Assembly (NCBI GenBank): GCA_949358305.1
Contig: OX442322.1
Coordinates: 9,610,001 to 9,674,000, forward strand
Length of the DNA: 64,000 nt
From: Strigamia acuminata
Lineage: Eukaryota > Arthropoda > Chilopoda > Geophilomorpha > Linotaeniidae
Reading direction: 5' to 3'
The position numbers and the translations under genes are program-made. A model generated the notes under the pieces. It saw only the letters and a list, made by a program, of their open reading frames with translations. It was not told where the DNA came from and made no database searches. How positions within the stretch are numbered: position 1 is the first letter of the stretch; each line of letters opens with the position of its first letter. Shown here piece by piece: positions 1 through 64,000 of this stretch.

Positions 1-2959
1 CTAGAAAATGCCGTCAAGACCTAGGCACCACTCTTTCGCAAAGAGTGACTAACTAACAACTTACCCAAAGCCATGACCACCTAGCTAACATGATCACGCC
101 AGAAGGAGGAAAAAGAGAACGAGAAGGCATGAAGCTCAGGCAATGCGAACCATTCGCAGCAACTGCCACGCAAAGGCGTTGACCGCACCCTGACTTGACA
201 TGAACCCACGAAACCGCTAAGAGCAGAGAATAAAGAAAAAAGGAAAGACTTAGTCAGATGACTGTGCAAGCCAACTGCGACCTCTTGTTCACAGTGACAA
301 TGAAACACGCGCACGCTGACCCATCGACCACAACTTTATCTAACTAACAAGAGAAGAAACGGTTCAATTATCTAAAAAAAACGAGCACGTTCCGTGCAAA
401 TAAATACCGGCAAAAACGTCAATATTATCACTAAAGCTATTGGCCAAGTATGGCCTCACAAGGGAAACTAACAAACTGGAACTGTGAAAACCAGCAAGAA
501 TTCCAAAACACTAAACTTCCTGCTTTTTTTCGAAGAGGGAATAAGTCCGTACCCAAATAATCAATCCATTTCCTCCCCACGAGAAAAGAAAGGAAAGGGG
601 CCTGCTTCTTTTTGAAGATCAACAGGTGTCAAACGATACTGAAAAACGTTGGAAGCAGTACAACTGCAACCAAATGAAGCGAAGCTACACTTCCTGCACG
701 AAAACTAATCACGTCGTTGAAAAGAAATTAAAACCGGTGGCTTTCTTTCAACCGAGCTGCGCTTTACGAATGCGCCTTGAACAAGGAGGTACCCGATGGA
801 CTGCACGTCCGCACTCGGGCCACCGTGTAGCCTGTTGTGAGCAGACTACCACGAAGACTGAAACTTCTTTAACCGAGAGGGAAATAGAAACTAGATCTAG
901 TTAAAACCCCATGCTCCAATAAGGAGGCTACCGTATGAACGCTTGGCCCACCCCGAGTCGGAACCAATATGATTGAACCGAGAAACGAGAGAAGAGGGAG
1001 GGTTGCTTGACGTCCCTGATTGCGAGGGGCGTCACACATAGACATGAGCACAAGGACTTGCCAGTTGCCAACCGCATTACTGGAACCGGTAAGCAACTGC
1101 AAGTCGACAATTGACTCTCTCACATACCCATTGACCACATCGTCGATCAGCAAGCCGACTTCCGGAAATCGCCACTCTACTGAAAGCACGTGTTGTCCAA
1201 TGACTAAAACGTGTTGCCGAGTGCCGGCGCCAAGAAGGCCGCACACACACGTCCTTCGACCCATCCTAGAGTGGGCTCCCTGCCTAGTGCATGTCTGCCT
1301 CACTGCAGAGCTAGGGATGAAAGACTAACAACAACTACTCAGTCGTGGGAAGCAAACGTAGAAATAGGGGCCGCCAAAAGGCGCAGGGACTTTGTCTCGG
1401 ACACGACATCTAACAGAGTATGGCAGTGCAAACCTGCCCTCTGTAACACATCGAATGGCAGTCCTTGCTGTGCACAGCAAAAACGACCATCCAAAACAAG
1501 TACCTATACCCTAACGCCACGCTAGCTAGCCACAACCCAAAAATAGCAAGCAAGCTATTTCCTAAACGAATAAGCTAAAATGTCCAAATTCTAAAGTTGC
1601 CCCAAAGAACTAGAATAACTAAACTCCCTTTTTTAAACGATAAAAGGCGAGACTAATCACTAATGAAGACTCATGAAACGCTACGGACGTTTCCACGAAG
1701 AGAAAGCGAAAATGCAGAACGTACATCACCAGCGGTAGACACTGGGTGCAGCGGTCAACAACAGAAACTGGACTTGCCCAGTGGGCGGTGCGGATCGGCT
1801 GCTCTAAACTTCCAGCACCGACAGAAGTCACACGCCTATCTAAATCCAAACCCACTTGCAAACAAGTCGTATAACAATCTAACCGAACAGAAATTGACTG
1901 ACAGATAAGAACCGACTGACCACGTGGGCCAGCGCGCTCTCTGCTAGACACGAGCAACAAAGAAACTAATCCCGTTCTAAAAACAGGAAACACTTTACCA
2001 TACACGAATACAAACGGGTGTGCCTTCTCTCGTTCCGGAGAGGCGTCCGACACCAGAACCAACGAGGAACTCGAATGACCCCAAGAAAATCTTACTGGAC
2101 AAGACAAGAACACGCTAAATCGTAAAGATTAGGAATCGTCTACATTCCACCCGAACACACACACACCCAGCTGCGAAGAAACTTGACCCCCGACCTACTA
2201 CATCTAGAGACACTGATAAATTAAGGGCGAGAGTTAATTGGCTTAGCACCGCCAAAGAACAGGTCAAGACTACAAAGGGCAGCGAATGCAACGACATTCC
2301 CAAGCAAAACACATTAATGAATACAAAAAACGTAAAGACCAGGAACCGCCAGCATTCCACACAAGAACATGCAGAATCAGGCAATATTCCTAATCCAAAA
2401 ACCTACCGGTAACTGGGGAAAGAACCCGGGAGAACTAAGAACTCAAAATCAAAGAGCTTAATGCGTAATAAATTGGCGATTCCAAATTAAAGGGGGAAAC
2501 TTGGAAACAAGTAGCTCTGCTTCTCACATACTAAACCGAAAATTCTTACCAAAAACGTGAGTGAACAAAGAATAAGCGACTAACAAGCACAGGCATAAAT
2601 GCAATCAGAAAATTGGACTCCCTTATTAAATCCAGACACAGAAAGCCAATAAATTCGCATAAGCCATTCTTTGGCACTTAAACAAGGAACTGAGGACAAT
2701 AGCGACATAACCGTAAACGAGAAGTTTCGAGAAGTTTCGAGCTTAAAGGGACCTTGCTGGTCGTTGCGGACTCCAAACAAGGCGCAAATATTCTAGAAAA
2801 CTAAAATACACTTGCATAATAGCGTATGCACGAGCAAGAAACCTAACTAATGCCCCAAAAACCCCCAAAACAACCACAATCTTCCCCAAAAACCTTAAAA
2901 TTAACAATAAAGGCGAGAAAATCAACACGAAAATGTTCTTTCTTGACGATTCTGGACGA

Positions 2960-3481
2960 CTAGTACATTGCGTTGTGTTTAACAGGCCGACGCTGGGAGA
3001 CTTGATCTTCCAAACTCGGTGACGCTCGTTCTGTGCGCTGACGGCACGAAACTCTCCGCTGGACCGTCCGGTACGACTGAGAGAACTCGCTCTGTTGAAG
3101 AAGAAAAGACTCGACTGGAAACTTGACTGATCCGCTTGTGGGATGGCGCACGTCTGTGTGAACACGGCTTCGTTCTATGCAACGAGCTCGACACACGAAA
3201 ACCTGGAAAACTTTGACGAAACTCTCTCGACCGACGATCTTGCTGCGGCTGCTGGTGACGATCATACCAATGGCGACTGACTTGATCAACGACGCCAAAC
3301 CACGTGCTGTGTTGACGACGCCGATGAGCCGCAAGCACGGAACTCGCCTTCTCGTGTGGCGATCCTCGTCCTGTGTGATAGCCTTCTGTGTGGCTGACGT
3401 CACACAGCTCAAAAAACCTCCAATGCAGTTGGCTCTGCATTCGGCAAGTTCGCTTGGACAAATGGCGGCGATGTCCGCCAT
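2960..3481 (-). CDS. Possible leader ORF of element A, 173 aa, unknown
   Basis: Frame in the 5' leader beginning at an ATG in a strong context (AAAATGGCGG) and ending just after the peptide PVKHNAMY. Open frames of 177 and 202 codons occupy the same place, start with the same AAAATGG context and end in the same peptide in D and G, though the rest of the sequence differs a lot. I recognise no domain. Against coding: comparison with G shows mostly amino-acid-changing differences, and the shared C-terminus coincides with a nucleotide motif also found in other families in another frame. It may be a real small protein or an upstream frame kept open for other reasons. Confidence 0.3.
   Translation of the reverse strand: MADIAAICPSELAECRANCIGGFLSCVTSATQKAITQDEDRHTRRRVPCLRLIGVVNTARGLASLIKSVAIGMIVTSSRSKIVGRESFVKVFQVFVCRARCIERSRVHTDVRHPTSGSVKFPVESFLLQQSEFSQSYRTVQRRVSCRQRTERASPSLEDQVSQRRPVKHNAMY
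2963..2978 (-). promoter_or_regulatory. Conserved leader motif ACACAACGCAATGTAC
   Basis: Sixteen-base block found about 560 bases downstream of the primer site. Exact copies are in the leaders of D (17123-17138), G (31394-31409) and I (44631-44646), with close forms in J, K, B, C and F. Position and conservation suggest a packaging or dimerisation signal; this is inference. Confidence 0.55.
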
Positions 3482-3520
3482 TTTCGCAGCCACGAGCGGA
3501 AGGAAATTCGTTCGAAAATC

Positions 3521-3538
3521 CTGAGTCAACGGCACCAA
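3521..3538 (-). promoter_or_regulatory. Putative primer-binding site of element A
   Basis: In sense orientation TTGGTGCCGTTGACTCAGG follows the 5' LTR almost directly. The same TTGGTGCCGT(T)GA..CAGGAT block sits in this position in A, B, C, D, F, J and K. The tRNA is not identified; the block resembles the tRNA-Arg type PBS of many BEL elements with a base missing. Confidence 0.6.
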
Positions 3539-3540
3539 AA

Positions 3541-4281
3541 TGTTTCCGGCAGCCCTGGACCGTGGCAGTCTGCAAGAAACGAGGAAGAAAAGATGAAGAA
3601 TAACTTCTCTCACCTGATCTTGTAGTGAATTGCCGTAATTGAATTCACTCTTGAAACTTATGGAAAATAAACGAAATTGCTGCCCTGAACAGGCGCAGCA
3701 ATGAGCACACATTGAATCCAAGACTGATGTGCTAAAGCACATGAAAACTGAATTTATTCTAAAGTTAATATCTATCAAAAGTACACAGAAAGAAAAAGGG
3801 AGAAAAAAACTACATAACTTAACCCTAGCAAGCAAGTGTTGTTGTGCAACGCACAACAATTAGATCACCGATCGTAGCAACGGTTTACAACAATTGCACA
3901 GAGAATTCAGCCCTCTAGTGCCAACTTGTAAAGTATAACAACTACTAAAAGCATAGAAATGAGCAAGAATGCATACAGAAAATACAGTAAACCGTTAAAC
4001 ACGCATTTCAAAGTAAAAACAAACTTAAAACTAACAGCAAACGACACTTTAGGTGAATCTTAGCAGAGAAAGCTCTAAAGTGCCGGTCAAGAAGTACAAA
4101 ATTAAGCGGAATTAATGTACAACTACCACTCCCACGTCACAAACTTCACGAATCTCACTTAACATTCAGACAAAACTTAAGCTGCGCTATTAACTAAACA
4201 CAAACTTAAATAATTGATCAATTCAAGCAAATCCGCTATTGCGATAGCAAAAAAACCCATGTTGCGAATCTGCTCGCAACA
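3541..4281 (-). repeat. 5' LTR of element A (741 bp)
   Basis: Bounded by TG (3541) and CA (4281) on the plus strand. Read in the element's sense, its 5' tip (4281 down to 4260) is an inverted repeat with an 8-bp stem TGTTGCGA/TCGCAACA. It is homologous to but visibly diverged from the LTRs of D and G; all share an AATTGATCAATT palindrome and a GACGTGGGAGT segment. Confidence 0.85.
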
Positions 4282-4834
4282 CAGCCCTTGCAATGAGAGA
4301 CTGACCAGCAACTAGCTTCAAAAAATCTAAATCTCCCCTGGTTATGCCAGTTATATGGAGATGCATGCATAAAATTAAAGAAAACACTAAAACAATTTGC
4401 AATAAAATTCACTTTTACTAAATTTCCCTTAAGATTAGCATATGAAACAGCAATAACACCAAAAAGAATACCCAAAACAATACCCTCATGCAAACAAAAC
4501 CTCCAAAATAAATGCACTGAATGATAAAACACAAGAAAAGCAATAATTCCAGGGGCGAATCGACTTCTCAGCACAGCGCGTTGTGTTATCCAAATCCAAG
4601 ATGGCGACCGTAGAATCCCGCTGATGACACACAAAAGTTCGCACTCGACGCAAGAGCTGTCCCAGTCGTGACTGTTGTCACGTTGAACGGCGACACTCGT
4701 AGCAGACGACGAATCACGAACGTATTGTTCTCCCGTCGCAACAAACACGCGAAGAAACGTATCCAAAACGAACCGGAAAAACTCACAGATTTCAGACGGA
4801 ATCCTGGTCACGTGCACCAAAAGAACGTATTCGA
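4282..4834 (-). other. 5' leader of element C with primer site
   Basis: Aligns with 13590-14141 of element B. It contains a primer-site-like block at 4803-4820 that carries one extra base compared with B (CGTGCACC against CGGCACC on the plus strand), and the conserved leader motif at 4573-4586 (sense ACACAACGCGCTGT). As in B a long frame is open through it, with no ATG start. Element A is inserted at its left edge. Confidence 0.8.
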
Positions 4835-6382
4835 TGTTGCGGTCTGTCAACACCAAACAGCTAGGAATGGGGTCGGGGCTATTTGAATTTCCCGCTTCTA
4901 AAAACTCAAGTGATCGTATTGTTAAATTCGTACGAAAACCGCGCTGAGAACACAAATCCGCACTGAAAACTATTGTTGAATGCATGGAGCATTGATGGGA
5001 ACACCGTTGATTAATATCCAATGGAGTGCTGAATCAATGGCTAATCCAGGGAAAGGCTTAACTACTCGCGCCACATTGCTTAAATAACATGAAACGGGAG
5101 TAAAATTAAAAACAACTTCTTTAATCTAAGTTAAACAGAAGAGTGAGGAAAATACATCAATTACATTGGTTCTTTTGGAACCGCACATGCGCAGTAACCA
5201 TTACGGCACGCGCCAAGCCGATAGCGGCGAAATACAGATACACAAGAAACTCCGTTGTCATAGCAACGGAGGAAACGAAATCACAGCAAAGTTGTAGTTA
5301 CATAAAAACTGCACGAAATAAAGATTGTGACATACCAAAATGATCACAAGAATGCAGTGAATAAAAAAGCTAATCATAACGATTCGATCTGAAAAGTAAA
5401 ACAATGCAAACGGAGCGAAAACAATGATCGTCAAGCAGACGATCGAGACAACCAATCAGCGTCAAGCAAAATGATGCAATCAAAACATTTGAAATCCGAA
5501 CGGAATAAAAATGCAAAAATAGCAAAGAATACAGGTAAAAACACTTCGAAATGAAATAGTAAATGCAGATTATAAGAATATAAAATACAAAAATAACGGT
5601 TACATTGTGTAATCGTCGCTTGGGACAAACATGGCGACCGGTGAACATAACATAGGTATTGGATCAAACATGGCGTCCGGCGAACATTGCAAAAGCGTCA
5701 AAACAATTCGAAATTGGAATATAAAGCACTTAATGTAAATATCAAATAAAGTATCTAATAAAATACAAGAATAATTATTAATTCTCATCACAAAATACTA
5801 AATGAATAAACACAAGTTTAATAAATACGAAAATGTTGATCGAGCCGAACATTCTCGGCTACGCTTTTACGGCAGCCGACAACGAACGTTCGAAACAACC
5901 GATCGAAGCATTTTGGGCAGTTCTAATGCATCCAGAAAGAAAGATCAGACTCGAATTAGTCTGAAACAGTAATAAAACAAACTCCAAATGAGTTTTAAAA
6001 CACTAAACGAAAGGTTAGAAGACGGAAGCAAAAGTCCGCTAGGAACCGAAAAATGACGTATCGAGCATCGCAAATGTATGCCAGAAAACGAAGAAAACAC
6101 TAGAACTGCACGCAAAAAACACAAAATCAGGGAAAATTAATAGAAAGGTTCAAAAATGCACTCAAAAAGACATGAATAAAATAATAGCAAGGTATTAACA
6201 CTACATTAAAGCGAAAAGTGACAATAAAAAACAATGAAAAACATTTAATAAGTCAAAATTCCTGTAAAGTGAAAAATATCAATTAATTATGAAAAATAAA
6301 ACACTAAAGGAAAATTAAACAAATCAAAGCAAATTAGTAATATTTATTTACACAATCTCAGCACAACAATTCTTCCACGCTG
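4835..6382 (-). repeat. 5' LTR of element C (major part)
   Basis: Begins TGTTGCGGTCTG on the plus strand; continues after element B as the last ten bases 15713-15722 ending GCAACA. Full length about 1558 bp against 1567 bp in B. The sense 3' tip is an inverted repeat TGTTG...CAACA (4835-4852). It contains an RFX X-box-like palindrome and a near-NRF1 site. Confidence 0.85.
5254..5267. promoter_or_regulatory. X-box-like palindrome in C LTR
   Basis: GTTGTCATAGCAAC fits the RFX X-box consensus (RYYNYYATRRNRAC) at every position, inside a longer CTCCGTTG...CAACGGAG palindrome. A near-NRF1 site GCACATGCGCA lies at 5183-5193. Factor binding is inference. Confidence 0.5.
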
Positions 6383-7949
6383 TGTTGCGGTCTGTCAACA
6401 CCAAACAGCTAGGAATGGGGTCGGGGCAATTTGAATTTCCCGCTTCTAAAAACTCAAGTGATCGTATTGTTAAATTAGTACGAAAACCGCGCTGAGAACA
6501 CAAATCCGCACTGAAAACTATTGTTGAATGCATGGAGCATTGATGGGAACACCGATGATTAATATCCAATGGAGTGCTGAATCAATGGCTAATCCAGGGA
6601 AAGGCTTAACTACTCACAACACATTGAAAACTAAGGTTGAAAATAGAAAACACGGGAGTTAACAAAAAACAACTTGTTTATTAAAAAGTTGGTTGAGAAC
6701 TGAATAAAATACACTGATTACATTGGTTCCTGAGGAACCGCACATGCGCAGTACCCAATTACGGCACGCGCCAAGCCGATAGCGGCGAAATACAGATACA
6801 CAAGAAACTCCGTTGTCATAGCAACGGAGGAAACGAAATCACAGCAAAGTTGTAGTTACATAAAAACTGCACGAAATAAAGATTGTGATACACTAAAATG
6901 ACCACAAGAATACCAGGAATAAAATATCTAATCACAACAATAAGATCAAAAAAGTAAAACAGTGCAAACGGAGCGAAAACAATGATAGTCAAGCAGACGA
7001 TCGAGACAGCCAATCAGCGTCAAGCAAAATGATGCAATCAAAACATTTGAATTCCGAACGGAATAAAAATGCAAAAATAGCAAAGAATACAGGTGAAAAC
7101 ACTTCGAAATGAAATAGTAAATGCAGATTATAAGAATATAAAATACAAAAATAACGGTTACATTGTGTAATCGTCGCTTGGGACAAACATGGCGATCGGC
7201 GAACAAAACAAAGGTGTTGGATCAAACATGGCGTCCGGCGAACATTGCAAAAGCGTCAAAACGATTCGAAAATGGAATAAAAGGCACTTAATGTAAATAA
7301 CGAATAAAGTAGTGATTAAATTACAAGAGTAATTAATAATTCCCATTACAAAATACTGAATGAATACACACAAGTTTAATAAATACGAATTGTTGATCGA
7401 ACCGAACATTCTCGGCTACGCTTTTACGGCAACCGACAACGAACGTTCGAAACAACCGATCGAAGCATTTTGGGCAGTTCTAATGCATCCAGAAAGAAAG
7501 ATCAGACCCGAATTAGTCTGAAACAATAGTAAAACAAACTCCAAATGAGTTTTAAAACACTAAACGAAAGGTTAGAAGACGGAAGCAAAAGTCCGCTAGG
7601 AACCGAAAAATGACGTAACGAGCATCGCAAATGTATGCCAGAAAACGAAGAAAACATTAGAACTGCACGCAATAAACACAAAATCAGGGAAAATTAATAG
7701 AAAGGTTCATAAATGCACTCAAAAAGACACAAATAAAATAATAGCAAGGTAATAACACTACATTAAATCGAAAAGTGACAATAAAAATCAATGAAAAACA
7801 TTTTAATAAGTCAAAATTCCTGTAAAGTGAAAAATATCAGTTAATTATGAAAAATAAAACACTAAAGGAAAATTAAACAAATAAAAGCAATTAGTATTAT
7901 TTATTGACACAATCTCAGCACAACAATTCTTCCACGCTGTCTTGCAACA
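6383..7949 (-). repeat. 3' LTR of element B (1567 bp)
   Basis: TGTTGCGGTC...GCAACA on the plus strand. Pairs with the 5' LTR at 14142-15708. AT-rich, with repeated ATGGCG motifs near 7190-7240, an X-box-like palindrome at 6812-6825 and a near-NRF1 site at 6740-6750. Confidence 0.95.
6812..6825. promoter_or_regulatory. X-box-like palindrome in B 3' LTR
   Basis: GTTGTCATAGCAAC, full match to the RFX X-box consensus, same relative place as in C and in the other LTR of B. Confidence 0.5.
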
Positions 7950-7985
7950 GCGAATTGCCGGCGAGAGAACAGAGAAGAGAAAACA
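7950..7985 (-). promoter_or_regulatory. B tail: pyrimidine tract + GCCGGCAA before 3' LTR
   Basis: Where a polypurine tract is expected, the sense strand instead reads as a pyrimidine-rich run followed by CTCGCCGGCAATTCGC and then the LTR. The same arrangement precedes the 3' LTRs of D, E, F, G, I and J. The role in plus-strand priming is inferred from position only. Confidence 0.6.
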
Positions 7986-8002
7986 CAACGAGCTCAAACA
8001 AA

Positions 8003-11000
8003 TCAGTCCAGTTCAAGAGCTCTCACATGCCTAACTGATCTTTTCAGTTCACGTCCATCGGGTAGCACTACTTTAATGACTCGAGTAAAACCATCCTCAC
8101 CTGGAAAAATCTCCTTTATCCGGGCAAGTGGCCAAAAATAGGGATTTGTTCCTATTTTTTCTAACAACACGATCTGATTCACTTTGGGGTTTTTGAAATT
8201 TCTATCGCCTTTGGTTTCATAAAAATTTCGCAATTGCATAAGGTAACTTTTTCTCCACACTCTCCAAAATTCCCAAATGAACTGTCTGCGTTTAATGTCT
8301 AATTTTCTTAAATCCGTCTTTTTGATGGCACTCAATTTTTTGTTTATAAGGTATTTTGGTAAACCACCGGTTAAAAAATTTTCAGGCGCCAAAATTCTGC
8401 CTCCATCAACACTGTCGGGAACGTAGGACAAAGGTCTTGAATTTAATACGGAACCAATTTCCAAAGCTAAAGTTTGAAGAGTCTCCAAATCAACGGTATA
8501 TCGAAGCAAAGTTTTTCGAAGTTTATCTTTTACTGAACGGACAAGTCGTTCCCATGCCCCTCCCATCCAGGGGGACAGTGGTGGAATAAAAGTCCATAAC
8601 ACTCTTTTTTCAGATAAGAAAGTTTGTATGTCCTTGTGACCAATGAGCTTGCCCCATGATTGTAACTCCACACTACCGCGTTCGAATGTTTTGCTATTAT
8701 CCGAGAATATTTTGGCGGGATAGCCAAAACGAGCTCCAAATCGTCGCATTGCTAGCAAAAACTTGGGAACAGAAAGATCTTCTGACACTTCTAAGTGCAA
8801 GCTTCTTGTCACCATGCACGTGAATAAAAGAATATAAACCTTTTTTCGTTCCTTTTTGTTGTTGCCAACATAAATGGGTCCAAGATGATCAATTCCAGTG
8901 TGTTGGAATGGAGCCGCTGGAGTTACACGTTCAGTGGGAAGGTCACCAGTAGAAGGGTTATTTCTCGCAAGTTTAGCACGTCTGCAAATGGCACACTCTC
9001 GAATAACTGTTTGAATTGTTTTCCTTCCTCTTATGATCCAAAATTGTTCACGCAAGTGATAAAGGGTTTCACTAATGTCACCGTGAAATAATTCTAGATG
9101 TGCTTTTCTGATTAACAGTCGTGTGATCCAACTATCGTAATGCAAAATAATGGGATAGACTTCATCAAATGTTAACAAAGATTTTTTCAAACGGCTTCGA
9201 AGTCTCAGTAATCCGTTTTCGTCAATAAAAAGTTCGAAATTCCTCAAAGTGGAATGTTTGCTTAATTCCCTTTTGTTTTTCACGTCTTCGACTTCCTCCA
9301 AAAAATGTAGTTTCTGCGAAAGTTTCAAGATCTTCAATTGGTTTGCCTCCAACTCGAGTGGCGAGAGGGGCTCACCGCGAACAAGTTGACTTTTCCATCT
9401 CATTATGTAGGAAAACACTCTCAAAAGTCGGTTGTAATTGCTAAAACGTCGGAAAAATTTGTAAATAAAATTCTCTTTAACTTGAATAGTCATAACAATT
9501 ATTTTTCTCTCTTCATCGGGTGGGTTTTCCTGTATAACTTCTTTCTTTTCCAGTTTTGAAACATCAACTCTGTCCCACCAAAGTTTACTGTTCATCAATG
9601 TTTTTGAGTTGTGTGGACGGGTCAATAAGTCAGCTGGATTGAATTCGGTTGGCACATGAGACCATTGCTCAGACTTGGAGAAGGAAATAATTTCCTGAAC
9701 ACGGTTTGAGACATACGGTTTCCAAACATTTTTGTCTGAATTAATCCAGGCGAGTGTAATAGTGGAGTCCGAGTAGTAACGAACTTCAGTGACGGGGTAT
9801 CCAGGAAGAAAGTTCTCGAGCAGATATTTCGTCATTCTGACTCCAACCACTGCTGCTGTTAATTCGAGTCGAGGAAGAGTAACTTTTTTTGCTGGCGCAA
9901 TACGGCATTTACTTAACAACAATGTTCTTTTGCCCTCCACGTTGACGACAAAAATCGTGCAGCCAAATGCTTTTGTGCTGGCGTCACAAAAAACTTCTAG
10001 AGTTATTTCCTGACCTGAATAAGTAGTTAACCAACGTTGAACTTTTAGTTCCTTGAGTTGTTGGATGTCGGAATTCCATTCTTCAATTTCTTTTTTCTCT
10101 GAATCAAGAATTTTTTCATCCCATTTTTTCGTTCGAGCCCAGATCGCTTGAATGAGCAATTTCATTTGCAGAATCACAGGAGCTAAGAGTCCCATGGGAT
10201 CGAAAATTGATGCTAAAAATGAGACAACTTCTCGCTTCGTGATCGGAATTTTTTCAATTTTCGGTATTTTAAACATTATCATGTCCTTTTCTGTGTCCCA
10301 CAGTATGCCGAGCATTTTAATGATTCCAAGATTAGAAAACTCCTCGCCTCGCATGTGGAATCCCTCTTTTTTCAAGTTCTCGAAGACGTCTTTGCTGCAA
10401 GTCGCCCACTTCACAAGGGGAAGTTTTCCGCTGTCTAAAATCATTTTCAATCTCTCGCAATGTGTCGTCGTGTCGGCTGGAAAATCTCCTCCAGATGTTA
10501 AGTCATCCATAAAAATTCCATCATCAAGCGCATCAACTTCTTTGGCGTGTGTTTTCTCAAATTGTTTTGCATGTTTTCTTATGGTTGCGCATAGGAGGAA
10601 TGGTGAGGAAATAACACCAAAGGGCACGACGATCATTCTCAGGATCATAATGTTATTCCACAGGTTTTGCCACGAATAAGGCTGCTTAAAATAATCACGA
10701 GCCACCCACAGAAAGCGTAGAAAGTTTCTTTGAGTCGGGTTGATCATAACCTGTAGGAATGCCTGCTTGATATCCGCTATTATCGGGATGCAATAAAGAC
10801 GAAATCTCACAATAACAAGAATTAAGTCAGGGTTGAGGGAAGGTCCCGGAAATAAACAGTCATTAAGGGAAAGTTTTCCCTTCTTGGATGAAGACGCGTT
10901 AAACACGACTCTAAATTTGGAAGTATCTCGATCCTCTTTTATGACGGGGTGGTGAGGTATATTATATATCCCCTTCTTGAGAAAACGTTCCTCCTTTGGG

Positions 11001-13234
11001 ACTTCCTCCGCGTGATTTTCCTCGATGTACTGCCACATTGAGTCGTCGTAACGTTTTTTATAGTCCTCATTTGCATCGATTCGTTTAAGCGTATTTGCGA
11101 GTTGATTCATTGCCAACTCCCAATTCGATTCTAACTCTTTTTCCTGTCCATTGAAGGGGAGCATCACTTCATATCTTCCGTCCTCCAAACGTGTTGTCGT
11201 GGATTCGAATCGGTCTCGAATAAAGTCGGAATCCTTTTCTCCCGAATCTATCCCGATTGCCTCCAAATTCCAGAGCTTGTCCAACTTTTCATTGATATCA
11301 ACGTTGCAAGTGTTGCAACACGTGGTTAAGTCGGCTTCATCATCAAACAAATCGATGTTTCCAGCTGCACCGGTGAGAACCCAGCCAAATAAAGTATTTA
11401 TAAGGCCCAAATCCTCGTTGATTTTCCTCTTGCCGTCTTTCAGAATTTTCCACCAAACATCCACTCCTAATAAAATGTCAATTTGGGATGTTTTGGCAGG
11501 TAATTCTTCAGCCAATTCAAGATTTAATCCTTTCACCTTTTCTATCACAGTGGAGTTTAAAATTCCTTGCACTCTTGGTAGATTTTCGACCGATAACATT
11601 GTCATTTTGATTTCTTGCGTGTCATTTCTGCTTTTCAAAGTAACGTTAAAAACGTCATAATCCGTTGAAGCAGGAGTAGAATCATTGAAGCGTTGTGTCG
11701 TGGCCGAAATGCTGCCGCACTTTTTCAACTTGATTCTTTCTACTAACTCAGTTGTTATGAAGGATCGGTGACTGCCTGGATCTATCATTCCTCTGATGTT
11801 GTGGGATCCTCCATTTTTGGTTTTGAGGTTTGCCGTGAAGATCATTAATTGAAGAGTCGCGGAGATCGCGCACGAGACGTGTGTTGTCACTTGTGGCTCC
11901 TTGGGCTTCTCGACAATGCTTGATGAATTCTTCACATCTGACTTTTTGCAAATTGTGGAATGGTGTCTTCCGCCACAATGTTTGCAGGAAAACTTCACTT
12001 TACAGTCCCCGACGCGATGGCCAGTTCTAAAACAATTGAAGCAAAGTCTATTCTTCTTGATCAATTCGATTTTTGCGTTGATCTCGAATTCTTTTTTGCA
12101 GGAACCATTAAGGTGATCCTCTTCGCAAAAAATGCACTTGATGCTCTTCGTATTAGCAGGTTTGCTCTCTTGTTTTGTTTCCTGCTTGACTTTGGCACTG
12201 GTTGATTGCTTGGAATCCTGTGTCGCAGCGCAAGTCGTCATGGAACCTTTTTGCTTGCTTTTTTCGGCTTCAGTTTTCTCCTTCTTCACTTTTTCAGAAT
12301 GAGAAGAATTGTCAGTTCTTTCCGCCATAGCTACTTCTTTCAAGAAAAAGTCAAGTAGCTTCATAATGTTTTTGTTTTGAATTCCATGCACTTGATAAAA
12401 ACGCAATGCCATTTGAGTTGGAAATTTGCTGATAATATCCGGCATGAGAAAAGCACCTGAAGTTTGTATTGGTATTTTCAATTGCTCAAGGAGTCTGACG
12501 GTCGAAGAAATTTTGGTTAAATTTGTTCTTAACGCTTTAGTTGGATAGACACTTGTGACAATTTTCATTTCTCTAATTGATTTGATGAGGGCAGTTTGCT
12601 GTGCGTCCTCATCCCCGTAGTTTCTCTCCAACTCTTCACGAGCCAAATGGTATGATTCCTCGATCAAGGGAAAAGTTGAAATCAAAGTGGCTGCTTCGCC
12701 AACACACATTGTTTGTAGATATTGAAGCTTTTCCACATCGCTTAAGTCTGGGTCCTTATGTACTGAAGTTTCGAAGTTACTTTTGAAGGTCTTGTACTTC
12801 AAAATGTCCCCATCGAACTTCACAGACTCCAATTTTGGCAACTTCTGGATTTTTCGGAAAGAAGCATTCATTGTCGTATGACCGCCAGATGCAGTTGACA
12901 CATTTAGTCGTCCTCCCAGTGTAGGAAGGGACCGTTTCGATACTTCCCAACGTCCGCGGAGAAGATCCACTCTTGTTTGAACTGCTTCGAGTTTTTCAAT
13001 GGCTTCAAGATAAAATCCATGTTCAGAATGTATTTGAAGATCATTGAGTTCATTGACAGCACGTGTCTCTCTTGTATTTGCTGTAGATAGCAGCGCCTCC
13101 AACTCTCCCGGGTCGCTGGTCTGCTCCGATACAGTCAGCAAAGCGGAGAGTGAAGTGAGTAGCGCTTCCCATTTTGTCTCCAGAATCTCGAGTTGTTCTG
13201 GAGTGATCATGTTTTGCACGGAAGGATCTGCCAT
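8003..13234 (-). CDS. gag-pol: BEL/Pao Gag-Pol polyprotein, 1743 aa, intact
   Basis: Encodes capsid, protease, reverse transcriptase, RNase H and integrase as one frame. Domains in order: coiled-coil-like Gag with a DUF1759-type region (about 125-300); three CCHC-type knuckles (C367-C379, C398-C411, C417-C429); DUF1758-type protease with D485 in GMIDPGSH; RT with catalytic FMDD at 908-911; RNase H acidic residues D1084, E1124, D1156; integrase zinc region with C1414/C1417; integrase core D1449, D1512, E1562; a DUF5641-type C-terminus. The ATG at 13234 is followed by the typical Gag start. All catalytic acids are present and there is no stop or frameshift. Odd points: the protease has DPG where D-S/T-G is usual, and the RT has FMDD rather than YVDD/YMDD. 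Length fits autonomous BEL/Pao elements. Confidence 0.95.
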   Translation of the reverse strand: MADPSVQNMITPEQLEILETKWEALLTSLSALLTVSEQTSDPGELEALLSTANTRETRAVNELNDLQIHSEHGFYLEAIEKLEAVQTRVDLLRGRWEVSKRSLPTLGGRLNVSTASGGHTTMNASFRKIQKLPKLESVKFDGDILKYKTFKSNFETSVHKDPDLSDVEKLQYLQTMCVGEAATLISTFPLIEESYHLAREELERNYGDEDAQQTALIKSIREMKIVTSVYPTKALRTNLTKISSTVRLLEQLKIPIQTSGAFLMPDIISKFPTQMALRFYQVHGIQNKNIMKLLDFFLKEVAMAERTDNSSHSEKVKKEKTEAEKSKQKGSMTTCAATQDSKQSTSAKVKQETKQESKPANTKSIKCIFCEEDHLNGSCKKEFEINAKIELIKKNRLCFNCFRTGHRVGDCKVKFSCKHCGGRHHSTICKKSDVKNSSSIVEKPKEPQVTTHVSCAISATLQLMIFTANLKTKNGGSHNIRGMIDPGSHRSFITTELVERIKLKKCGSISATTQRFNDSTPASTDYDVFNVTLKSRNDTQEIKMTMLSVENLPRVQGILNSTVIEKVKGLNLELAEELPAKTSQIDILLGVDVWWKILKDGKRKINEDLGLINTLFGWVLTGAAGNIDLFDDEADLTTCCNTCNVDINEKLDKLWNLEAIGIDSGEKDSDFIRDRFESTTTRLEDGRYEVMLPFNGQEKELESNWELAMNQLANTLKRIDANEDYKKRYDDSMWQYIEENHAEEVPKEERFLKKGIYNIPHHPVIKEDRDTSKFRVVFNASSSKKGKLSLNDCLFPGPSLNPDLILVIVRFRLYCIPIIADIKQAFLQVMINPTQRNFLRFLWVARDYFKQPYSWQNLWNNIMILRMIVVPFGVISSPFLLCATIRKHAKQFEKTHAKEVDALDDGIFMDDLTSGGDFPADTTTHCERLKMILDSGKLPLVKWATCSKDVFENLKKEGFHMRGEEFSNLGIIKMLGILWDTEKDMIMFKIPKIEKIPITKREVVSFLASIFDPMGLLAPVILQMKLLIQAIWARTKKWDEKILDSEKKEIEEWNSDIQQLKELKVQRWLTTYSGQEITLEVFCDASTKAFGCTIFVVNVEGKRTLLLSKCRIAPAKKVTLPRLELTAAVVGVRMTKYLLENFLPGYPVTEVRYYSDSTITLAWINSDKNVWKPYVSNRVQEIISFSKSEQWSHVPTEFNPADLLTRPHNSKTLMNSKLWWDRVDVSKLEKKEVIQENPPDEERKIIVMTIQVKENFIYKFFRRFSNYNRLLRVFSYIMRWKSQLVRGEPLSPLELEANQLKILKLSQKLHFLEEVEDVKNKRELSKHSTLRNFELFIDENGLLRLRSRLKKSLLTFDEVYPIILHYDSWITRLLIRKAHLELFHGDISETLYHLREQFWIIRGRKTIQTVIRECAICRRAKLARNNPSTGDLPTERVTPAAPFQHTGIDHLGPIYVGNNKKERKKVYILLFTCMVTRSLHLEVSEDLSVPKFLLAMRRFGARFGYPAKIFSDNSKTFERGSVELQSWGKLIGHKDIQTFLSEKRVLWTFIPPLSPWMGGAWERLVRSVKDKLRKTLLRYTVDLETLQTLALEIGSVLNSRPLSYVPDSVDGGRILAPENFLTGGLPKYLINKKLSAIKKTDLRKLDIKRRQFIWEFWRVWRKSYLMQLRNFYETKGDRNFKNPKVNQIVLLEKIGTNPYFWPLARIKEIFPGEDGFTRVIKVVLPDGRELKRSVRHVRALELD

Positions 13235-14141
13235 GTTTTCTCTCCTCTCACAAATTCACGGCTGCAAATTGCGAAAAGGAAAATAAAATCTCGTTTGACA
13301 AAAAACACTTCGCTTTCAACTTTTAAAAGAATAAAATTTGTTATTTTATCCCCCAAAAATACACAGAATTTTTCAACGTTTAATTGCCCAAATGACAAAA
13401 AATCATATGAAAATGCACAAGAATATCGAGTGTTTTAACAATCAGGGATGCTAAAACACACGAGCGACCTTGAACACGTATGAAAAACGTGACTCAAAAA
13501 GTCCTACACAAGTTTGAAATATTTTCGGCGATTCGTTTGGAACGAAATTCGCACGAAAACCACTATCAAAAATTAGCGTTAATGACTGACAGCCCTTGCA
13601 ATGAGAGACTGACCAGTAACTAGCTTCAAAAAATCTAAATCTCCCCTGGTTAAGCCAGTTATATGGAGATGCATGCATAAAATTAAAGAAAAAACTAAAA
13701 CGATTTGCAATAAAATTCACTTTTACTAAATTTCCCTTAAGATTAGCATATGAAACAGCAATAACACCAAAAAGAATACCCAAAACAATACCCTCATGCA
13801 AACAAAACCTCCAAAATAAATGCACTGAATGATAAAACACAAGAAAAGCAATAAATCCAGGGGCGAATCGACTTCTCAGCACAGCGCGTTGTGTTATCCT
13901 TATCCAAGATGGCGACCGTAGGAAATCGTTGCTGGCACTCAAATGTTCGTAATCGACGCACAAAATGTCACCGTTGCGACTGTAGTCACATTGAACGACG
14001 ACACGTTTTGCTGACGACGACACACGAACGTAAATTCCGCTGCTCGAACCAGATGAACAAGCTAACGTATCACTGACGTAACGGAAACACTCACGAAAAG
14101 CAGACGATATCCTGGTCACGGCACCAAAAGAACGTATTCGA
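13235..14141 (-). other. 5' leader of element B, with long non-ATG frame
   Basis: About 900 bases between 5' LTR and gag ATG. Contains the conserved leader motif at 13881-13894 (sense ACACAACGCGCTGT) and, next to gag, an A/T-rich segment with TTTTATCCCCCA that is duplicated in F. A frame is open from the GTG inside the primer site (14119) to 13451, 222 codons, with a hydrophobic stretch that could be a membrane segment. It has no ATG at its start. Similar open frames occur in C and F. I do not call it a gene. Confidence 0.75.
14111..14128 (-). promoter_or_regulatory. Putative primer-binding site of B
   Basis: Sense TTGGTGCCGTGACCAGG, 14 bases after the end of the 5' LTR. It is the clearest version of the block shared by all BEL/Pao-like elements here. 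Its 3'-end complement ends CACGGCACCA as a tRNA would; the tRNA itself is not identified. Confidence 0.65.
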
Positions 14142-15708
14142 TGTTGCGGTCTGTCAACACCAAACAGCTAGGAATGGGGTCGGGGCAATTTGAATTTCCC
14201 GCTTCTAAAAACTCAAGTGATCGTATTGTTAAATTAGTACGAAAACCGCGCTGAGAACACAAATCCGCACTGAAAACTATTGTTGAATGCATGGAGCATT
14301 GATGGGAACACCGATGATTAATATCCAATGGAGTGCTGAATCAATGGCTAATCCAGGGAAAGGCTTAACTACTCACAACACATTGAAAACTAAGGTTGAA
14401 AATAGAAAACACGGGAGTTAACAAAAAACAACTTGTTTATTAAAAAGTTGGTTGAGAACTGAATAAAATACACTGATTACATTGGTTCCTGAGGAACCGC
14501 ACATGCGCAGTACCCAATTACGGCACGCGCCAAGCCGATAGCGGCGAAATACAGATACACAAGAAACTCCGTTGTCATAGCAACGGAGGAAACGAAATCA
14601 CAGCAAAGTTGTAGTTACATAAAAACTGCACGAAATAAAGATTGTGATACACTAAAATGACCACAAGAATACCAGGAATAAAATATCTAATCACAACAAT
14701 AAGATCAAAAAAGTAAAACAGTGCAAACGGAGCGAAAACAATGATAGTCAAGCAGACGATCGAGACAGCCAATCAGCGTCAAGCAAAATGATGCAATCAA
14801 AACATTTGAATTCCGAACATAATAAAAATGCAAAAATAGCAAAGAATACAGGTGAAAACACTTCGAAATGAAATAGTAAATGCAGATTATAAGAATATAA
14901 AATACAAAAATAACGGTTACATTGTGTAATCGTCGCTTGGGACAAACATGGCGATCGGCGAACAAAACAAAGGTGTTGGATCAAACATGGCGTCCGGCGA
15001 ACATTGCAAAAGCGTCAAAACGATTCGAAATTGGAATAAAAGGCACTTAATGTAAATAACGAATAAAGTAGTGATTAAATTACAAGAGTAATTAATAATT
15101 CCCATTACAAAATACTGAATGAATACACACAAGTTTAATAAATACGAATTGTTGATCGAACCGAACATTCTCGGCTACGCTTTTACGGCAACCGACAACG
15201 AACGTTCGAAACAACCGATCGAAGCATTTTGGGCAGTTCTAATGCATCCAGAAAGAAAGATCAGACCCGAATTAGTCTGAAACAATAGTAAAACAAACTC
15301 CAAATGAGTTTTAAAACACTAAACGAAAGGTTAGAAGACGGAAGCAAAAGTCCGCTAGGAACCGAAAAATGACGTAACGAGCATCGCAAATGTATGCCAG
15401 AAAACGAAGAAAACATTAGAACTGCACGCAATAAACACAAAATCAGGGAAAATTAATAGAAAGGTTCATAAATGCACTCAAAAAGACACAAATAAAATAA
15501 TAGCAAGGTAATAACACTACATTAAATCGAAAAGTGACAATAAAAATCAATGAAAAACATTTTAATAAGTCAAAATTCCTGTAAAGTGAAAAATATCAGT
15601 TAATTATGAAAAATAAAACACTAAAGGAAAATTAAACAAATAAAAGCAATTAGTATTATTTATTGACACAATCTCAGCACAACAATTCTTCCACGCTGTC
15701 TTGCAACA
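14142..15708 (-). repeat. 5' LTR of element B (1567 bp)
   Basis: Pairs with 6383-7949, same length, few differences. The sense 3' tip (14142-14159) is a TGTTG...CAACA inverted repeat. Carries X-box-like 14571-14584 and near-NRF1 14499-14509 sites. Confidence 0.95.
14571..14584. promoter_or_regulatory. X-box-like palindrome in B 5' LTR
   Basis: GTTGTCATAGCAAC within CTCCGTTG...CAACGGAG; this copy is in the LTR that would drive transcription of intact gag-pol. Confidence 0.5.
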
Positions 15709-15785
15709 GCTGTCTTGCAACACGCCTGAGTGGACGGTCGCTGGCTTGGCTGGTTGTTTATCATCAAGTCGTGAGTTGATCGCCT

Positions 15786-16560
15786 TGTTGCGAGCACGCG
15801 CAACATGGATTTTTTTGCTATCGCAATAGCGGATTTGCTTGAATTGATCAATTATTTAAGTTTGTGTTTAGTTAATAGTGCAGCTTAAGTTTTGGCTAAA
15901 TGTTAAATGAATTTCGTGTAGTTTGTGACGTGGGAGTTATGTTTTACCTGATTTAAGCTGTCTTTCTTAAGGTAATCTTGTATTTTTCCTTTGATTCTTT
16001 GGAGTTTTACTGCTTGGATTCGTCCGAAGAGTTGCTGTTGTTAGTTCCTAAGTTAGTTCATTTATTTGAAACACTTTGTCTTAATTTATTACGGTTTTGT
16101 GCCTTTTGTAATGATTTTATACTCGAAACTGTGTATTTTCTTGTATACGCTTTATCATTTTGTCACTAGAGGGACAATTTGCCTCTTGCGAGTGATTGTT
16201 GCCACTCGTTGCTAAGAGCCGCTGCTCTCATTGTTGTAGGTTGCGCAGCAACTACACTGTGACTGTTATGTAGATTTCTAGGGTTAAGATATGTAATTTT
16301 CTCCTCTCTTTTTCTGTGTATTTTGATAGATGTTAACTTTACAATAAATTCGGTTTGTTCATGTGTTATTTAACACATTAGTGGTGAGTTCTTCCAGACA
16401 CTTGTTAGGCCACTTTGCAGGGATTTCAAGCAGGATTTTTCCTGCAATGCATCATCTCTTTTGGAGCTCATCACAAGTTTTAGTAAGTAGGTTTATTTGT
16501 TATAACCATTTTCGATTGTCTTCTAGAGTGCCACACGGTCTTCAAGCACTGCTAGAAACA
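15786..16560 (+). repeat. 5' LTR of element D (775 bp)
   Basis: TGTTGCGAGCACGCGCAACA at the 5' tip is an inverted repeat with a 7-bp stem; 3' end GCTAGAAACA. A polyadenylation signal AATAAA is at 16343-16348. Confidence 0.93.
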
Positions 16561-16563
16561 AAG

Positions 16564-16581
16564 TTGGTGCCGTGACTCAGG
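16564..16581 (+). promoter_or_regulatory. Putative primer-binding site of D
   Basis: TTGGTGCCGTGACTCAGG three bases after the 5' LTR, the shared block of the BEL/Pao-like elements in this window. Confidence 0.6.
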
Positions 16582-16619
16582 ATTTTCGAACGAAATTCCT
16601 CACACGTGTGTATAGAAAA

Positions 16620-17153
16620 ATGGCCGCCATCGCCGCCATTTGTCTGAGCAGGCGGCCTGAAGTCTGCCTGAGTTTTGTGCCGTCCACCACGTCGAGAGCC
16701 GGTGTAGCGTGTGTGGTCATCACACGGGACGAGAATCGCCCAACAGGATGGCGATATTTGTCTCGGGAGCATCCAGTGAGTTGTGTGCGAGTCTGTGGGT
16801 CGCCGACGCCGTCCATGCAGTTCGTACCTGGGTGCCGCCAGTCAAGTTGGCTGTTTTCGAGTTTGCCTTTTCCGGTGGCCACTCCGGGATCGATCGACGA
16901 TCTCTCGCCAAGCAGAAGGAGGAAGCGCCACTTGTGCAACATGATAGGACTGTTCAATGCGCCCACCGGTCGAACAGTTGTGCCTCCGAATCAAGAATGG
17001 TTTCGTCTTGTCGTCGGTCGGGTGTTGTCGTGTCACGTGTCCAGATGGATCCTCCAAGCTGCAGCGCAACTTGCGAGCTTCGGATATTCAAGCGACAGTT
17101 ACGCCGCCCGTAGTCCAGTTAAACACAACGCAATGTACAAGAGTCGGCAATGA
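16620..17153 (+). CDS. Possible leader ORF of element D, 177 aa, unknown
   Basis: Starts at an ATG in AAAAATGGCCGCC, a context like the TISU/YY1 element, and ends shortly after PVKHNAMY. Arg/Ser/Cys-rich, no domain recognised. Same position and ends as the frames in A and G; segments such as WRYL..EHPVS are shared with G. Open also upstream to the primer site. Coding status is uncertain because the sequence between the shared ends differs greatly among copies. Confidence 0.3.
   Translation: MAAIAAICLSRRPEVCLSFVPSTTSRAGVACVVITRDENRPTGWRYLSREHPVSCVRVCGSPTPSMQFVPGCRQSSWLFSSLPFPVATPGSIDDLSPSRRRKRHLCNMIGLFNAPTGRTVVPPNQEWFRLVVGRVLSCHVSRWILQAAAQLASFGYSSDSYAARSPVKHNAMYKSRQ
17123..17138 (+). promoter_or_regulatory. 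Conserved leader motif ACACAACGCAATGTAC
   Basis: Identical 16-base block to those in A, G and I; about 545 bases after the primer site. Candidate packaging signal (inference). Confidence 0.55.
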
Positions 17154-20100
17154 AGATTTCGCTTTTTTTTGTCGATTATTTTCTTTATGTCAAATGTTAA
17201 TTTTTAAGATTTTTGGGGGAAATTGTGAGTGTTTGGGTTTTTAAAGGGCGTTAGCTTTCTAGAATGTTTAGGTGTCGTTTTGAGCTCGTGTGTAAGAAGT
17301 TACGCGGCTTTCCCTGGTTTTTTTTTAGCATGTTCGCGCCTTGGGGCGACAGTTTACCTTGACAGGCTGTCCGCAAGGGCCCTTTAAGTTCCCTACCTCA
17401 GCTTTTGCCCTCCTCGCTTACGGTTATGTTGCTATTGTCCTCAGTTCCTTGTTTAAGTGCCAAAGAATGATTTGTACGTATTTATTGGCTTTCTGTGTCT
17501 GGATTTAATAAGGGAGTCCAATTTTCTGATTGCATTTATGCCTGTGCTGGTTAATAGCTTTATTCTTTGTTCACTCACGTTTTTGGTGAGAATTTTTGGT
17601 TTAATATGTGAGAAGCAAAGCTACTTGTTTCCAAGTTTCCCTTTTTAAACGAGTTTGCCAATTTATCACGTTATTAGCTCTTTGGACTTGAGTTCTTTGT
17701 TCTCCCGGGGTTTTTCCCTTTTTCGTGTAGTCCTTTTAAGAAATTTTTAGGCTTAATGACAGGAGCGTCGTCACATTTGCAAGTTTTTAGTGGTGTTGGC
17801 CAGTTAGTCGTCAGCTCGGGGTCGATTAACTCCCGCTTTTAGCTTTCTGCCCTACGCTAAAGTTAAATTACTAGCTATTGTGAGCCAACCAGTTCCTTCT
17901 CCTCGTCCTTCCCGCCTATCAGAGCGGCGGTCAGGGGGGGTCCTTGAGTGATCTGGCTTCTTCTCGTCACGTGAGCCTGCTCTTGTGTTTGGAATGTGGA
18001 CGACCTCTGGTCTTTACGTTTTGTGACCAATGTTTTTCGTGTGCCGCACGAGTTTCCTCGTGAGCTCTGGTGTCGATCATCTCTCCGCTTCGGGAGAGGG
18101 CACACCCGTTTGTATTCGTGTGTTTGTAGAACGTTTCTTGTTTATAGAACGCGATTCGTTCTTTTGCTGCTCATGGTTAGCTGAACGAGCGCTGGCCCGC
18201 GAGGTCAGTCGGTTCTTATCTGTCCCTCAATTTCTGTTCGGTTAGATTGTTATACGACTTGTTTGCAAGTGGGTTTGGATATAGAAAGGCGTGTGACTTC
18301 TGTCGGTGCTGGAAGTTTAGAGCAGCCGATCCGCACCGCCCACTGGGCAAGTCCAGTTTCTGTTGTTGACCGCTGCACCCAGTGTCTACCGCTGGTGATG
18401 TACGTTCTGCATTTTCGCTTTCTCTTCGTGGAAACGTCCGTAGCGTTTCATGAGTCTTCATTAGTGATTAGTCTCGCCTTTTATCGTTTAAAAAAGGGAG
18501 TTTAGTTATTCTAGTTCTTTGGGGCAACCTTAGAATTTGGACATTTTAGCTTATTCGTTTAGGAAATAGCTTGCTTGCTATTTTTGGGTTGTGGCTAGCT
18601 AGCGTGGCGTTAGGGTATAGGTACTTGTTTTGGATGGTCGTTCTTGCTGTGCACAGCAAGGACTGCCATTCGATGTGTTTCAGAGGGCAGGTTTGCACTG
18701 CCATACTCTGTCAGATGTCGTGTCCGAGACATAGTCCCTGCGCCTCTTGGCGGCCCCTATTTCTACGTTTGCTTCCCGCGACTGAGTAGTTGTTGTTAGT
18801 CTTTCATCCCTAGCTCTGCAGTGAGGCAGACATGCACTAGGCAGGGAGCCCACTCTAGGATGGGTCGAAGGACGTGTGTGTGCGGCCTTCTTGGCGCCGG
18901 CACTCGGCAACACGTTTTAGTCATTGGACAACACGTGCTTTCAGTAGAGTGGCGATTTCCGGAAGTCGGCTTGCTGATCGACGATGTGGTCAATGGGTAT
19001 GTGAGCGAGTCAATTGTCGACTTGCAGTTGCTTACCGGTTCCAGGAATGCGGTTGGCAACTGGCAAGTCCTTGTGCTCATGTCTATGTGTGACGCTCCTC
19101 GTAATCAGGGACGTCAAGCAACCCTCCCTCTTCTCTCGTTTCTCGGTTCAATCATATTGGTTCCGACTCGGGGTGGGCCAAGCGTTCATACGGTAGCCTC
19201 CTCATTGGAGCATGGGGTTTTAACTAGATCTAGTTTCTATTTCCCCCTCGGTTAAAGAAGTTTCAGTCTTCGTGGTAGTCTGCTCACAACAGGCTACACG
19301 GTGGCCCGAGTGCGGACGTGCAGTCCATCGGGTACCTCCTTGTTCAAGGCGCATTCGTAAAGCGCAGCTCGGTTGAAAGAAAGCCACCGGTTTTAATTTC
19401 TTTTCAACGACGTGATTAGTTTTCGTGCAGGAAGGGTAGCTTCGTTTCATTTGGTTGCAGTTGCACTGCTTCCAACGTTTTTCAGTATCGTTTGACACCT
19501 GTTGATCTTCAAAAAGAAGCAGGTCCCTTTCCTTTCTTTTCTCGTGGGGAGGAAATGGATTGATTATTTGGGTACGGACTTATTCCCTCTTCGGAAAAAA
19601 AAGCAGAAAGTTTAGTGTTTTGGAATTTTTGCTGGTTTTCACAGTTCCAGTTTGTTAGTTTCCCTTGTGAGGCCATACTTGGCCAATAGCTTTAGTGATA
19701 ATATTGACGTTTTTGCCGGTATTTATTTGCACGGAACGTGCTCGTTTTTTTTTAGATAATTGAACCGTTTTTCTCTTGTTAGTTAGATCAAGTTGTGGTC
19801 GATGGGTCAGCGTGCGCGTGTTTCATTGTCACTGTGAACAAGAGGTCGCAGTTGGCTTGCACAGTCATCTGACTAAGTCTTTCCTTTTTTCTTTATTCTC
19901 TGCTCTTAGCGGTTTCGTGGGTTCATGTCAAGTCAGGGTGCGGTCAACGTCTTTGCGTGGCAGTGGCTGCGAATGGTTCGCATTGCCTGAGCTTCATGCT
20001 TTCTCGTTCTCTTTTTCCTTCTTCTGGCGTGATCATGTTAGCTAGGTGGTCATGGCTTTGGGTAAGTGATTAGTTAGTCACTCTTTGCGAAAGAGTGGTG

Positions 20101-20937
20101 CCTAGGTCTTGACGGCTTTTTCTAGTTCTTCGTACGAATGCTGGGTGGTTGGTCAGACGATAGGTCTGGGTCAACGCATTCATTCCCTTATTTTGCATTT
20201 TTCTTGTTTTCTAGAAAAGGGTCGTCTTTAATAGTTTAATAAGTTTGAGTTCGCAGCTCGTGTTTTTAGGCGGACGGAGGTTTCCGTGGTACGTTGCCAC
20301 TTGAGCGCTGGCTCGAGAACAACGAGGCGGTGAAGCCTGCCGTGTCTCAAGTTTGTTCCTTTTTGCGTTCCAAGTTTCTTCTAGTCGTCATGCATGTCAT
20401 GTTCCTTGCGAGGCCATGCTCGATCAAGAGTTTTTGTGACAGTTTTCCTTTTTTCGACGACGTTTAGTTTTCGGTTCTGAGACTTCTAACCTCGGTGTTT
20501 GGTTGGACGATTGTTTTGGACCAGCGCCTTTCCTCTCTGACAAGGATTTCCGTTCTCCCATTTTTAGTTTTCGTTTAGTTTAAGCGTCTGTCTACGGGTT
20601 GACAGACTGAGTTTTCGGACAAGCTCCCGCAATGTTCTCACGTCGTTTTGGTTAGAAAACCCGTTCAGTCGGATTTTCTGAAGGTTCTTGCGTGTGCGCC
20701 ACGTGTCTATTGGCGACGCCGTAGCCCCTTGGTGTCTGGACTAGGTCATCATGGCACGGCCCTTCTCTTTCTTCTCTCGTGTTCTAAGTTTTTTTTAGTG
20801 TCTATGGTTTTGCCTTCGCGACTTTCACAAAGTCAAGCTTGGCTTCGATACTTTTTCTTCCCGTGCTCTTGGTTTTGATGGGGAATTCCTTCAACAGTTT
20901 TCTGCCTTGCCTTCCCTTCTTCTTTGGCCGGCAACGC
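17154..20937 (+). other. Non-coding internal region of element D
   Basis: About 3.8 kb with only short or non-ATG frames. Shared with A (1-2900, reversed) and G (27627-31390, reversed). The longest frame conserved in the three copies starts at an ATG at 18860 and ends at 19255 (131 codons), with no recognisable domain; I do not call it. The final bases 20905-20937 are a pyrimidine tract ending in GGCCGGCAACGC. Confidence 0.7.
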
Positions 20938-21712
20938 TGTTGCGAGCACGCGCAACATGGATTTTTTTGCTATCGCAATAGCGGATTTGCTTGAATTGAT
21001 CAATTATTTAAGTTTGTGTTTAGTTAATAGTGCAGCTTAAGTTTTGGCTAAATGTTAAATGAATTTCGTGTAGTTTGTGACGTGGGAGTTATGTTTTACC
21101 TGATTTAAGCTGTCTTTCTTAAGGTAATCTTGTATTTTTCCTTTGATTCTTTGGAGTTTTACTGCTTGGATTCGTCCGAAGAGTTGCTGTTGTTAGTTCC
21201 TAAGTTAGTTCATTTATTTGAAACACTTTGTCTTAATTTATTACGGTTTTGTGCCTTTTGTAATGATTTTATACTCGAAACTGTGTATTTTCTTGTATAC
21301 GCTTTATCATTTTGTCACTAGAGGGACAATTTGCCTCTTGCGAGTGATTGTTGCCACTCGTTGCTAAGAGCCGCTGCTCTCATTGTTGTAGGTTGCGCAG
21401 CAACTACACTGTGACTGTTATGTAGATTTCTAGGGTTAAGATATGTAATTTTCTCCTCTCTTTTTCTGTGTATTTTGATAGATGTTAACTTTACAATAAA
21501 TTCGGTTTGTTCATGTGTTATTTAACACATTAGTGGTGAGTTCTTCCAGACACTTGTTAGGCCACTTTGCAGGGATTTCAAGCAGGATTTTTCCTGCAAT
21601 GCATCATCTCTTTTGGAGCTCATCACAAGTTTTAGTAAGTAGGTTTATTTGTTATAACCATTTTCGATTGTCTTCTAGAGTGCCACACGGTCTTCAAGCA
21701 CTGCTAGAAACA
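20938..21712 (+). repeat. 3' LTR of element D (775 bp)
   Basis: Same sequence as 15786-16560 as far as read; AATAAA at 21495-21500. Confidence 0.93.
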
Positions 21713-22366
21713 GCCTGTTTAGGTTGGTCGCTTGGCGTCCCAACGATGAATTGGTTGTTTTTTGCTTAGTTAGATAGGAATCTGCTTTAGCTTTCTGCGG
21801 CATTTTCGTTTCAGTTTGATGTCAACTTTGGCAGGCTTCCTGAATGGATCAATGGCTGAGCTCAGGTGCTTGCGTAAGTCGGTGTCTTTAGGGGCGAATT
21901 TTGTCTGAGGATTCAAACTACCTCTTAAAGGAAGTGTATGAGAAGTCGGTTCGTTAGTTTAGCTTTAAGGTTATTTGTGGTTTAGTGGTGTCTTGTCGTT
22001 GACTGACCCCATTGGTTGGGGGTCTCAGTTTCCCAAAGTTGACTGCAGGTCAATCTCTATGGGAGAGACAAGCTCTTTTTTTTGTGATTGTTAGTCGTTT
22101 CTTTGTATTACGAGTTGCAGGTTAGAGTCCGGTTATTTTGCAGTATGTCTAGGATCTTCTCGTTTCAGGGGACCCGCTCCTGTTCATGTTAATGTATTGT
22201 TAACAGAAGAGTCAATATATTTTCGATTTGGGAAAAGGGGTTCTATGATTCGTTGTGGATTCTTGCCAAGGAATATAGGCATGGTGAAAGTCAGTATGCT
22301 CGGTCTTTTCTTCATGAATGCGGTTCCTTCAGGGCGGCTGCTCTCTTCTTTTTTGGCCGGCAGCGA

Positions 22367-22721
22367 TGTTGCGAGCAAGAACGCAACAAAAAGGATCTGG
22401 AGATTTCACGTTGTTCATCTTCTGAAAGAAAGAAAAGGCTTTTTAATTTTGTTGTCAAGTTTAGATAGATTTTTAACACATATCTGACATGCCCAGTTGG
22501 TTTGCCGCTTTGTTGTCACGATCCTGGTAGTTCAAGAGGGTTGTCACTTTGCCTGCCACACCTGGAATGTTTGAAAGTTGTGTTTTTAGTCTTTTGTAAT
22601 TAATTTATGTGTCTTTTTCACGTTTCTGAGTTATTTCTAGTATTTGTAAGTTCTCTCCTGTTTCCAGTTCACTTGCGAAGGAGATAGGCGTGCATCGGCA
22701 AGATGGCCGCCATAGCGCAAG
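22367..22721 (+). repeat. Partial 3' LTR of element E
   Basis: Starts with the hairpin tip TGTTGCG...CGCAACA (22367-22388) as in J and K and follows their LTRs with clear divergence until F interrupts it. It includes a GATGGCCGCCAT block at 22702-22713. Confidence 0.8.
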
Positions 22722-24235
22722 TGTTGCGGTCGGTCAACACGAATATAGAAGAAATGGGCATTTGCGGTTTGAAATTTCCGCCACTATGATTTGATGATCG
22801 TATAGCAAAGTACGTACAGAAACCGCGCTGGAAACCACAATAATCACTCCCGAATCCATTGTTGCATGAGGAGAAAGCAATCGAGAGCACTGTTGAAAGG
22901 TATCCGAGTGCTTGTTTATCCATAAGCCAACGGGGAAAAAAGATTTAACTACTCCCGACACATTGGAAAAGATGGCGGAAATAAAGTTAAACACGAGCTA
23001 AAATTCAACAACTTCTTTAATGAACGGTTAGATGATAACTGCTTAAAATACACGAATACAATTGGCCCTCAAGGGAGCCGCACATGCGCAATACCGATAA
23101 CGGCACGCGCCGAACAGATTAGCGGCGAAATACAGATACAAAATTCTCCGTTGTCATGGCAACGGAGGAAAACGAAAATACAGGCAAAGTTGACAAATTG
23201 TGAAATTAGCACGGATTACAGTTTGTAATATATCAAAATGACCGCAAGAATGCAGTGAATAAAAAAGCTAATCATAACAATTCGATTCAATAAGTAAAAC
23301 AATGAAAACGAAGCACAAAACAATGATCGTGTAGCAGACGATCGCAATAGCCAATCACAGGCAAGTATGATGACGTAACCGTAAGATTTGAATTTAAAAT
23401 GGCTTTAAAACACAAAATAACATAAGAATTCAGGTTAAAAAACATCGTAATGAAATAGTATAATCAATTCAATCAATATACATCGCAAACAAATTGAAAT
23501 AAAAACGAATTACCGATAAATTCCAACATGGCGGCCTCGAACGTCATATTGGCGGTAAAACCAGTACATTTGAAATTAGATACACAGAATGTTAATAAAA
23601 ACCACATAGAAATGTTAAATAGAATTAGGAAATGTTATTTCCTGCACAAAATCACAATATTTATTCAACACAACACTTTGAAATAGATCGTAAGCCGCAC
23701 GAACCGAACATTATCGGCCGCGCCCATGCGGTGGCCGACAACGAACGTTCGCACTGACGAAACGAAAACACTTGGGCAAAAATAAAGCACACCAGTCGAA
23801 AGAGCAGACTTTAATTAGTATAAATCAATTGTGAATAGAATTCTTAACAACTCGGAAAGTATAAAACGAAACGTTAGAAGTTCTAACGAAACGCGACTAG
23901 CAATGGAAAAATGACGTCACGCGTGTAGCGTAACTGAACTGCACTTCGACGAATGTACCTAAAAATGCCGAAAATCATGAAAATGCATAAGAAATCAATG
24001 AGAAATGACATAAAACTTCAATAACACTTGAAATAACAGTAAATTAAAATGTAATATCAACACAAAAGACACTAAAAATACTAAAAACACTAGAAAATGG
24101 TTTAATAAGATAAAAACCTGAAAAGCAATAAATGAAAATATTAGGCAAAAACTCAATTACACTATGAATATTTATTATGACATAAAACACAGTAATAAAT
24201 GCAATTTCTAAAATATTTCCACGTTGTTTGCAACA
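22722..24235 (-). repeat. 3' LTR of element F (1514 bp)
   Basis: TGTTGCGGTCGG...TTGCAACA on the plus strand. Homologous to the LTRs of B and C but clearly diverged. The sense 3' tip (22722-22739) is a TGTTG...CAACA inverted repeat. Contains a near-NRF1 site at 23080-23090, an X-box-like site at 23150-23163 and an ACATGGCGGCC block near 23527. Confidence 0.9.
23150..23163. promoter_or_regulatory. X-box-like palindrome in F LTR
   Basis: GTTGTCATGGCAAC, full consensus match; differs from the B/C copy by one base that keeps the consensus, while flanking LTR sequence has diverged. Confidence 0.55.
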
Positions 24236-24290
24236 ACGAATTGCCGGCGAAAGGACAGAGAAGGAGAACCACGCAAAAAATTCACAAAAG
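24236..24290 (-). promoter_or_regulatory. F tail: pyrimidine tract + GCCGGCAA
   Basis: Sense strand is pyrimidine-rich and then reads TTCGCCGGCAATTCG directly before the 3' LTR, as in B. Confidence 0.55.
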
Positions 24291-24295
24291 AAAAA

Positions 24296-26865
24296 TCACT
24301 CGAGTTCTAGGGCTCTCACATGCTTGACTGACCTTTTTAACTCACGTCCATCGGGTAGCACAACTTTTATCACACGGATTTGACCATCCTCACCGGGAAA
24401 AATTTCTTTTATCCTGGCAAGTGGCCAAAAATATGGGTTAGTACCCATTTTTTCTAGAAGCACTATTTGGTCCACTTTAGGATTCTTGAAGAACTTATCA
24501 CCTTTTGTTTCATAAAAATTCCTCAGTTGCATGAGGTAACTCTTTTTCCAAATTTTCCAGAACTCCCAAATAAATTGGCGTCGTTTTATGTCTAGTTTTC
24601 GCAAATCTGATTTTTTAATTGCACTCAGTTGTTTGTTTATTACATATTTTGGCATGCCTCCTGTTAGAAAGTTTTCAGGTGCCAAAATTCTTCCACCATC
24701 TACACTGTCTGGGACGTAACTTAAGGGTCGGGAATTTAGCACTGAACTAACTTCCAAGACCAATGTTTGGAGAGTTTCCAAGTCTACGGTGCTGCGCAAC
24801 AATGTCTTTCGAAGTTTATCTTTAACAGAGCGGACTAGACGCTCCCACGCTCCGCCCATCCATGGAGACAGCGGTGGGATGAATGTCCAGAGCACCCTTT
24901 TTTCAGATAGGAATGTTTTCACGTCATTATGACCGATGAGTTTCCCCCATGATTGTAATTCGAGGCTTCCGCGCTCAAACGTCTTACTGTTGTCAGAGAA
25001 AATCTTCCCGGGGTATCCGTGGCGTGCCCCAAATCTTCTCATTGCAAGCAAAAACTTTGGCACAGAAAGGTCCTCTGATACTTCTAAATGTATGGAACGG
25101 GTCACCATACACGTGAAAAGCAAGATGTAAACTTTTTTCTTTTCCTTCTTGTTGCTGCCGACATAAATGGGACCCAAGTGATCCACTCCTGTGTTTTGGA
25201 ATGGCGCCGCTGGTGTCACACGTTCAGCAGGAAGGTCACCCGTTGAAGGGTTGTTGCGTGCAAGTTTTCCTCGTCTGCAAATCTCACATTCTCGAATAAC
25301 TGTTTGTATAGTTCTTCGTCCTCTTATAATCCAAAATTGTTCGCGTAGGTGATACAAGGTTTCGCTTATGTCACCGTGAAGCAACTCCAGATGTACTTTC
25401 TTAATTAACAGTCTTGTTATCCAACTGTCATAATGCATAATAATTGGATAAACCTCATCAAATGTCAATAAAGATTTTTTCAAGCGGCTACGAAGTCGAA
25501 GTAATCCGTCCTCGTCAATGAAGAGCTCGAAATTGCGTAGGGTGGAATGTTTAGACAGTTCTCTTTTGTTTTTCACATCATCAATCTCCTCAGAAAAATG
25601 TAGTTTCTGGGAAAATTGCAGGATCTTCAATTGGTTGTCCTCTAACTCGAGTGGCGAGAGAGGCTCACCGCGCAAAAGTTTGTTTTTCCATCGCAAAATG
25701 TATGAGAAAACTCTCAAAAGTCGGTTGTAATTTCGGAATCGTTTGAAGAATCGACCAATAAAGCTTTCTGTCACTTGAATTGTCATCACAACGATTTTTC
25801 GTTCTTCTTCTGGAAGATCCTCTTGTATAATTTCTCTTTTTTCCAGTTTCGAGACATCAACTCCAAACCACCACAGTTTATTTTGCATCAATGTTTTTGA
25901 GTTATGTGGTCGAGTCAATAAATCGGCTGGGTTAAATTCTGTTGGTACGTGAGACCATTGTTCGGGCGTAGTTGAAGAAATAATTTCTTGAACACGGTTT
26001 GAGACGTATGGTTTCCATACGTTCTTGTCCGAATTTATCCAGGCTAGAGTTATGGTGGAGTCCGAGTAGTATTTCACTTCAGTGACCGGGTAACCGGGAA
26101 GAAAGTTTTCTAACAGGTACTTGGTCATTCGCACTCCAACCACTGCTGCAGTTAATTCAAGTCGAGGAAGAGTCACTTTTTTCGTCGGCGCAATACGACA
26201 TTTACTCAACAATAAAGTTCTTTTGCCCTCCAGATTGACGACAAAAATTGAACAGCCAAATGCCTTTGTGCTTGCGTCACAGAAAACTTCTAAAGTGATG
26301 TCTTGACCGGAATAAGTCTGCAGCCAACGTTGTACTTTCAATTCTTTCAATTTTTGTATGTCTTGACTCCACTCTTCGACTTCTTTTTTCTCTGAGTCAA
26401 GAATCTTTTCATCCCAGTTTTTTGTCCTAATCCAGATTGCTTGAACTAGCAGTTTCATTTGAAGCACAACAGGAGCAATGAGTCCCATTGGATCGAATAT
26501 GGAAGCCATTAATGAAACAACTTCTCGCTTTGTATTCGGAATTTTTTCAATTGTTGGAATGTTAAACATCATGACATCTTCTGCCGTGTTCCACAATATT
26601 CCAAGCATTTTTATAATTCCTAAGTCTGAAAACTCCTCTCCTCTCATATGAAAACCTTCTTTTTTCAAATTGTTGAAGACGTCCTTGCTTGAGGTCGCCC
26701 ACTTCACGAGGGGAAGCTTTCCGTCGTCTAATATCATTTTCAGTTTCTCGCAATGTGATGTTGTGTCGGCTGTAAAATCTCCTCCTGACGTCAAATCATC
26801 CATGAAGATTCCATCATCGAGTGCGTCGACTTCTTTTGCATGAGTTTCTTCAAATTGTTTCGCTT
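24296..26865 (-). pseudogene. pol: F gag-pol piece 4: RT end, RNase H, integrase
   Basis: C-terminal part of the F polyprotein. From the catalytic MDD motif at 26803 to the stop it has 835 codons, the same as B from its MDD. RNase H acidic residues, the CX2C of the integrase zinc region, the DDE core (FSDNSKTFERG, GGAWER) and the DUF5641-like end are all present. No internal stop. It is cut at 26865 by element G, which landed in the RT domain (left target copy gctt 26862-26865). Non-functional as it stands because it has lost its start and RT N-terminus. Confidence 0.9.
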
Positions 26866-27626
26866 TGTTTCTAGCAATGCTTTGTGGCCGTGTGGCACTC
26901 TAGAAGACAACAGAAAAAGCTTATAACAAATAAACCTACTTACTAGAACTTGTGATGAGCTCCAAAAGAGATGATGCATTGCAGGAGAAATCCTGCTTGA
27001 AATCCCTGCAAAGTGGCCTAATAAGTGTCTGGAAGAACTCACCACTAATATGCCAAATAACACATAAACAAACCGAATTTAATGTAAAGTTAATATCTAT
27101 CAAAAGTACACAGAAAAGAGAGGAGAAAATTACATATCTTAACCCTAGAAATCTACATAACAGTCACAGTGTAGTTGCTGCGCAACCTACAACAATTAGA
27201 GCAACGAGTGGCAACAATCACTCGCAAGAGGCGAATTGTCCCTCTAGTGACAAAATGATAAAGCGTATACAAGAAAATACACAGTTTCAAGTATAAAATC
27301 ATTACAAAAGGCACAAAACCGTAATACATTAAGCCAAAGTGTTTCAAATAAATGAACTAACTTAGGAACTAACAGCAGCGACTCTTTGGACGAATCCAAG
27401 CAGTAAAACTCCAAAGAATCAAAGGAAAAATACAAGATTACCTTAAGAAAGACAGCTTAAATCAGGTAAAACATAACTCCCACGTCACAAACTACACGAA
27501 ATTCATTTAACATTTAGCCAAAACTTAAGCTGCACTATTAACTAAACACAAACTTAAATAATTGATCAATTCAAGCAAATCCGCTATTGCGATAGCAAAA
27601 AATCCATGTTGCGCGTGCTCGCAACA
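26866..27626 (-). repeat. 3' LTR of element G (761 bp)
   Basis: TGTTTCTAGC...GCTCGCAACA on the plus strand; sense 5' tip (27626-27607) is the same 20-base inverted repeat as in D. Followed at 27627-27660 by the GCCGGC plus pyrimidine (sense) tail. Confidence 0.92.
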
Positions 27627-30600
27627 GCGTTGCCGGCCAAAGAAGAAGGGAAGGCAAGGCAGAAAACTGTTGAAGGAATTCCCCATCAAAACCAAGAGCA
27701 CGGAAAGAAAAAGTATCGAAGCCAAGCTTGACTTTGTGAAAGTCGCGAAGGCAAAACCATAGACACTAAAAGAAACTTAGAACACGAGAGAAGAAAGAGA
27801 AGGGCCGTGCCATGATGACCTAGTCCAGACACCAAGGGGCTACGGCGTCGCCAATAGACACGTGGCGCACACGCAAGAACCTTCAGAAAATCCGACTGAA
27901 CGGGTTTTCTAACCAAAACGACGTGAGAACATTGCGGGAGCTTGTCCGAAAACTCAGTCTGTCAACCCGTAGACAGACGCTTAAACTAAACGGAAACTAA
28001 AAATGGGAGAACAGAAATCCTTGTCAGAGAGGAAAGGCGCTGGTCCAAAACAATCGTCCAACCAAACACCGAGGTTAGAAGTCTCAGAACCGAAAACTAA
28101 ACGTCGTCGAAAAAAGGAAAACTGTCACAAAAACTCTTGATCGAGCATGGCCTCGCAAGGAACATGACATACATGAAGACTAGAAGAAACTTGAAACGCA
28201 AAAAAGAACAAACTTGAGACACGGCAGACTTCACCGCCTCGTTGTCCTCGAGCCAGCGCTCAAGTGGCAACGTGCCACGGAAACCTCCGTCCGCACGAAA
28301 ACACGAGCTGCGAACTCAAACTTAATAAACTATTAAGGACGACCCTTTTCTAGAAAACAAGAAAAATGCAAAATAAGGGAATGAATGCGTTGACCCAGAC
28401 CTATCGTCTGACCAACCACCCAGCATTCGTACGAAGAACTAGAAAATGCCGTCAAGACCTAGGCACCACTCTTTTGCAAAGAGTGACCAACTAACAACTT
28501 ACCCAAAGCCATGACCACCTAGCTAACATGATCACGCCAGAAAGAGGAAAAAGAGAACGAGAAGGCATGAAGCTCAGGCAATGCGAACCATTCGCAGCAA
28601 CTGCCACGCAAAGGCGTTGACCGCACCCTGACTTGACATGAACCCACGAAACCGCTAAGAGCAGAGAATAAAGAAAAAAGGAAAGACTTAGTCAGGTGAC
28701 TGTGTAAACCATCTGCGACCTCTTGTCCACAGCGACAAGGAAACACGCGCACGCTGACCCATCAACCACAACTTTATCTAACTAACAAGAGAAAAACGGT
28801 TCAATTATCTAAACAGAACGAGCACGTTCCGTGCAAATAAATACCGGCTAAAACGTCAATATTATCACTAAAGCTATTGGCCAAGTATGGCCTCACAAAG
28901 GAAACTAGCAAACCGGAACTGTGAAAACCAGCAAGAATTCCAAAACACTAAACTTTCTGCTTTTTTTTTTCGAAGAGGGAACAAGTCCGTACCCAAATAA
29001 TCAATCCATTTCCTCCCCACGAGAAAAGAAAGGAAAGGGACCTGCTTCTTTTTGAAGATCAACAGGTGTCATATGATACTGAAAAACGTTGGAAGCAGTG
29101 CAACTGCAACCAAATGAAGCGAAGCTACACTTCCTTCACGAAAACTAATCACGTCGTTGAAAAGAAATTAAAACCGGTGGCTTTCTTTCAACCGAGCTGC
29201 GCTTTACGAATGCGCCTTGAACAAAGAGGTACCCGATGGACATCGCGTCCGCACTCGGGCCACCGTGTAGCCTGTTGTGAGCAGACTACCACGAAGACTG
29301 AAACTTCTTTAACCGAGGGGGGAAATAGAAACTAGATCTAGTTAAAACCCCATGCTCCAATAAGGAGGCTACCGTATGAACGCTTGGCCCACCCCGAGTC
29401 GGAACCAATATGATTGAACCGAGAAACGAGAGAAGAGGGAGGGTTGCTTGACGTCCCTGATTGCGAGGGGCGTCACACATAGACATGAGCACAAGGACTT
29501 GCCAGTTGCCAACCGCATTCCTGGAACCGGTAAGCAACTGCAAGTCGACAATTGACTCGCTCACACACCCATTGACGACATCTTCAATCAGCAAGCCGAC
29601 TTCCGGAAATCGCCACTCTACTGAAAGCACGTGTCGTCCAATGGCTAAAACGTGTTGCCGAGTGCCGGCGCCAAAAAGGCCGCACACACACGTCCTTCGA
29701 CCCATCCTAGAGTGGGCTCCCTGCCTAGTGCATGTCTGCCTCACTGCAGAGCTAGGGATGAAAGACTAACAACAACTACTCAGTCGCGGGAAGCCAACGT
29801 AGAAATAGGGGCCGCCAAGAGGCGCAGGGACATTGTCTCGGACACGACATCTAACAGAGTATGGCAGTGCAAACCTGCCCTCTGAAACACATCGAATGGC
29901 AGTCCTTGCTGTGCACAGCAAGAACGACCATCCAAAACAAGTACCTATACCCTAACGCCACGCTAGCTAGCCACAACCCAAAAATAGCAAGCAAGCTATT
30001 TCCTAAACGAATAAGCTAAAATGTCCAAATTCTAAGGTTGCCCCAAAGAATTAGAATAACTAAACTTCCTTTTTTTTTAAACGATAAAAGGCGAGACTAA
30101 TCACTAATGAAGACTCATGAAACGCTACGGACGTTTCCACGAAGAGACAGCGAAAATGCAGAACGTACATCACCAGCGGTAGACACTGGGTGTAGCGGTC
30201 AACAACAGAAACTGGACTTGCCCAGTGGGCGGTGCGGATCGGCTGCTCTAAACTTCCAGCACCGACAGAAGTCACACGCCTTTCTAAATCCAAACCCACT
30301 TGCAAACAAGTCGTAACACAATCTAACCGAACAGAAATTTGACGGACAGATAAGAACCGACTGACCTCACGGGCCAGCGCTCGCTCAGCTTGACATGAGC
30401 AGCAAAAGAACGAATCTCGTTCTAAAAACAAGAAACGTTCTAAAAACACACGAATACAAACGGGTGTGCCCTCTCCCGAAGCGGAGAGGTGACCGACACC
30501 AGATCTCACGAGGAAACTCGTGCAACACACGAAAGACATTGGACACAAAACGTAAAGACCAGAGGTCGTCCACATTCCAAACACAAGAGCAGGCTCACAT

Positions 30601-31390
30601 GACGAGAAGAAGCTAGATCACTCAAGGACCCCCCTGACCGCCGCTCTGATAGGCGGGAAGGACGAGAAGAGGGAACTGGTTGGCCCACAATAGCTAGTAA
30701 TTTAACTTTAGCGTAGGGCAGAAAGCTAAAAGCGGGAGTTAATCGACCCCAAGCTGACGACTAACTGGCCAACACCACTAAAAATCTGCAAATGTGACGA
30801 CGCTCCTGTCAGTAAGCCTAAAAAAACTCTCAAAGAGTTTACACGTAACAAGGGAAAAACCCTGGGAAATTACAAGAACTCAAGACCAAAGAGCTTATTG
30901 TATAATAAGTTGGCGATTTCAAATTAAAAGGGAGTGGATTAAAGAAAATTCAAATACAACTAACTACCGTATGCACGGATTGGGCCGAAAATTCTCAATA
31001 AAACGTGTGCAAGCTACTTAAAAAACCGCAGGTCTAACTGTAGACAATTAAAGACAGGAACTCCCTAATTAATTTCCGACAAAAAAGCCAATAAATTCAT
31101 ATAAGCTACTCTTTAGTATCTTTAACAAGAAACTCATGACATTAATACTAGAAAACGCATTCGAGGAGGACAAAAACAGAAGTTTAGAGTTTAAGGGGAC
31201 TCCAAACAAGGCGCAAATAGGCGTGGAAACTAGCTACACTTGCACAACGACGTATGCAGAAGCATGAAACAGAACTAACGCCCCAAAACTCCCAAAACAA
31301 CCAGAATATCCCCCAAAAACCTTAAAATTAACATTTGATGAAAACGAGAAAATATAATCGACAAAAAAAACAAAATCTTCATTGCCGACT
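27627..31390 (-). other. Non-coding internal region of element G
   Basis: Matches D 17160-20937 and A 1-2900 in reverse, with small indels. No frame with recognisable product. The near-3' end carries the GCCGGC motif and, in sense, a pyrimidine run. Confidence 0.7.
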
Positions 31391-31999
31391 CTAGTACATT
31401 GCGTTGTGTTTAACTGGCGGTCGACTGACGCTTGAAGAGTGACTCTTCCAAACTCGGTGACCATTCTGTGTGCGCTGACGGCACGAATCTCTTTGCTGGA
31501 TCGTCCATTCTGCCTGAGAAAACTGGCTCTGCTGAAGACGAAACAACTCGACTGGAATCTTGACCGCGTCGCTTGTGAGACGGCGCACGTCTGTGTGGAC
31601 ACAGCCTCGTTCTGTACAACTAGCTGGGCACACGAAAACTCGGAAAATCTTTGCAAAACTCTCTTGACCGACGATCCCGATGTGATTGCTATCGACGATC
31701 AGACCAATGGCGTCCCGCTTTATTAACGACACCAAACCACGTGCTGTGCTGACGACGCCGATGACGCACGGAACTGCCCAGCTCAAAACGTTGAGGCATC
31801 TGCATTCCGCCATGCAACGCACTCGCACTGGACTTACTGGATGTTCCTGAAACAAATATCGCCATTCTTTGTGGCGATTCCCGATGTGTGTGGCAGCCAC
31901 ACTTGCTGCGCTTGTGGCACACGACGTGGTGGACGTAACACAGTCCACGCAACTCTTGATGCAATCGTTGATCTTGAAAATGGCGCCCGTTTCGGCCAT
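31391..31999 (-). CDS. Possible leader ORF of element G, 202 aa, unknown
   Basis: ATG in GAAAATGGCCG, end at PVKHNAMY then stop. The second half aligns with the frame in A (for example TARGL.SLIK, VHTDVR, SCRQRT) with many substitutions and length differences, yet both stay open. Cys- and Arg-rich; no domain recognised. Whether it is translated is unknown. Confidence 0.3.
   Translation of the reverse strand: MAETGAIFKINDCIKSCVDCVTSTTSCATSAASVAATHIGNRHKEWRYLFQEHPVSPVRVRCMAECRCLNVLSWAVPCVIGVVSTARGLVSLIKRDAIGLIVDSNHIGIVGQESFAKIFRVFVCPASCTERGCVHTDVRRLTSDAVKIPVELFRLQQSQFSQAEWTIQQRDSCRQRTQNGHRVWKSHSSSVSRPPVKHNAMY
31394..31409 (-). promoter_or_regulatory. Conserved leader motif ACACAACGCAATGTAC
   Basis: Same block as in A, D and I, about 640 bases from the altered primer site. 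Confidence 0.55.
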
Positions 32000-32062
32000 T
32001 TTCGAACTCACGGCAACTACGCATCTGGTTTGCATCCTGGTCAAGCAAAACGGCACCAAAAA

Positions 32063-32813
32063 TGTTTCTAGCAATGCTTTGTGGCCGTGTGGCACTCTAG
32101 AAGACAACAGAAAAAGCTTATAACAAATAAACCTACTTACTAGAACTTGTGATGAGCTCCAAAAGAGATGATGCATTGCAAGAGAAATCCTGCTTGAAAT
32201 CCCTGCAAAGTGGCCTAATAAGTGTCTGGAAGAACTCACCACTAATATGCCAAATAACACATAAACAAACCGAATTTAATGTAAAGTTAATATCTATCAA
32301 AAGTACACAGAAAAGAGAGGAGAAAATTACATATCTTAACCCTAGAAATCTACATAACAGTCACAGTGTAGTTGCTGCGCAACCTACAACAATTAGAGCA
32401 ACGAGTGGCAACAATCACTCGCAAGAGGCGAATTGTCCCTCTAGTGACAAAATGATAAAGCGTATACAAGAAAATACACAGTTTCAAGTATAAAATCATT
32501 ACAAAAGGCACAAAACCGTAATACATTAAGCCAAAGTGTTTCAAATAAATGAACTAACTTAGGAACTAACAGCAGCGACTCTTTGGACGAATCCAAGCAG
32601 TAAAACTCCAAAGAATCAAAGGAAAAATACAAGATTACCTTAAGAAAGACAGCTTAAATCAGGTAAAACATAACTCCCACGTCACAAACTACACGAAATT
32701 CATTTAACATTTAGCCAAAACTTAAGCTGCACTATTAACTAAACACAAACTTAAATAATTGATCAATTCAAGCAAATCCGCTATTGCGATAGCAAAAAAT
32801 CCATGTTGCGCGT
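32063..32813 (-). repeat. 5' LTR of element G, interrupted by H
   Basis: Resumes at 42463-42472, total 761 bp as in the 3' LTR. H entered exactly ten bases from the outer end, at the centre of the terminal inverted repeat, with duplication gcgt (32810-32813; 42459-42462). Confidence 0.92.
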
Positions 32814-34715
32814 TGTGACGGTGACGACCACAACTCCCATTTGACAATGGTACCGGGAAGAGATCGCAATAAATAAACAGTGAATACAATACGAGATAAA
32901 TACAAGACAGTTTATTGTTGGCAAACAATATGGATGAGCTAAATTATACATAGGACTAATGCCGACATTTGGCAAGTTAAATCAGCTATTAAACTATACA
33001 AAGAATTGGCCAACTGGCCCTAGAATAATATCACTACGGGTCTGGAATATGGGAGCGGTTTCCCCATCGCTCGACCTGATTATAGATGTCATCTTAAGCC
33101 GGATGGCTGTGTCCTGGAGTCCGATACGGCTTCGCTGGTTTCCTTGGTTCGCTGTGTAAACTATCGCACGTCGATAAATCGAATGATCTGAGCATTGCGG
33201 TTGACTTTGTCTGCACCGCCACAACTTTGGGAGGATATTGGTGTAAGTAAATGTATTCATTTACTTATCAATATTCCACTTATGAATTATATTTAATTCA
33301 TATCGTTGTGAATTCTTATTTAGATATTTCGGGAATAAGTTGTCGTCAACTTATCGGTTATATTGAGTTCAATATGAGATTAAGTCTTCTGACTTGATTT
33401 TGGTCCAACTGGTTGTCGAGTTTAAGTTTTGCTGTTATAAATAAAATTGAAGATTAAGCTTCCCGTCGCAACACACAATTGCCATCGATTAGAATATACG
33501 CCTTGCCATGCAGAACGGTATCAAGCGTCCCCGGCGTCGCAGCACGGTCGTCCATCGAGTGGTTGACGGTACCACGTACACAGGGGTCGATAGCTCGCGG
33601 CTCCGCACAGCAGTTTTATCTCTCGCGGTACTAATAATAGACCGACTGCTTTGGCATCGAATACCATGAGAATCAGCTTGCCAAACACTTGGTGCTACTC
33701 GTGGTTACTGTAAAACAGACTGCTTTGGCACCATCAGGTGAAGGAACCGATTCTCAACAATACCGATGCTACTCGTGGTAACGGAATACGTTCATACCGA
33801 AAAAGACAACTTGGTCCTGTCCGGAGGATACTGAATTGCACAACGGCGGGTTCTCCTTCGGCGTCGCAACCGTAGACTGTAACATTTATGCAACATAATA
33901 ATCCCAGCACTTCGACTTCAATTGCCGGCGGTGGCATGATTCTGTAGAATCATGCAACGGTTCTTTGCGAATAAATCAACAAAGAACCAAAAGGTTTTTT
34001 ACGTGAACAACGAATCATATTTCATAAGTAACAATACCAAACAGAAAATAATCAAACAGAGCTGCAGAATGGCCGGTTGTTTGGGTTTATATAACCTGAC
34101 TGGATTAAGGATTAATCCAGTTATCCAATTGGAACATGGGTTCCACGAATCCCTCCAATCCCGTATCACCGGAAGTGGATACGGAGGAACAATGTGCTAA
34201 TTCTCACCACAACCGGAACTGGATACCCAGGACCGGAAATGGATCCACCAATCAGATCTATTGGTTGATCGATTGATCACCAAATGTCCTGTCCCGCAGA
34301 AAATGGAAGTTACATTGTATTTAACATCACAAGACATTAATATATCTTTATATTAATGTTCACAAAGCTTCGTTTCATTCTAGTAAATATAGTTTTATAT
34401 TTATTTACATGTTTTATATTCATATCTTGAATTTGCCGCTAAATCGTAATCGCGCCATCTTGTGGCAACATTGCGCATTGACAAATGCGGTTTTAGCAGA
34501 CGACTCTTCGTGATTCGGCCGGAATCCTTTGATATCAAGTAGGAATGAGTGTTTATTCTTAATAAACGAACATCTTTGTATTTGAAACATCATAAATAAC
34601 TTTATTCCAGACATTTATCAGTTTTACACAGAATATCTTCGAGATATCATGATAATGGCGCAACAGCGCTTCTTTCTAAGAAAATAGGCATTTATAGCCA
34701 TTGTAAACCGTCATA
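32814..34715 (-). repeat. 3' LTR of element H (1902 bp)
   Basis: Near-identical to 40556-42458; differences include one T in a run near 33996 and single bases near 33880, 33900 and 34024. Young insertion. Confidence 0.93.
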
Positions 34716-34727
34716 CATCCCCCTTAA
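34716..34727 (-). promoter_or_regulatory. Polypurine tract of element H
   Basis: Sense strand reads TTAAGGGGGATG immediately before the 3' LTR, a normal plus-strand primer site and opposite to the pyrimidine tails of the other elements. Confidence 0.75.
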
Positions 34728-35311
34728 TAACACAACTATATAATATTTTATAGAGTTTTCGTTATTCTCCTAATTAGCATAAATGCTATTTTCGGACTTG
34801 ATGTATCTTGGAGATACCGTGACTTCCAATTTCGAATTTGAGTTTACATAAACTAACTTGAATTATCTAAGTTCTGGATTTCTGCCGAAATAATCTTTTC
34901 TAATAGCCTAAATTCAAGTCCAGAATTTATTTCCAAGTCTTCTTTTTGAAGAAACTTTCGTCATACATAAAATCATCATTTGTGTTATCACAAAATATTT
35001 ATTTCATATGCCTAGTCAGATGTATCGCTATAAATATACAATAAATAGCTTTTAGATGATAAGAGTTGACAATTTAAGAATCAAAATGTCCCCCTTAATT
35101 GTCATGACCGGAGTCACTTGGTATTCTTTGTACAATTGACTAATTTTAATTTAAACTAGTTGTCTTTTAATACTGTAATATTACTTTTCGAGAATTGTTA
35201 ATTTTAACTTTTATATTTTGTCCCCCTTTTCTTTAGAAGAGAGGTCATGATTTTTAGAAGAGGATTTTCTGTTTACACTATAATCGGGGAATCTTTGTGT
35301 ATCATATCATG
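34728..35311 (-). other. 3' untranslated stretch of element H
   Basis: AT-rich, with several runs of pyrimidines on the plus strand (near 35090 and 35220) that are purine runs in sense. No frame of note. Confidence 0.6.
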
Positions 35312-36793
35312 TTAATCAACATGATTCTTTGCTAAATATTGAGCTCGCATATTTGCAAATTTCCGAGATCTCTCAGCCTGCTGTACTGATTTCTTTCGAC
35401 GTTTTTTCTTTGGGCAGTTACACACAGTGTACTCACTTGGCAGTGTAAATGACCGTGACGACCCAACTTTTTGTTTTAGGTCATCTCTGGAAAACCATAC
35501 ATGAATGGGACCCTCATTGGAAAACCATACGTGGAAAGGACCCATATTTGGAATTGTGAAATCCCGCAACAAACGAGGGGATCTATATTTGACTCTAAGT
35601 CGTGGAACTGATGATTGGAAACCTGGGTTTTCAGTCAGTTTTTGAACATGTTGGTTTGTACTTGAAGTTTCTTCATCACCAGCTGGACTTGGTGACCGAA
35701 AACGCTTTTTTGAAGTTCTTAATTCCTCTCGTTGAGATGAATTATTCTGGATATTGCAGGGTTGCTTTCCAGACGCAAATTGTTGTATCTCCGTCAGATT
35801 GACGACTGGGACGGGTTTTAGTCGTTGGTTACGGTATTGATTTCGAAATACGAATTGTTGCGCTTCGTTTATATTTTTAAATTCAGCTGAATTTAACTGG
35901 TATTGTTTACAATACTGTTCGAATTGATACCGGATCTCCCGTGGGTTAGTCAAAAAACTTTCTTTTTTAGGTTTAAAATCATTCTCATTATCGTGTTGGT
36001 AATACTTTTTCAAGGGAAAAGTTTGCTTGACCTTTTTTCGATTTGAAATGGGCGTTAGGTAGAATTGTCTTGGCTGGGGACTCTTCTTGGTAGACAAATC
36101 ATACGTCCGCAAACATGAGTTTGTGATCGGCGATCGGGCACGTTGTTGTACGTTATTTGACTGCAAATGTTTGTTTGGAGTCCGAATATCTTTCCTTTGC
36201 GTTGATATTGGTGGCCCAAAACTTTTGTTTACGGTTCCCAATTCTTTTGATAGCGGTAGGTTAATCGACAGATTAAGGCTAGCCACATATCGTTGTGCTT
36301 CAGCTGGATTAGCATATCGAACTGAAATTAGCTGATCTCGATTGTAAACGAGTTTTAATTTGTTCTGAACAACCGACTGGTTAGTTAACGAACTCTCTGG
36401 ACGAGAATTATTAGGTTTATAATTCTCTTCCCCCTTATCTACCGAATTAGGTGGTTTAAACTTTTCTAACTTAGATCCCCTACTGGATGTTTGAAACATA
36501 GTATGAGAATCTTGATTCACTAAGTTTCGGCTGTATGTTTGTGGATTCCGTACTGGATCTTGATGTGAAGATTGAGATTGGGTACGATCTCGCCAGTTCC
36601 TAGCTTTTACATAGTCTGAAGCTTCGATTATATTTTTAAACTTGGTTTTATCCAGTCCATGACGATTACAATACAGAGTAAAATGATCGGGAATCTTTTC
36701 TGTTTGATCGCCAAGTGGTACAGAACTTAAATTTAAGTTTGTCTGCTTATTATTTCCTTTTGGATCGATCATATTCAATGGTTTTTGAGCCAT
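35312..36793 (-). CDS. Unknown 493-aa protein of element H
   Basis: Start taken at the ATG at 36793 (MAQKPLNM); upstream codons of the frame lack ATG. Basic, rich in Asn, Gln, Ser. No RT, protease, integrase or zinc-knuckle motif. It has an internal repeat: a block with F..YC....L....FKNI.EA..YV near residues 40-70 and again near 300-330, and a weaker third copy (YANPAEAQRYVASLN) between. Near the C-terminus a short duplicated phrase (GPFHVWFS, GPIHVWFS), a CNC triplet and a nuclear-signal-like KKKRRKK follow. It is the only long frame of H. It could be a divergent nucleic-acid-binding Gag or an accessory protein; I do not recognise it. Confidence 0.7.
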   Translation of the reverse strand: MAQKPLNMIDPKGNNKQTNLNLSSVPLGDQTEKIPDHFTLYCNRHGLDKTKFKNIIEASDYVKARNWRDRTQSQSSHQDPVRNPQTYSRNLVNQDSHTMFQTSSRGSKLEKFKPPNSVDKGEENYKPNNSRPESSLTNQSVVQNKLKLVYNRDQLISVRYANPAEAQRYVASLNLSINLPLSKELGTVNKSFGPPISTQRKDIRTPNKHLQSNNVQQRARSPITNSCLRTYDLSTKKSPQPRQFYLTPISNRKKVKQTFPLKKYYQHDNENDFKPKKESFLTNPREIRYQFEQYCKQYQLNSAEFKNINEAQQFVFRNQYRNQRLKPVPVVNLTEIQQFASGKQPCNIQNNSSQREELRTSKKRFRSPSPAGDEETSSTNQHVQKLTENPGFQSSVPRLRVKYRSPRLLRDFTIPNMGPFHVWFSNEGPIHVWFSRDDLKQKVGSSRSFTLPSEYTVCNCPKKKRRKKSVQQAERSRKFANMRAQYLAKNHVD

Positions 36794-39700
36794 AAAAAAA
36801 TTCAAAATCTGACGATTTTAATTCTTTAATTTATAAAGAAGACGAATATAATACACTTTTCAACAAGAAACACTTCTAAACTTTACTTTTGACAAAATAA
36901 AATTAAACTTCGCGTTTGTTTGACACGTGTTAGCTTTTGCAGGTTACACGGCACACAAAATTCGAATCGTGACTGAAATCGGGACGGCGTGGTCAAGATG
37001 ACTCTGGAACACGTCTTCTGGTCTGGTCTGGATGCGAATGATCAGTATCTGATCTGGTCCTCCTTTAATAGCAGGGGGCTGGGGATCCCTAGATCTCCCA
37101 ACTTCTGATTGGCGGATGTTAGTGTCGGCCAATGGTATAAAGGACGTTACATCTATTTAGTAGTTCTCTACTAAGTCCGTTCCCTTCGAGATTCAATTTT
37201 ACCGATAAAATAAAATTCCTTCGGGAAGACATTCGTAAAATATTGTATTTTTCAAATGAAAATAAAATAAACTTACTTCAATCTTCTTGAACTTTGGGAT
37301 TTTTACCAATCCAAATAATTAAATAACTTTTCTTCAAAAAATATTTTTCTTTGATTATTCCGTTTAGTGTGTAATATCATTACAACCACAGTTTTAATAA
37401 AGTTTTCTCAAACTCTCAATTTTTCTTATTCTTATTCAATTATCGTTCAAATAATCATTCCTTTGTAATTGAAATCTATTTTCGATTCCCAACATTGTGT
37501 ATTCATTTCCAATAGGAAGAATAATTTGACCAAGTCTTTACTTTTTCGGGTTTAAATTCCATTTTTCGAGTGTGAAAAAATAAATTTTCACCATCCATCT
37601 CCCCCTTTTTTAACAAATTTTTTTTTTAACAAATAAAAATTCGTTAAAATTCTTTAAATTTGTTTTGCGAGAAAAATTATCTAATTCTCTAATCTTCCAA
37701 AAGAAAATATTCGAAATTTTACTTTAAACGATAAAGTTATTGGTACAAATGTGTACTTGTTTTTCGGGAGAAAACTATTCGACAATCCTTTAGACTTTTG
37801 GGTAAAAATTATTCATCAAATCTTTCTTTTTTGATGACAATTGCTTTGATTTTTCGAAAGAAAATATCTAGCTAAATTCCACTTTTCCTGAGCGGACAAT
37901 TGTTTTCACAATTAGTTATTCCTTTGCGATATTTACGAAGGACGTGTCTTTGATTATTCGTTTTAATAATTTTCGTCCCCCTTATCTCTAATAACGAGAT
38001 GTTTTTGCAGAGATCTTTTATCTTTTGAATGAAAGAATATTTAAATCTCAATTGTCGTAAATACCTTCATCTGCTGCAGCATTTCCTCAATTTGAACTTT
38101 TCAAATGAAAAGACAAATCTGGAGAACTTTCACTGTCAAACTTCTATTCCTATCGCGCCAAAATTCGTAATTCACTGGTTTGGAATTCCGTATAACACGT
38201 GACACAATAACAGTATCGATGTCACAATTAAGCAGTTTACTACTCGGTCCGCGCGAGGACATGTAAATTACTTTTTTCCGATAAAAATAATTTTTCTTTG
38301 AAAAATATTTGAAATTGATTTTTCACAACTACTTTTGAATGAAATAAAATGAAGTTATTCCAACTTTTCGTTAATTGCTCACACATAACATTCCCTTTAC
38401 TGTGGGATTTGCATCGAAATTCCATTTTTAAAGAACCTTTCTTTTACTTATCGCAAATAAAACATATTCAATCGTTTTTCTGATTAAACTTTAACACGTA
38501 AATTACGAACGAAATATATGATGACATTCCATTAACCTTTAGGAAAATTGACTAAATTCTTAATTTTTAGAGAAAAATAATGTATCTAGAATCTTTCCTT
38601 TTCCGAATAAAATCTATGTTCAAAATAGAAGATAAATCTTGTGCAATTCTTAGTTTTTTCGAATGGAAAAATACAACTTTTCATCAGCGGTGATTTATTT
38701 GATTTTTCCGAAAGAAAAATAATTACTTTGAAACTTATTTTCTTCGTTTAAATCAGCTATCTGATTTTAAAGCTTCAATCCAATCAAAAAATATTCGCTC
38801 CGTAAATATTTCATGTGGCAAAGTTCATAGCCACAAATGGATTTGTTATTCCGGTTTTAAGAAATCATGTGGGAAAATGTCCGATTAGATTACTAAAAAT
38901 ATTCGTTGTTTTTCAAACAGCTAAATTTCATTTAGAAATTCTCAAAATTTGGGAGACCCAAATATCGTTGGAAACTTAAAACACTGTTAAATTTCCGAAA
39001 GGAAAGATTGAATGAAATCCTTTTACTTTTCCGAGGGAAAGCGTTTATCGTGATTCGTAACTTTCAATGTAAAAAATACTATTCTATGTGGTCGGCAACT
39101 TCATTCGCCGCCATTTTATATTTTCTTAATTTCCATTGTCCCGAAGGAAAAAATGTACTTTTTGTGAAAATAGTTAATTCCTTCAAATAAAGGTAATATT
39201 CATTTCGATTTGCAAATCTTTTCTGCGAAATGGAGTGTGTTGTTTTTCTCCAACAACTAAATTATCTTTGGTACCGATGGCAGTGGAAAAATTAGTTCGC
39301 GACACTTAAATAAATCTCTACGAACCTTCTGTAACATTTCTCCGCTGTCTTTTATCTGTTGTCCGCCATAATTTCCAAGCATTCGTTCGCACCTTGCGTT
39401 GAAGGTTTGAGTAGCTTCCCTGCTGCGTTTGATACGGAGATCGACGCGTATTGCTATGGCGCGTGGTCGCTGGCTATCGGTGTCGACGTACAGTTACAAG
39501 AAACTTAATTTCTTGTAAATATTTCCAAATAGTTGCGGTGTTTTCTTCGTTTTAACTTTTCAGGTGGAAAGATAAATTCGTAAGAAGTCCGCCTTCTAAA
39601 CTTGTATGTTTTTAGCTTTTCGAAATAAAACAAACTTCGAAAAAAAATATCTGTATTCTTATTTCACTCGAAACTTTTTTGATTTCTTATTTAAAATACT

Positions 39701-40292
39701 TCGTATTCCTTAAATTGTCGAACGAAAATAGTAAAGAGAGTTCACTAAACGTTTCCATTTCGTCAGTTTAACTTTTCACATGAAAATATAAACTGAAAAT
39801 CTATTTGTCTGTTTTAACTAAAATTTTTTAGTTAATATCGGATTCAAGATTCGCTTTTGCAATTCGATCGAATTAATTTGCAACCTATTTCAGTGATCGT
39901 GTGATAGGTCTATAACTTCCGAAATTCCTAGTTAAAGGACTGTTTTGGTGTTTCTCAAGAAAATAAACATGGTTTGAAACTTGTCTGTTTTTTAACTAAA
40001 TCTTTTAGTTAAATATTTATCTCAAAATTCACTTTTACAATTCTATCGAATTTAATTGCAACCTAATCTCGGTGGGACCTCCACGTGTGAGATTAGGTGG
40101 TAGTCTTTGAAATCCCTAAAATCTTCAAACGAAAATAATGAAGGAAAATCTACTACGTATTTCTATTTCATCAGTTTAACTTCTTCACATGGAAATATAA
40201 ACTGAAAATTTAATCTGTCTATTTTTAACTTAAATCTTTTTGTTAAATATTTATCTCCAATATTCACTGTTGCAATTCAATCGAATTTAATT
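36794..40292 (-). other. Long leader of element H with dispersed short hairpins
   Basis: About 3.5 kb without a coding frame. From roughly 37200 to 40500 it contains more than twenty imperfect inverted repeats of the form TTTTC-(4 to 6 bases)-GAAAA, each in a different immediate context, for instance near 37759, 37850, 38098, 38650, 38706, 38993, 39026, 39557, 39614 and 39775. Very AT-rich otherwise. Confidence 0.6.
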
Positions 40293-40555
40293 GCAACCTA
40301 ATCTCGGTGGGACCTCCACGTGTGAGATTAGGTGGTAGTCTTTGAAATCCCTAAAATCTTCAAACGAAAATAATGAAGGAAAATCTACTACGTATTTCTA
40401 TTTCATCAGTTTAACTTCTTCACATGGAAATATAAACTGAAAATTTAATCTGTCTATTTTTAACTTAAATCTTTTAGTTAAATATTTATCTCCAATATTC
40501 ACTGTTGCAATTCAATCGAATTTAATTGCAACCTAATCTCGGTGGGACCTCCACG
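40058..40555 (-). repeat. 235-bp tandem repeat containing the primer site (x2 + part)
   Basis: The block beginning GCAACCTAATCTCGGTGGG occurs at 40058, 40293 and 40528, spaced exactly 235 bases. The third copy is the working one because it abuts the LTR; the other two carry the same primer-site sequence deeper in the leader. A weaker older copy may start near 39880. Confidence 0.85.
40535..40553 (-). promoter_or_regulatory. Primer-binding site of element H, tRNA-Gln
   Basis: Plus strand AATCTCGGTGGGACCTCCA, i.e. the 3' end of a tRNA-Gln including CCA as I remember it from animal genomes, two bases from the 5' LTR. A 19-base match. Confidence 0.75.
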
Positions 40556-42458
40556 TGTGACGGTGACGACCACAACTCCCATTTGACAATGGTACCGGGA
40601 AGAGATCGCAATAAATAAACAGTGAATACAATACGAGATAAATACAAGACAGTTTATTGTTGGCAAACAATATGGATGAGCTAAATTATACATAGGACTA
40701 ATGCCGACATTTGGCAAGTTAAATCAGCTATTAAACTATACAAAGAATTGGCCAACTGGCCCTAGAATAATATCACTACGGGTCTGGAATATGGGAGCGG
40801 TTTCCCCATCGCTCGACCTGATTATAGATGTCATCTTAAGCCGGATGGCTGTGTCCTGGAGTCCGATACGGCTTCGCTGGTTTCCTTGGTTCGCTGTGTA
40901 AACTATCGCACGTCGATAAATCGAATGATCTGAGCATTGCGGTTGACTTTGTCTGCACCGCCACAACTTTGGGAGGATATTGGTGTAAGTAAATGTATTC
41001 ATTTACTTATCAATATTCCACTTATGAATTATATTTAATTCATATCGTTGTGAATTCTTATTTAGATATTTCGGGAATAAGTTGTCGTCAACTTATCGGT
41101 TATATTGAGTTCAATATGAGATTAAGTCTTCTGACTTGATTTTGGTCCAACTGGTTGTCGAGTTTAAGTTTTGCTGTTATAAATAAAATTGAAGATTAAG
41201 CTTCCCGTCGCAACACACAATTGCCATCGATTAGAATATACGCCTTGCCATGCAGAACGGTATCAAGCGTCCCCGGCGTCGCAGCACGGTCGTCCATCGA
41301 GTGGTTGACGGTACCACGTACACAGGGGTCGATAGCTCGCGGCTCCGCACAGCAGTTTTATCTCTCGCGGTACTAATAATAGACCGACTGCTTTGGCATC
41401 GAATACCATGAGAATCAGCTTGCCAAACACTTGGTGCTACTCGTGGTTACTGTAAAACAGACTGCTTTGGCACCATCAGGTGAAGGAACCGATTCTCAAC
41501 AATACCGATGCTACTCGTGGTAACGGAATACGTTCATACCGAAAAAGACAACTTGGTCCTGTCCGGAGGATACTGAATTGCACAACGGCGGGTTCTCCTT
41601 CGGCGTCGCAACCGTAAACTGTAACATTTATGCAACATAATGATCCCAGCACTTCGACTTCAATTGCCGGCGGTGGCATGATTCTGTAGAATCATGCAAC
41701 GGTTCTTTGCGAATAAATCAACAAAGAACCAAAAGGTTTTTTTACGTGAACAACGAATCATATTTCTTAAGTAACAATACCAAACAGAAAATAATCAAAC
41801 AGAGCTGCAGAATGGCCGGTTGTTTGGGTTTATATAACCTGACTGGATTAAGGATTAATCCAGTTATCCAATTGGAACATGGGTTCCACGAATCCCTCCA
41901 ATCCCGTATCACCGGAAGTGGATACGGAGGAACAATGTGCTAATTCTCACCACAACCGGAACTGGATACCCAGGACCGGAAATGGATCCACCAATCAGAT
42001 CTATTGGTTGATCGATTGATCACCAAATGTCCTGTCCCGCAGAAAATGGAAGTTACATTGTATTTAACATCACAAGACATTAATATATCTTTATATTAAT
42101 GTTCACAAAGCTTCGTTTCATTCTAGTAAATATAGTTTTATATTTATTTACATGTTTTATATTCATATCTTGAATTTGCCGCTAAATCGTAATCGCGCCA
42201 TCTTGTGGCAACATTGCGCATTGACAAATGCGGTTTTAGCAGACGACTCTTCGTGATTCGGCCGGAATCCTTTGATATCAAGTAGGAATGAGTGTTTATT
42301 CTTAATAAACGAACATCTTTGTATTTGAAACATCATAAATAACTTTATTCCAGACATTTATCAGTTTTACACAGAATATCTTCGAGATATCATGATAATG
42401 GCGCAACAGCGCTTCTTTCTAAGAAAATAGGCATTTATAGCCATTGTAAACCGTCATA
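40556..42458 (-). repeat. 5' LTR of element H (1903 bp)
   Basis: TGTGACGGTG...CCGTCATA on the plus strand; pairs with 32814-34715. Confidence 0.93.
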
Positions 42459-42472
42459 GCGTGCTCGCAACA

Positions 42473-42981
42473 GCTTGTTTCCTAATCGTCGCACACAAGA
42501 GGAATGGAGAAGAAATGACGCCAAATGGCACGACAATCATTCGCAGAACCATTAGATTATTCCACAAATTTTGCCATGAGTATGGCTCTTTGAAATAGTC
42601 ACGAGCGACCCACAAAAAACGTAAAAAGTTTGTTTGAGTTGGGTTGATCATAACTTGGAGAAACGCTTGCTTAATGTCTGCTATTATTGGAATACAATAG
42701 AGACGGAATCTCACAATAACTAGTATTAAGTCTGGGTTGAGGGAAGGTCCCGGAAATAGACAGTCATTAAGGGAACGCTTTCCTTTTTTGGATGAAGACG
42801 CGTTAAACACTACTCTAAATTTCGTCGTGTCTCGATCCTCCTTGATTACAGGGTGGTGAGGTATATTGTAGGTTCCTTTCTTCAGAAAACGCTCCTCTTT
42901 TGGGACTTCCTCCGCGTGATTTTCTTGAATATACTGCCACATGGACTCGTCGTAACGTTTTTTGTAATCCTCGTTGGCATC
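42473..42981 (-). pseudogene. pol: F gag-pol piece 3: RT N-terminal part
   Basis: Open frame homologous to B residues of about 720-890 (RT palm/fingers: KFRVVFNASSSKKGK, ADIKQAFLQV, FLRFLWV). Bounded by element G on the left (gctt, 42473-42476) and the thymidine-kinase element on the right (gcatc, 42977-42981). No stop within. Non-functional alone. Confidence 0.9.
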
Positions 42982-44339
42982 TGTTGCTAGCAACATAAAG
43001 GAAAGCTGCTAAACGTCTTAAAAATTAGTCATCTGGAATTATTAAAAAGGGTTTTTAATATTTATCTTAGATTGGGAATTTAATTAGACACTTATTTGAA
43101 TATAAGTCTTCTTTGAGTTAGTTTGAGTGAATTTCTCAGTACTGGTTGATCTGACCGGATAAATCTGGGAAGAAAAGAGTTTTTACATTAGTTATTTATC
43201 CACTTAGAATTTATTTTCTATCTTGTTTACCTGTGTTATGCATGTTTTGATGTTTCCAAGTGTTTTCCTGTTTCCAGTCCACTATTGTCAATGTAGTGAC
43301 AAGGTGTAATGATGCTCTCAGACAGCAAAAGGGTACTAGAATGAGAAATGTATGTTATTATCAGTTTTAAGCTGTTTCAATCAATTTCTGTTTGTTTTCT
43401 GTATATTACTAACCAATTAAGCGTTTTGTTAACTTAGATTGTGTGTAGCCTGTCTAGTGAGCTAATTTCAAGCCTTTCTATCTTCCTGCAAGTGATCTCT
43501 GTTTACATTGTCGGCCATTACTGTGGGAGTGGTCTACTTGTATCTGTAAAGAGAGGAGAAAATGTTTAATCCCAAAGAGTTTTTGTGGGTTCTGATTAAT
43601 AATTAATCACTTAATTATTATGCAATGTAAAAGTGTTAAGTTTAAGATTTATCTGTGTTGATTTATAACTTAACTTCTGCACTTACTGTAAAGTTGCCAG
43701 CTCATTGGTCTAAAATGTCTTTACTTATTCTTTTCTCTATTTTATGAGTTGTTCAGTGTGTTTTAGAGTGAATAATTTAGTTCTCAACGAGCATTGTGGT
43801 TAGAGACTGTTGTTAATGTATACTTTTGCATTTAATGTCAAATACTTGCTGTTAGGCTTATGTGTTTTCAACTATTAACTTCTACGGTAGTTTTGTTGTG
43901 CCAGCAGTACTTATTTCTCTTTACAAGCACTTAGAGACCTCTGTAACTTTAAGTGCAAGTGTCCTTATACAATGTGGAGATAGTTACACTTGTTGTTTCT
44001 TATTATTGTTAAAGTGTGACTTCTTTGTAAAATCCTCGTGATTCAATTGTAGTAGTCTTGTTAAGAATTTAGAGAATAAAATGGTTGCTTTTTATTTCTC
44101 TCCAAGTCTCATTTCTCTATACAACCAGAAAGCAATGTGCAGTGAGTAGAAAAATCCTCCTTCCTCCTCCTTGAACTCACCAGTGGCAGATCATCATGTG
44201 AAGCAGCAAGTTCAAGTCCAGTGTTTGCATTTCTTCAAGTCTTTGGCCAACTTCTGTGTATCAATTTTAGCCAAGCAGCAGTCAAGTATTGCCGCCCCTC
44301 CTTCTGGCCTGGTTGTCGCCTGCGACCTTGCCAGAAACA
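42982..44339 (+). repeat. 5' LTR of element I (1358 bp)
   Basis: Begins with the perfect palindrome TGTTGCTAGCAACA and ends GCCAGAAACA. Polyadenylation signal AATAAA at 44075-44080. Confidence 0.95.
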
Positions 44340-44342
44340 ATT

Positions 44343-44360
44343 TGGTACCGTGAACCAAGG
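44343..44360 (+). promoter_or_regulatory. Putative primer-binding site of element I
   Basis: TGGTACCGTGAACCAAGG, three bases after the LTR. It is the most divergent version of the shared block (TGGTGCCGTGA in the others). Confidence 0.55.
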
Positions 44361-45160
44361 ATTTCTTCCAGTTATCTCAGTGGACCTTCATGTGTGCTGC
44401 AAAATTCATCAGTGGGTTTTGTTCTCAAGCTGTGCAAAGCTTTTATGTGTAAAGTGCCATTGAAGCTGTGCCACTACAGTGAAGTGTATGCTCTCGTCCG
44501 CCTTTCACAGGCAAAAAAGTGGGTTTTTCAAGTTGGATTCTCAAATTGTCAAGATGGTCAAGATGTTTTTCAACTTGGATCAAGCAAGGCTTCGAGAGTA
44601 CGAGCGATCCTGCACGACAATCAATTCCAAACACAACGCAATGTACATCCTACAAGAAGATTTGAAGAAATAATTATTAAGAATTATTATTTAAATAGAA
44701 TAATATCCGAATTTGCTGCTGTAATTATTTCAAAAAGAGTTTTTGATTAGAAACTGGTGTAGTTGGGGGGAGAAGAAGTTTAAGTCTTAACAGTTTGAAT
44801 AAATTCTCGATTCCAGTTTGTGGAATTTAGAGAATATCCAGTGAATTAGTGAATAATACCAAGCTTTAGTGTTGGTATCCCAATTTAAAACGAGTATCTA
44901 GTCAGAAACTCAATTGTGAAAATAAGAGAATTGTCAATTACCTTTAATTATTGAATTTTGGGGGTTAATTTGCCAATCCTGTTAACATCCCGTGTGTTTC
45001 AATCCTGTTAACAGCTTGTGGATATCCATCCTGTTTTTGTGTGTTCAGTAAATCCTAGAGTGTAAAAGAATTAGACAATTTCTTGTTAACCAATTTAGTC
45101 AGTTAAGTTGAGTTTGAATCCTGAACTGATCTTTGAATTCTTCATTTCTCGGTGAGGATT
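44361..45160 (+). other. 5' leader of element I
   Basis: Contains the motif ACACAACGCAATGTAC at 44631-44646 inside an open frame of about 65 codons (44479-44673) whose sequence around it, SKHNAMY, echoes the leader frames of A, D and G; a stop at 44464 separates it from the primer site. The rest up to the ATG at 45161 shows short repeats (AATCCTGTTAAC near 44975 and 45000) and no frame. Confidence 0.7.
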
Positions 45161-48100
45161 ATGGCTACATTATCCGCTGCTGATCTCGAGGAAAAGGAGG
45201 TCATTTGGAAAGCAAAGGCTCAAGGAGCCGAGGATCTGCTGGGATCTTCAGTCAACATTCTAGACGGAGGAGAGCTGGAAGCCATGCAAATAACGGTTGA
45301 CCAGCAATTGAGTGATCTCGCCGACGAATTGAAAGCTCTTAAAGACGAGTCAAAAAGAGAGGACTATTTAGCGGGGCTTCAACGAATTGAAGACATTAGA
45401 ACCAGAGTAAATTTATTGAAGCAAAGAGCAAAAGTGTCTGGAAAAATGGCAGGGCAATTTGGTTCCCATCCGGGACAGAATTCCAGTTTAAACCAGACGT
45501 CCGCTTCATCTAGGAGAAACACGAGATTGCCGAAAACCGACATTGCCAAATTTAGTGGCGATGCAACTGAATATAGAGGTTTTGCGAATTTATTCGAATC
45601 AGCAGTTGATCAGAACACGGAGCTTTCGAACGTGGAAAAGCTTATATATCTGAGGTCATGCTGCACTGGGGCTGCAGAATCCGCAATCAAGTCGTACCCA
45701 ATAACTGATGACGCCTACCCATTAGCGAAAAACACATTGGAGAGTCTATTCGGTTCTGAAAACACGCAGAGAAATGCTATTTCAAAGATGATTAGGGAGT
45801 CGAAACCCGTTTTCGATCTCTACCCAATCGAGCCACTCAAAGCTCTATTCACGTCATTGGCATCTGCTGTCCGGACCATGGCGCAACTGTCTGTGTCAGT
45901 TGACACTACTGGAACGTACCTTATTCCAGAACTACTTAGAAAATTTCCACCGGAGATCTCCCAACGTTTTTACCGAAAGCATCAAGGAAAAGTTGATGAT
46001 GTTAACGTTTTTCTGGACTTCGTAGCAACCGAGATACAACTGGCTGAATTGTCGGAAGAAAGCGTTCTCCTTAAGCGCGCTCATCTGAAGAAGTCAGAAA
46101 AATTTGAGAAAACTTCAAAGGAAACAAGAGAAAGACCAACTGGAACCATGTCCTCATTCGTGACTTCCGAGAATGGAAAATTGAGTATGAATTCCAAGTC
46201 AAATCCAAACCGCAAACCCGCCTGCGCTTATTGTGATGGTGATCACGCACACGCAAATTGTGATGCGGATCTCGATGTACCAGCGAGGATCGAAATAGTG
46301 AAGAAGAAACGACTTTGTTTCAACTGCTTGAGATATAACCACACAGCCAAAGAATGTACCGTGAAGTTTTGTTGTCGCTTGTGTGGTGGAAGACATCACA
46401 CATCGATCTGCAACAAAAACAACAAAGAAAAAGCGATTACACCAAAAGAAGAAAACGTGTCTACTAATGTATCGCTTACCGAGTCGGTGGAGATTCAACT
46501 GATGGTCTTCACTGCTCTTTTTGTGAAGAAAAATGGAGACATGTACCCCGTCCGCGGATTACTAGATCCAGGAAGCCATCGCTCCTACGTCACGAAGAGA
46601 CTAGTAAATAAATTCCGGATGCAAAAGATCGAGACACTACACACGATGACACAGTGTCTGCTCAACAAAAAGCCAGTTCCGACGACACATGATGTCTTTA
46701 GATTCGAACTACAATCAAGACACGGAACAAAAAAGACATCAATCCTTGCATTAGAAACCGACACACTCCCGAAAGTCAAAGGGATAATTGGAGCAGAAGC
46801 CATAAAGCAAGTCCAATCACTCGGACTTGAGATGGCTGAGATACATCCGTCAGAATCGGAAGACATTGACGTCTTATTAGGAAGCAACGCATGGTGGAAG
46901 ATTTGTCAAGGTGGAAGCCGAAAAATCAACGACGAGTTGGGATTAATGGAGACAATTTTTGGGTGGATTCTAAACGGTCGACTGAAACCAAACAACCCGC
47001 TTGAAGAAAACATGGCAGCGTGCAACATTTCTTGCATGGCGGTCGAGTCCAAAGAAGAAGTGATCTCAAATCAACCTGAAAATGACGAAAACAAAATAGT
47101 CCAATTAATTCCGAAATCACTGCCCAACATGAATGGCGAACCCGGTGTGAATAAACAGACAGACGTCACACCTTCTTGTTTTGCCGCGAGCCTCTCCAGT
47201 GGTCTGGAGAAAGAGGAACTGGACACCACCCTCCAAAAAACGAAAAAGTCGTTCAAGGATGGAGGATTGGTCAACAGAACTCCAAGCTCGGACATGAAGC
47301 CGGAATTACGAGGGCGAAATCAGTTAGAGTCAGGGAGAAAGAACGTCGAATTACTTACAAACCAAGTGCCCAGTTTACCCAAATTGTGTGCAATCGTGAG
47401 ATGGAGTGGAAACGTGATTCTGAATTTCTGGAAAAAGAAAATTGATTTGTCAACCAATCAAAAGGGAATTCATCTCATCATTGGTCCAATGTATGCGGGG
47501 AAAACGACCAAGTTATTGAAGCTTTTAGAAAAGGAAGAGAAGACGTCGTCCCTGCTAATTAAACACTCCAATGACGATCGTTACAGTAAAACCGAAGTCG
47601 TGACCCACGACGGTCATCGACGAGAAGCAATCGCGACCAGTAGCCTAACCAATGCTGTGGAAAAAACGAAATTAGTGAAGACAATCGGAATTGACGAAGG
47701 ACAGTTTTTTCCCGACATTTTTACTTTTTCAAATGAAATGGCTGAGCAAAAGAAAAAGGTAATAGTCGCCGCATTAGACGTCGACTTCAAGAGGAAGCCA
47801 TTTGATCAGATATCCGAGTTAGTTCCACTAGCCGAGTCTGTTGTGAAACTACAAGCAAAATGTTATTTTTGCGGAGATAAAGCTGAATTTTCAAGACGAA
47901 TTTCGCACGAAACCCGAGTCAAGATGATAGGAGGGATCGACAAATACAAACCAACCTGTCGAGTATGTTTCTCAAAGCCCATGAAGTCCCTAGAGACGAA
48001 AAGGAAAATCATCAACGGAATTATTCGACTTAGTTGTATGATTGTCAACCGAAGAATACCTCCGTGGATACCAAATTTGATCCGTCAAAGAATCATGCCA

Positions 48101-48178
48101 CCCAGAGTGGAATACGAAAAGGTGAAAGAGGTCTCCCAAATATTATCATCAAAGACCAGAAGTAATCGAACTAAATGA
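45161..48178 (+). CDS. Gag-protease-thymidine kinase fusion, 1005 aa
   Basis: Start at the ATG at 45161 (MATLSAADLEE); an in-frame upstream GTG is ignored. Domains: BEL/Pao Gag with DUF1759-type region (about 125-300); three CCHC-type knuckles (C355-C367, C386-C399, C405-C417); DUF1758-type protease with D469 in LLDPGSH (about 440-600); a 170-residue polar linker; a TK1-family thymidine kinase (about 769-937); a basic tail. The kinase shows the P-loop GPMYAGKTT at 775-783, IDEGQFF with catalytic E846, the RKPF and LVPLAESVVKL segments, and zinc cysteines C901, C904, C933, C936 with IGGIDKY between. In the family this enzyme phosphorylates thymidine to dTMP with ATP in the cytosol. All key residues are intact and there is no intron. 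RT, RNase H and integrase are absent. Fusion inside one frame is direct; enzymatic activity and release by the protease are inferred. Confidence 0.95.
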   Translation: MATLSAADLEEKEVIWKAKAQGAEDLLGSSVNILDGGELEAMQITVDQQLSDLADELKALKDESKREDYLAGLQRIEDIRTRVNLLKQRAKVSGKMAGQFGSHPGQNSSLNQTSASSRRNTRLPKTDIAKFSGDATEYRGFANLFESAVDQNTELSNVEKLIYLRSCCTGAAESAIKSYPITDDAYPLAKNTLESLFGSENTQRNAISKMIRESKPVFDLYPIEPLKALFTSLASAVRTMAQLSVSVDTTGTYLIPELLRKFPPEISQRFYRKHQGKVDDVNVFLDFVATEIQLAELSEESVLLKRAHLKKSEKFEKTSKETRERPTGTMSSFVTSENGKLSMNSKSNPNRKPACAYCDGDHAHANCDADLDVPARIEIVKKKRLCFNCLRYNHTAKECTVKFCCRLCGGRHHTSICNKNNKEKAITPKEENVSTNVSLTESVEIQLMVFTALFVKKNGDMYPVRGLLDPGSHRSYVTKRLVNKFRMQKIETLHTMTQCLLNKKPVPTTHDVFRFELQSRHGTKKTSILALETDTLPKVKGIIGAEAIKQVQSLGLEMAEIHPSESEDIDVLLGSNAWWKICQGGSRKINDELGLMETIFGWILNGRLKPNNPLEENMAACNISCMAVESKEEVISNQPENDENKIVQLIPKSLPNMNGEPGVNKQTDVTPSCFAASLSSGLEKEELDTTLQKTKKSFKDGGLVNRTPSSDMKPELRGRNQLESGRKNVELLTNQVPSLPKLCAIVRWSGNVILNFWKKKIDLSTNQKGIHLIIGPMYAGKTTKLLKLLEKEEKTSSLLIKHSNDDRYSKTEVVTHDGHRREAIATSSLTNAVEKTKLVKTIGIDEGQFFPDIFTFSNEMAEQKKKVIVAALDVDFKRKPFDQISELVPLAESVVKLQAKCYFCGDKAEFSRRISHETRVKMIGGIDKYKPTCRVCFSKPMKSLETKRKIINGIIRLSCMIVNRRIPPWIPNLIRQRIMPPRVEYEKVKEVSQILSSKTRSNRTK

Positions 48179-48213
48179 TGGGTTGTTCGCACTTTCTTTT
48201 CGCCGGCAATCTA
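48179..48213 (+). promoter_or_regulatory. Tail of element I: pyrimidine tract + GCCGGCAA
   Basis: Only 35 bases separate the stop from the 3' LTR. They include CTTTCTTTTCGCCGGCAAT, the same signal as in the other BEL/Pao-like elements. Confidence 0.6.
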
Positions 48214-49571
48214 TGTTGCTAGCAACATAAAGGAAAGCTGCTAAACGTCTTAAAAATTAGTCATCTGGAATTATTAAAAAGGGTTTTTAATATTTATCTT
48301 AGATTGGGAATTTAATTAGACACTTATTTGAATATAAGTCTTCTTTGAGTTAGTTTGAGTGAATTTCTCAGTACTGGTTGATCTGACCGGATAAATCTGG
48401 GAAGAAAAGAGTTTTTACATTAGTTATTTATCCACTTAGAATTTATTTTCTATCTTGTTTACCTGTGTTATGCATGTTTTGATGTTTCCAAGTGTTTTCC
48501 TGTTTCCAGTCCACTATTGTCAATGTAGTGACAAGGTGTAATGATGCTCTCAGACAGCAAAAGGGTACTAGAATGAGAAATGTATGTTATTATCAGTTTT
48601 AAGCTGTTTCAATCAATTTCTGTTTGTTTTCTGTATATTACTAACCAATTAAGCGTTTTGTTAACTTAGATTGTGTGTAGCCTGTCTAGTGAGCTAATTT
48701 CAAGCCTTTCTATCTTCCTGCAAGTGATCTCTGTTTACATTGTCGGCCATTACTGTGGGAGTGGTCTACTTGTATCTGTAAAGAGAGGAGAAAATGTTTA
48801 ATCCCAAAGAGTTTTTGTGGGTTCTGATTAATAATTAATCACTTAATTATTATGCAATGTAAAAGTGTTAAGTTTAAGATTTATCTGTGTTGATTTATAA
48901 CTTAACTTCTGCACTTACTGTAAAGTTGCCAGCTCATTGGTCTAAAATGTCTTTACTTATTCTTTTCTCTATTTTATGAGTTGTTCAGTGTGTTTTAGAG
49001 TGAATAATTTAGTTCTCAACGAGCATTGTGGTTAGAGACTGTTGTTAATGTATACTTTTGCATTTAATGTCAAATACTTGCTGTTAGGCTTATGTGTTTT
49101 CAACTATTAACTTCTACGGTAGTTTTGTTGTGCCAGCAGTACTTATTTCTCTTTACAAGCACTTAGAGACCTCTGTAACTTTAAGTGCAAGTGTCCTTAT
49201 ACAATGTGGAGATAGTTACACTTGTTGTTTCTTATTATTGTTAAAGTGTGACTTCTTTGTAAAATCCTCGTGATTCAATTGTAGTAGTCTTGTTAAGAAT
49301 TTAGAGAATAAAATGGTTGCTTTTTATTTCTCTCCAAGTCTCATTTCTCTATACAACCAGAAAGCAATGTGCAGTGAGTAGAAAAATCCTCCTTCCTCCT
49401 CCTTGAACTCACCAGTGGCAGATCATCATGTGAAGCAGCAAGTTCAAGTCCAGTGTTTGCATTTCTTCAAGTCTTTGGCCAACTTCTGTGTATCAATTTT
49501 AGCCAAGCAGCAGTCAAGTATTGCCGCCCCTCCTTCTGGCCTGGTTGTCGCCTGCGACCTTGCCAGAAACA
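48214..49571 (+). repeat. 3' LTR of element I (1358 bp)
   Basis: Repeats 42982-44339 with no difference seen; AATAAA at 49307-49312. Confidence 0.95.
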
Positions 49572-50607
49572 GCATCTATTCTTTTGAGCGTGTTAGCCAG
49601 TTGGTTCATGGCCAACTCCCAATTGGATTCCAAGTCGACTTCCTGTCCATTGAATGGCAGTATGACTTCATAACGTCCATCGTCTAGACGCTTCGTAGTT
49701 GATTCGAATCGATCGCGAATAAAGTCGGATTCTTTTTCTCCCGCATTTATTCCGATTGCCTCCAAGTTCCACAGTTTGTCCAATTTTTCTTGGATGTCTA
49801 AGTCGCATGTATTACAACATGTTGTCATTCCTTCCTCATCCTCAAACAAATTGGTGTTTCCAGCCGCTCCAGCCAAGACCCATCCAAAAATTGTGTTGAT
49901 TAGTCCAAGGTCGGCGTTTACTTTTTTCTTGCCATCCTTAACGACCATCCACCACACGTCGACTCCTAAAAGCACATCAATTTGAGCAGTCTTAGCTGGT
50001 AGGTCTTCAGCAAGTTCGAGATTTAGTTTCTTCACTTTGTCAATCATTGATGAGTTCAGAATGCCCTGCACTCGTGGCAAATCTTCCACAGAAAGCATGG
50101 AAAGTTTCAATTCTTGAGTGTCATTTTTACTCTGTAGTGTGACATTGAACACATCGTAGTCCGTGGCTGCTGGAGACGAATCATTAAAACGTTGTGTGGT
50201 GGCAGAAACACTGCCGCACTTTTTAAGTTTCAGTCTATCAACAAATTCTTTTGTGATGAACGAGCGATGGCTTCCCGGGTCGATCATTCCACGAATGCTG
50301 TGAGTTCCTCCTGATTTGGTCTTGAGGTCCGCGGTGAATATCATTAGTTGTAGAGTCGTCGAGATTGCGCAGGAAACATGTGTTGTTACTTGTGGCTCCT
50401 TCGGCTTCTCCGCAGCGTTCGTTGAATTCTTCACCTCGGATTTTTTGCATATTGTGGAGTGATGTCGCCCACCACAATGTTTACAAGAGAATTTGACCTT
50501 GCAGTCTCCCACTCTATGCCCAGTTCTGAAACAATTAAAACACAGTCGGTTTTTCTTAACTATTTCGATTTTCGCGTTAATTTCGAAATCCTTTTTACAA
50601 GAGCCGT
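49572..50607 (-). pseudogene. F gag-pol piece 2: zinc knuckles, protease, RT start
   Basis: Open frame aligned with B residues of about 378-720. Includes the second and third CCHC knuckles, the protease motif GMIDPGSHRSF, the LLGVDVWW block and the beginning of the RT region (NQLANTLKRIDA). Ends are element I at the left (gcatc) and element J at the right (ccgt, 50604-50607). The DPG variant of the protease active site is also present here. Confidence 0.9.
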
Positions 50608-52113
50608 TGTTGCGAGCAAGGACGCAACAAAAAGATTAGAAGACTCGCGTTTCACCTCTGAAAATGGTAGAAGATCTTTTTAATTTTAGTCCATAGTTTT
50701 GACCATGAGTTTGGGACATATCTGAGATGTCCAGTTGCCGGTTTTGACCGACGGTCGCATGCAGAGCAGACCTCGGCGGTTGTCGTGTTGTCGATCGCAC
50801 CTGGAATTGGTCAGGGGATATGTCTTTGATCGTTTTGTGGTTGTTTTAGTATTTGTTATTAGTTGTTTACCTCTGTTATTTGCTTTTGAGACGTTTTTGT
50901 GTTCGGTTCGGGTTCCAGTACACTTGTGAATGAGCTGAGTGTATATTCTCAGCATAATCGCCATAGCATAGGTCAACTGGATTCAGGAAACTGTGTATTT
51001 ATTAGTTTTAAAGAGGTTTTACATATTGTTTTGACGGTTGCTAACCTTTGCTGGATGTTTTAGTGTTTTGATGCTCATTGGAGACGTGGGACAGCAAGAA
51101 ACAAACGGTTTTGGGTGTCCTTGGCATTTGAGTGCACATGAGCGCATTGGGATCGTGTTCGGGAGAGAGAGAGACCAGGAAACGCCTCGTTTGGCTTCCC
51201 TGCAACGTCCCCACACTGAGTTTGGAAGTCCCAGCGCTGTTGTCATGCCTTGGTCGACCCTGGAAGTCTGTTTGACTCGTTTCTGCTCTCATTCACGGCA
51301 GTTAGCAACTGCCTGGCCGCCATTTTGGAAAGGAGCGGTTCTCTTTGTGTTTGAGCACTGCTGGGAGATTTTCCTAGAACATAGCAAGCTGGGTAGCAAT
51401 ATTTATTTTAATACTTTGTGATTTTATAGAAGTGTTTTAACTGTACATTTGTTAATTTCACTTAACTTTACAAACAAGTGCAGAGATGAGTATTGAGGTA
51501 GGCTGCCTTGCCATTGGTTGTTAATCTTCTTTTTGCTTTGTTAATTGTTAAGTATATTTTAGATTGAGTTTTGCCTTGGTTTCATTGCTTTATTTTGTCT
51601 AAATTCTATTTATGTTTTAAGAACAAATGTACATAGGTTTTAAGCTATTTTAGTTCAGATTGAATTACGCCATTGTTGCATCATTGCATTGTAGCTTGTT
51701 GTTGCTATGATTTAGTTGCTAGGCGCACTGTTGTTAGAGTAGGTTGCTAAAGAAGCAATAGTTGTTATCTGTTGTTAAGAATAAAGCCAGTTGATGTGTT
51801 TTTACTCTGCTTTGGGTGAATCATTTCTGATCTGGTTTTCTGCTACAAGAAACATGATAATGAGTGAGTAGAGAGTTTTGCATGCTCTCCTCCTCACTGA
51901 AGGCACAAGGTTTTTTCCCCAGTATCCAGAGAGCTGCTTTAATCACTTCAACTAAATGCAGTTGGGCCTAATTTCTCCAGATGCATTTAGGCCTACAACT
52001 TGGGCTGAGAATTCAACTTGTTTCATCATCCACTATACAGTCTCGGGCGGTTTCCAGAGTTTGGTGACCAATTCGCCAGTCTTTTCCTGTGAGATCCAAG
52101 GTTGTTTGCTACA
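50608..52113 (+). repeat. 5' LTR of element J (1506 bp)
   Basis: 5' tip TGTTGCG...CGCAACA (50608-50629) is a hairpin; 3' end TTTGCTACA. AATAAA at 51780-51785; a YY1-like GCCGCCATTTT at 51316-51326. Confidence 0.93.
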
Positions 52114-52126
52114 GGGAGCTGTTTTT

Positions 52127-52144
52127 TGGTGCCGTGATTCCAGG
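52127..52144 (+). promoter_or_regulatory. Putative primer-binding site of J
   Basis: TGGTGCCGTGATTCCAGG, 13 bases after the LTR; identical in K at 63027-63044. Confidence 0.6.
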
Positions 52145-52170
52145 ATTTCGTGCGCGTGTGTACAGCGCGC

Positions 52171-52386
52171 ATGGAAAAGAGGTCATTTGGACGTTCAGCA
52201 AGTGATTCAAGTGGTTTGGTGCGTGCCAGTTGGTTCGTTTGTGCAGCTGGTTCTGTGAGCGACCTGCATCAAGTGCGCACGCCAGAGAGTCACGTGAGAG
52301 CGGCCATTGACGTCCTGAGTCTGCCAAGTCGTCAACACAACGCAATGTGCAAGTTGGACAGCTGCCTGAAGAAGAAGAACATTTAG
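52171..52386 (+). CDS. Possible leader ORF of element J, 71 aa, unknown
   Basis: ATG in CGCATGGAA, ends 36 bases after the leader motif, with HNAMC where A, D, G and I have HNAMY. Same place and frame relation as the longer leader frames of A, D and G. No domain; identical in K (63071-63286), which gives no information on selection because J and K are almost the same. Confidence 0.25.
   Translation: MEKRSFGRSASDSSGLVRASWFVCAAGSVSDLHQVRTPESHVRAAIDVLSLPSRQHNAMCKLDSCLKKKNI
52335..52350 (+). promoter_or_regulatory. Conserved leader motif ACACAACGCAATGTGC
   Basis: One base different from the A/D/G/I version; about 190 bases after the primer site. Confidence 0.55.
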
Positions 52387-54910
52387 TTGTTTATGCTTAG
52401 TGTTTTTGGTGGGCTGTTACTGGGTGATTGGTTGTGCCCTCTTGGGGGGAGGATAGTGTGTACATTTTTTTGCTTTGTAATTTTACTTTAAGTGCGTTTT
52501 GACTCCATTATAACTGCTTTAAGCAGGGGAGTTTTTTCTTGTTTGATTTAAGTTAGTTTAAGTGTTGGCTCACCTGTTGTTGAGTTTACACAAGAGTCAG
52601 TCATGTTGGGCGGGACATTACAGTTGTCTTTGATTCTTAGAACTTCCAATATGCGCTTTGTCATCAAGTGGTCGACAGTGAAGGGCGACGCAAGGTTTTG
52701 GTCTCATCAGGCGAGATGGAGATGCATGCAGCTGTGGTTTCCACACGTCAAGCACGATGATTCCACATCTGCACAGCGCCTGAACTGTCCAAGATGTAGG
52801 TTGACTGTTGGTTGGCGCAGACGGGCCAAGGGACAAGTCACCCAGCTGTACAGGAAGGTGGACGCTTGCCATCAGAGCAGAGGAGAAAGCAGCTTGTTTG
52901 GTCAAGTTTCGTCATTGAAAGGGAGCCCACAGTTCGGGCCCAAGATCGAGAGTACAAGTCACAATGTTGAGAAAAAGAGTGCCAATCAGCAAAGACGAAT
53001 CATATCACCAGCCAAGACAAGCTCAAGGAGCTGGACAATGGTTGCTTGACTGCAGCAAAGTTTCAAGCCAATTCGTCTTTTTTCTTTTGTTCTTTGTTAG
53101 TAGTTTAAGTAAAAGAATTTTGTTAAGTTTAAGAGTTGATTAAGTTTGTGCGGTCAGTTCTATTGTGAACTGCGAGGGTTTCGGACTGCTGCGGAGCCGC
53201 CAGGTTTGAGGCTTGTTGGAAAGGGGTCCCGCGCTCGTTTGCTTGGTTTTTTGGTTGTCGCAAGCGAGTGGTCGCTCCTTCTCCTTTAATACACTCAGCC
53301 TGCTATTTGGGTTGTGTGGGAGAGTGGAGGCGAGGGATTCCGCCTCAAAGGGCTGCCGTGTTTGTCCGACAACCTTTCAGTGGGCTGACCACCCGTAGAA
53401 GTGTTTTGAGTCTGTTTTGGGGAATTTCCGCGTTATTTCGCAGTTTTTAAGCAAGTTTTGGTGTGTGAGGTTTTTAGAATTACCTGTGCGTGGGTTGAGA
53501 TAAGAGAAGCCACACTAGCTGTTTGGAAAGAGAAGGCGGAAAGTTAGAAATCAGTCCTCCAATCAGTTTCATTTTGTGATAAAAGGTTTTTTGAGAAGTT
53601 ACTGCTAAGAATTTGTAGACGTTCCCACTGCCAGCTTGTTGTACCTTTAGTTTGTGATTGGAGTAAGCTCGTTTTTTCGGTTGTTTTTTGGGATTTAGGG
53701 CAGAACGACTGCTTTAAGCAAGCCAAATCTCGTTTTAGTGCGTCCACAATTTGGTTAAGATGTTTGGATACGTTACTGGGTTCGTCATTATTTTTCTTAG
53801 TGTAAACCTTTTAGTTATAAGTTAGTTTTCAGAGTTTTGGAGAAAATTGCTTGTTAAGTTCGCAGCCACCAAGCCTCTTTGCGAGGGCGCTTGTGGATCA
53901 GTTGGGTGGGTACCCCCTTTTTGGAAAGTTAGTCACTGTATGGTGGGGCTTGTTCAGGGTGAAACGACCGCCCATTAGAGTCAGTCTTTCAAATTCGAGA
54001 CAATTGATGATAGTAAGTGCAGTCTCCACCTTGCACATTGTGTGGTTGGAAGGGGTATAAGGGCGCTTAATTGATCAGATCAGGGTTGTAAGAGCATTTT
54101 TCGAGACTCCACAGTTGTAGAATTTAGATATTAGAGGTTAACAGTCTTTAAATTTATTTTTATTGAAAGTTGTCTCTATAAGAAATAGAAAGTTACATAT
54201 TCGGGTTTTTTTGTGCGATTAGTTGACCTGCTTGTTCGAGCACCCATTTGGCACTAGGCCATTTGCGGTTGGCGGAGCAGAGTGCCGCATTGACGAATGG
54301 AACAATGGTTGGTCAGCAAAGCCAGCGAGAGAGGTAGTGTTTGAGGATGTTGTAGAATTTCATTTTTGGAAAGAGAAACTCAGCACTTCTCTCTCTTTTG
54401 AAGACTTGTTGTTCCTGCGGTTTAAGTTAAGATAGTTTTCCGAATTTGTTTCTTAGGGAATTTAGTTATAGCATAGTTAAGTAGTCCACTCACAATGGAT
54501 TCCAGTGTTGTCCCACACTCAGTTCTTGGATACATTCTGGGACTGGGGTTCAAAGAGCCAAGGCCTATTGCCTTGCAGTCAGAGTGGCAGTAGGAGAAGA
54601 AAGAGGACAATAAGCCCCGTTGGTTCGGATTAAGGTTAGAAAGAGCCAAAGAGAGATAAGTCTTATTTGTCAAAACAGAAAAGAGAGGTTGTTGAAGTAC
54701 GTCGATAGGGCGGGGCGTTCGTCAGTCAACCCTCAAATTCCCAAAGCAGCCTCGTGACGTTGCAATGTGTAACGTGATAAGCATGAGAGATCTCGTTACA
54801 AGAGTCGCGTTGGATAGGGAATTAGCATTAACATGTGAGTGTTGAGTTAAGAGTCACTTGCATAGGTTCATTTTTGCACTGCTAACCAAAGTCAGTCGAA
54901 CTGAACAATA

Positions 54911-55099
54911 GAAAAAGGGCTTTAGTCGGTTAACAGTTGGTCCGTCGAACCCCGAGTTGGAAAAAAAAAACGTTTAGTTGGTTAACGGTGGCCCAACAAA
55001 CCCAAAGAAAAAAACGTTTAGTTGGTTAACGGTGGCCCAACAAACCCAAAGAAAAAGGCTTTAGTTGGTTAACGGTGGCCCAACAAACCCATAGAAAAA
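54911..55099 (+). repeat. Tandem array 1 in J, four 43-52 bp units
   Basis: Unit core TTTAGTTGGTTAACGGTGGC followed by CCAACAAACCC; copies start at 54921, 54973, 55017 and 55060. Each can pair GTTGG with CCAAC. The first copy is diverged (TTTAGTCGG, with CCG further on). Confidence 0.85.
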
Positions 55100-55112
55100 G
55101 CAATTAGAGAGT

Positions 55113-55247
55113 CTTAAGCGGATGATAGTTAAGTCCGTCAGACTTAAGCAATTAAGAGGTTTTTTAAGCGGATGATAGTTCAGTCAGTCAGGCTTAAGCG
55201 AATTGGAGGTTCTTAAGCAATTGATAGTTCAGTCTATCAGGCTTAAG
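55113..55247 (+). repeat. Tandem array 2 in J, three 49-50 bp hairpin units
   Basis: Units at 55113-55148, 55163-55198 and 55212-55247, each bounded by CTTAAGC or close variant and GCTTAAG. The third forms a near-perfect stem: CTTAAGC, then TGATAG, loop, CTATCA, GCTTAAG. Confidence 0.85.
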
Positions 55248-57637
55248 CAAGCACTTTTGTGCAAGCATTAGGGTTAGTGAAAGGTTAGGAGCCCAGAAGC
55301 AGAGTTCTTTCACTTTCTCGGTTGTTCAAGGACAGGGTACACTCGCCCTTAGTGACAAGGTGCGAGTCCAACAACCTTGATGTGAGAAAGGGCCAGGGAT
55401 TCTATATTCTTTTCTCTTTTATGCAGAGCCAGGCGCTCCTTTTTTAGGTTTAGTTTCGTATACTCACTCAGGGTGCATGGGGTAAAGTTCTTGAGGGTCC
55501 TCGTCAGTCGGGGCATAGTTTCGGTCTCGCGGGGGATGGAACGGAACAGTTTTTTGAGCGTGTCGGTTCTCTGGTGGACACTCGTGTTATTGGACCCAAT
55601 ACACGAGGAGCTAATCGGTTTTAGAGGGTGAGCTTCTTCACCATACTTTAATTCCTGTTGCTCACGTTCTCCTGAGCTTCTGCGCACTGTTCAACTTTCA
55701 GTCTTGTCCATTGCTCCTCCGAGATAGGCAGTAAGCTTTGCCTTGGTACTTAGATTGTGCAAGGAAGTCTTCTCCTCCTTTGGATCCGGGTTTCTTTTAC
55801 CTATGCACGAAATTGAGTCAGTTAATTCGTCAAATGCGTCAAGCGTTGGGAGATGTGCGATCAAGGTTGAGCGGATCGCAACTTGTTTTCACGCCCCCTC
55901 CTACCCAAAGTTTTGAGCACAGAAGCACAAGTGTTTTGGCTGAACACAGGTGCACAACTGTTTTTTTTGGGGTTCCTGAGAGAAAAGGTCGAGGGTTAGA
56001 TCTAAAGAGTAAGTCGTGATTTCGAGTTCCCTTGGGCTAGCTTCCGATAGGAGGACGTAGAGGCGACGATATAGTAGAAATTAGTAATTAGTCTTTTTTT
56101 TTTAGTGTTTGAGTTCAGAGCTTTTTGCGACGAGTCTGACGGTCACACGTCCATGGGGTTTGGGTTAGTGGCGTGTCAGATACTCGCGGAAGTCTTCTGA
56201 AACAAAAGCTTAGTTAGTCAAAGGTTAGTTAATTCATAGTTTTTACCTTTAAAAAGTGGTTTTCTCTCACAAAGAAATCCACAGGTGTTGTTTTTTCCAA
56301 GCTTTTTTGGCTCTGGCATTAGTGGTTTAAACGCCGTGGCAGCTTTCTTTTTCTGTCGGGAGGAAAATGGGTTATGATAGAAAGGAAGGTTTAGCTGAGA
56401 TATTAGCCAGAGAGAAGGTCGAATTGAAGAGAAAGCATTGAGGATAATTCGCGGTGTCAGGGGATACCCCTAGTTTTTTGTTAAAAAAGGGAATTATGTG
56501 TTGTGCTCTTAGATTCAAATTTTTGGCTTGTCTTGCGTTAGTTTAGCAGAGCCCTGCTTGTAGTAGAAAAAAAATGAGAAAAGATTTTGTACTAGTAGTC
56601 GGGTGGGGCACGATTGAAGTTACCTGTCTTAAATTTAAGTGGCCGCTTCTCGTTGTGAGAGTTCTAGAGAGGTTTGAATGGAGATTTCACTAAGGGAGGG
56701 GTTTCGTTTTCTGCAATGTCAACGGGTAACTGTTTTTAAAAGTGAGCACAATTTTCTTAATTTTTCAAGTGTATTTAGACTGGGGGTGTGTTCTTTGACA
56801 TTGCGCGTTATTGGTTCCAATTGGTTTTTTGGTTCATTACACAGTTTAGTTTAGTTCTTTCTAGTTGAAGATATTTTAGTTTAAAGGAAATTGGGCACGA
56901 GTTTACCTTTGCGGTGAGTTGCCGCCTGATTGGACGGTCGATGGCTTGGCTGATTGTTTGTCATCAAGTCGTGAGTTGATCGCCTGTTTAGGTTGGTCGC
57001 TTGGTGTCCCAACGGTGAATTGGTTGTCTTTGTTTAGTTAGATAGGAATTTTCTTTAGCTTTCTGCGGCATTTTCGTTTCAGTTTGATGTCAACTTTGGC
57101 AGGCTTCCTGATTGGATCAATGGCTGAGCTCAGGTGCTTGCGTGCGTCGGTGTCTTTAGAAGCGAATTTTGTCTGAGGATTCAAACTACCTCTTAAAGGA
57201 AGTGTATGAGAAGTAGGTTTGTTAATTTAGCTTTAAGGTTATTCGTGGTTTAGTGGTGTCTTGTCTTTGACTGACCCCCTTGGTTGTGGGTCTCAGTTTC
57301 CCAAGGTTGACTGCAGGTCAATCTTTATGGGAGAGACAAGCTCCTTTTTTTTTTGTGATTGTTAGTCGTTTCTTTGTATTACGGGTTGCAAGTTAGAGTT
57401 CTGTTATTTTGCAGTATGCCTAGGGTCTTCTCGTCTCAAGGGACCCGCTCCTGTTCGTGTTAATGTATTGTTAACAGAAGAGTCAATATATTTTCGTTTG
57501 GGAAAAGGGGTTCTATGATTCGTTGTGGATTCTTGCCAAAAGATATAGGCAAGGTGAAAGTCAAGCTGCTCGGTCTTTTCTTCTTGGGTGCGGTTCCTTC
57601 AGGGCGGCTGCTCTCTTCCTTTTTCGGCCGGGAGCGA

Positions 57638-59143
57638 TGTTGCGAGCAAGGACGCAACAAAAAGATTAGAAGACTCGCGTTTCACCTCTGAAAATGGTAG
57701 AAGATCTTTTTAATTTTAGTCCATAGTTTTGACCATGAGTTTGGGACATATCTGAGATGTCCAGTTGCCGGTTTTGACCGACGGTCGCATGCAGAGCAGA
57801 CCTCGGCGGTTGTCGTGTTGTCGATCGCACCTGGAATTGGTCAGGGGATATGTCTTTGATCGTTTTGTGGTTGTTTTAGTATTTGTTATTAGTTGTTTAC
57901 CTCTGTTATTTGCTTTTGAGACGTTTTTGTGTTCGGTTCGGGTTCCAGTACACTTGTGAATGAGCTGAGTGTATATTCTCAGCATAATCGCCATAGCATA
58001 GGTCAACTGGATTCAGGAAACTGTGTATTTATTAGTTTTAAAGAGGTTTTACATATTGTTTTGACGGTTGCTAACCTTTGCTGGATGTTTTAGTGTTTTG
58101 ATGCTCATTGGAGACGTGGGACAGCAAGAAACAAACGGTTTTGGGTGTCCTTGGCATTTGAGTGCACATGAGCGCATTGGGATCGTGTTCGGGAGAGAGA
58201 GAGACCAGGAAACGCCTCGTTTGGCTTCCCTGCAACGTCCCCACACTGAGTTTGGAAGTCCCAGCGCTGTTGTCATGCCTTGGTCGACCCTGGAAGTCTG
58301 TTTGACTCGTTTCTGCTCTCATTCACGGCAGTTAGCAACTGCCTGGCCGCCATTTTGGAAAGGAGCGGTTCTCTTTGTGTTTGAGCACTGCTGGGAGATT
58401 TTCCTAGAACATAGCAAGCTGGGTAGCAATATTTATTTTAATACTTTGTGATTTTATAGAAGTGTTTTAACTGTACATTTGTTAATTTCACTTAACTTTA
58501 CAAACAAGTGCAGAGATGAGTATTGAGGTAGGCTGCCTTGCCATTGGTTGTTAATCTTCTTTTTGCTTTGTTAATTGTTAAGTATATTTTAGATTGAGTT
58601 TTGCCTTGGTTTCATTGCTTTATTTTGTCTAAATTCTATTTATGTTTTAAGAACAAATGTACATAGGTTTTAAGCTATTTTAGTTCAGATTGAATTACGC
58701 CATTGTTGCATCATTGCATTGTAGCTTGTTGTTGCTATGATTTAGTTGCTAGGCGCACTGTTGTTAGAGTAGGTTGCTAAAGAAGCAATAGTTGTTATCT
58801 GTTGTTAAGAATAAAGCCAGTTGATGTGTTTTTACTCTGCTTTGGGTGAATCATTTCTGATCTGGTTTTCTGCTACAAGAAACATGATAATGAGTGAGTA
58901 GAGAGTTTTGCATGCTCTCCTCCTCACTGAAGGCACAAGGTTTTTTCCCCAGTATCCAGAGAGCTGCTTTAATCACTTCAACTAAATGCAGTTGGGCCTA
59001 ATTTCTCCAGATGCATTTAGGCCTACAACTTGGGCTGAGAATTCAACTTGTTTCATCATCCACTATACAGTCTCGGGCGGTTTCCAGAGTTTGGTGACCA
59101 ATTCGCCAGTCTTTTCCTGTGAGATCCAAGGTTGTTTGCTACA
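57638..59143 (+). repeat. 3' LTR of element J (1506 bp)
   Basis: Repeats 50608-52113; AATAAA at 58810-58815. Confidence 0.93.
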
Positions 59144-60282
59144 CCGTTTAAATGTTCATCTTCACAAAAAATGCACTTGTTTGTCTTTAAAGGCGTATTC
59201 TTGCTTTCAGATTTCGGTTCACTCTTCGTTTTTGCACTAGTAGACTGCTTGGCTTCTTGAGTGGTTGCGCACGTGGTCATTGAACCTTTCACTTTCGTTT
59301 TCTCTACGTCCGATTTTTCATTCTTGTCTTTTTTCGATTTTTCAGAAACGCTTTCAGTTCGTTCGGCCATCGCAACTTCATTCACAAAGAAATTGAGCAA
59401 CGTAACAATGTTCTTATTTTGAATCCCGTGAACTTGGTAAAATCTTAATGCCATTGAAGTTGGAAACTTGCTAATTATGTCGGGCAATAAGAAAGCTCCG
59501 GAAGTCTGAATAGGAATTTTAAGTTGTTCTAAAAGTCTAATAGTCGCAGAAATCTTGGTCAAGTTCGTTTTTATCGCTTTCGTTGGATATACACTCGTAA
59601 CAGATTTTAATTCTCGAATTGATTTTATTAACGCAGTTTGTTGGGCATCCTCATCACCAAAATGTCTTTCGAGTTCTTCCCTGGCCAGGTCATATGATTC
59701 CTCGATCAGGGGAAAAGTGGAGATGAGAATCGCGGCTTCTCCAGTACACATGGTTTGTAAATACTGAAGTTTCTCAATGTTACTCAGGTCTGGATCCTTG
59801 TGTACGGAGGTCTCGAAGTTGCTTTTGAATGTTCTGTACTTCAAAATATCTCCGTCGAATTTTACGGAATCCAATTTGGGCAGCTTCGAATTTTTTCTAA
59901 ACGTTGCTGTCGCGTTCAAGGTTGTATTCTGGTTTGAGCTTGTCGACGTATTTAATCTTCCTCCCAAAGTTGGAAGTGATCGCTTTGAAATTTCGTATCT
60001 CGTGCGAAGAAGATCAACTCTTGCTTGCATAGTCTCAAGCTTGTCAATGCATTCTAGATAATAGTTGTGATCCGAATATTCCTGTAGATCATTCAAAGCA
60101 CCAACAATTCTAGTTTCTTTTGGGTTCGCAGTTTGCACCAGCGCTTCCAGTTCACCTGGATCTGCTGTCTTCTCCGATATAGACAACAAATGATTCATTG
60201 CAGTGACTTGCGACTCCCAACGTTGTTGTTGCACTTCGATTTGATCCTCAGTTAGAAGATCTCTCATTGTAGGTTCCGCCAT
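59144..60282 (-). pseudogene. gag: F gag-pol piece 1: Gag N-terminal part
   Basis: ATG at 60282 (MAEPTMRDLL); about 379 residues of Gag, including the DUF1759-type region (KLPKLDSVKFDGDILKY) up to the first zinc knuckle (CIFCEDEHLNG), where J entered. Close to B over its length, with no stop. The apparent continuation past 59144 reads into the J LTR and is not real. Confidence 0.9.
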
Positions 60283-60363
60283 TTTCTCTGTCCTCTCTCA
60301 CAAAAAATTCGGCTGTGAAATTTGGAAAGAACAGATAAAAACGGGCATGACAATTCAACTTTG

Positions 60364-60497
60364 TTTTAATTTTTAAGAGAATAAACCTTGTAATTTTATC
60401 CCCCAAAAATTTCTCAATTTTCACGGTTTTTGTTTTAACTTTAAAGAGAATAAACTTTTTAATTTTATCCCCCAAAAAGCACTCAATTTTCACGGTC
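60364..60497 (-). repeat. 68-bp duplication next to F gag
   Basis: Two copies beginning at 60364 and 60432, each with TTTTATCCCCCAAAAA and CAATTTTCACGG. B has one copy (about 13320-13390). Confidence 0.85.
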
Positions 60498-60611
60498 CTT
60501 GGTGACACGTGAGAATTTTAGAATATCAAATGTTTGGCCAATCGAGGATGACCAAAAATTTGAGCGGTTTTTGTGTACGTAAATAAAACGTGACACAATT
60601 ACCCTGCACAG

Positions 60612-60764
60612 TTTGAAAATAATTGACGGTTTGTTTTGCAACAAAGCACGCCAATAAACTCTTTTGAAAACAATTGACGGTTCGTTTTGCAACAAAGCAC
60701 GCCAATAAACTCTTTTGAAAACAATTGACGGTTCGTTTTGCAACAAAACACGCCAATAACTCCT
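60612..60764 (-). repeat. 51-bp triple tandem repeat in F leader
   Basis: Copies start at 60612, 60663 and 60714 (TTTGAAAACAATTGACGG...). The unit is 17 codons, so the open frame across it is not disturbed. Absent from B. Confidence 0.88.
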
Positions 60765-61338
60765 AACATTAAATTTTGACTCTACTGACAGCTCATTCAA
60801 CTTGAAACTAGTCAGTTTTACTCGAAATAAATCTAATCTCCCCCGCTTATGGCGGTTATAATGGAGAACTAAGCATGCAATGAAAAAACACTTCAAAATT
60901 TGATATGAAAACACTTTTACTAAAATTTTCCCCAAAACTAGCAAATGAAACAACAAAAACACCAATGGAATACCCAAAACAATACCCTCATGCAATAAAA
61001 ATCCCCAAAATGAAAACACAGAACTCCAAAAACAAGAAAATGCAAATAATCCAGGGGCAAATCGTCTTCCCAGCGCAGCGCGTTGTGTATCCAAATATGG
61101 CGACCGGAAGATCCCGTTGCTTGCACACGATTGTTCAAATTCGACGCCGTACCTGTCCTCGTTGTGGCTGAAGTCACGTTGAACGTTGACACTACTTGTA
61201 GCAGACGACGAATCGCGAACGTAATTTATTCCGTTGATCGCACCAAACGCACAATCGGACGTTGCACTGACGTCACGACGGAAACACAGAAAGAATGCAA
61301 CGGCAATCCTGGTCACGGCACCAAAACTAGATATTCGA

Positions 61339-61507
61339 TGTTGCGGTCGGTCAACACGAATATAGAAGAAATGGGCATTTGCGGTTTGAAATTTCCGCCA
61401 CTATGATTTGATGATCGTATAGCAAAGTACGTACAGAAACCGCGCTGGAAACCACAATAATCACTCCCGAATCCATTGTTGCATGAGGAGAAAGCAATCG
61501 AGAGCAC
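61339..61507 (-). repeat. 5' LTR of element F, start only
   Basis: Matches 22722-22890 of the 3' LTR. Element K interrupts it; the rest lies beyond the window. Confidence 0.9.
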
Positions 61508-63013
61508 TGTTGCGAGCAAGGACGCAACAAAAAGATTAGAAGACTCGCGTTTCACCTCTGAAAATGGTAGAAGATCTTTTTAATTTTAGTCCATAGTTTT
61601 GACCATGAGTTTGGGACATATCTGAGATGTCCAGTTGCCGGTTTTGACCGACGGTCGCATGCAGAGCAGACCTCGGCGGTTGTCGTGTTGTCGATCGCAC
61701 CTGGAATTGGTCAGGGGATATGTCTTTGATCGTTTTGTGGTTGTTTTAGTATTTGTTATTAGTTGTTTACCTCTGTTATTTGCTTTTGAGACGTTTTTGT
61801 GTTCGGTTCGGGTTCCAGTACACTTGTGAATGAGCTGAGTGTATATTCTCAGCATAATCGCCATAGCATAGGTCAACTGGATTCAGGAAACTGTGTATTT
61901 ATTAGTTTTAAAGAGGTTTTACATATTGTTTTGACGGTTGCTAACCTTTGCTGGATGTTTTAGTGTTTTGATGCTCATTGGAGACGTGGGACAGCAAGAA
62001 ACAAACGGTTTTGGGTGTCCTTGGCATTTGAGTGCACATGAGCGCATTGGGATCGTGTTCGGGAGAGAGAGAGACCAGGAAACGCCTCGTTTGGCTTCCC
62101 TGCAACGTCCCCACACTGAGTTTGGAAGTCCCAGCGCTGTTGTCATGCCTTGGTCGACCCTGGAAGTCTGTTTGACTCGTTTCTGCTCTCATTCACGGCA
62201 GTTAGCAACTGCCTGGCCGCCATTTTGGAAAGGAGCGGTTCTCTTTGTGTTTGAGCACTGCTGGGAGATTTTCCTAGAACATAGCAAGCTGGGTAGCAAT
62301 ATTTATTTTAATACTTTGTGATTTTATAGAAGTGTTTTAACTGTACATTTGTTAATTTCACTTAACTTTACAAACAAGTGCAGAGATGAGTATTGAGGTA
62401 GGCTGCCTTGCCATTGGTTGTTAATCTTCTTTTTGCTTTGTTAATTGTTAAGTATATTTTAGATTGAGTTTTGCCTTGGTTTCATTGCTTTATTTTGTCT
62501 AAATTCTATTTATGTTTTAAGAACAAATGTACATAGGTTTTAAGCTATTTTAGTTCAGATTGAATTACGCCATTGTTGCATCATTGCATTGTAGCTTGTT
62601 GTTGCTATGATTTAGTTGCTAGGCGCACTGTTGTTAGAGTAGGTTGCTAAAGAAGCAATAGTTGTTATCTGTTGTTAAGAATAAAGCCAGTTGATGTGTT
62701 TTTACTCTGCTTTGGGTGAATCATTTCTGATCTGGTTTTCTGCTACAAGAAACATGATAATGAGTGAGTAGAGAGTTTTGCATGCTCTCCTCCTCACTGA
62801 AGGCACAAGGTTTTTTCCCCAGTATCCAGAGAGCTGCTTTAATCACTTCAACTAAATGCAGTTGGGCCTAATTTCTCCAGATGCATTTAGGCCTACAACT
62901 TGGGCTGAGAATTCAACTTGTTTCATCATCCACTATACAGTCTCGGGCGGTTTCCAGAGTTTGGTGACCAATTCGCCAGTCTTTTCCTGTGAGATCCAAG
63001 GTTGTTTGCTACA
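61508..63013 (+). repeat. 5' LTR of element K (1506 bp)
   Basis: Same as the LTRs of J; hairpin tip 61508-61529, AATAAA 62680-62685. Confidence 0.93.
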
Positions 63014-64000
63014 GGGAGCTGTTTTTTGGTGCCGTGATTCCAGGATTTCGTGCGCGTGTGTACAGCGCGCATGGAAAAGAGGTCATTTGGACGTTCAGCA
63101 AGTGATTCAAGTGGTTTGGTGCGTGCCAGTTGGTTCGTTTGTGCAGCTGGTTCTGTGAGCGACCTGCATCAAGTGCGCACGCCAGAGAGTCACGTGAGAG
63201 CGGCCATTGACGTCCTGAGTCTGCCAAGTCGTCAACACAACGCAATGTGCAAGTTGGACAGCTGCCTGAAGAAGAAGAACATTTAGTTGTTTATGCTTAG
63301 TGTTTTTGGTGGGCTGTTACTGGGTGATTGGTTGTGCCCTCTTGGGGGGAGGATAGTGTGTACATTTTTTTGCTTTGTAATTTTACTTTAAGTGCGTTTT
63401 GACTCCATTATAACTGCTTTAAGCAGGGGAGTTTTTTCTTGTTTGACTTAAGTTAGTTTAAGTGTTGGCTCACCTGTTGTTGAGTTTACACAAGAGTCAG
63501 TCATGTTGGGCGGGACATTACAGTTGTCTTTGATTCTTAGAAGTTCCAATATGCGCTTTGTCATCAAGTGGTCGACAGTGAAGGGCGACGCAAGGTTTTG
63601 GTCTCATCAGGCGAGATGGAGATGCATGCAGCTGTGGTTTCCACACGTCAAGCACGATGATTCCACATCTGCACAGCGCCTGAACTGTCCAAGATGTAGG
63701 TTGACTGTTGGTTGGCGCAGACGGGCCAAGGGACAAGTCACCCAGCTGTACAGGAAGGTGGACGCTTGCCATCAGAGCAGAGGAGAAAGCAGCTTGTTTG
63801 GTCAAGTTTCGTCATTGAAAGGGAGCCCACAGTTCGGGCCCAAGATCGAGAGTACAAGTCACAATGTTGAGAAAAAGAGTGCCAATCAGCAAAGACGAAT
63901 CATATCACCAGCCAAGACAAGCTCAAGGAGCTGGACAATGGTTGCTTGACTGCAGCAAAGTTTCAAGCCAATTCGTCTTTTTTCTTTTGTTCTTTGTTAG
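61508..64000 (+). mobile_element. Element K: J-family element, 5' part
   Basis: 5' LTR 61508-63013 (1506 bp) and the first 987 bases of the internal region, nearly identical to J 50608-53100 (two single-base differences noticed, at about 63447 and 63543). Left flank gcac (61504-61507) would be the target site; its partner is outside. Primer site 63027-63044, leader motif 63235-63250. Confidence 0.92.

What the first reader, a model, noticed from the sequence alone, without database searches (positions are those of the whole stretch)
45161..48178. A BEL/Pao-type LTR retrotransposon has captured a thymidine kinase, fused in frame to Gag and protease
One uninterrupted frame runs Gag, zinc knuckles, protease domain, linker, then a complete TK1-type thymidine kinase (P-loop, DEGQF, zinc cysteines, IGGIDKY). 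The element has paired LTRs and a 5-bp duplication, so the kinase is part of a mobile unit and not a host gene next to one. Retroelements with a dUTPase are known; I know of no LTR retrotransposon with a thymidine kinase. A plausible role is to raise dTTP where reverse transcription occurs in non-dividing cells, possibly inside the Gag particle since the enzyme is made as part of Gag. That role is inference.
Basis: partly seen in the sequence, partly recalled or inferred. Interest (0 to 1): 0.97.

Follow-up and report, generated by a model that had tools for sequence, protein, structure and literature searches.

The report
Polymerase-less retrotransposon carrying thymidine kinase
In an arthropod genome, a jumping element lacks its own DNA-copying enzymes and instead carries a thymidine kinase, an enzyme that helps make a DNA building block, fused to its shell protein; about a hundred related loci exist and the kinase looks kept by selection.

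Summary
Confirmed. Window 42977-49576 is one young LTR element: identical 1358-bp LTRs, 5-bp TSD, and a 1005-aa frame Gag, zinc knuckles, protease, linker, complete TK1-type thymidine kinase. It lies inside another BEL frame, which reads through when the flanks are joined.

Added here: (1) No RT, RNase H or integrase; the kinase stands in the pol position. (2) Not an assembly join: in the 237.5-Mb own genome the 46 best-scoring matches (of 1370 candidates) are full length without stops. (3) A second family B, with other LTRs, aligns from Gag through kinase at 51% identity, so the fusion is old. (4) Of 103 A/B protease loci listed, 0 has a pol-sized frame. (5) Kinase dN/dS is 0.11-0.20, against 0.62-0.65 for the linker in the same A comparisons. 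(6) Active-site motifs are present in 36 of 36 loci read.

Best reading: a non-autonomous BEL lineage moved in trans by RT-bearing BELs and bringing a Gag-tethered kinase that supplies dTMP for reverse transcription. Anatomy and selection are shown; helper, packaging, activity and role are inferred. Host unnamed (TTAGG telomeres); donor unresolved.

The parts
42977..42981 (.). target-site duplication GCATC, left copy
42982..44339 (+). 5' LTR, 1358 bp, TG...CA, identical to the 3' LTR
44340..44365 (+). putative primer-binding zone, alike in family B and in two RT-bearing BELs of this genome
44340..45160 (+). leader between 5' LTR and frame
45161..48178 (+). single frame Gag-protease-linker-thymidine kinase-tail, 1005 aa
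45551..45976 (+). BEL Gag domain DUF1759 (residues 131-272)
46223..46411 (+). cysteine-histidine (zinc-knuckle) cluster, residues 355-417
   Evidence: only residues 385-400 have a (sub-threshold) Pfam hit
46478..46978 (+). protease region, residues 440-606, with DPG at 469-471
   Evidence: alignment to the intact BEL; motif place
46979..47461 (+). linker, residues 607-767, relaxed (dN/dS 0.62-0.65 in four A comparisons)
47462..47980 (+). TK1-type thymidine kinase, residues 768-940
47981..48175 (+). C-terminal tail, residues 941-1005; residues 941-981 also align in family B
48179..48213 (+). pre-LTR stretch with the motif TCGCCGGCAATC
48214..49571 (+). 3' LTR, 1358 bp
49572..49576 (.). target-site duplication GCATC, right copy
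49577..50635 (-). interrupted older BEL, zinc-knuckle to pre-RT part (the open frame itself runs 49514-50635, into the LTR)
42454..42981 (-). interrupted older BEL, RT part
8003..13255 (-). intact RT-bearing BEL gag-pol frame in the window, used as comparison; its LTRs are 6383-7951 and 14142-15710

Best explanation
The element belongs to an RT-less BEL/Pao lineage (families A and B) that encodes only Gag-protease-thymidine kinase. Its RNA is copied and inserted in trans by RT/integrase-bearing BELs of the same genome, which have alike primer-binding and pre-LTR motifs. The kinase is made as a C-terminal extension of Gag-protease, in the place that Pol normally takes, so it is brought to or into the Gag particle and may be freed there by the protease. 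It turns thymidine into dTMP, which host kinases carry on to dTTP, and so eases cDNA synthesis where dTTP is scarce. SHOWN: anatomy, movement as a unit, copy number, age of the fusion, lack of pol in the listed loci, purifying selection on the kinase, presence of the active-site motifs. INFERRED: the helper, packaging, catalysis and the dTTP benefit.
For: Anatomy. Kinase: Pfam E 2.6e-54; human cytosolic TK chain 2wvj_A E 1.1e-41; model pLDDT 92.2, pTM 0.88; best Foldseek hit 1w4r_A E 1.8e-20, human TK1 1xbt chains TMt 0.94-0.95. Copies: the 46 best-scoring matches of 1370 candidates are full length with no stop. Movement: TSD of 4 bp (8) or 5 bp (2) in 10 of 10 elements read out of the 15 other LTR pairs, 9 distinct sites; in 8 of 8 copies the held 679-680 nt of the 5' LTR show no mismatch to the own 3' LTR, one has a 2-nt gap. 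Old fusion: A and B align at 51% over residues 2-981, linker and start of the tail included. No pol: of 103 A/B protease loci among the 150 scored of 1027 candidates, 0 has a frame above 1013 aa, while 12 of the other 47 rows (43-48% identity) have frames of 1723-1844 aa. Selection: TK dN/dS 0.138, 0.185, 0.189, 0.202 (A_win against L046-L049), 0.18 (L047-L048), 0.114 (two B copies); Gag-PR 0.085-0.137. Excess of synonymous change in TK: p 6.6e-5, 2.9e-4, 2.0e-6, 0.0075; linker p 0.18 and 0.07; TK against linker p 0.018 and 0.007. Shared cis motifs.
Against: No expression, enzyme or particle data. No helper identified; the nearest RT-bearing BELs share only 43-48% of the protease region. Selection would act on a kinase used for anything. 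TK yields dTMP only. The list is of best matches and so favours intact copies: 8 of 55 A and 11 of 48 B protease loci have frames shorter than full length, and one A row has a stop. The dN/dS pairs are not independent and the A copies are mosaic; the site counts are rounded and no transition bias was allowed for. The linker ratio is not high everywhere: 0.484 for L047-L048 and 0.277 for the two B copies (the latter on one synonymous and one other change). The motif pattern had to be widened (a first pattern with too narrow gaps found 0 of 30), and it lets pass G-to-R before DEGQFF in 5 loci and D-to-G in DKY in 2.
Confidence: 0.6

Rival explanations
1. The kinase domain is kept for something other than dTTP supply: as a folded adaptor, an oligomerising module for the Gag particle, or a thymidine/dTTP sensor; catalysis is secondary.
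For: The domain is a Gag fusion; TK1 enzymes form tetramers (recalled); selection on sequence does not tell catalysis from folding.
Against: P-loop, DEGQF, the CxxC pairs and the substrate-loop motif are present in 36 of 36 loci read, 5 of them with a change next to DEGQF.
Confidence: 0.15
2. The kinase serves the host: mobile TK copies stand in for an ordinary host TK1, and host selection keeps them.
For: No ordinary TK1 gene stood out with either query; the 150 rows are 54 A, 44 B, 13 C, 34 D and 5 E class loci, many repeated.
Against: Both searches were full at 150 scored rows (of 202 and 200 candidates) and see genes exon by exon, so a host gene with introns can be hidden. Host need does not explain a fusion to Gag-protease kept in two families, with Gag-PR under selection too.
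Confidence: 0.08
3. Gag-PR-TK elements are parasites or antagonists of the RT-bearing BELs; Gag and TK help them compete for packaging, not to feed reverse transcription.
For: They depend on RT from elsewhere and are many and young; in cattle, helper-dependent ERVK elements dominate new insertions (PMC10924933, passages read).
Against: It does not say why a kinase with its active-site motifs is kept.
Confidence: 0.1
4. Passive passenger: a processed thymidine kinase copy was picked up and is carried along without use.
For: Passive gene capture by LTR elements is common, e.g. Bs1 (PMC13317346, passages read).
Against: TK dN/dS 0.11-0.20; shared by families 51% identical; neutral drift to 70% identity leaves 1.9% of 2000 simulated kinases without a stop, to 60% 0.4%.
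Confidence: 0.03
5. Assembly or annotation artefact.
For: None found; long reads were not available.
Against: 46 full-length matches on several contigs, TSDs in 10 of 10 elements read, a second family with the same order.
Confidence: 0.01

Closest known systems
BEL/Pao LTR retrotransposons (survey PMC3118150: one passage seen)
   Same: DUF1759 Gag, zinc knuckles, protease, TG...CA LTRs, short TSD, primer-zone and pre-LTR motifs alike to RT-bearing BELs of this genome
   Different: no RT, RNase H or integrase; thymidine kinase in their place
Maize Bs1 (known to me here through passages of the reviews PMC13317346 and PMC7264820)
   Same: an LTR element with transduced gene sequence
   Different: the review says that none of the Bs1 segments is a full-length frame; here a whole enzyme is kept under selection in two old families
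Bdelloid LTR elements with ORF3 enzymes, and orchid Gypsy elements with an AlkB-like demethylase (PMC5408684, PMC9289625: abstracts read)
   Same: LTR lineages that fixed a foreign enzyme
   Different: there the enzyme is an additional frame beside gag and pol; here it is fused to Gag-PR and pol is gone
Retroelement dUTPases (bdelloid LTR elements: abstract of PMC5408684; betaretroviral Gag-Pro-dUTPase: recalled)
   Same: a thymidylate-related enzyme carried by a retroelement
   Different: another enzyme and reaction; those elements keep RT
Helper-dependent LTR elements such as cattle ERVK D-type (PMC10924933: passages seen)
   Same: many, young, dependent on RT-bearing relatives
   Different: D-type elements lack functional genes; A and B keep Gag, PR and TK under selection
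TK1-type thymidine kinases of cells and of large DNA viruses
   Same: Pfam family, fold and motifs
   Different: long branch (1.35) and unresolved place in the tree; part of a Gag polyprotein

Membership tests
BEL/Pao LTR retrotransposon | paired LTRs with TG...CA and a TSD of about 4-6 bp (length range recalled) | tested here: met
BEL/Pao LTR retrotransposon | BEL-type Gag (DUF1759) and aspartic protease | tested here: met
   Gag. Protease: by alignment; Pfam hits only in family B and below cut-off
BEL/Pao LTR retrotransposon | BEL-type RT, RNase H and integrase | tested here: not met
   0 of 103 listed A/B loci has a pol-sized frame. Filed as a non-autonomous derivative, not as a full member
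BEL/Pao LTR retrotransposon | primer-binding and pre-LTR signals that a BEL RT can use | tested here: inconclusive
   motifs alike; use not testable
TK1-type thymidine kinase | P-loop, DEGQF, substrate loop, two CxxC pairs, TK1 fold | tested here: met
TK1-type thymidine kinase | thymidine phosphorylation | not testable with these tools
   no assay
Non-autonomous LTR element with captured gene (Bs1-like) | no pol, captured gene within the LTRs, moved as a unit | tested here: met
Non-autonomous LTR element with captured gene (Bs1-like) | an identifiable host donor gene | tested here: inconclusive
   one clade of the genome's five TK classes is not rejected (p-AU 0.487); no ordinary TK1 seen, but capped searches
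Helper-dependent retroelement | mobilised by RT/integrase of a relative | not testable with these tools
   RT-bearing BELs are present in the same genome; no mobilisation data

The most novel reading that the evidence does not exclude
A division-of-labour retroelement system: an RT-less BEL lineage has long kept Gag, protease and a Gag-tethered thymidine kinase under selection, takes RT and integrase from other BELs, and brings nucleotide salvage into the shared particle; the slot behind the protease is a cargo site, because a sister element (L078) carries a hydrophobic tail there instead of the kinase.
Probability: 0.35. Interest if true: 0.93.

Novelty: new variant of a known kind. Interest (0 to 1): 0.83.

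Why it matters
Captured genes in LTR elements are mostly fragments, or extra frames beside pol. Here a whole metabolic enzyme stands in place of pol, is tied to Gag, and has been kept while two families diverged to 51% identity. If the kinase feeds reverse transcription, dTTP supply limits retrotransposition in this animal strongly enough to be selected on, which makes the question of what limits a retrotransposon inside the cell directly testable. It also gives an example of an RT-less lineage that stays coding and numerous, instead of decaying, next to its presumed helpers.

Tried and rejected
Assembly join: rejected. Neutral passenger: made unlikely. Autonomous partner with the same LTR: the LTR search scored 40 of 122 candidates; 32 of the 40 rows form 16 pairs 5.22-5.23 kb apart, 7 of the 8 single rows lie next to a listed TK copy, and one (C8:7127809) lies further off than expected and was not followed. 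Autonomous partner in the A/B clade: none among 103 listed loci. BEL remnants in the linker: only a 17-residue similarity at E 0.044, not used. A full-length TK-pol protein: the 1999-aa frame is an artefact of 4499 N in the locus.

Gag-TK relatives elsewhere: a whole-protein search (7 hits among the 7999 candidates scored, none a Gag-TK fusion), a search with residues 745-1005 (none of 3484 candidates; it did not return P0004, a TK-bearing hit, nor any other, so it is weak evidence) and one scan of viral contigs (5 pattern matches, no relative). No other animal genome could be searched. Donor: two trees, 51 rows and 30 rows, leave it open; from the 59 hits, one search used 49 and one search used 22, with P0004 added. 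The 11 rows behind '47 of 59 invariant columns kept' were chosen by me as eukaryote-type and include unnamed metagenome proteins; 2 of the 12 lost columns are gaps.

Mistakes of mine: and one search had wrong coordinates; one search read five of eight loci in the wrong orientation and was replaced; one search used a motif pattern with too narrow gaps (0 of 30) and was replaced with a wider one; minus-strand frame coordinates were not converted, so one search is void for the L078 frame and was replaced.
Full report
What is there. The frame at 45161-48178 (+) is open and codes 1005 residues; in 500 base shuffles of the internal region the longest frame was 171 aa. Pfam sees BEL Gag (DUF1759, residues 131-272) and a thymidine kinase (PF00265, residues 770-937, E 2.6e-54); a zinc knuckle is below the cut-off. 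The protease is seen by alignment: residues 4-606 match the intact BEL of the same window at 37%. The LTRs 42982-44339 and 48214-49571 are 1358 bp and identical, begin TG and end CA, and GCATC stands on both sides. The element sits in the frame of another BEL on the other strand; with the element and one TSD taken out, the flanks give one frame of 528 aa, 86.8% identical to the intact BEL at 8003-13255. So it arrived as one unit.

What is missing. A translated search of the intact BEL gag-pol against the window finds Gag-protease in this element and no RT, RNase H or integrase; between the kinase and the 3' LTR there is no room for them. The element is therefore non-autonomous.

Copies. The window lies in a 237.5-Mb assembly of 157 contigs. 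With the whole protein as query, 46 of 1370 first-look candidates were scored; these 46 run over residues 1-1005 without a stop, 34 at 99-100% identity (open frame 1013) and 12 at 96-97% (open frame 1009). This list holds the best matches and is biased to intact ones. With the protease region alone, 150 of 1027 candidates were scored: 55 A rows (78-100%), of which 47 have the full 1009/1013 frame; 48 B rows (65-67%), of which 37 have 995 or 1002; and 47 rows at 43-48%, of which 12 have frames of 1723-1844 aa. No A or B row has a frame above 1013. Some rows are duplicates of one locus on two contigs: L001 and L006 share their flank. Fifteen of the 55 A rows lie in C8:6.80-7.53 Mb.

Movement. 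Of the 40 LTR rows scored, 32 form 16 pairs, the window's included. For 10 of the 15 others I read the flanks: 10 of 10 have a TSD, 4 bp in eight and 5 bp in two, at 9 distinct sites. In 8 of 8 copies the held 679-680 nt of the 5' LTR show no mismatch to the 3' LTR; L003 has a 2-nt gap. The insertions are young.

Age of the fusion. Locus L040 shows family B: LTRs of about 956-958 bp, identical, TSD AATC as read from the ends printed, and a 995-aa frame. A and B align at 51% identity from residue 2 to 981, through linker, kinase and the first part of the tail. One fusion before the split of A and B is the simplest reading; exchange of segments between the families is not excluded.

Selection. 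Nei-Gojobori dN/dS for the kinase is 0.138, 0.185, 0.189 and 0.202 for the window copy against L046, L047, L048 and L049, 0.18 for L047-L048, and 0.114 for two B copies; for Gag-PR 0.085, 0.107, 0.114 and 0.137 (L049 and L050 hold part of Gag-PR, L048 none); for the linker 0.631, 0.645, 0.622 and 0.636 in the window-copy pairs, 0.484 in L047-L048 and 0.277 in B (two changes in all). The tail varies: 0.243 to 1.193 where it can be computed. Between A and B, synonymous sites of Gag-PR and kinase are saturated. Synonymous excess in the kinase is significant in four pairs (p 6.6e-5, 2.9e-4, 2.0e-6, 0.0075), in the linker in neither of two (0.18, 0.07); kinase against linker p 0.018 and 0.007 (rounded site counts, no transition bias). 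The A1/A2 differences pile up over linker and first half of the kinase, and synonymous change differs between Gag-PR and kinase (Fisher p 8.3e-5), so copies are mosaic.

The kinase. The TK1 set of P-loop, DEGQF, substrate loop and two CxxC pairs is found in 36 of 36 loci read, 30 A loci with the window's own among them, four further A copies and two B copies, with a pattern that I had to widen. Five loci have R for G just before DEGQFF and two have G for D in DKY. Against 11 chosen eukaryote-type kinases, 47 of 59 invariant columns are kept. AlphaFold2 gives pLDDT 92.2 and pTM 0.88; Foldseek finds type II thymidine kinases first (1w4r_A, E 1.8e-20). In a tree of 51 rows the kinase has a branch of 1.35 and no resolved place. 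In a tree of 30 rows A and B join (97/74), and one clade of the genome's classes A to E is not rejected (p-AU 0.487); the A to E kinases printed there look shorter behind the first helix than most others, a hint and not a test.

Other kinases in this genome. Of 150 rows scored with the kinase domain (of 202 candidates), by my reading 54 are A, 44 B, 13 C (216-269 aa frames, two longer ones doubtful because of N in L039), 34 D (190 aa) and 5 E (221-239 aa). Class D lies in a dispersed repeat of about 20-23 kb, 98.8% identical between two places. I do not know what that repeat is. No ordinary host TK1 stood out with a stick-insect kinase as query, but that list was also full at 150 rows.

Helper. 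RT-bearing BELs exist in the window (8003-13255: Peptidase_A17, RVT_1 below cut-off, Integrase_H2C2) and elsewhere (L077, 1755 aa). A, B, the window's BEL and L077 have alike sequences behind the 5' LTR, and A, B, L077 and the window's BEL alike stretches before the 3' LTR. That fits use of one machinery but does not show it. L078 is a further RT-less element: LTR repeats of 886 bp at 99.4%, an 897-aa frame with Gag-PR 48% identical to A, and a tail with hydrophobic stretches where A has the kinase. So the place behind the protease may be a cargo slot.

How it probably works. The kinase is a Gag-protease extension like Pol, so it should travel with Gag; it would make dTMP, host kinases dTTP, and cDNA synthesis by a helper RT would profit. 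This rests on inference from the fusion, the intact motifs and the selection. Rivals are a structural use, host use, and competition with RT-bearing BELs.

What is known. Ten searches of the held library list no paper whose title or abstract start tells of an LTR element with a thymidine kinase; 'thymidine kinase', 'Pao' and 'retrotransposon' as whole words occur together in 0 papers. The library leaves out most subscription journals, and Repbase was not available. Precedents with captured enzymes keep pol (PMC5408684, PMC9289625, abstracts); Bs1 carries fragments (PMC13317346, passages).

Host. The pattern of six TTAGG units occurs 7317 and 11387 times on the two strands against 4 and 6 for the reversed control, from base 1 of contig C1 on: arthropod-type telomeres.

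Noticed in passing
G000 classes C, D, E, e.g. L041, L043, L042: Further intronless TK frames of 190-269 aa in repeated contexts: 13 C, 34 D and 5 E rows of 150 scored (of 202 candidates). Class D lies in a dispersed repeat of about 20-23 kb, 98.8% identical between two places; a 163-aa frame in it has no Pfam hit.
   Followed up: partly
L078 (G000:C14:35500-43400), frame 3276-5969 minus: A third RT-less element: LTR repeats of 886 bp (99.4%), Gag-PR 48% identical to A, then a tail with three hydrophobic stretches instead of the kinase.
   Followed up: partly
window 6383-15710 (-): Intact RT-bearing BEL: gag-pol frame of 1750 aa at 8003-13255 between LTRs 99.8% identical.
   Followed up: partly
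L046, L047 against the window copy, frame nt about 1950-2550: Differences between A subfamilies pile up over linker and first half of the kinase, as after recombination between copies.
   Followed up: partly
G000:C8:6.80-7.53 Mb: 15 of 55 A protease rows lie in 0.73 Mb of a 237.5-Mb genome; three flanks (L004, L007, L008) fall into one kind of repeat.
   Followed up: no
G000:C8:7127809-7129166: An A-type LTR further from the next listed kinase copy than the usual spacing; solo LTR or interrupted element.
   Followed up: no
window 50608-53100 and 61508-64000; 32814-34715 and 40556-42458: Long direct repeats at 99.8-99.9% identity, nested repeats of the older BELs or recent duplications.
   Followed up: no
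window 35312-36817 (-): A 501-aa open frame without an assigned family.
   Followed up: no
window 40023-40560 and 54961-55262: Tandem repeats of 235 bp and of about 44-50 bp.
   Followed up: no
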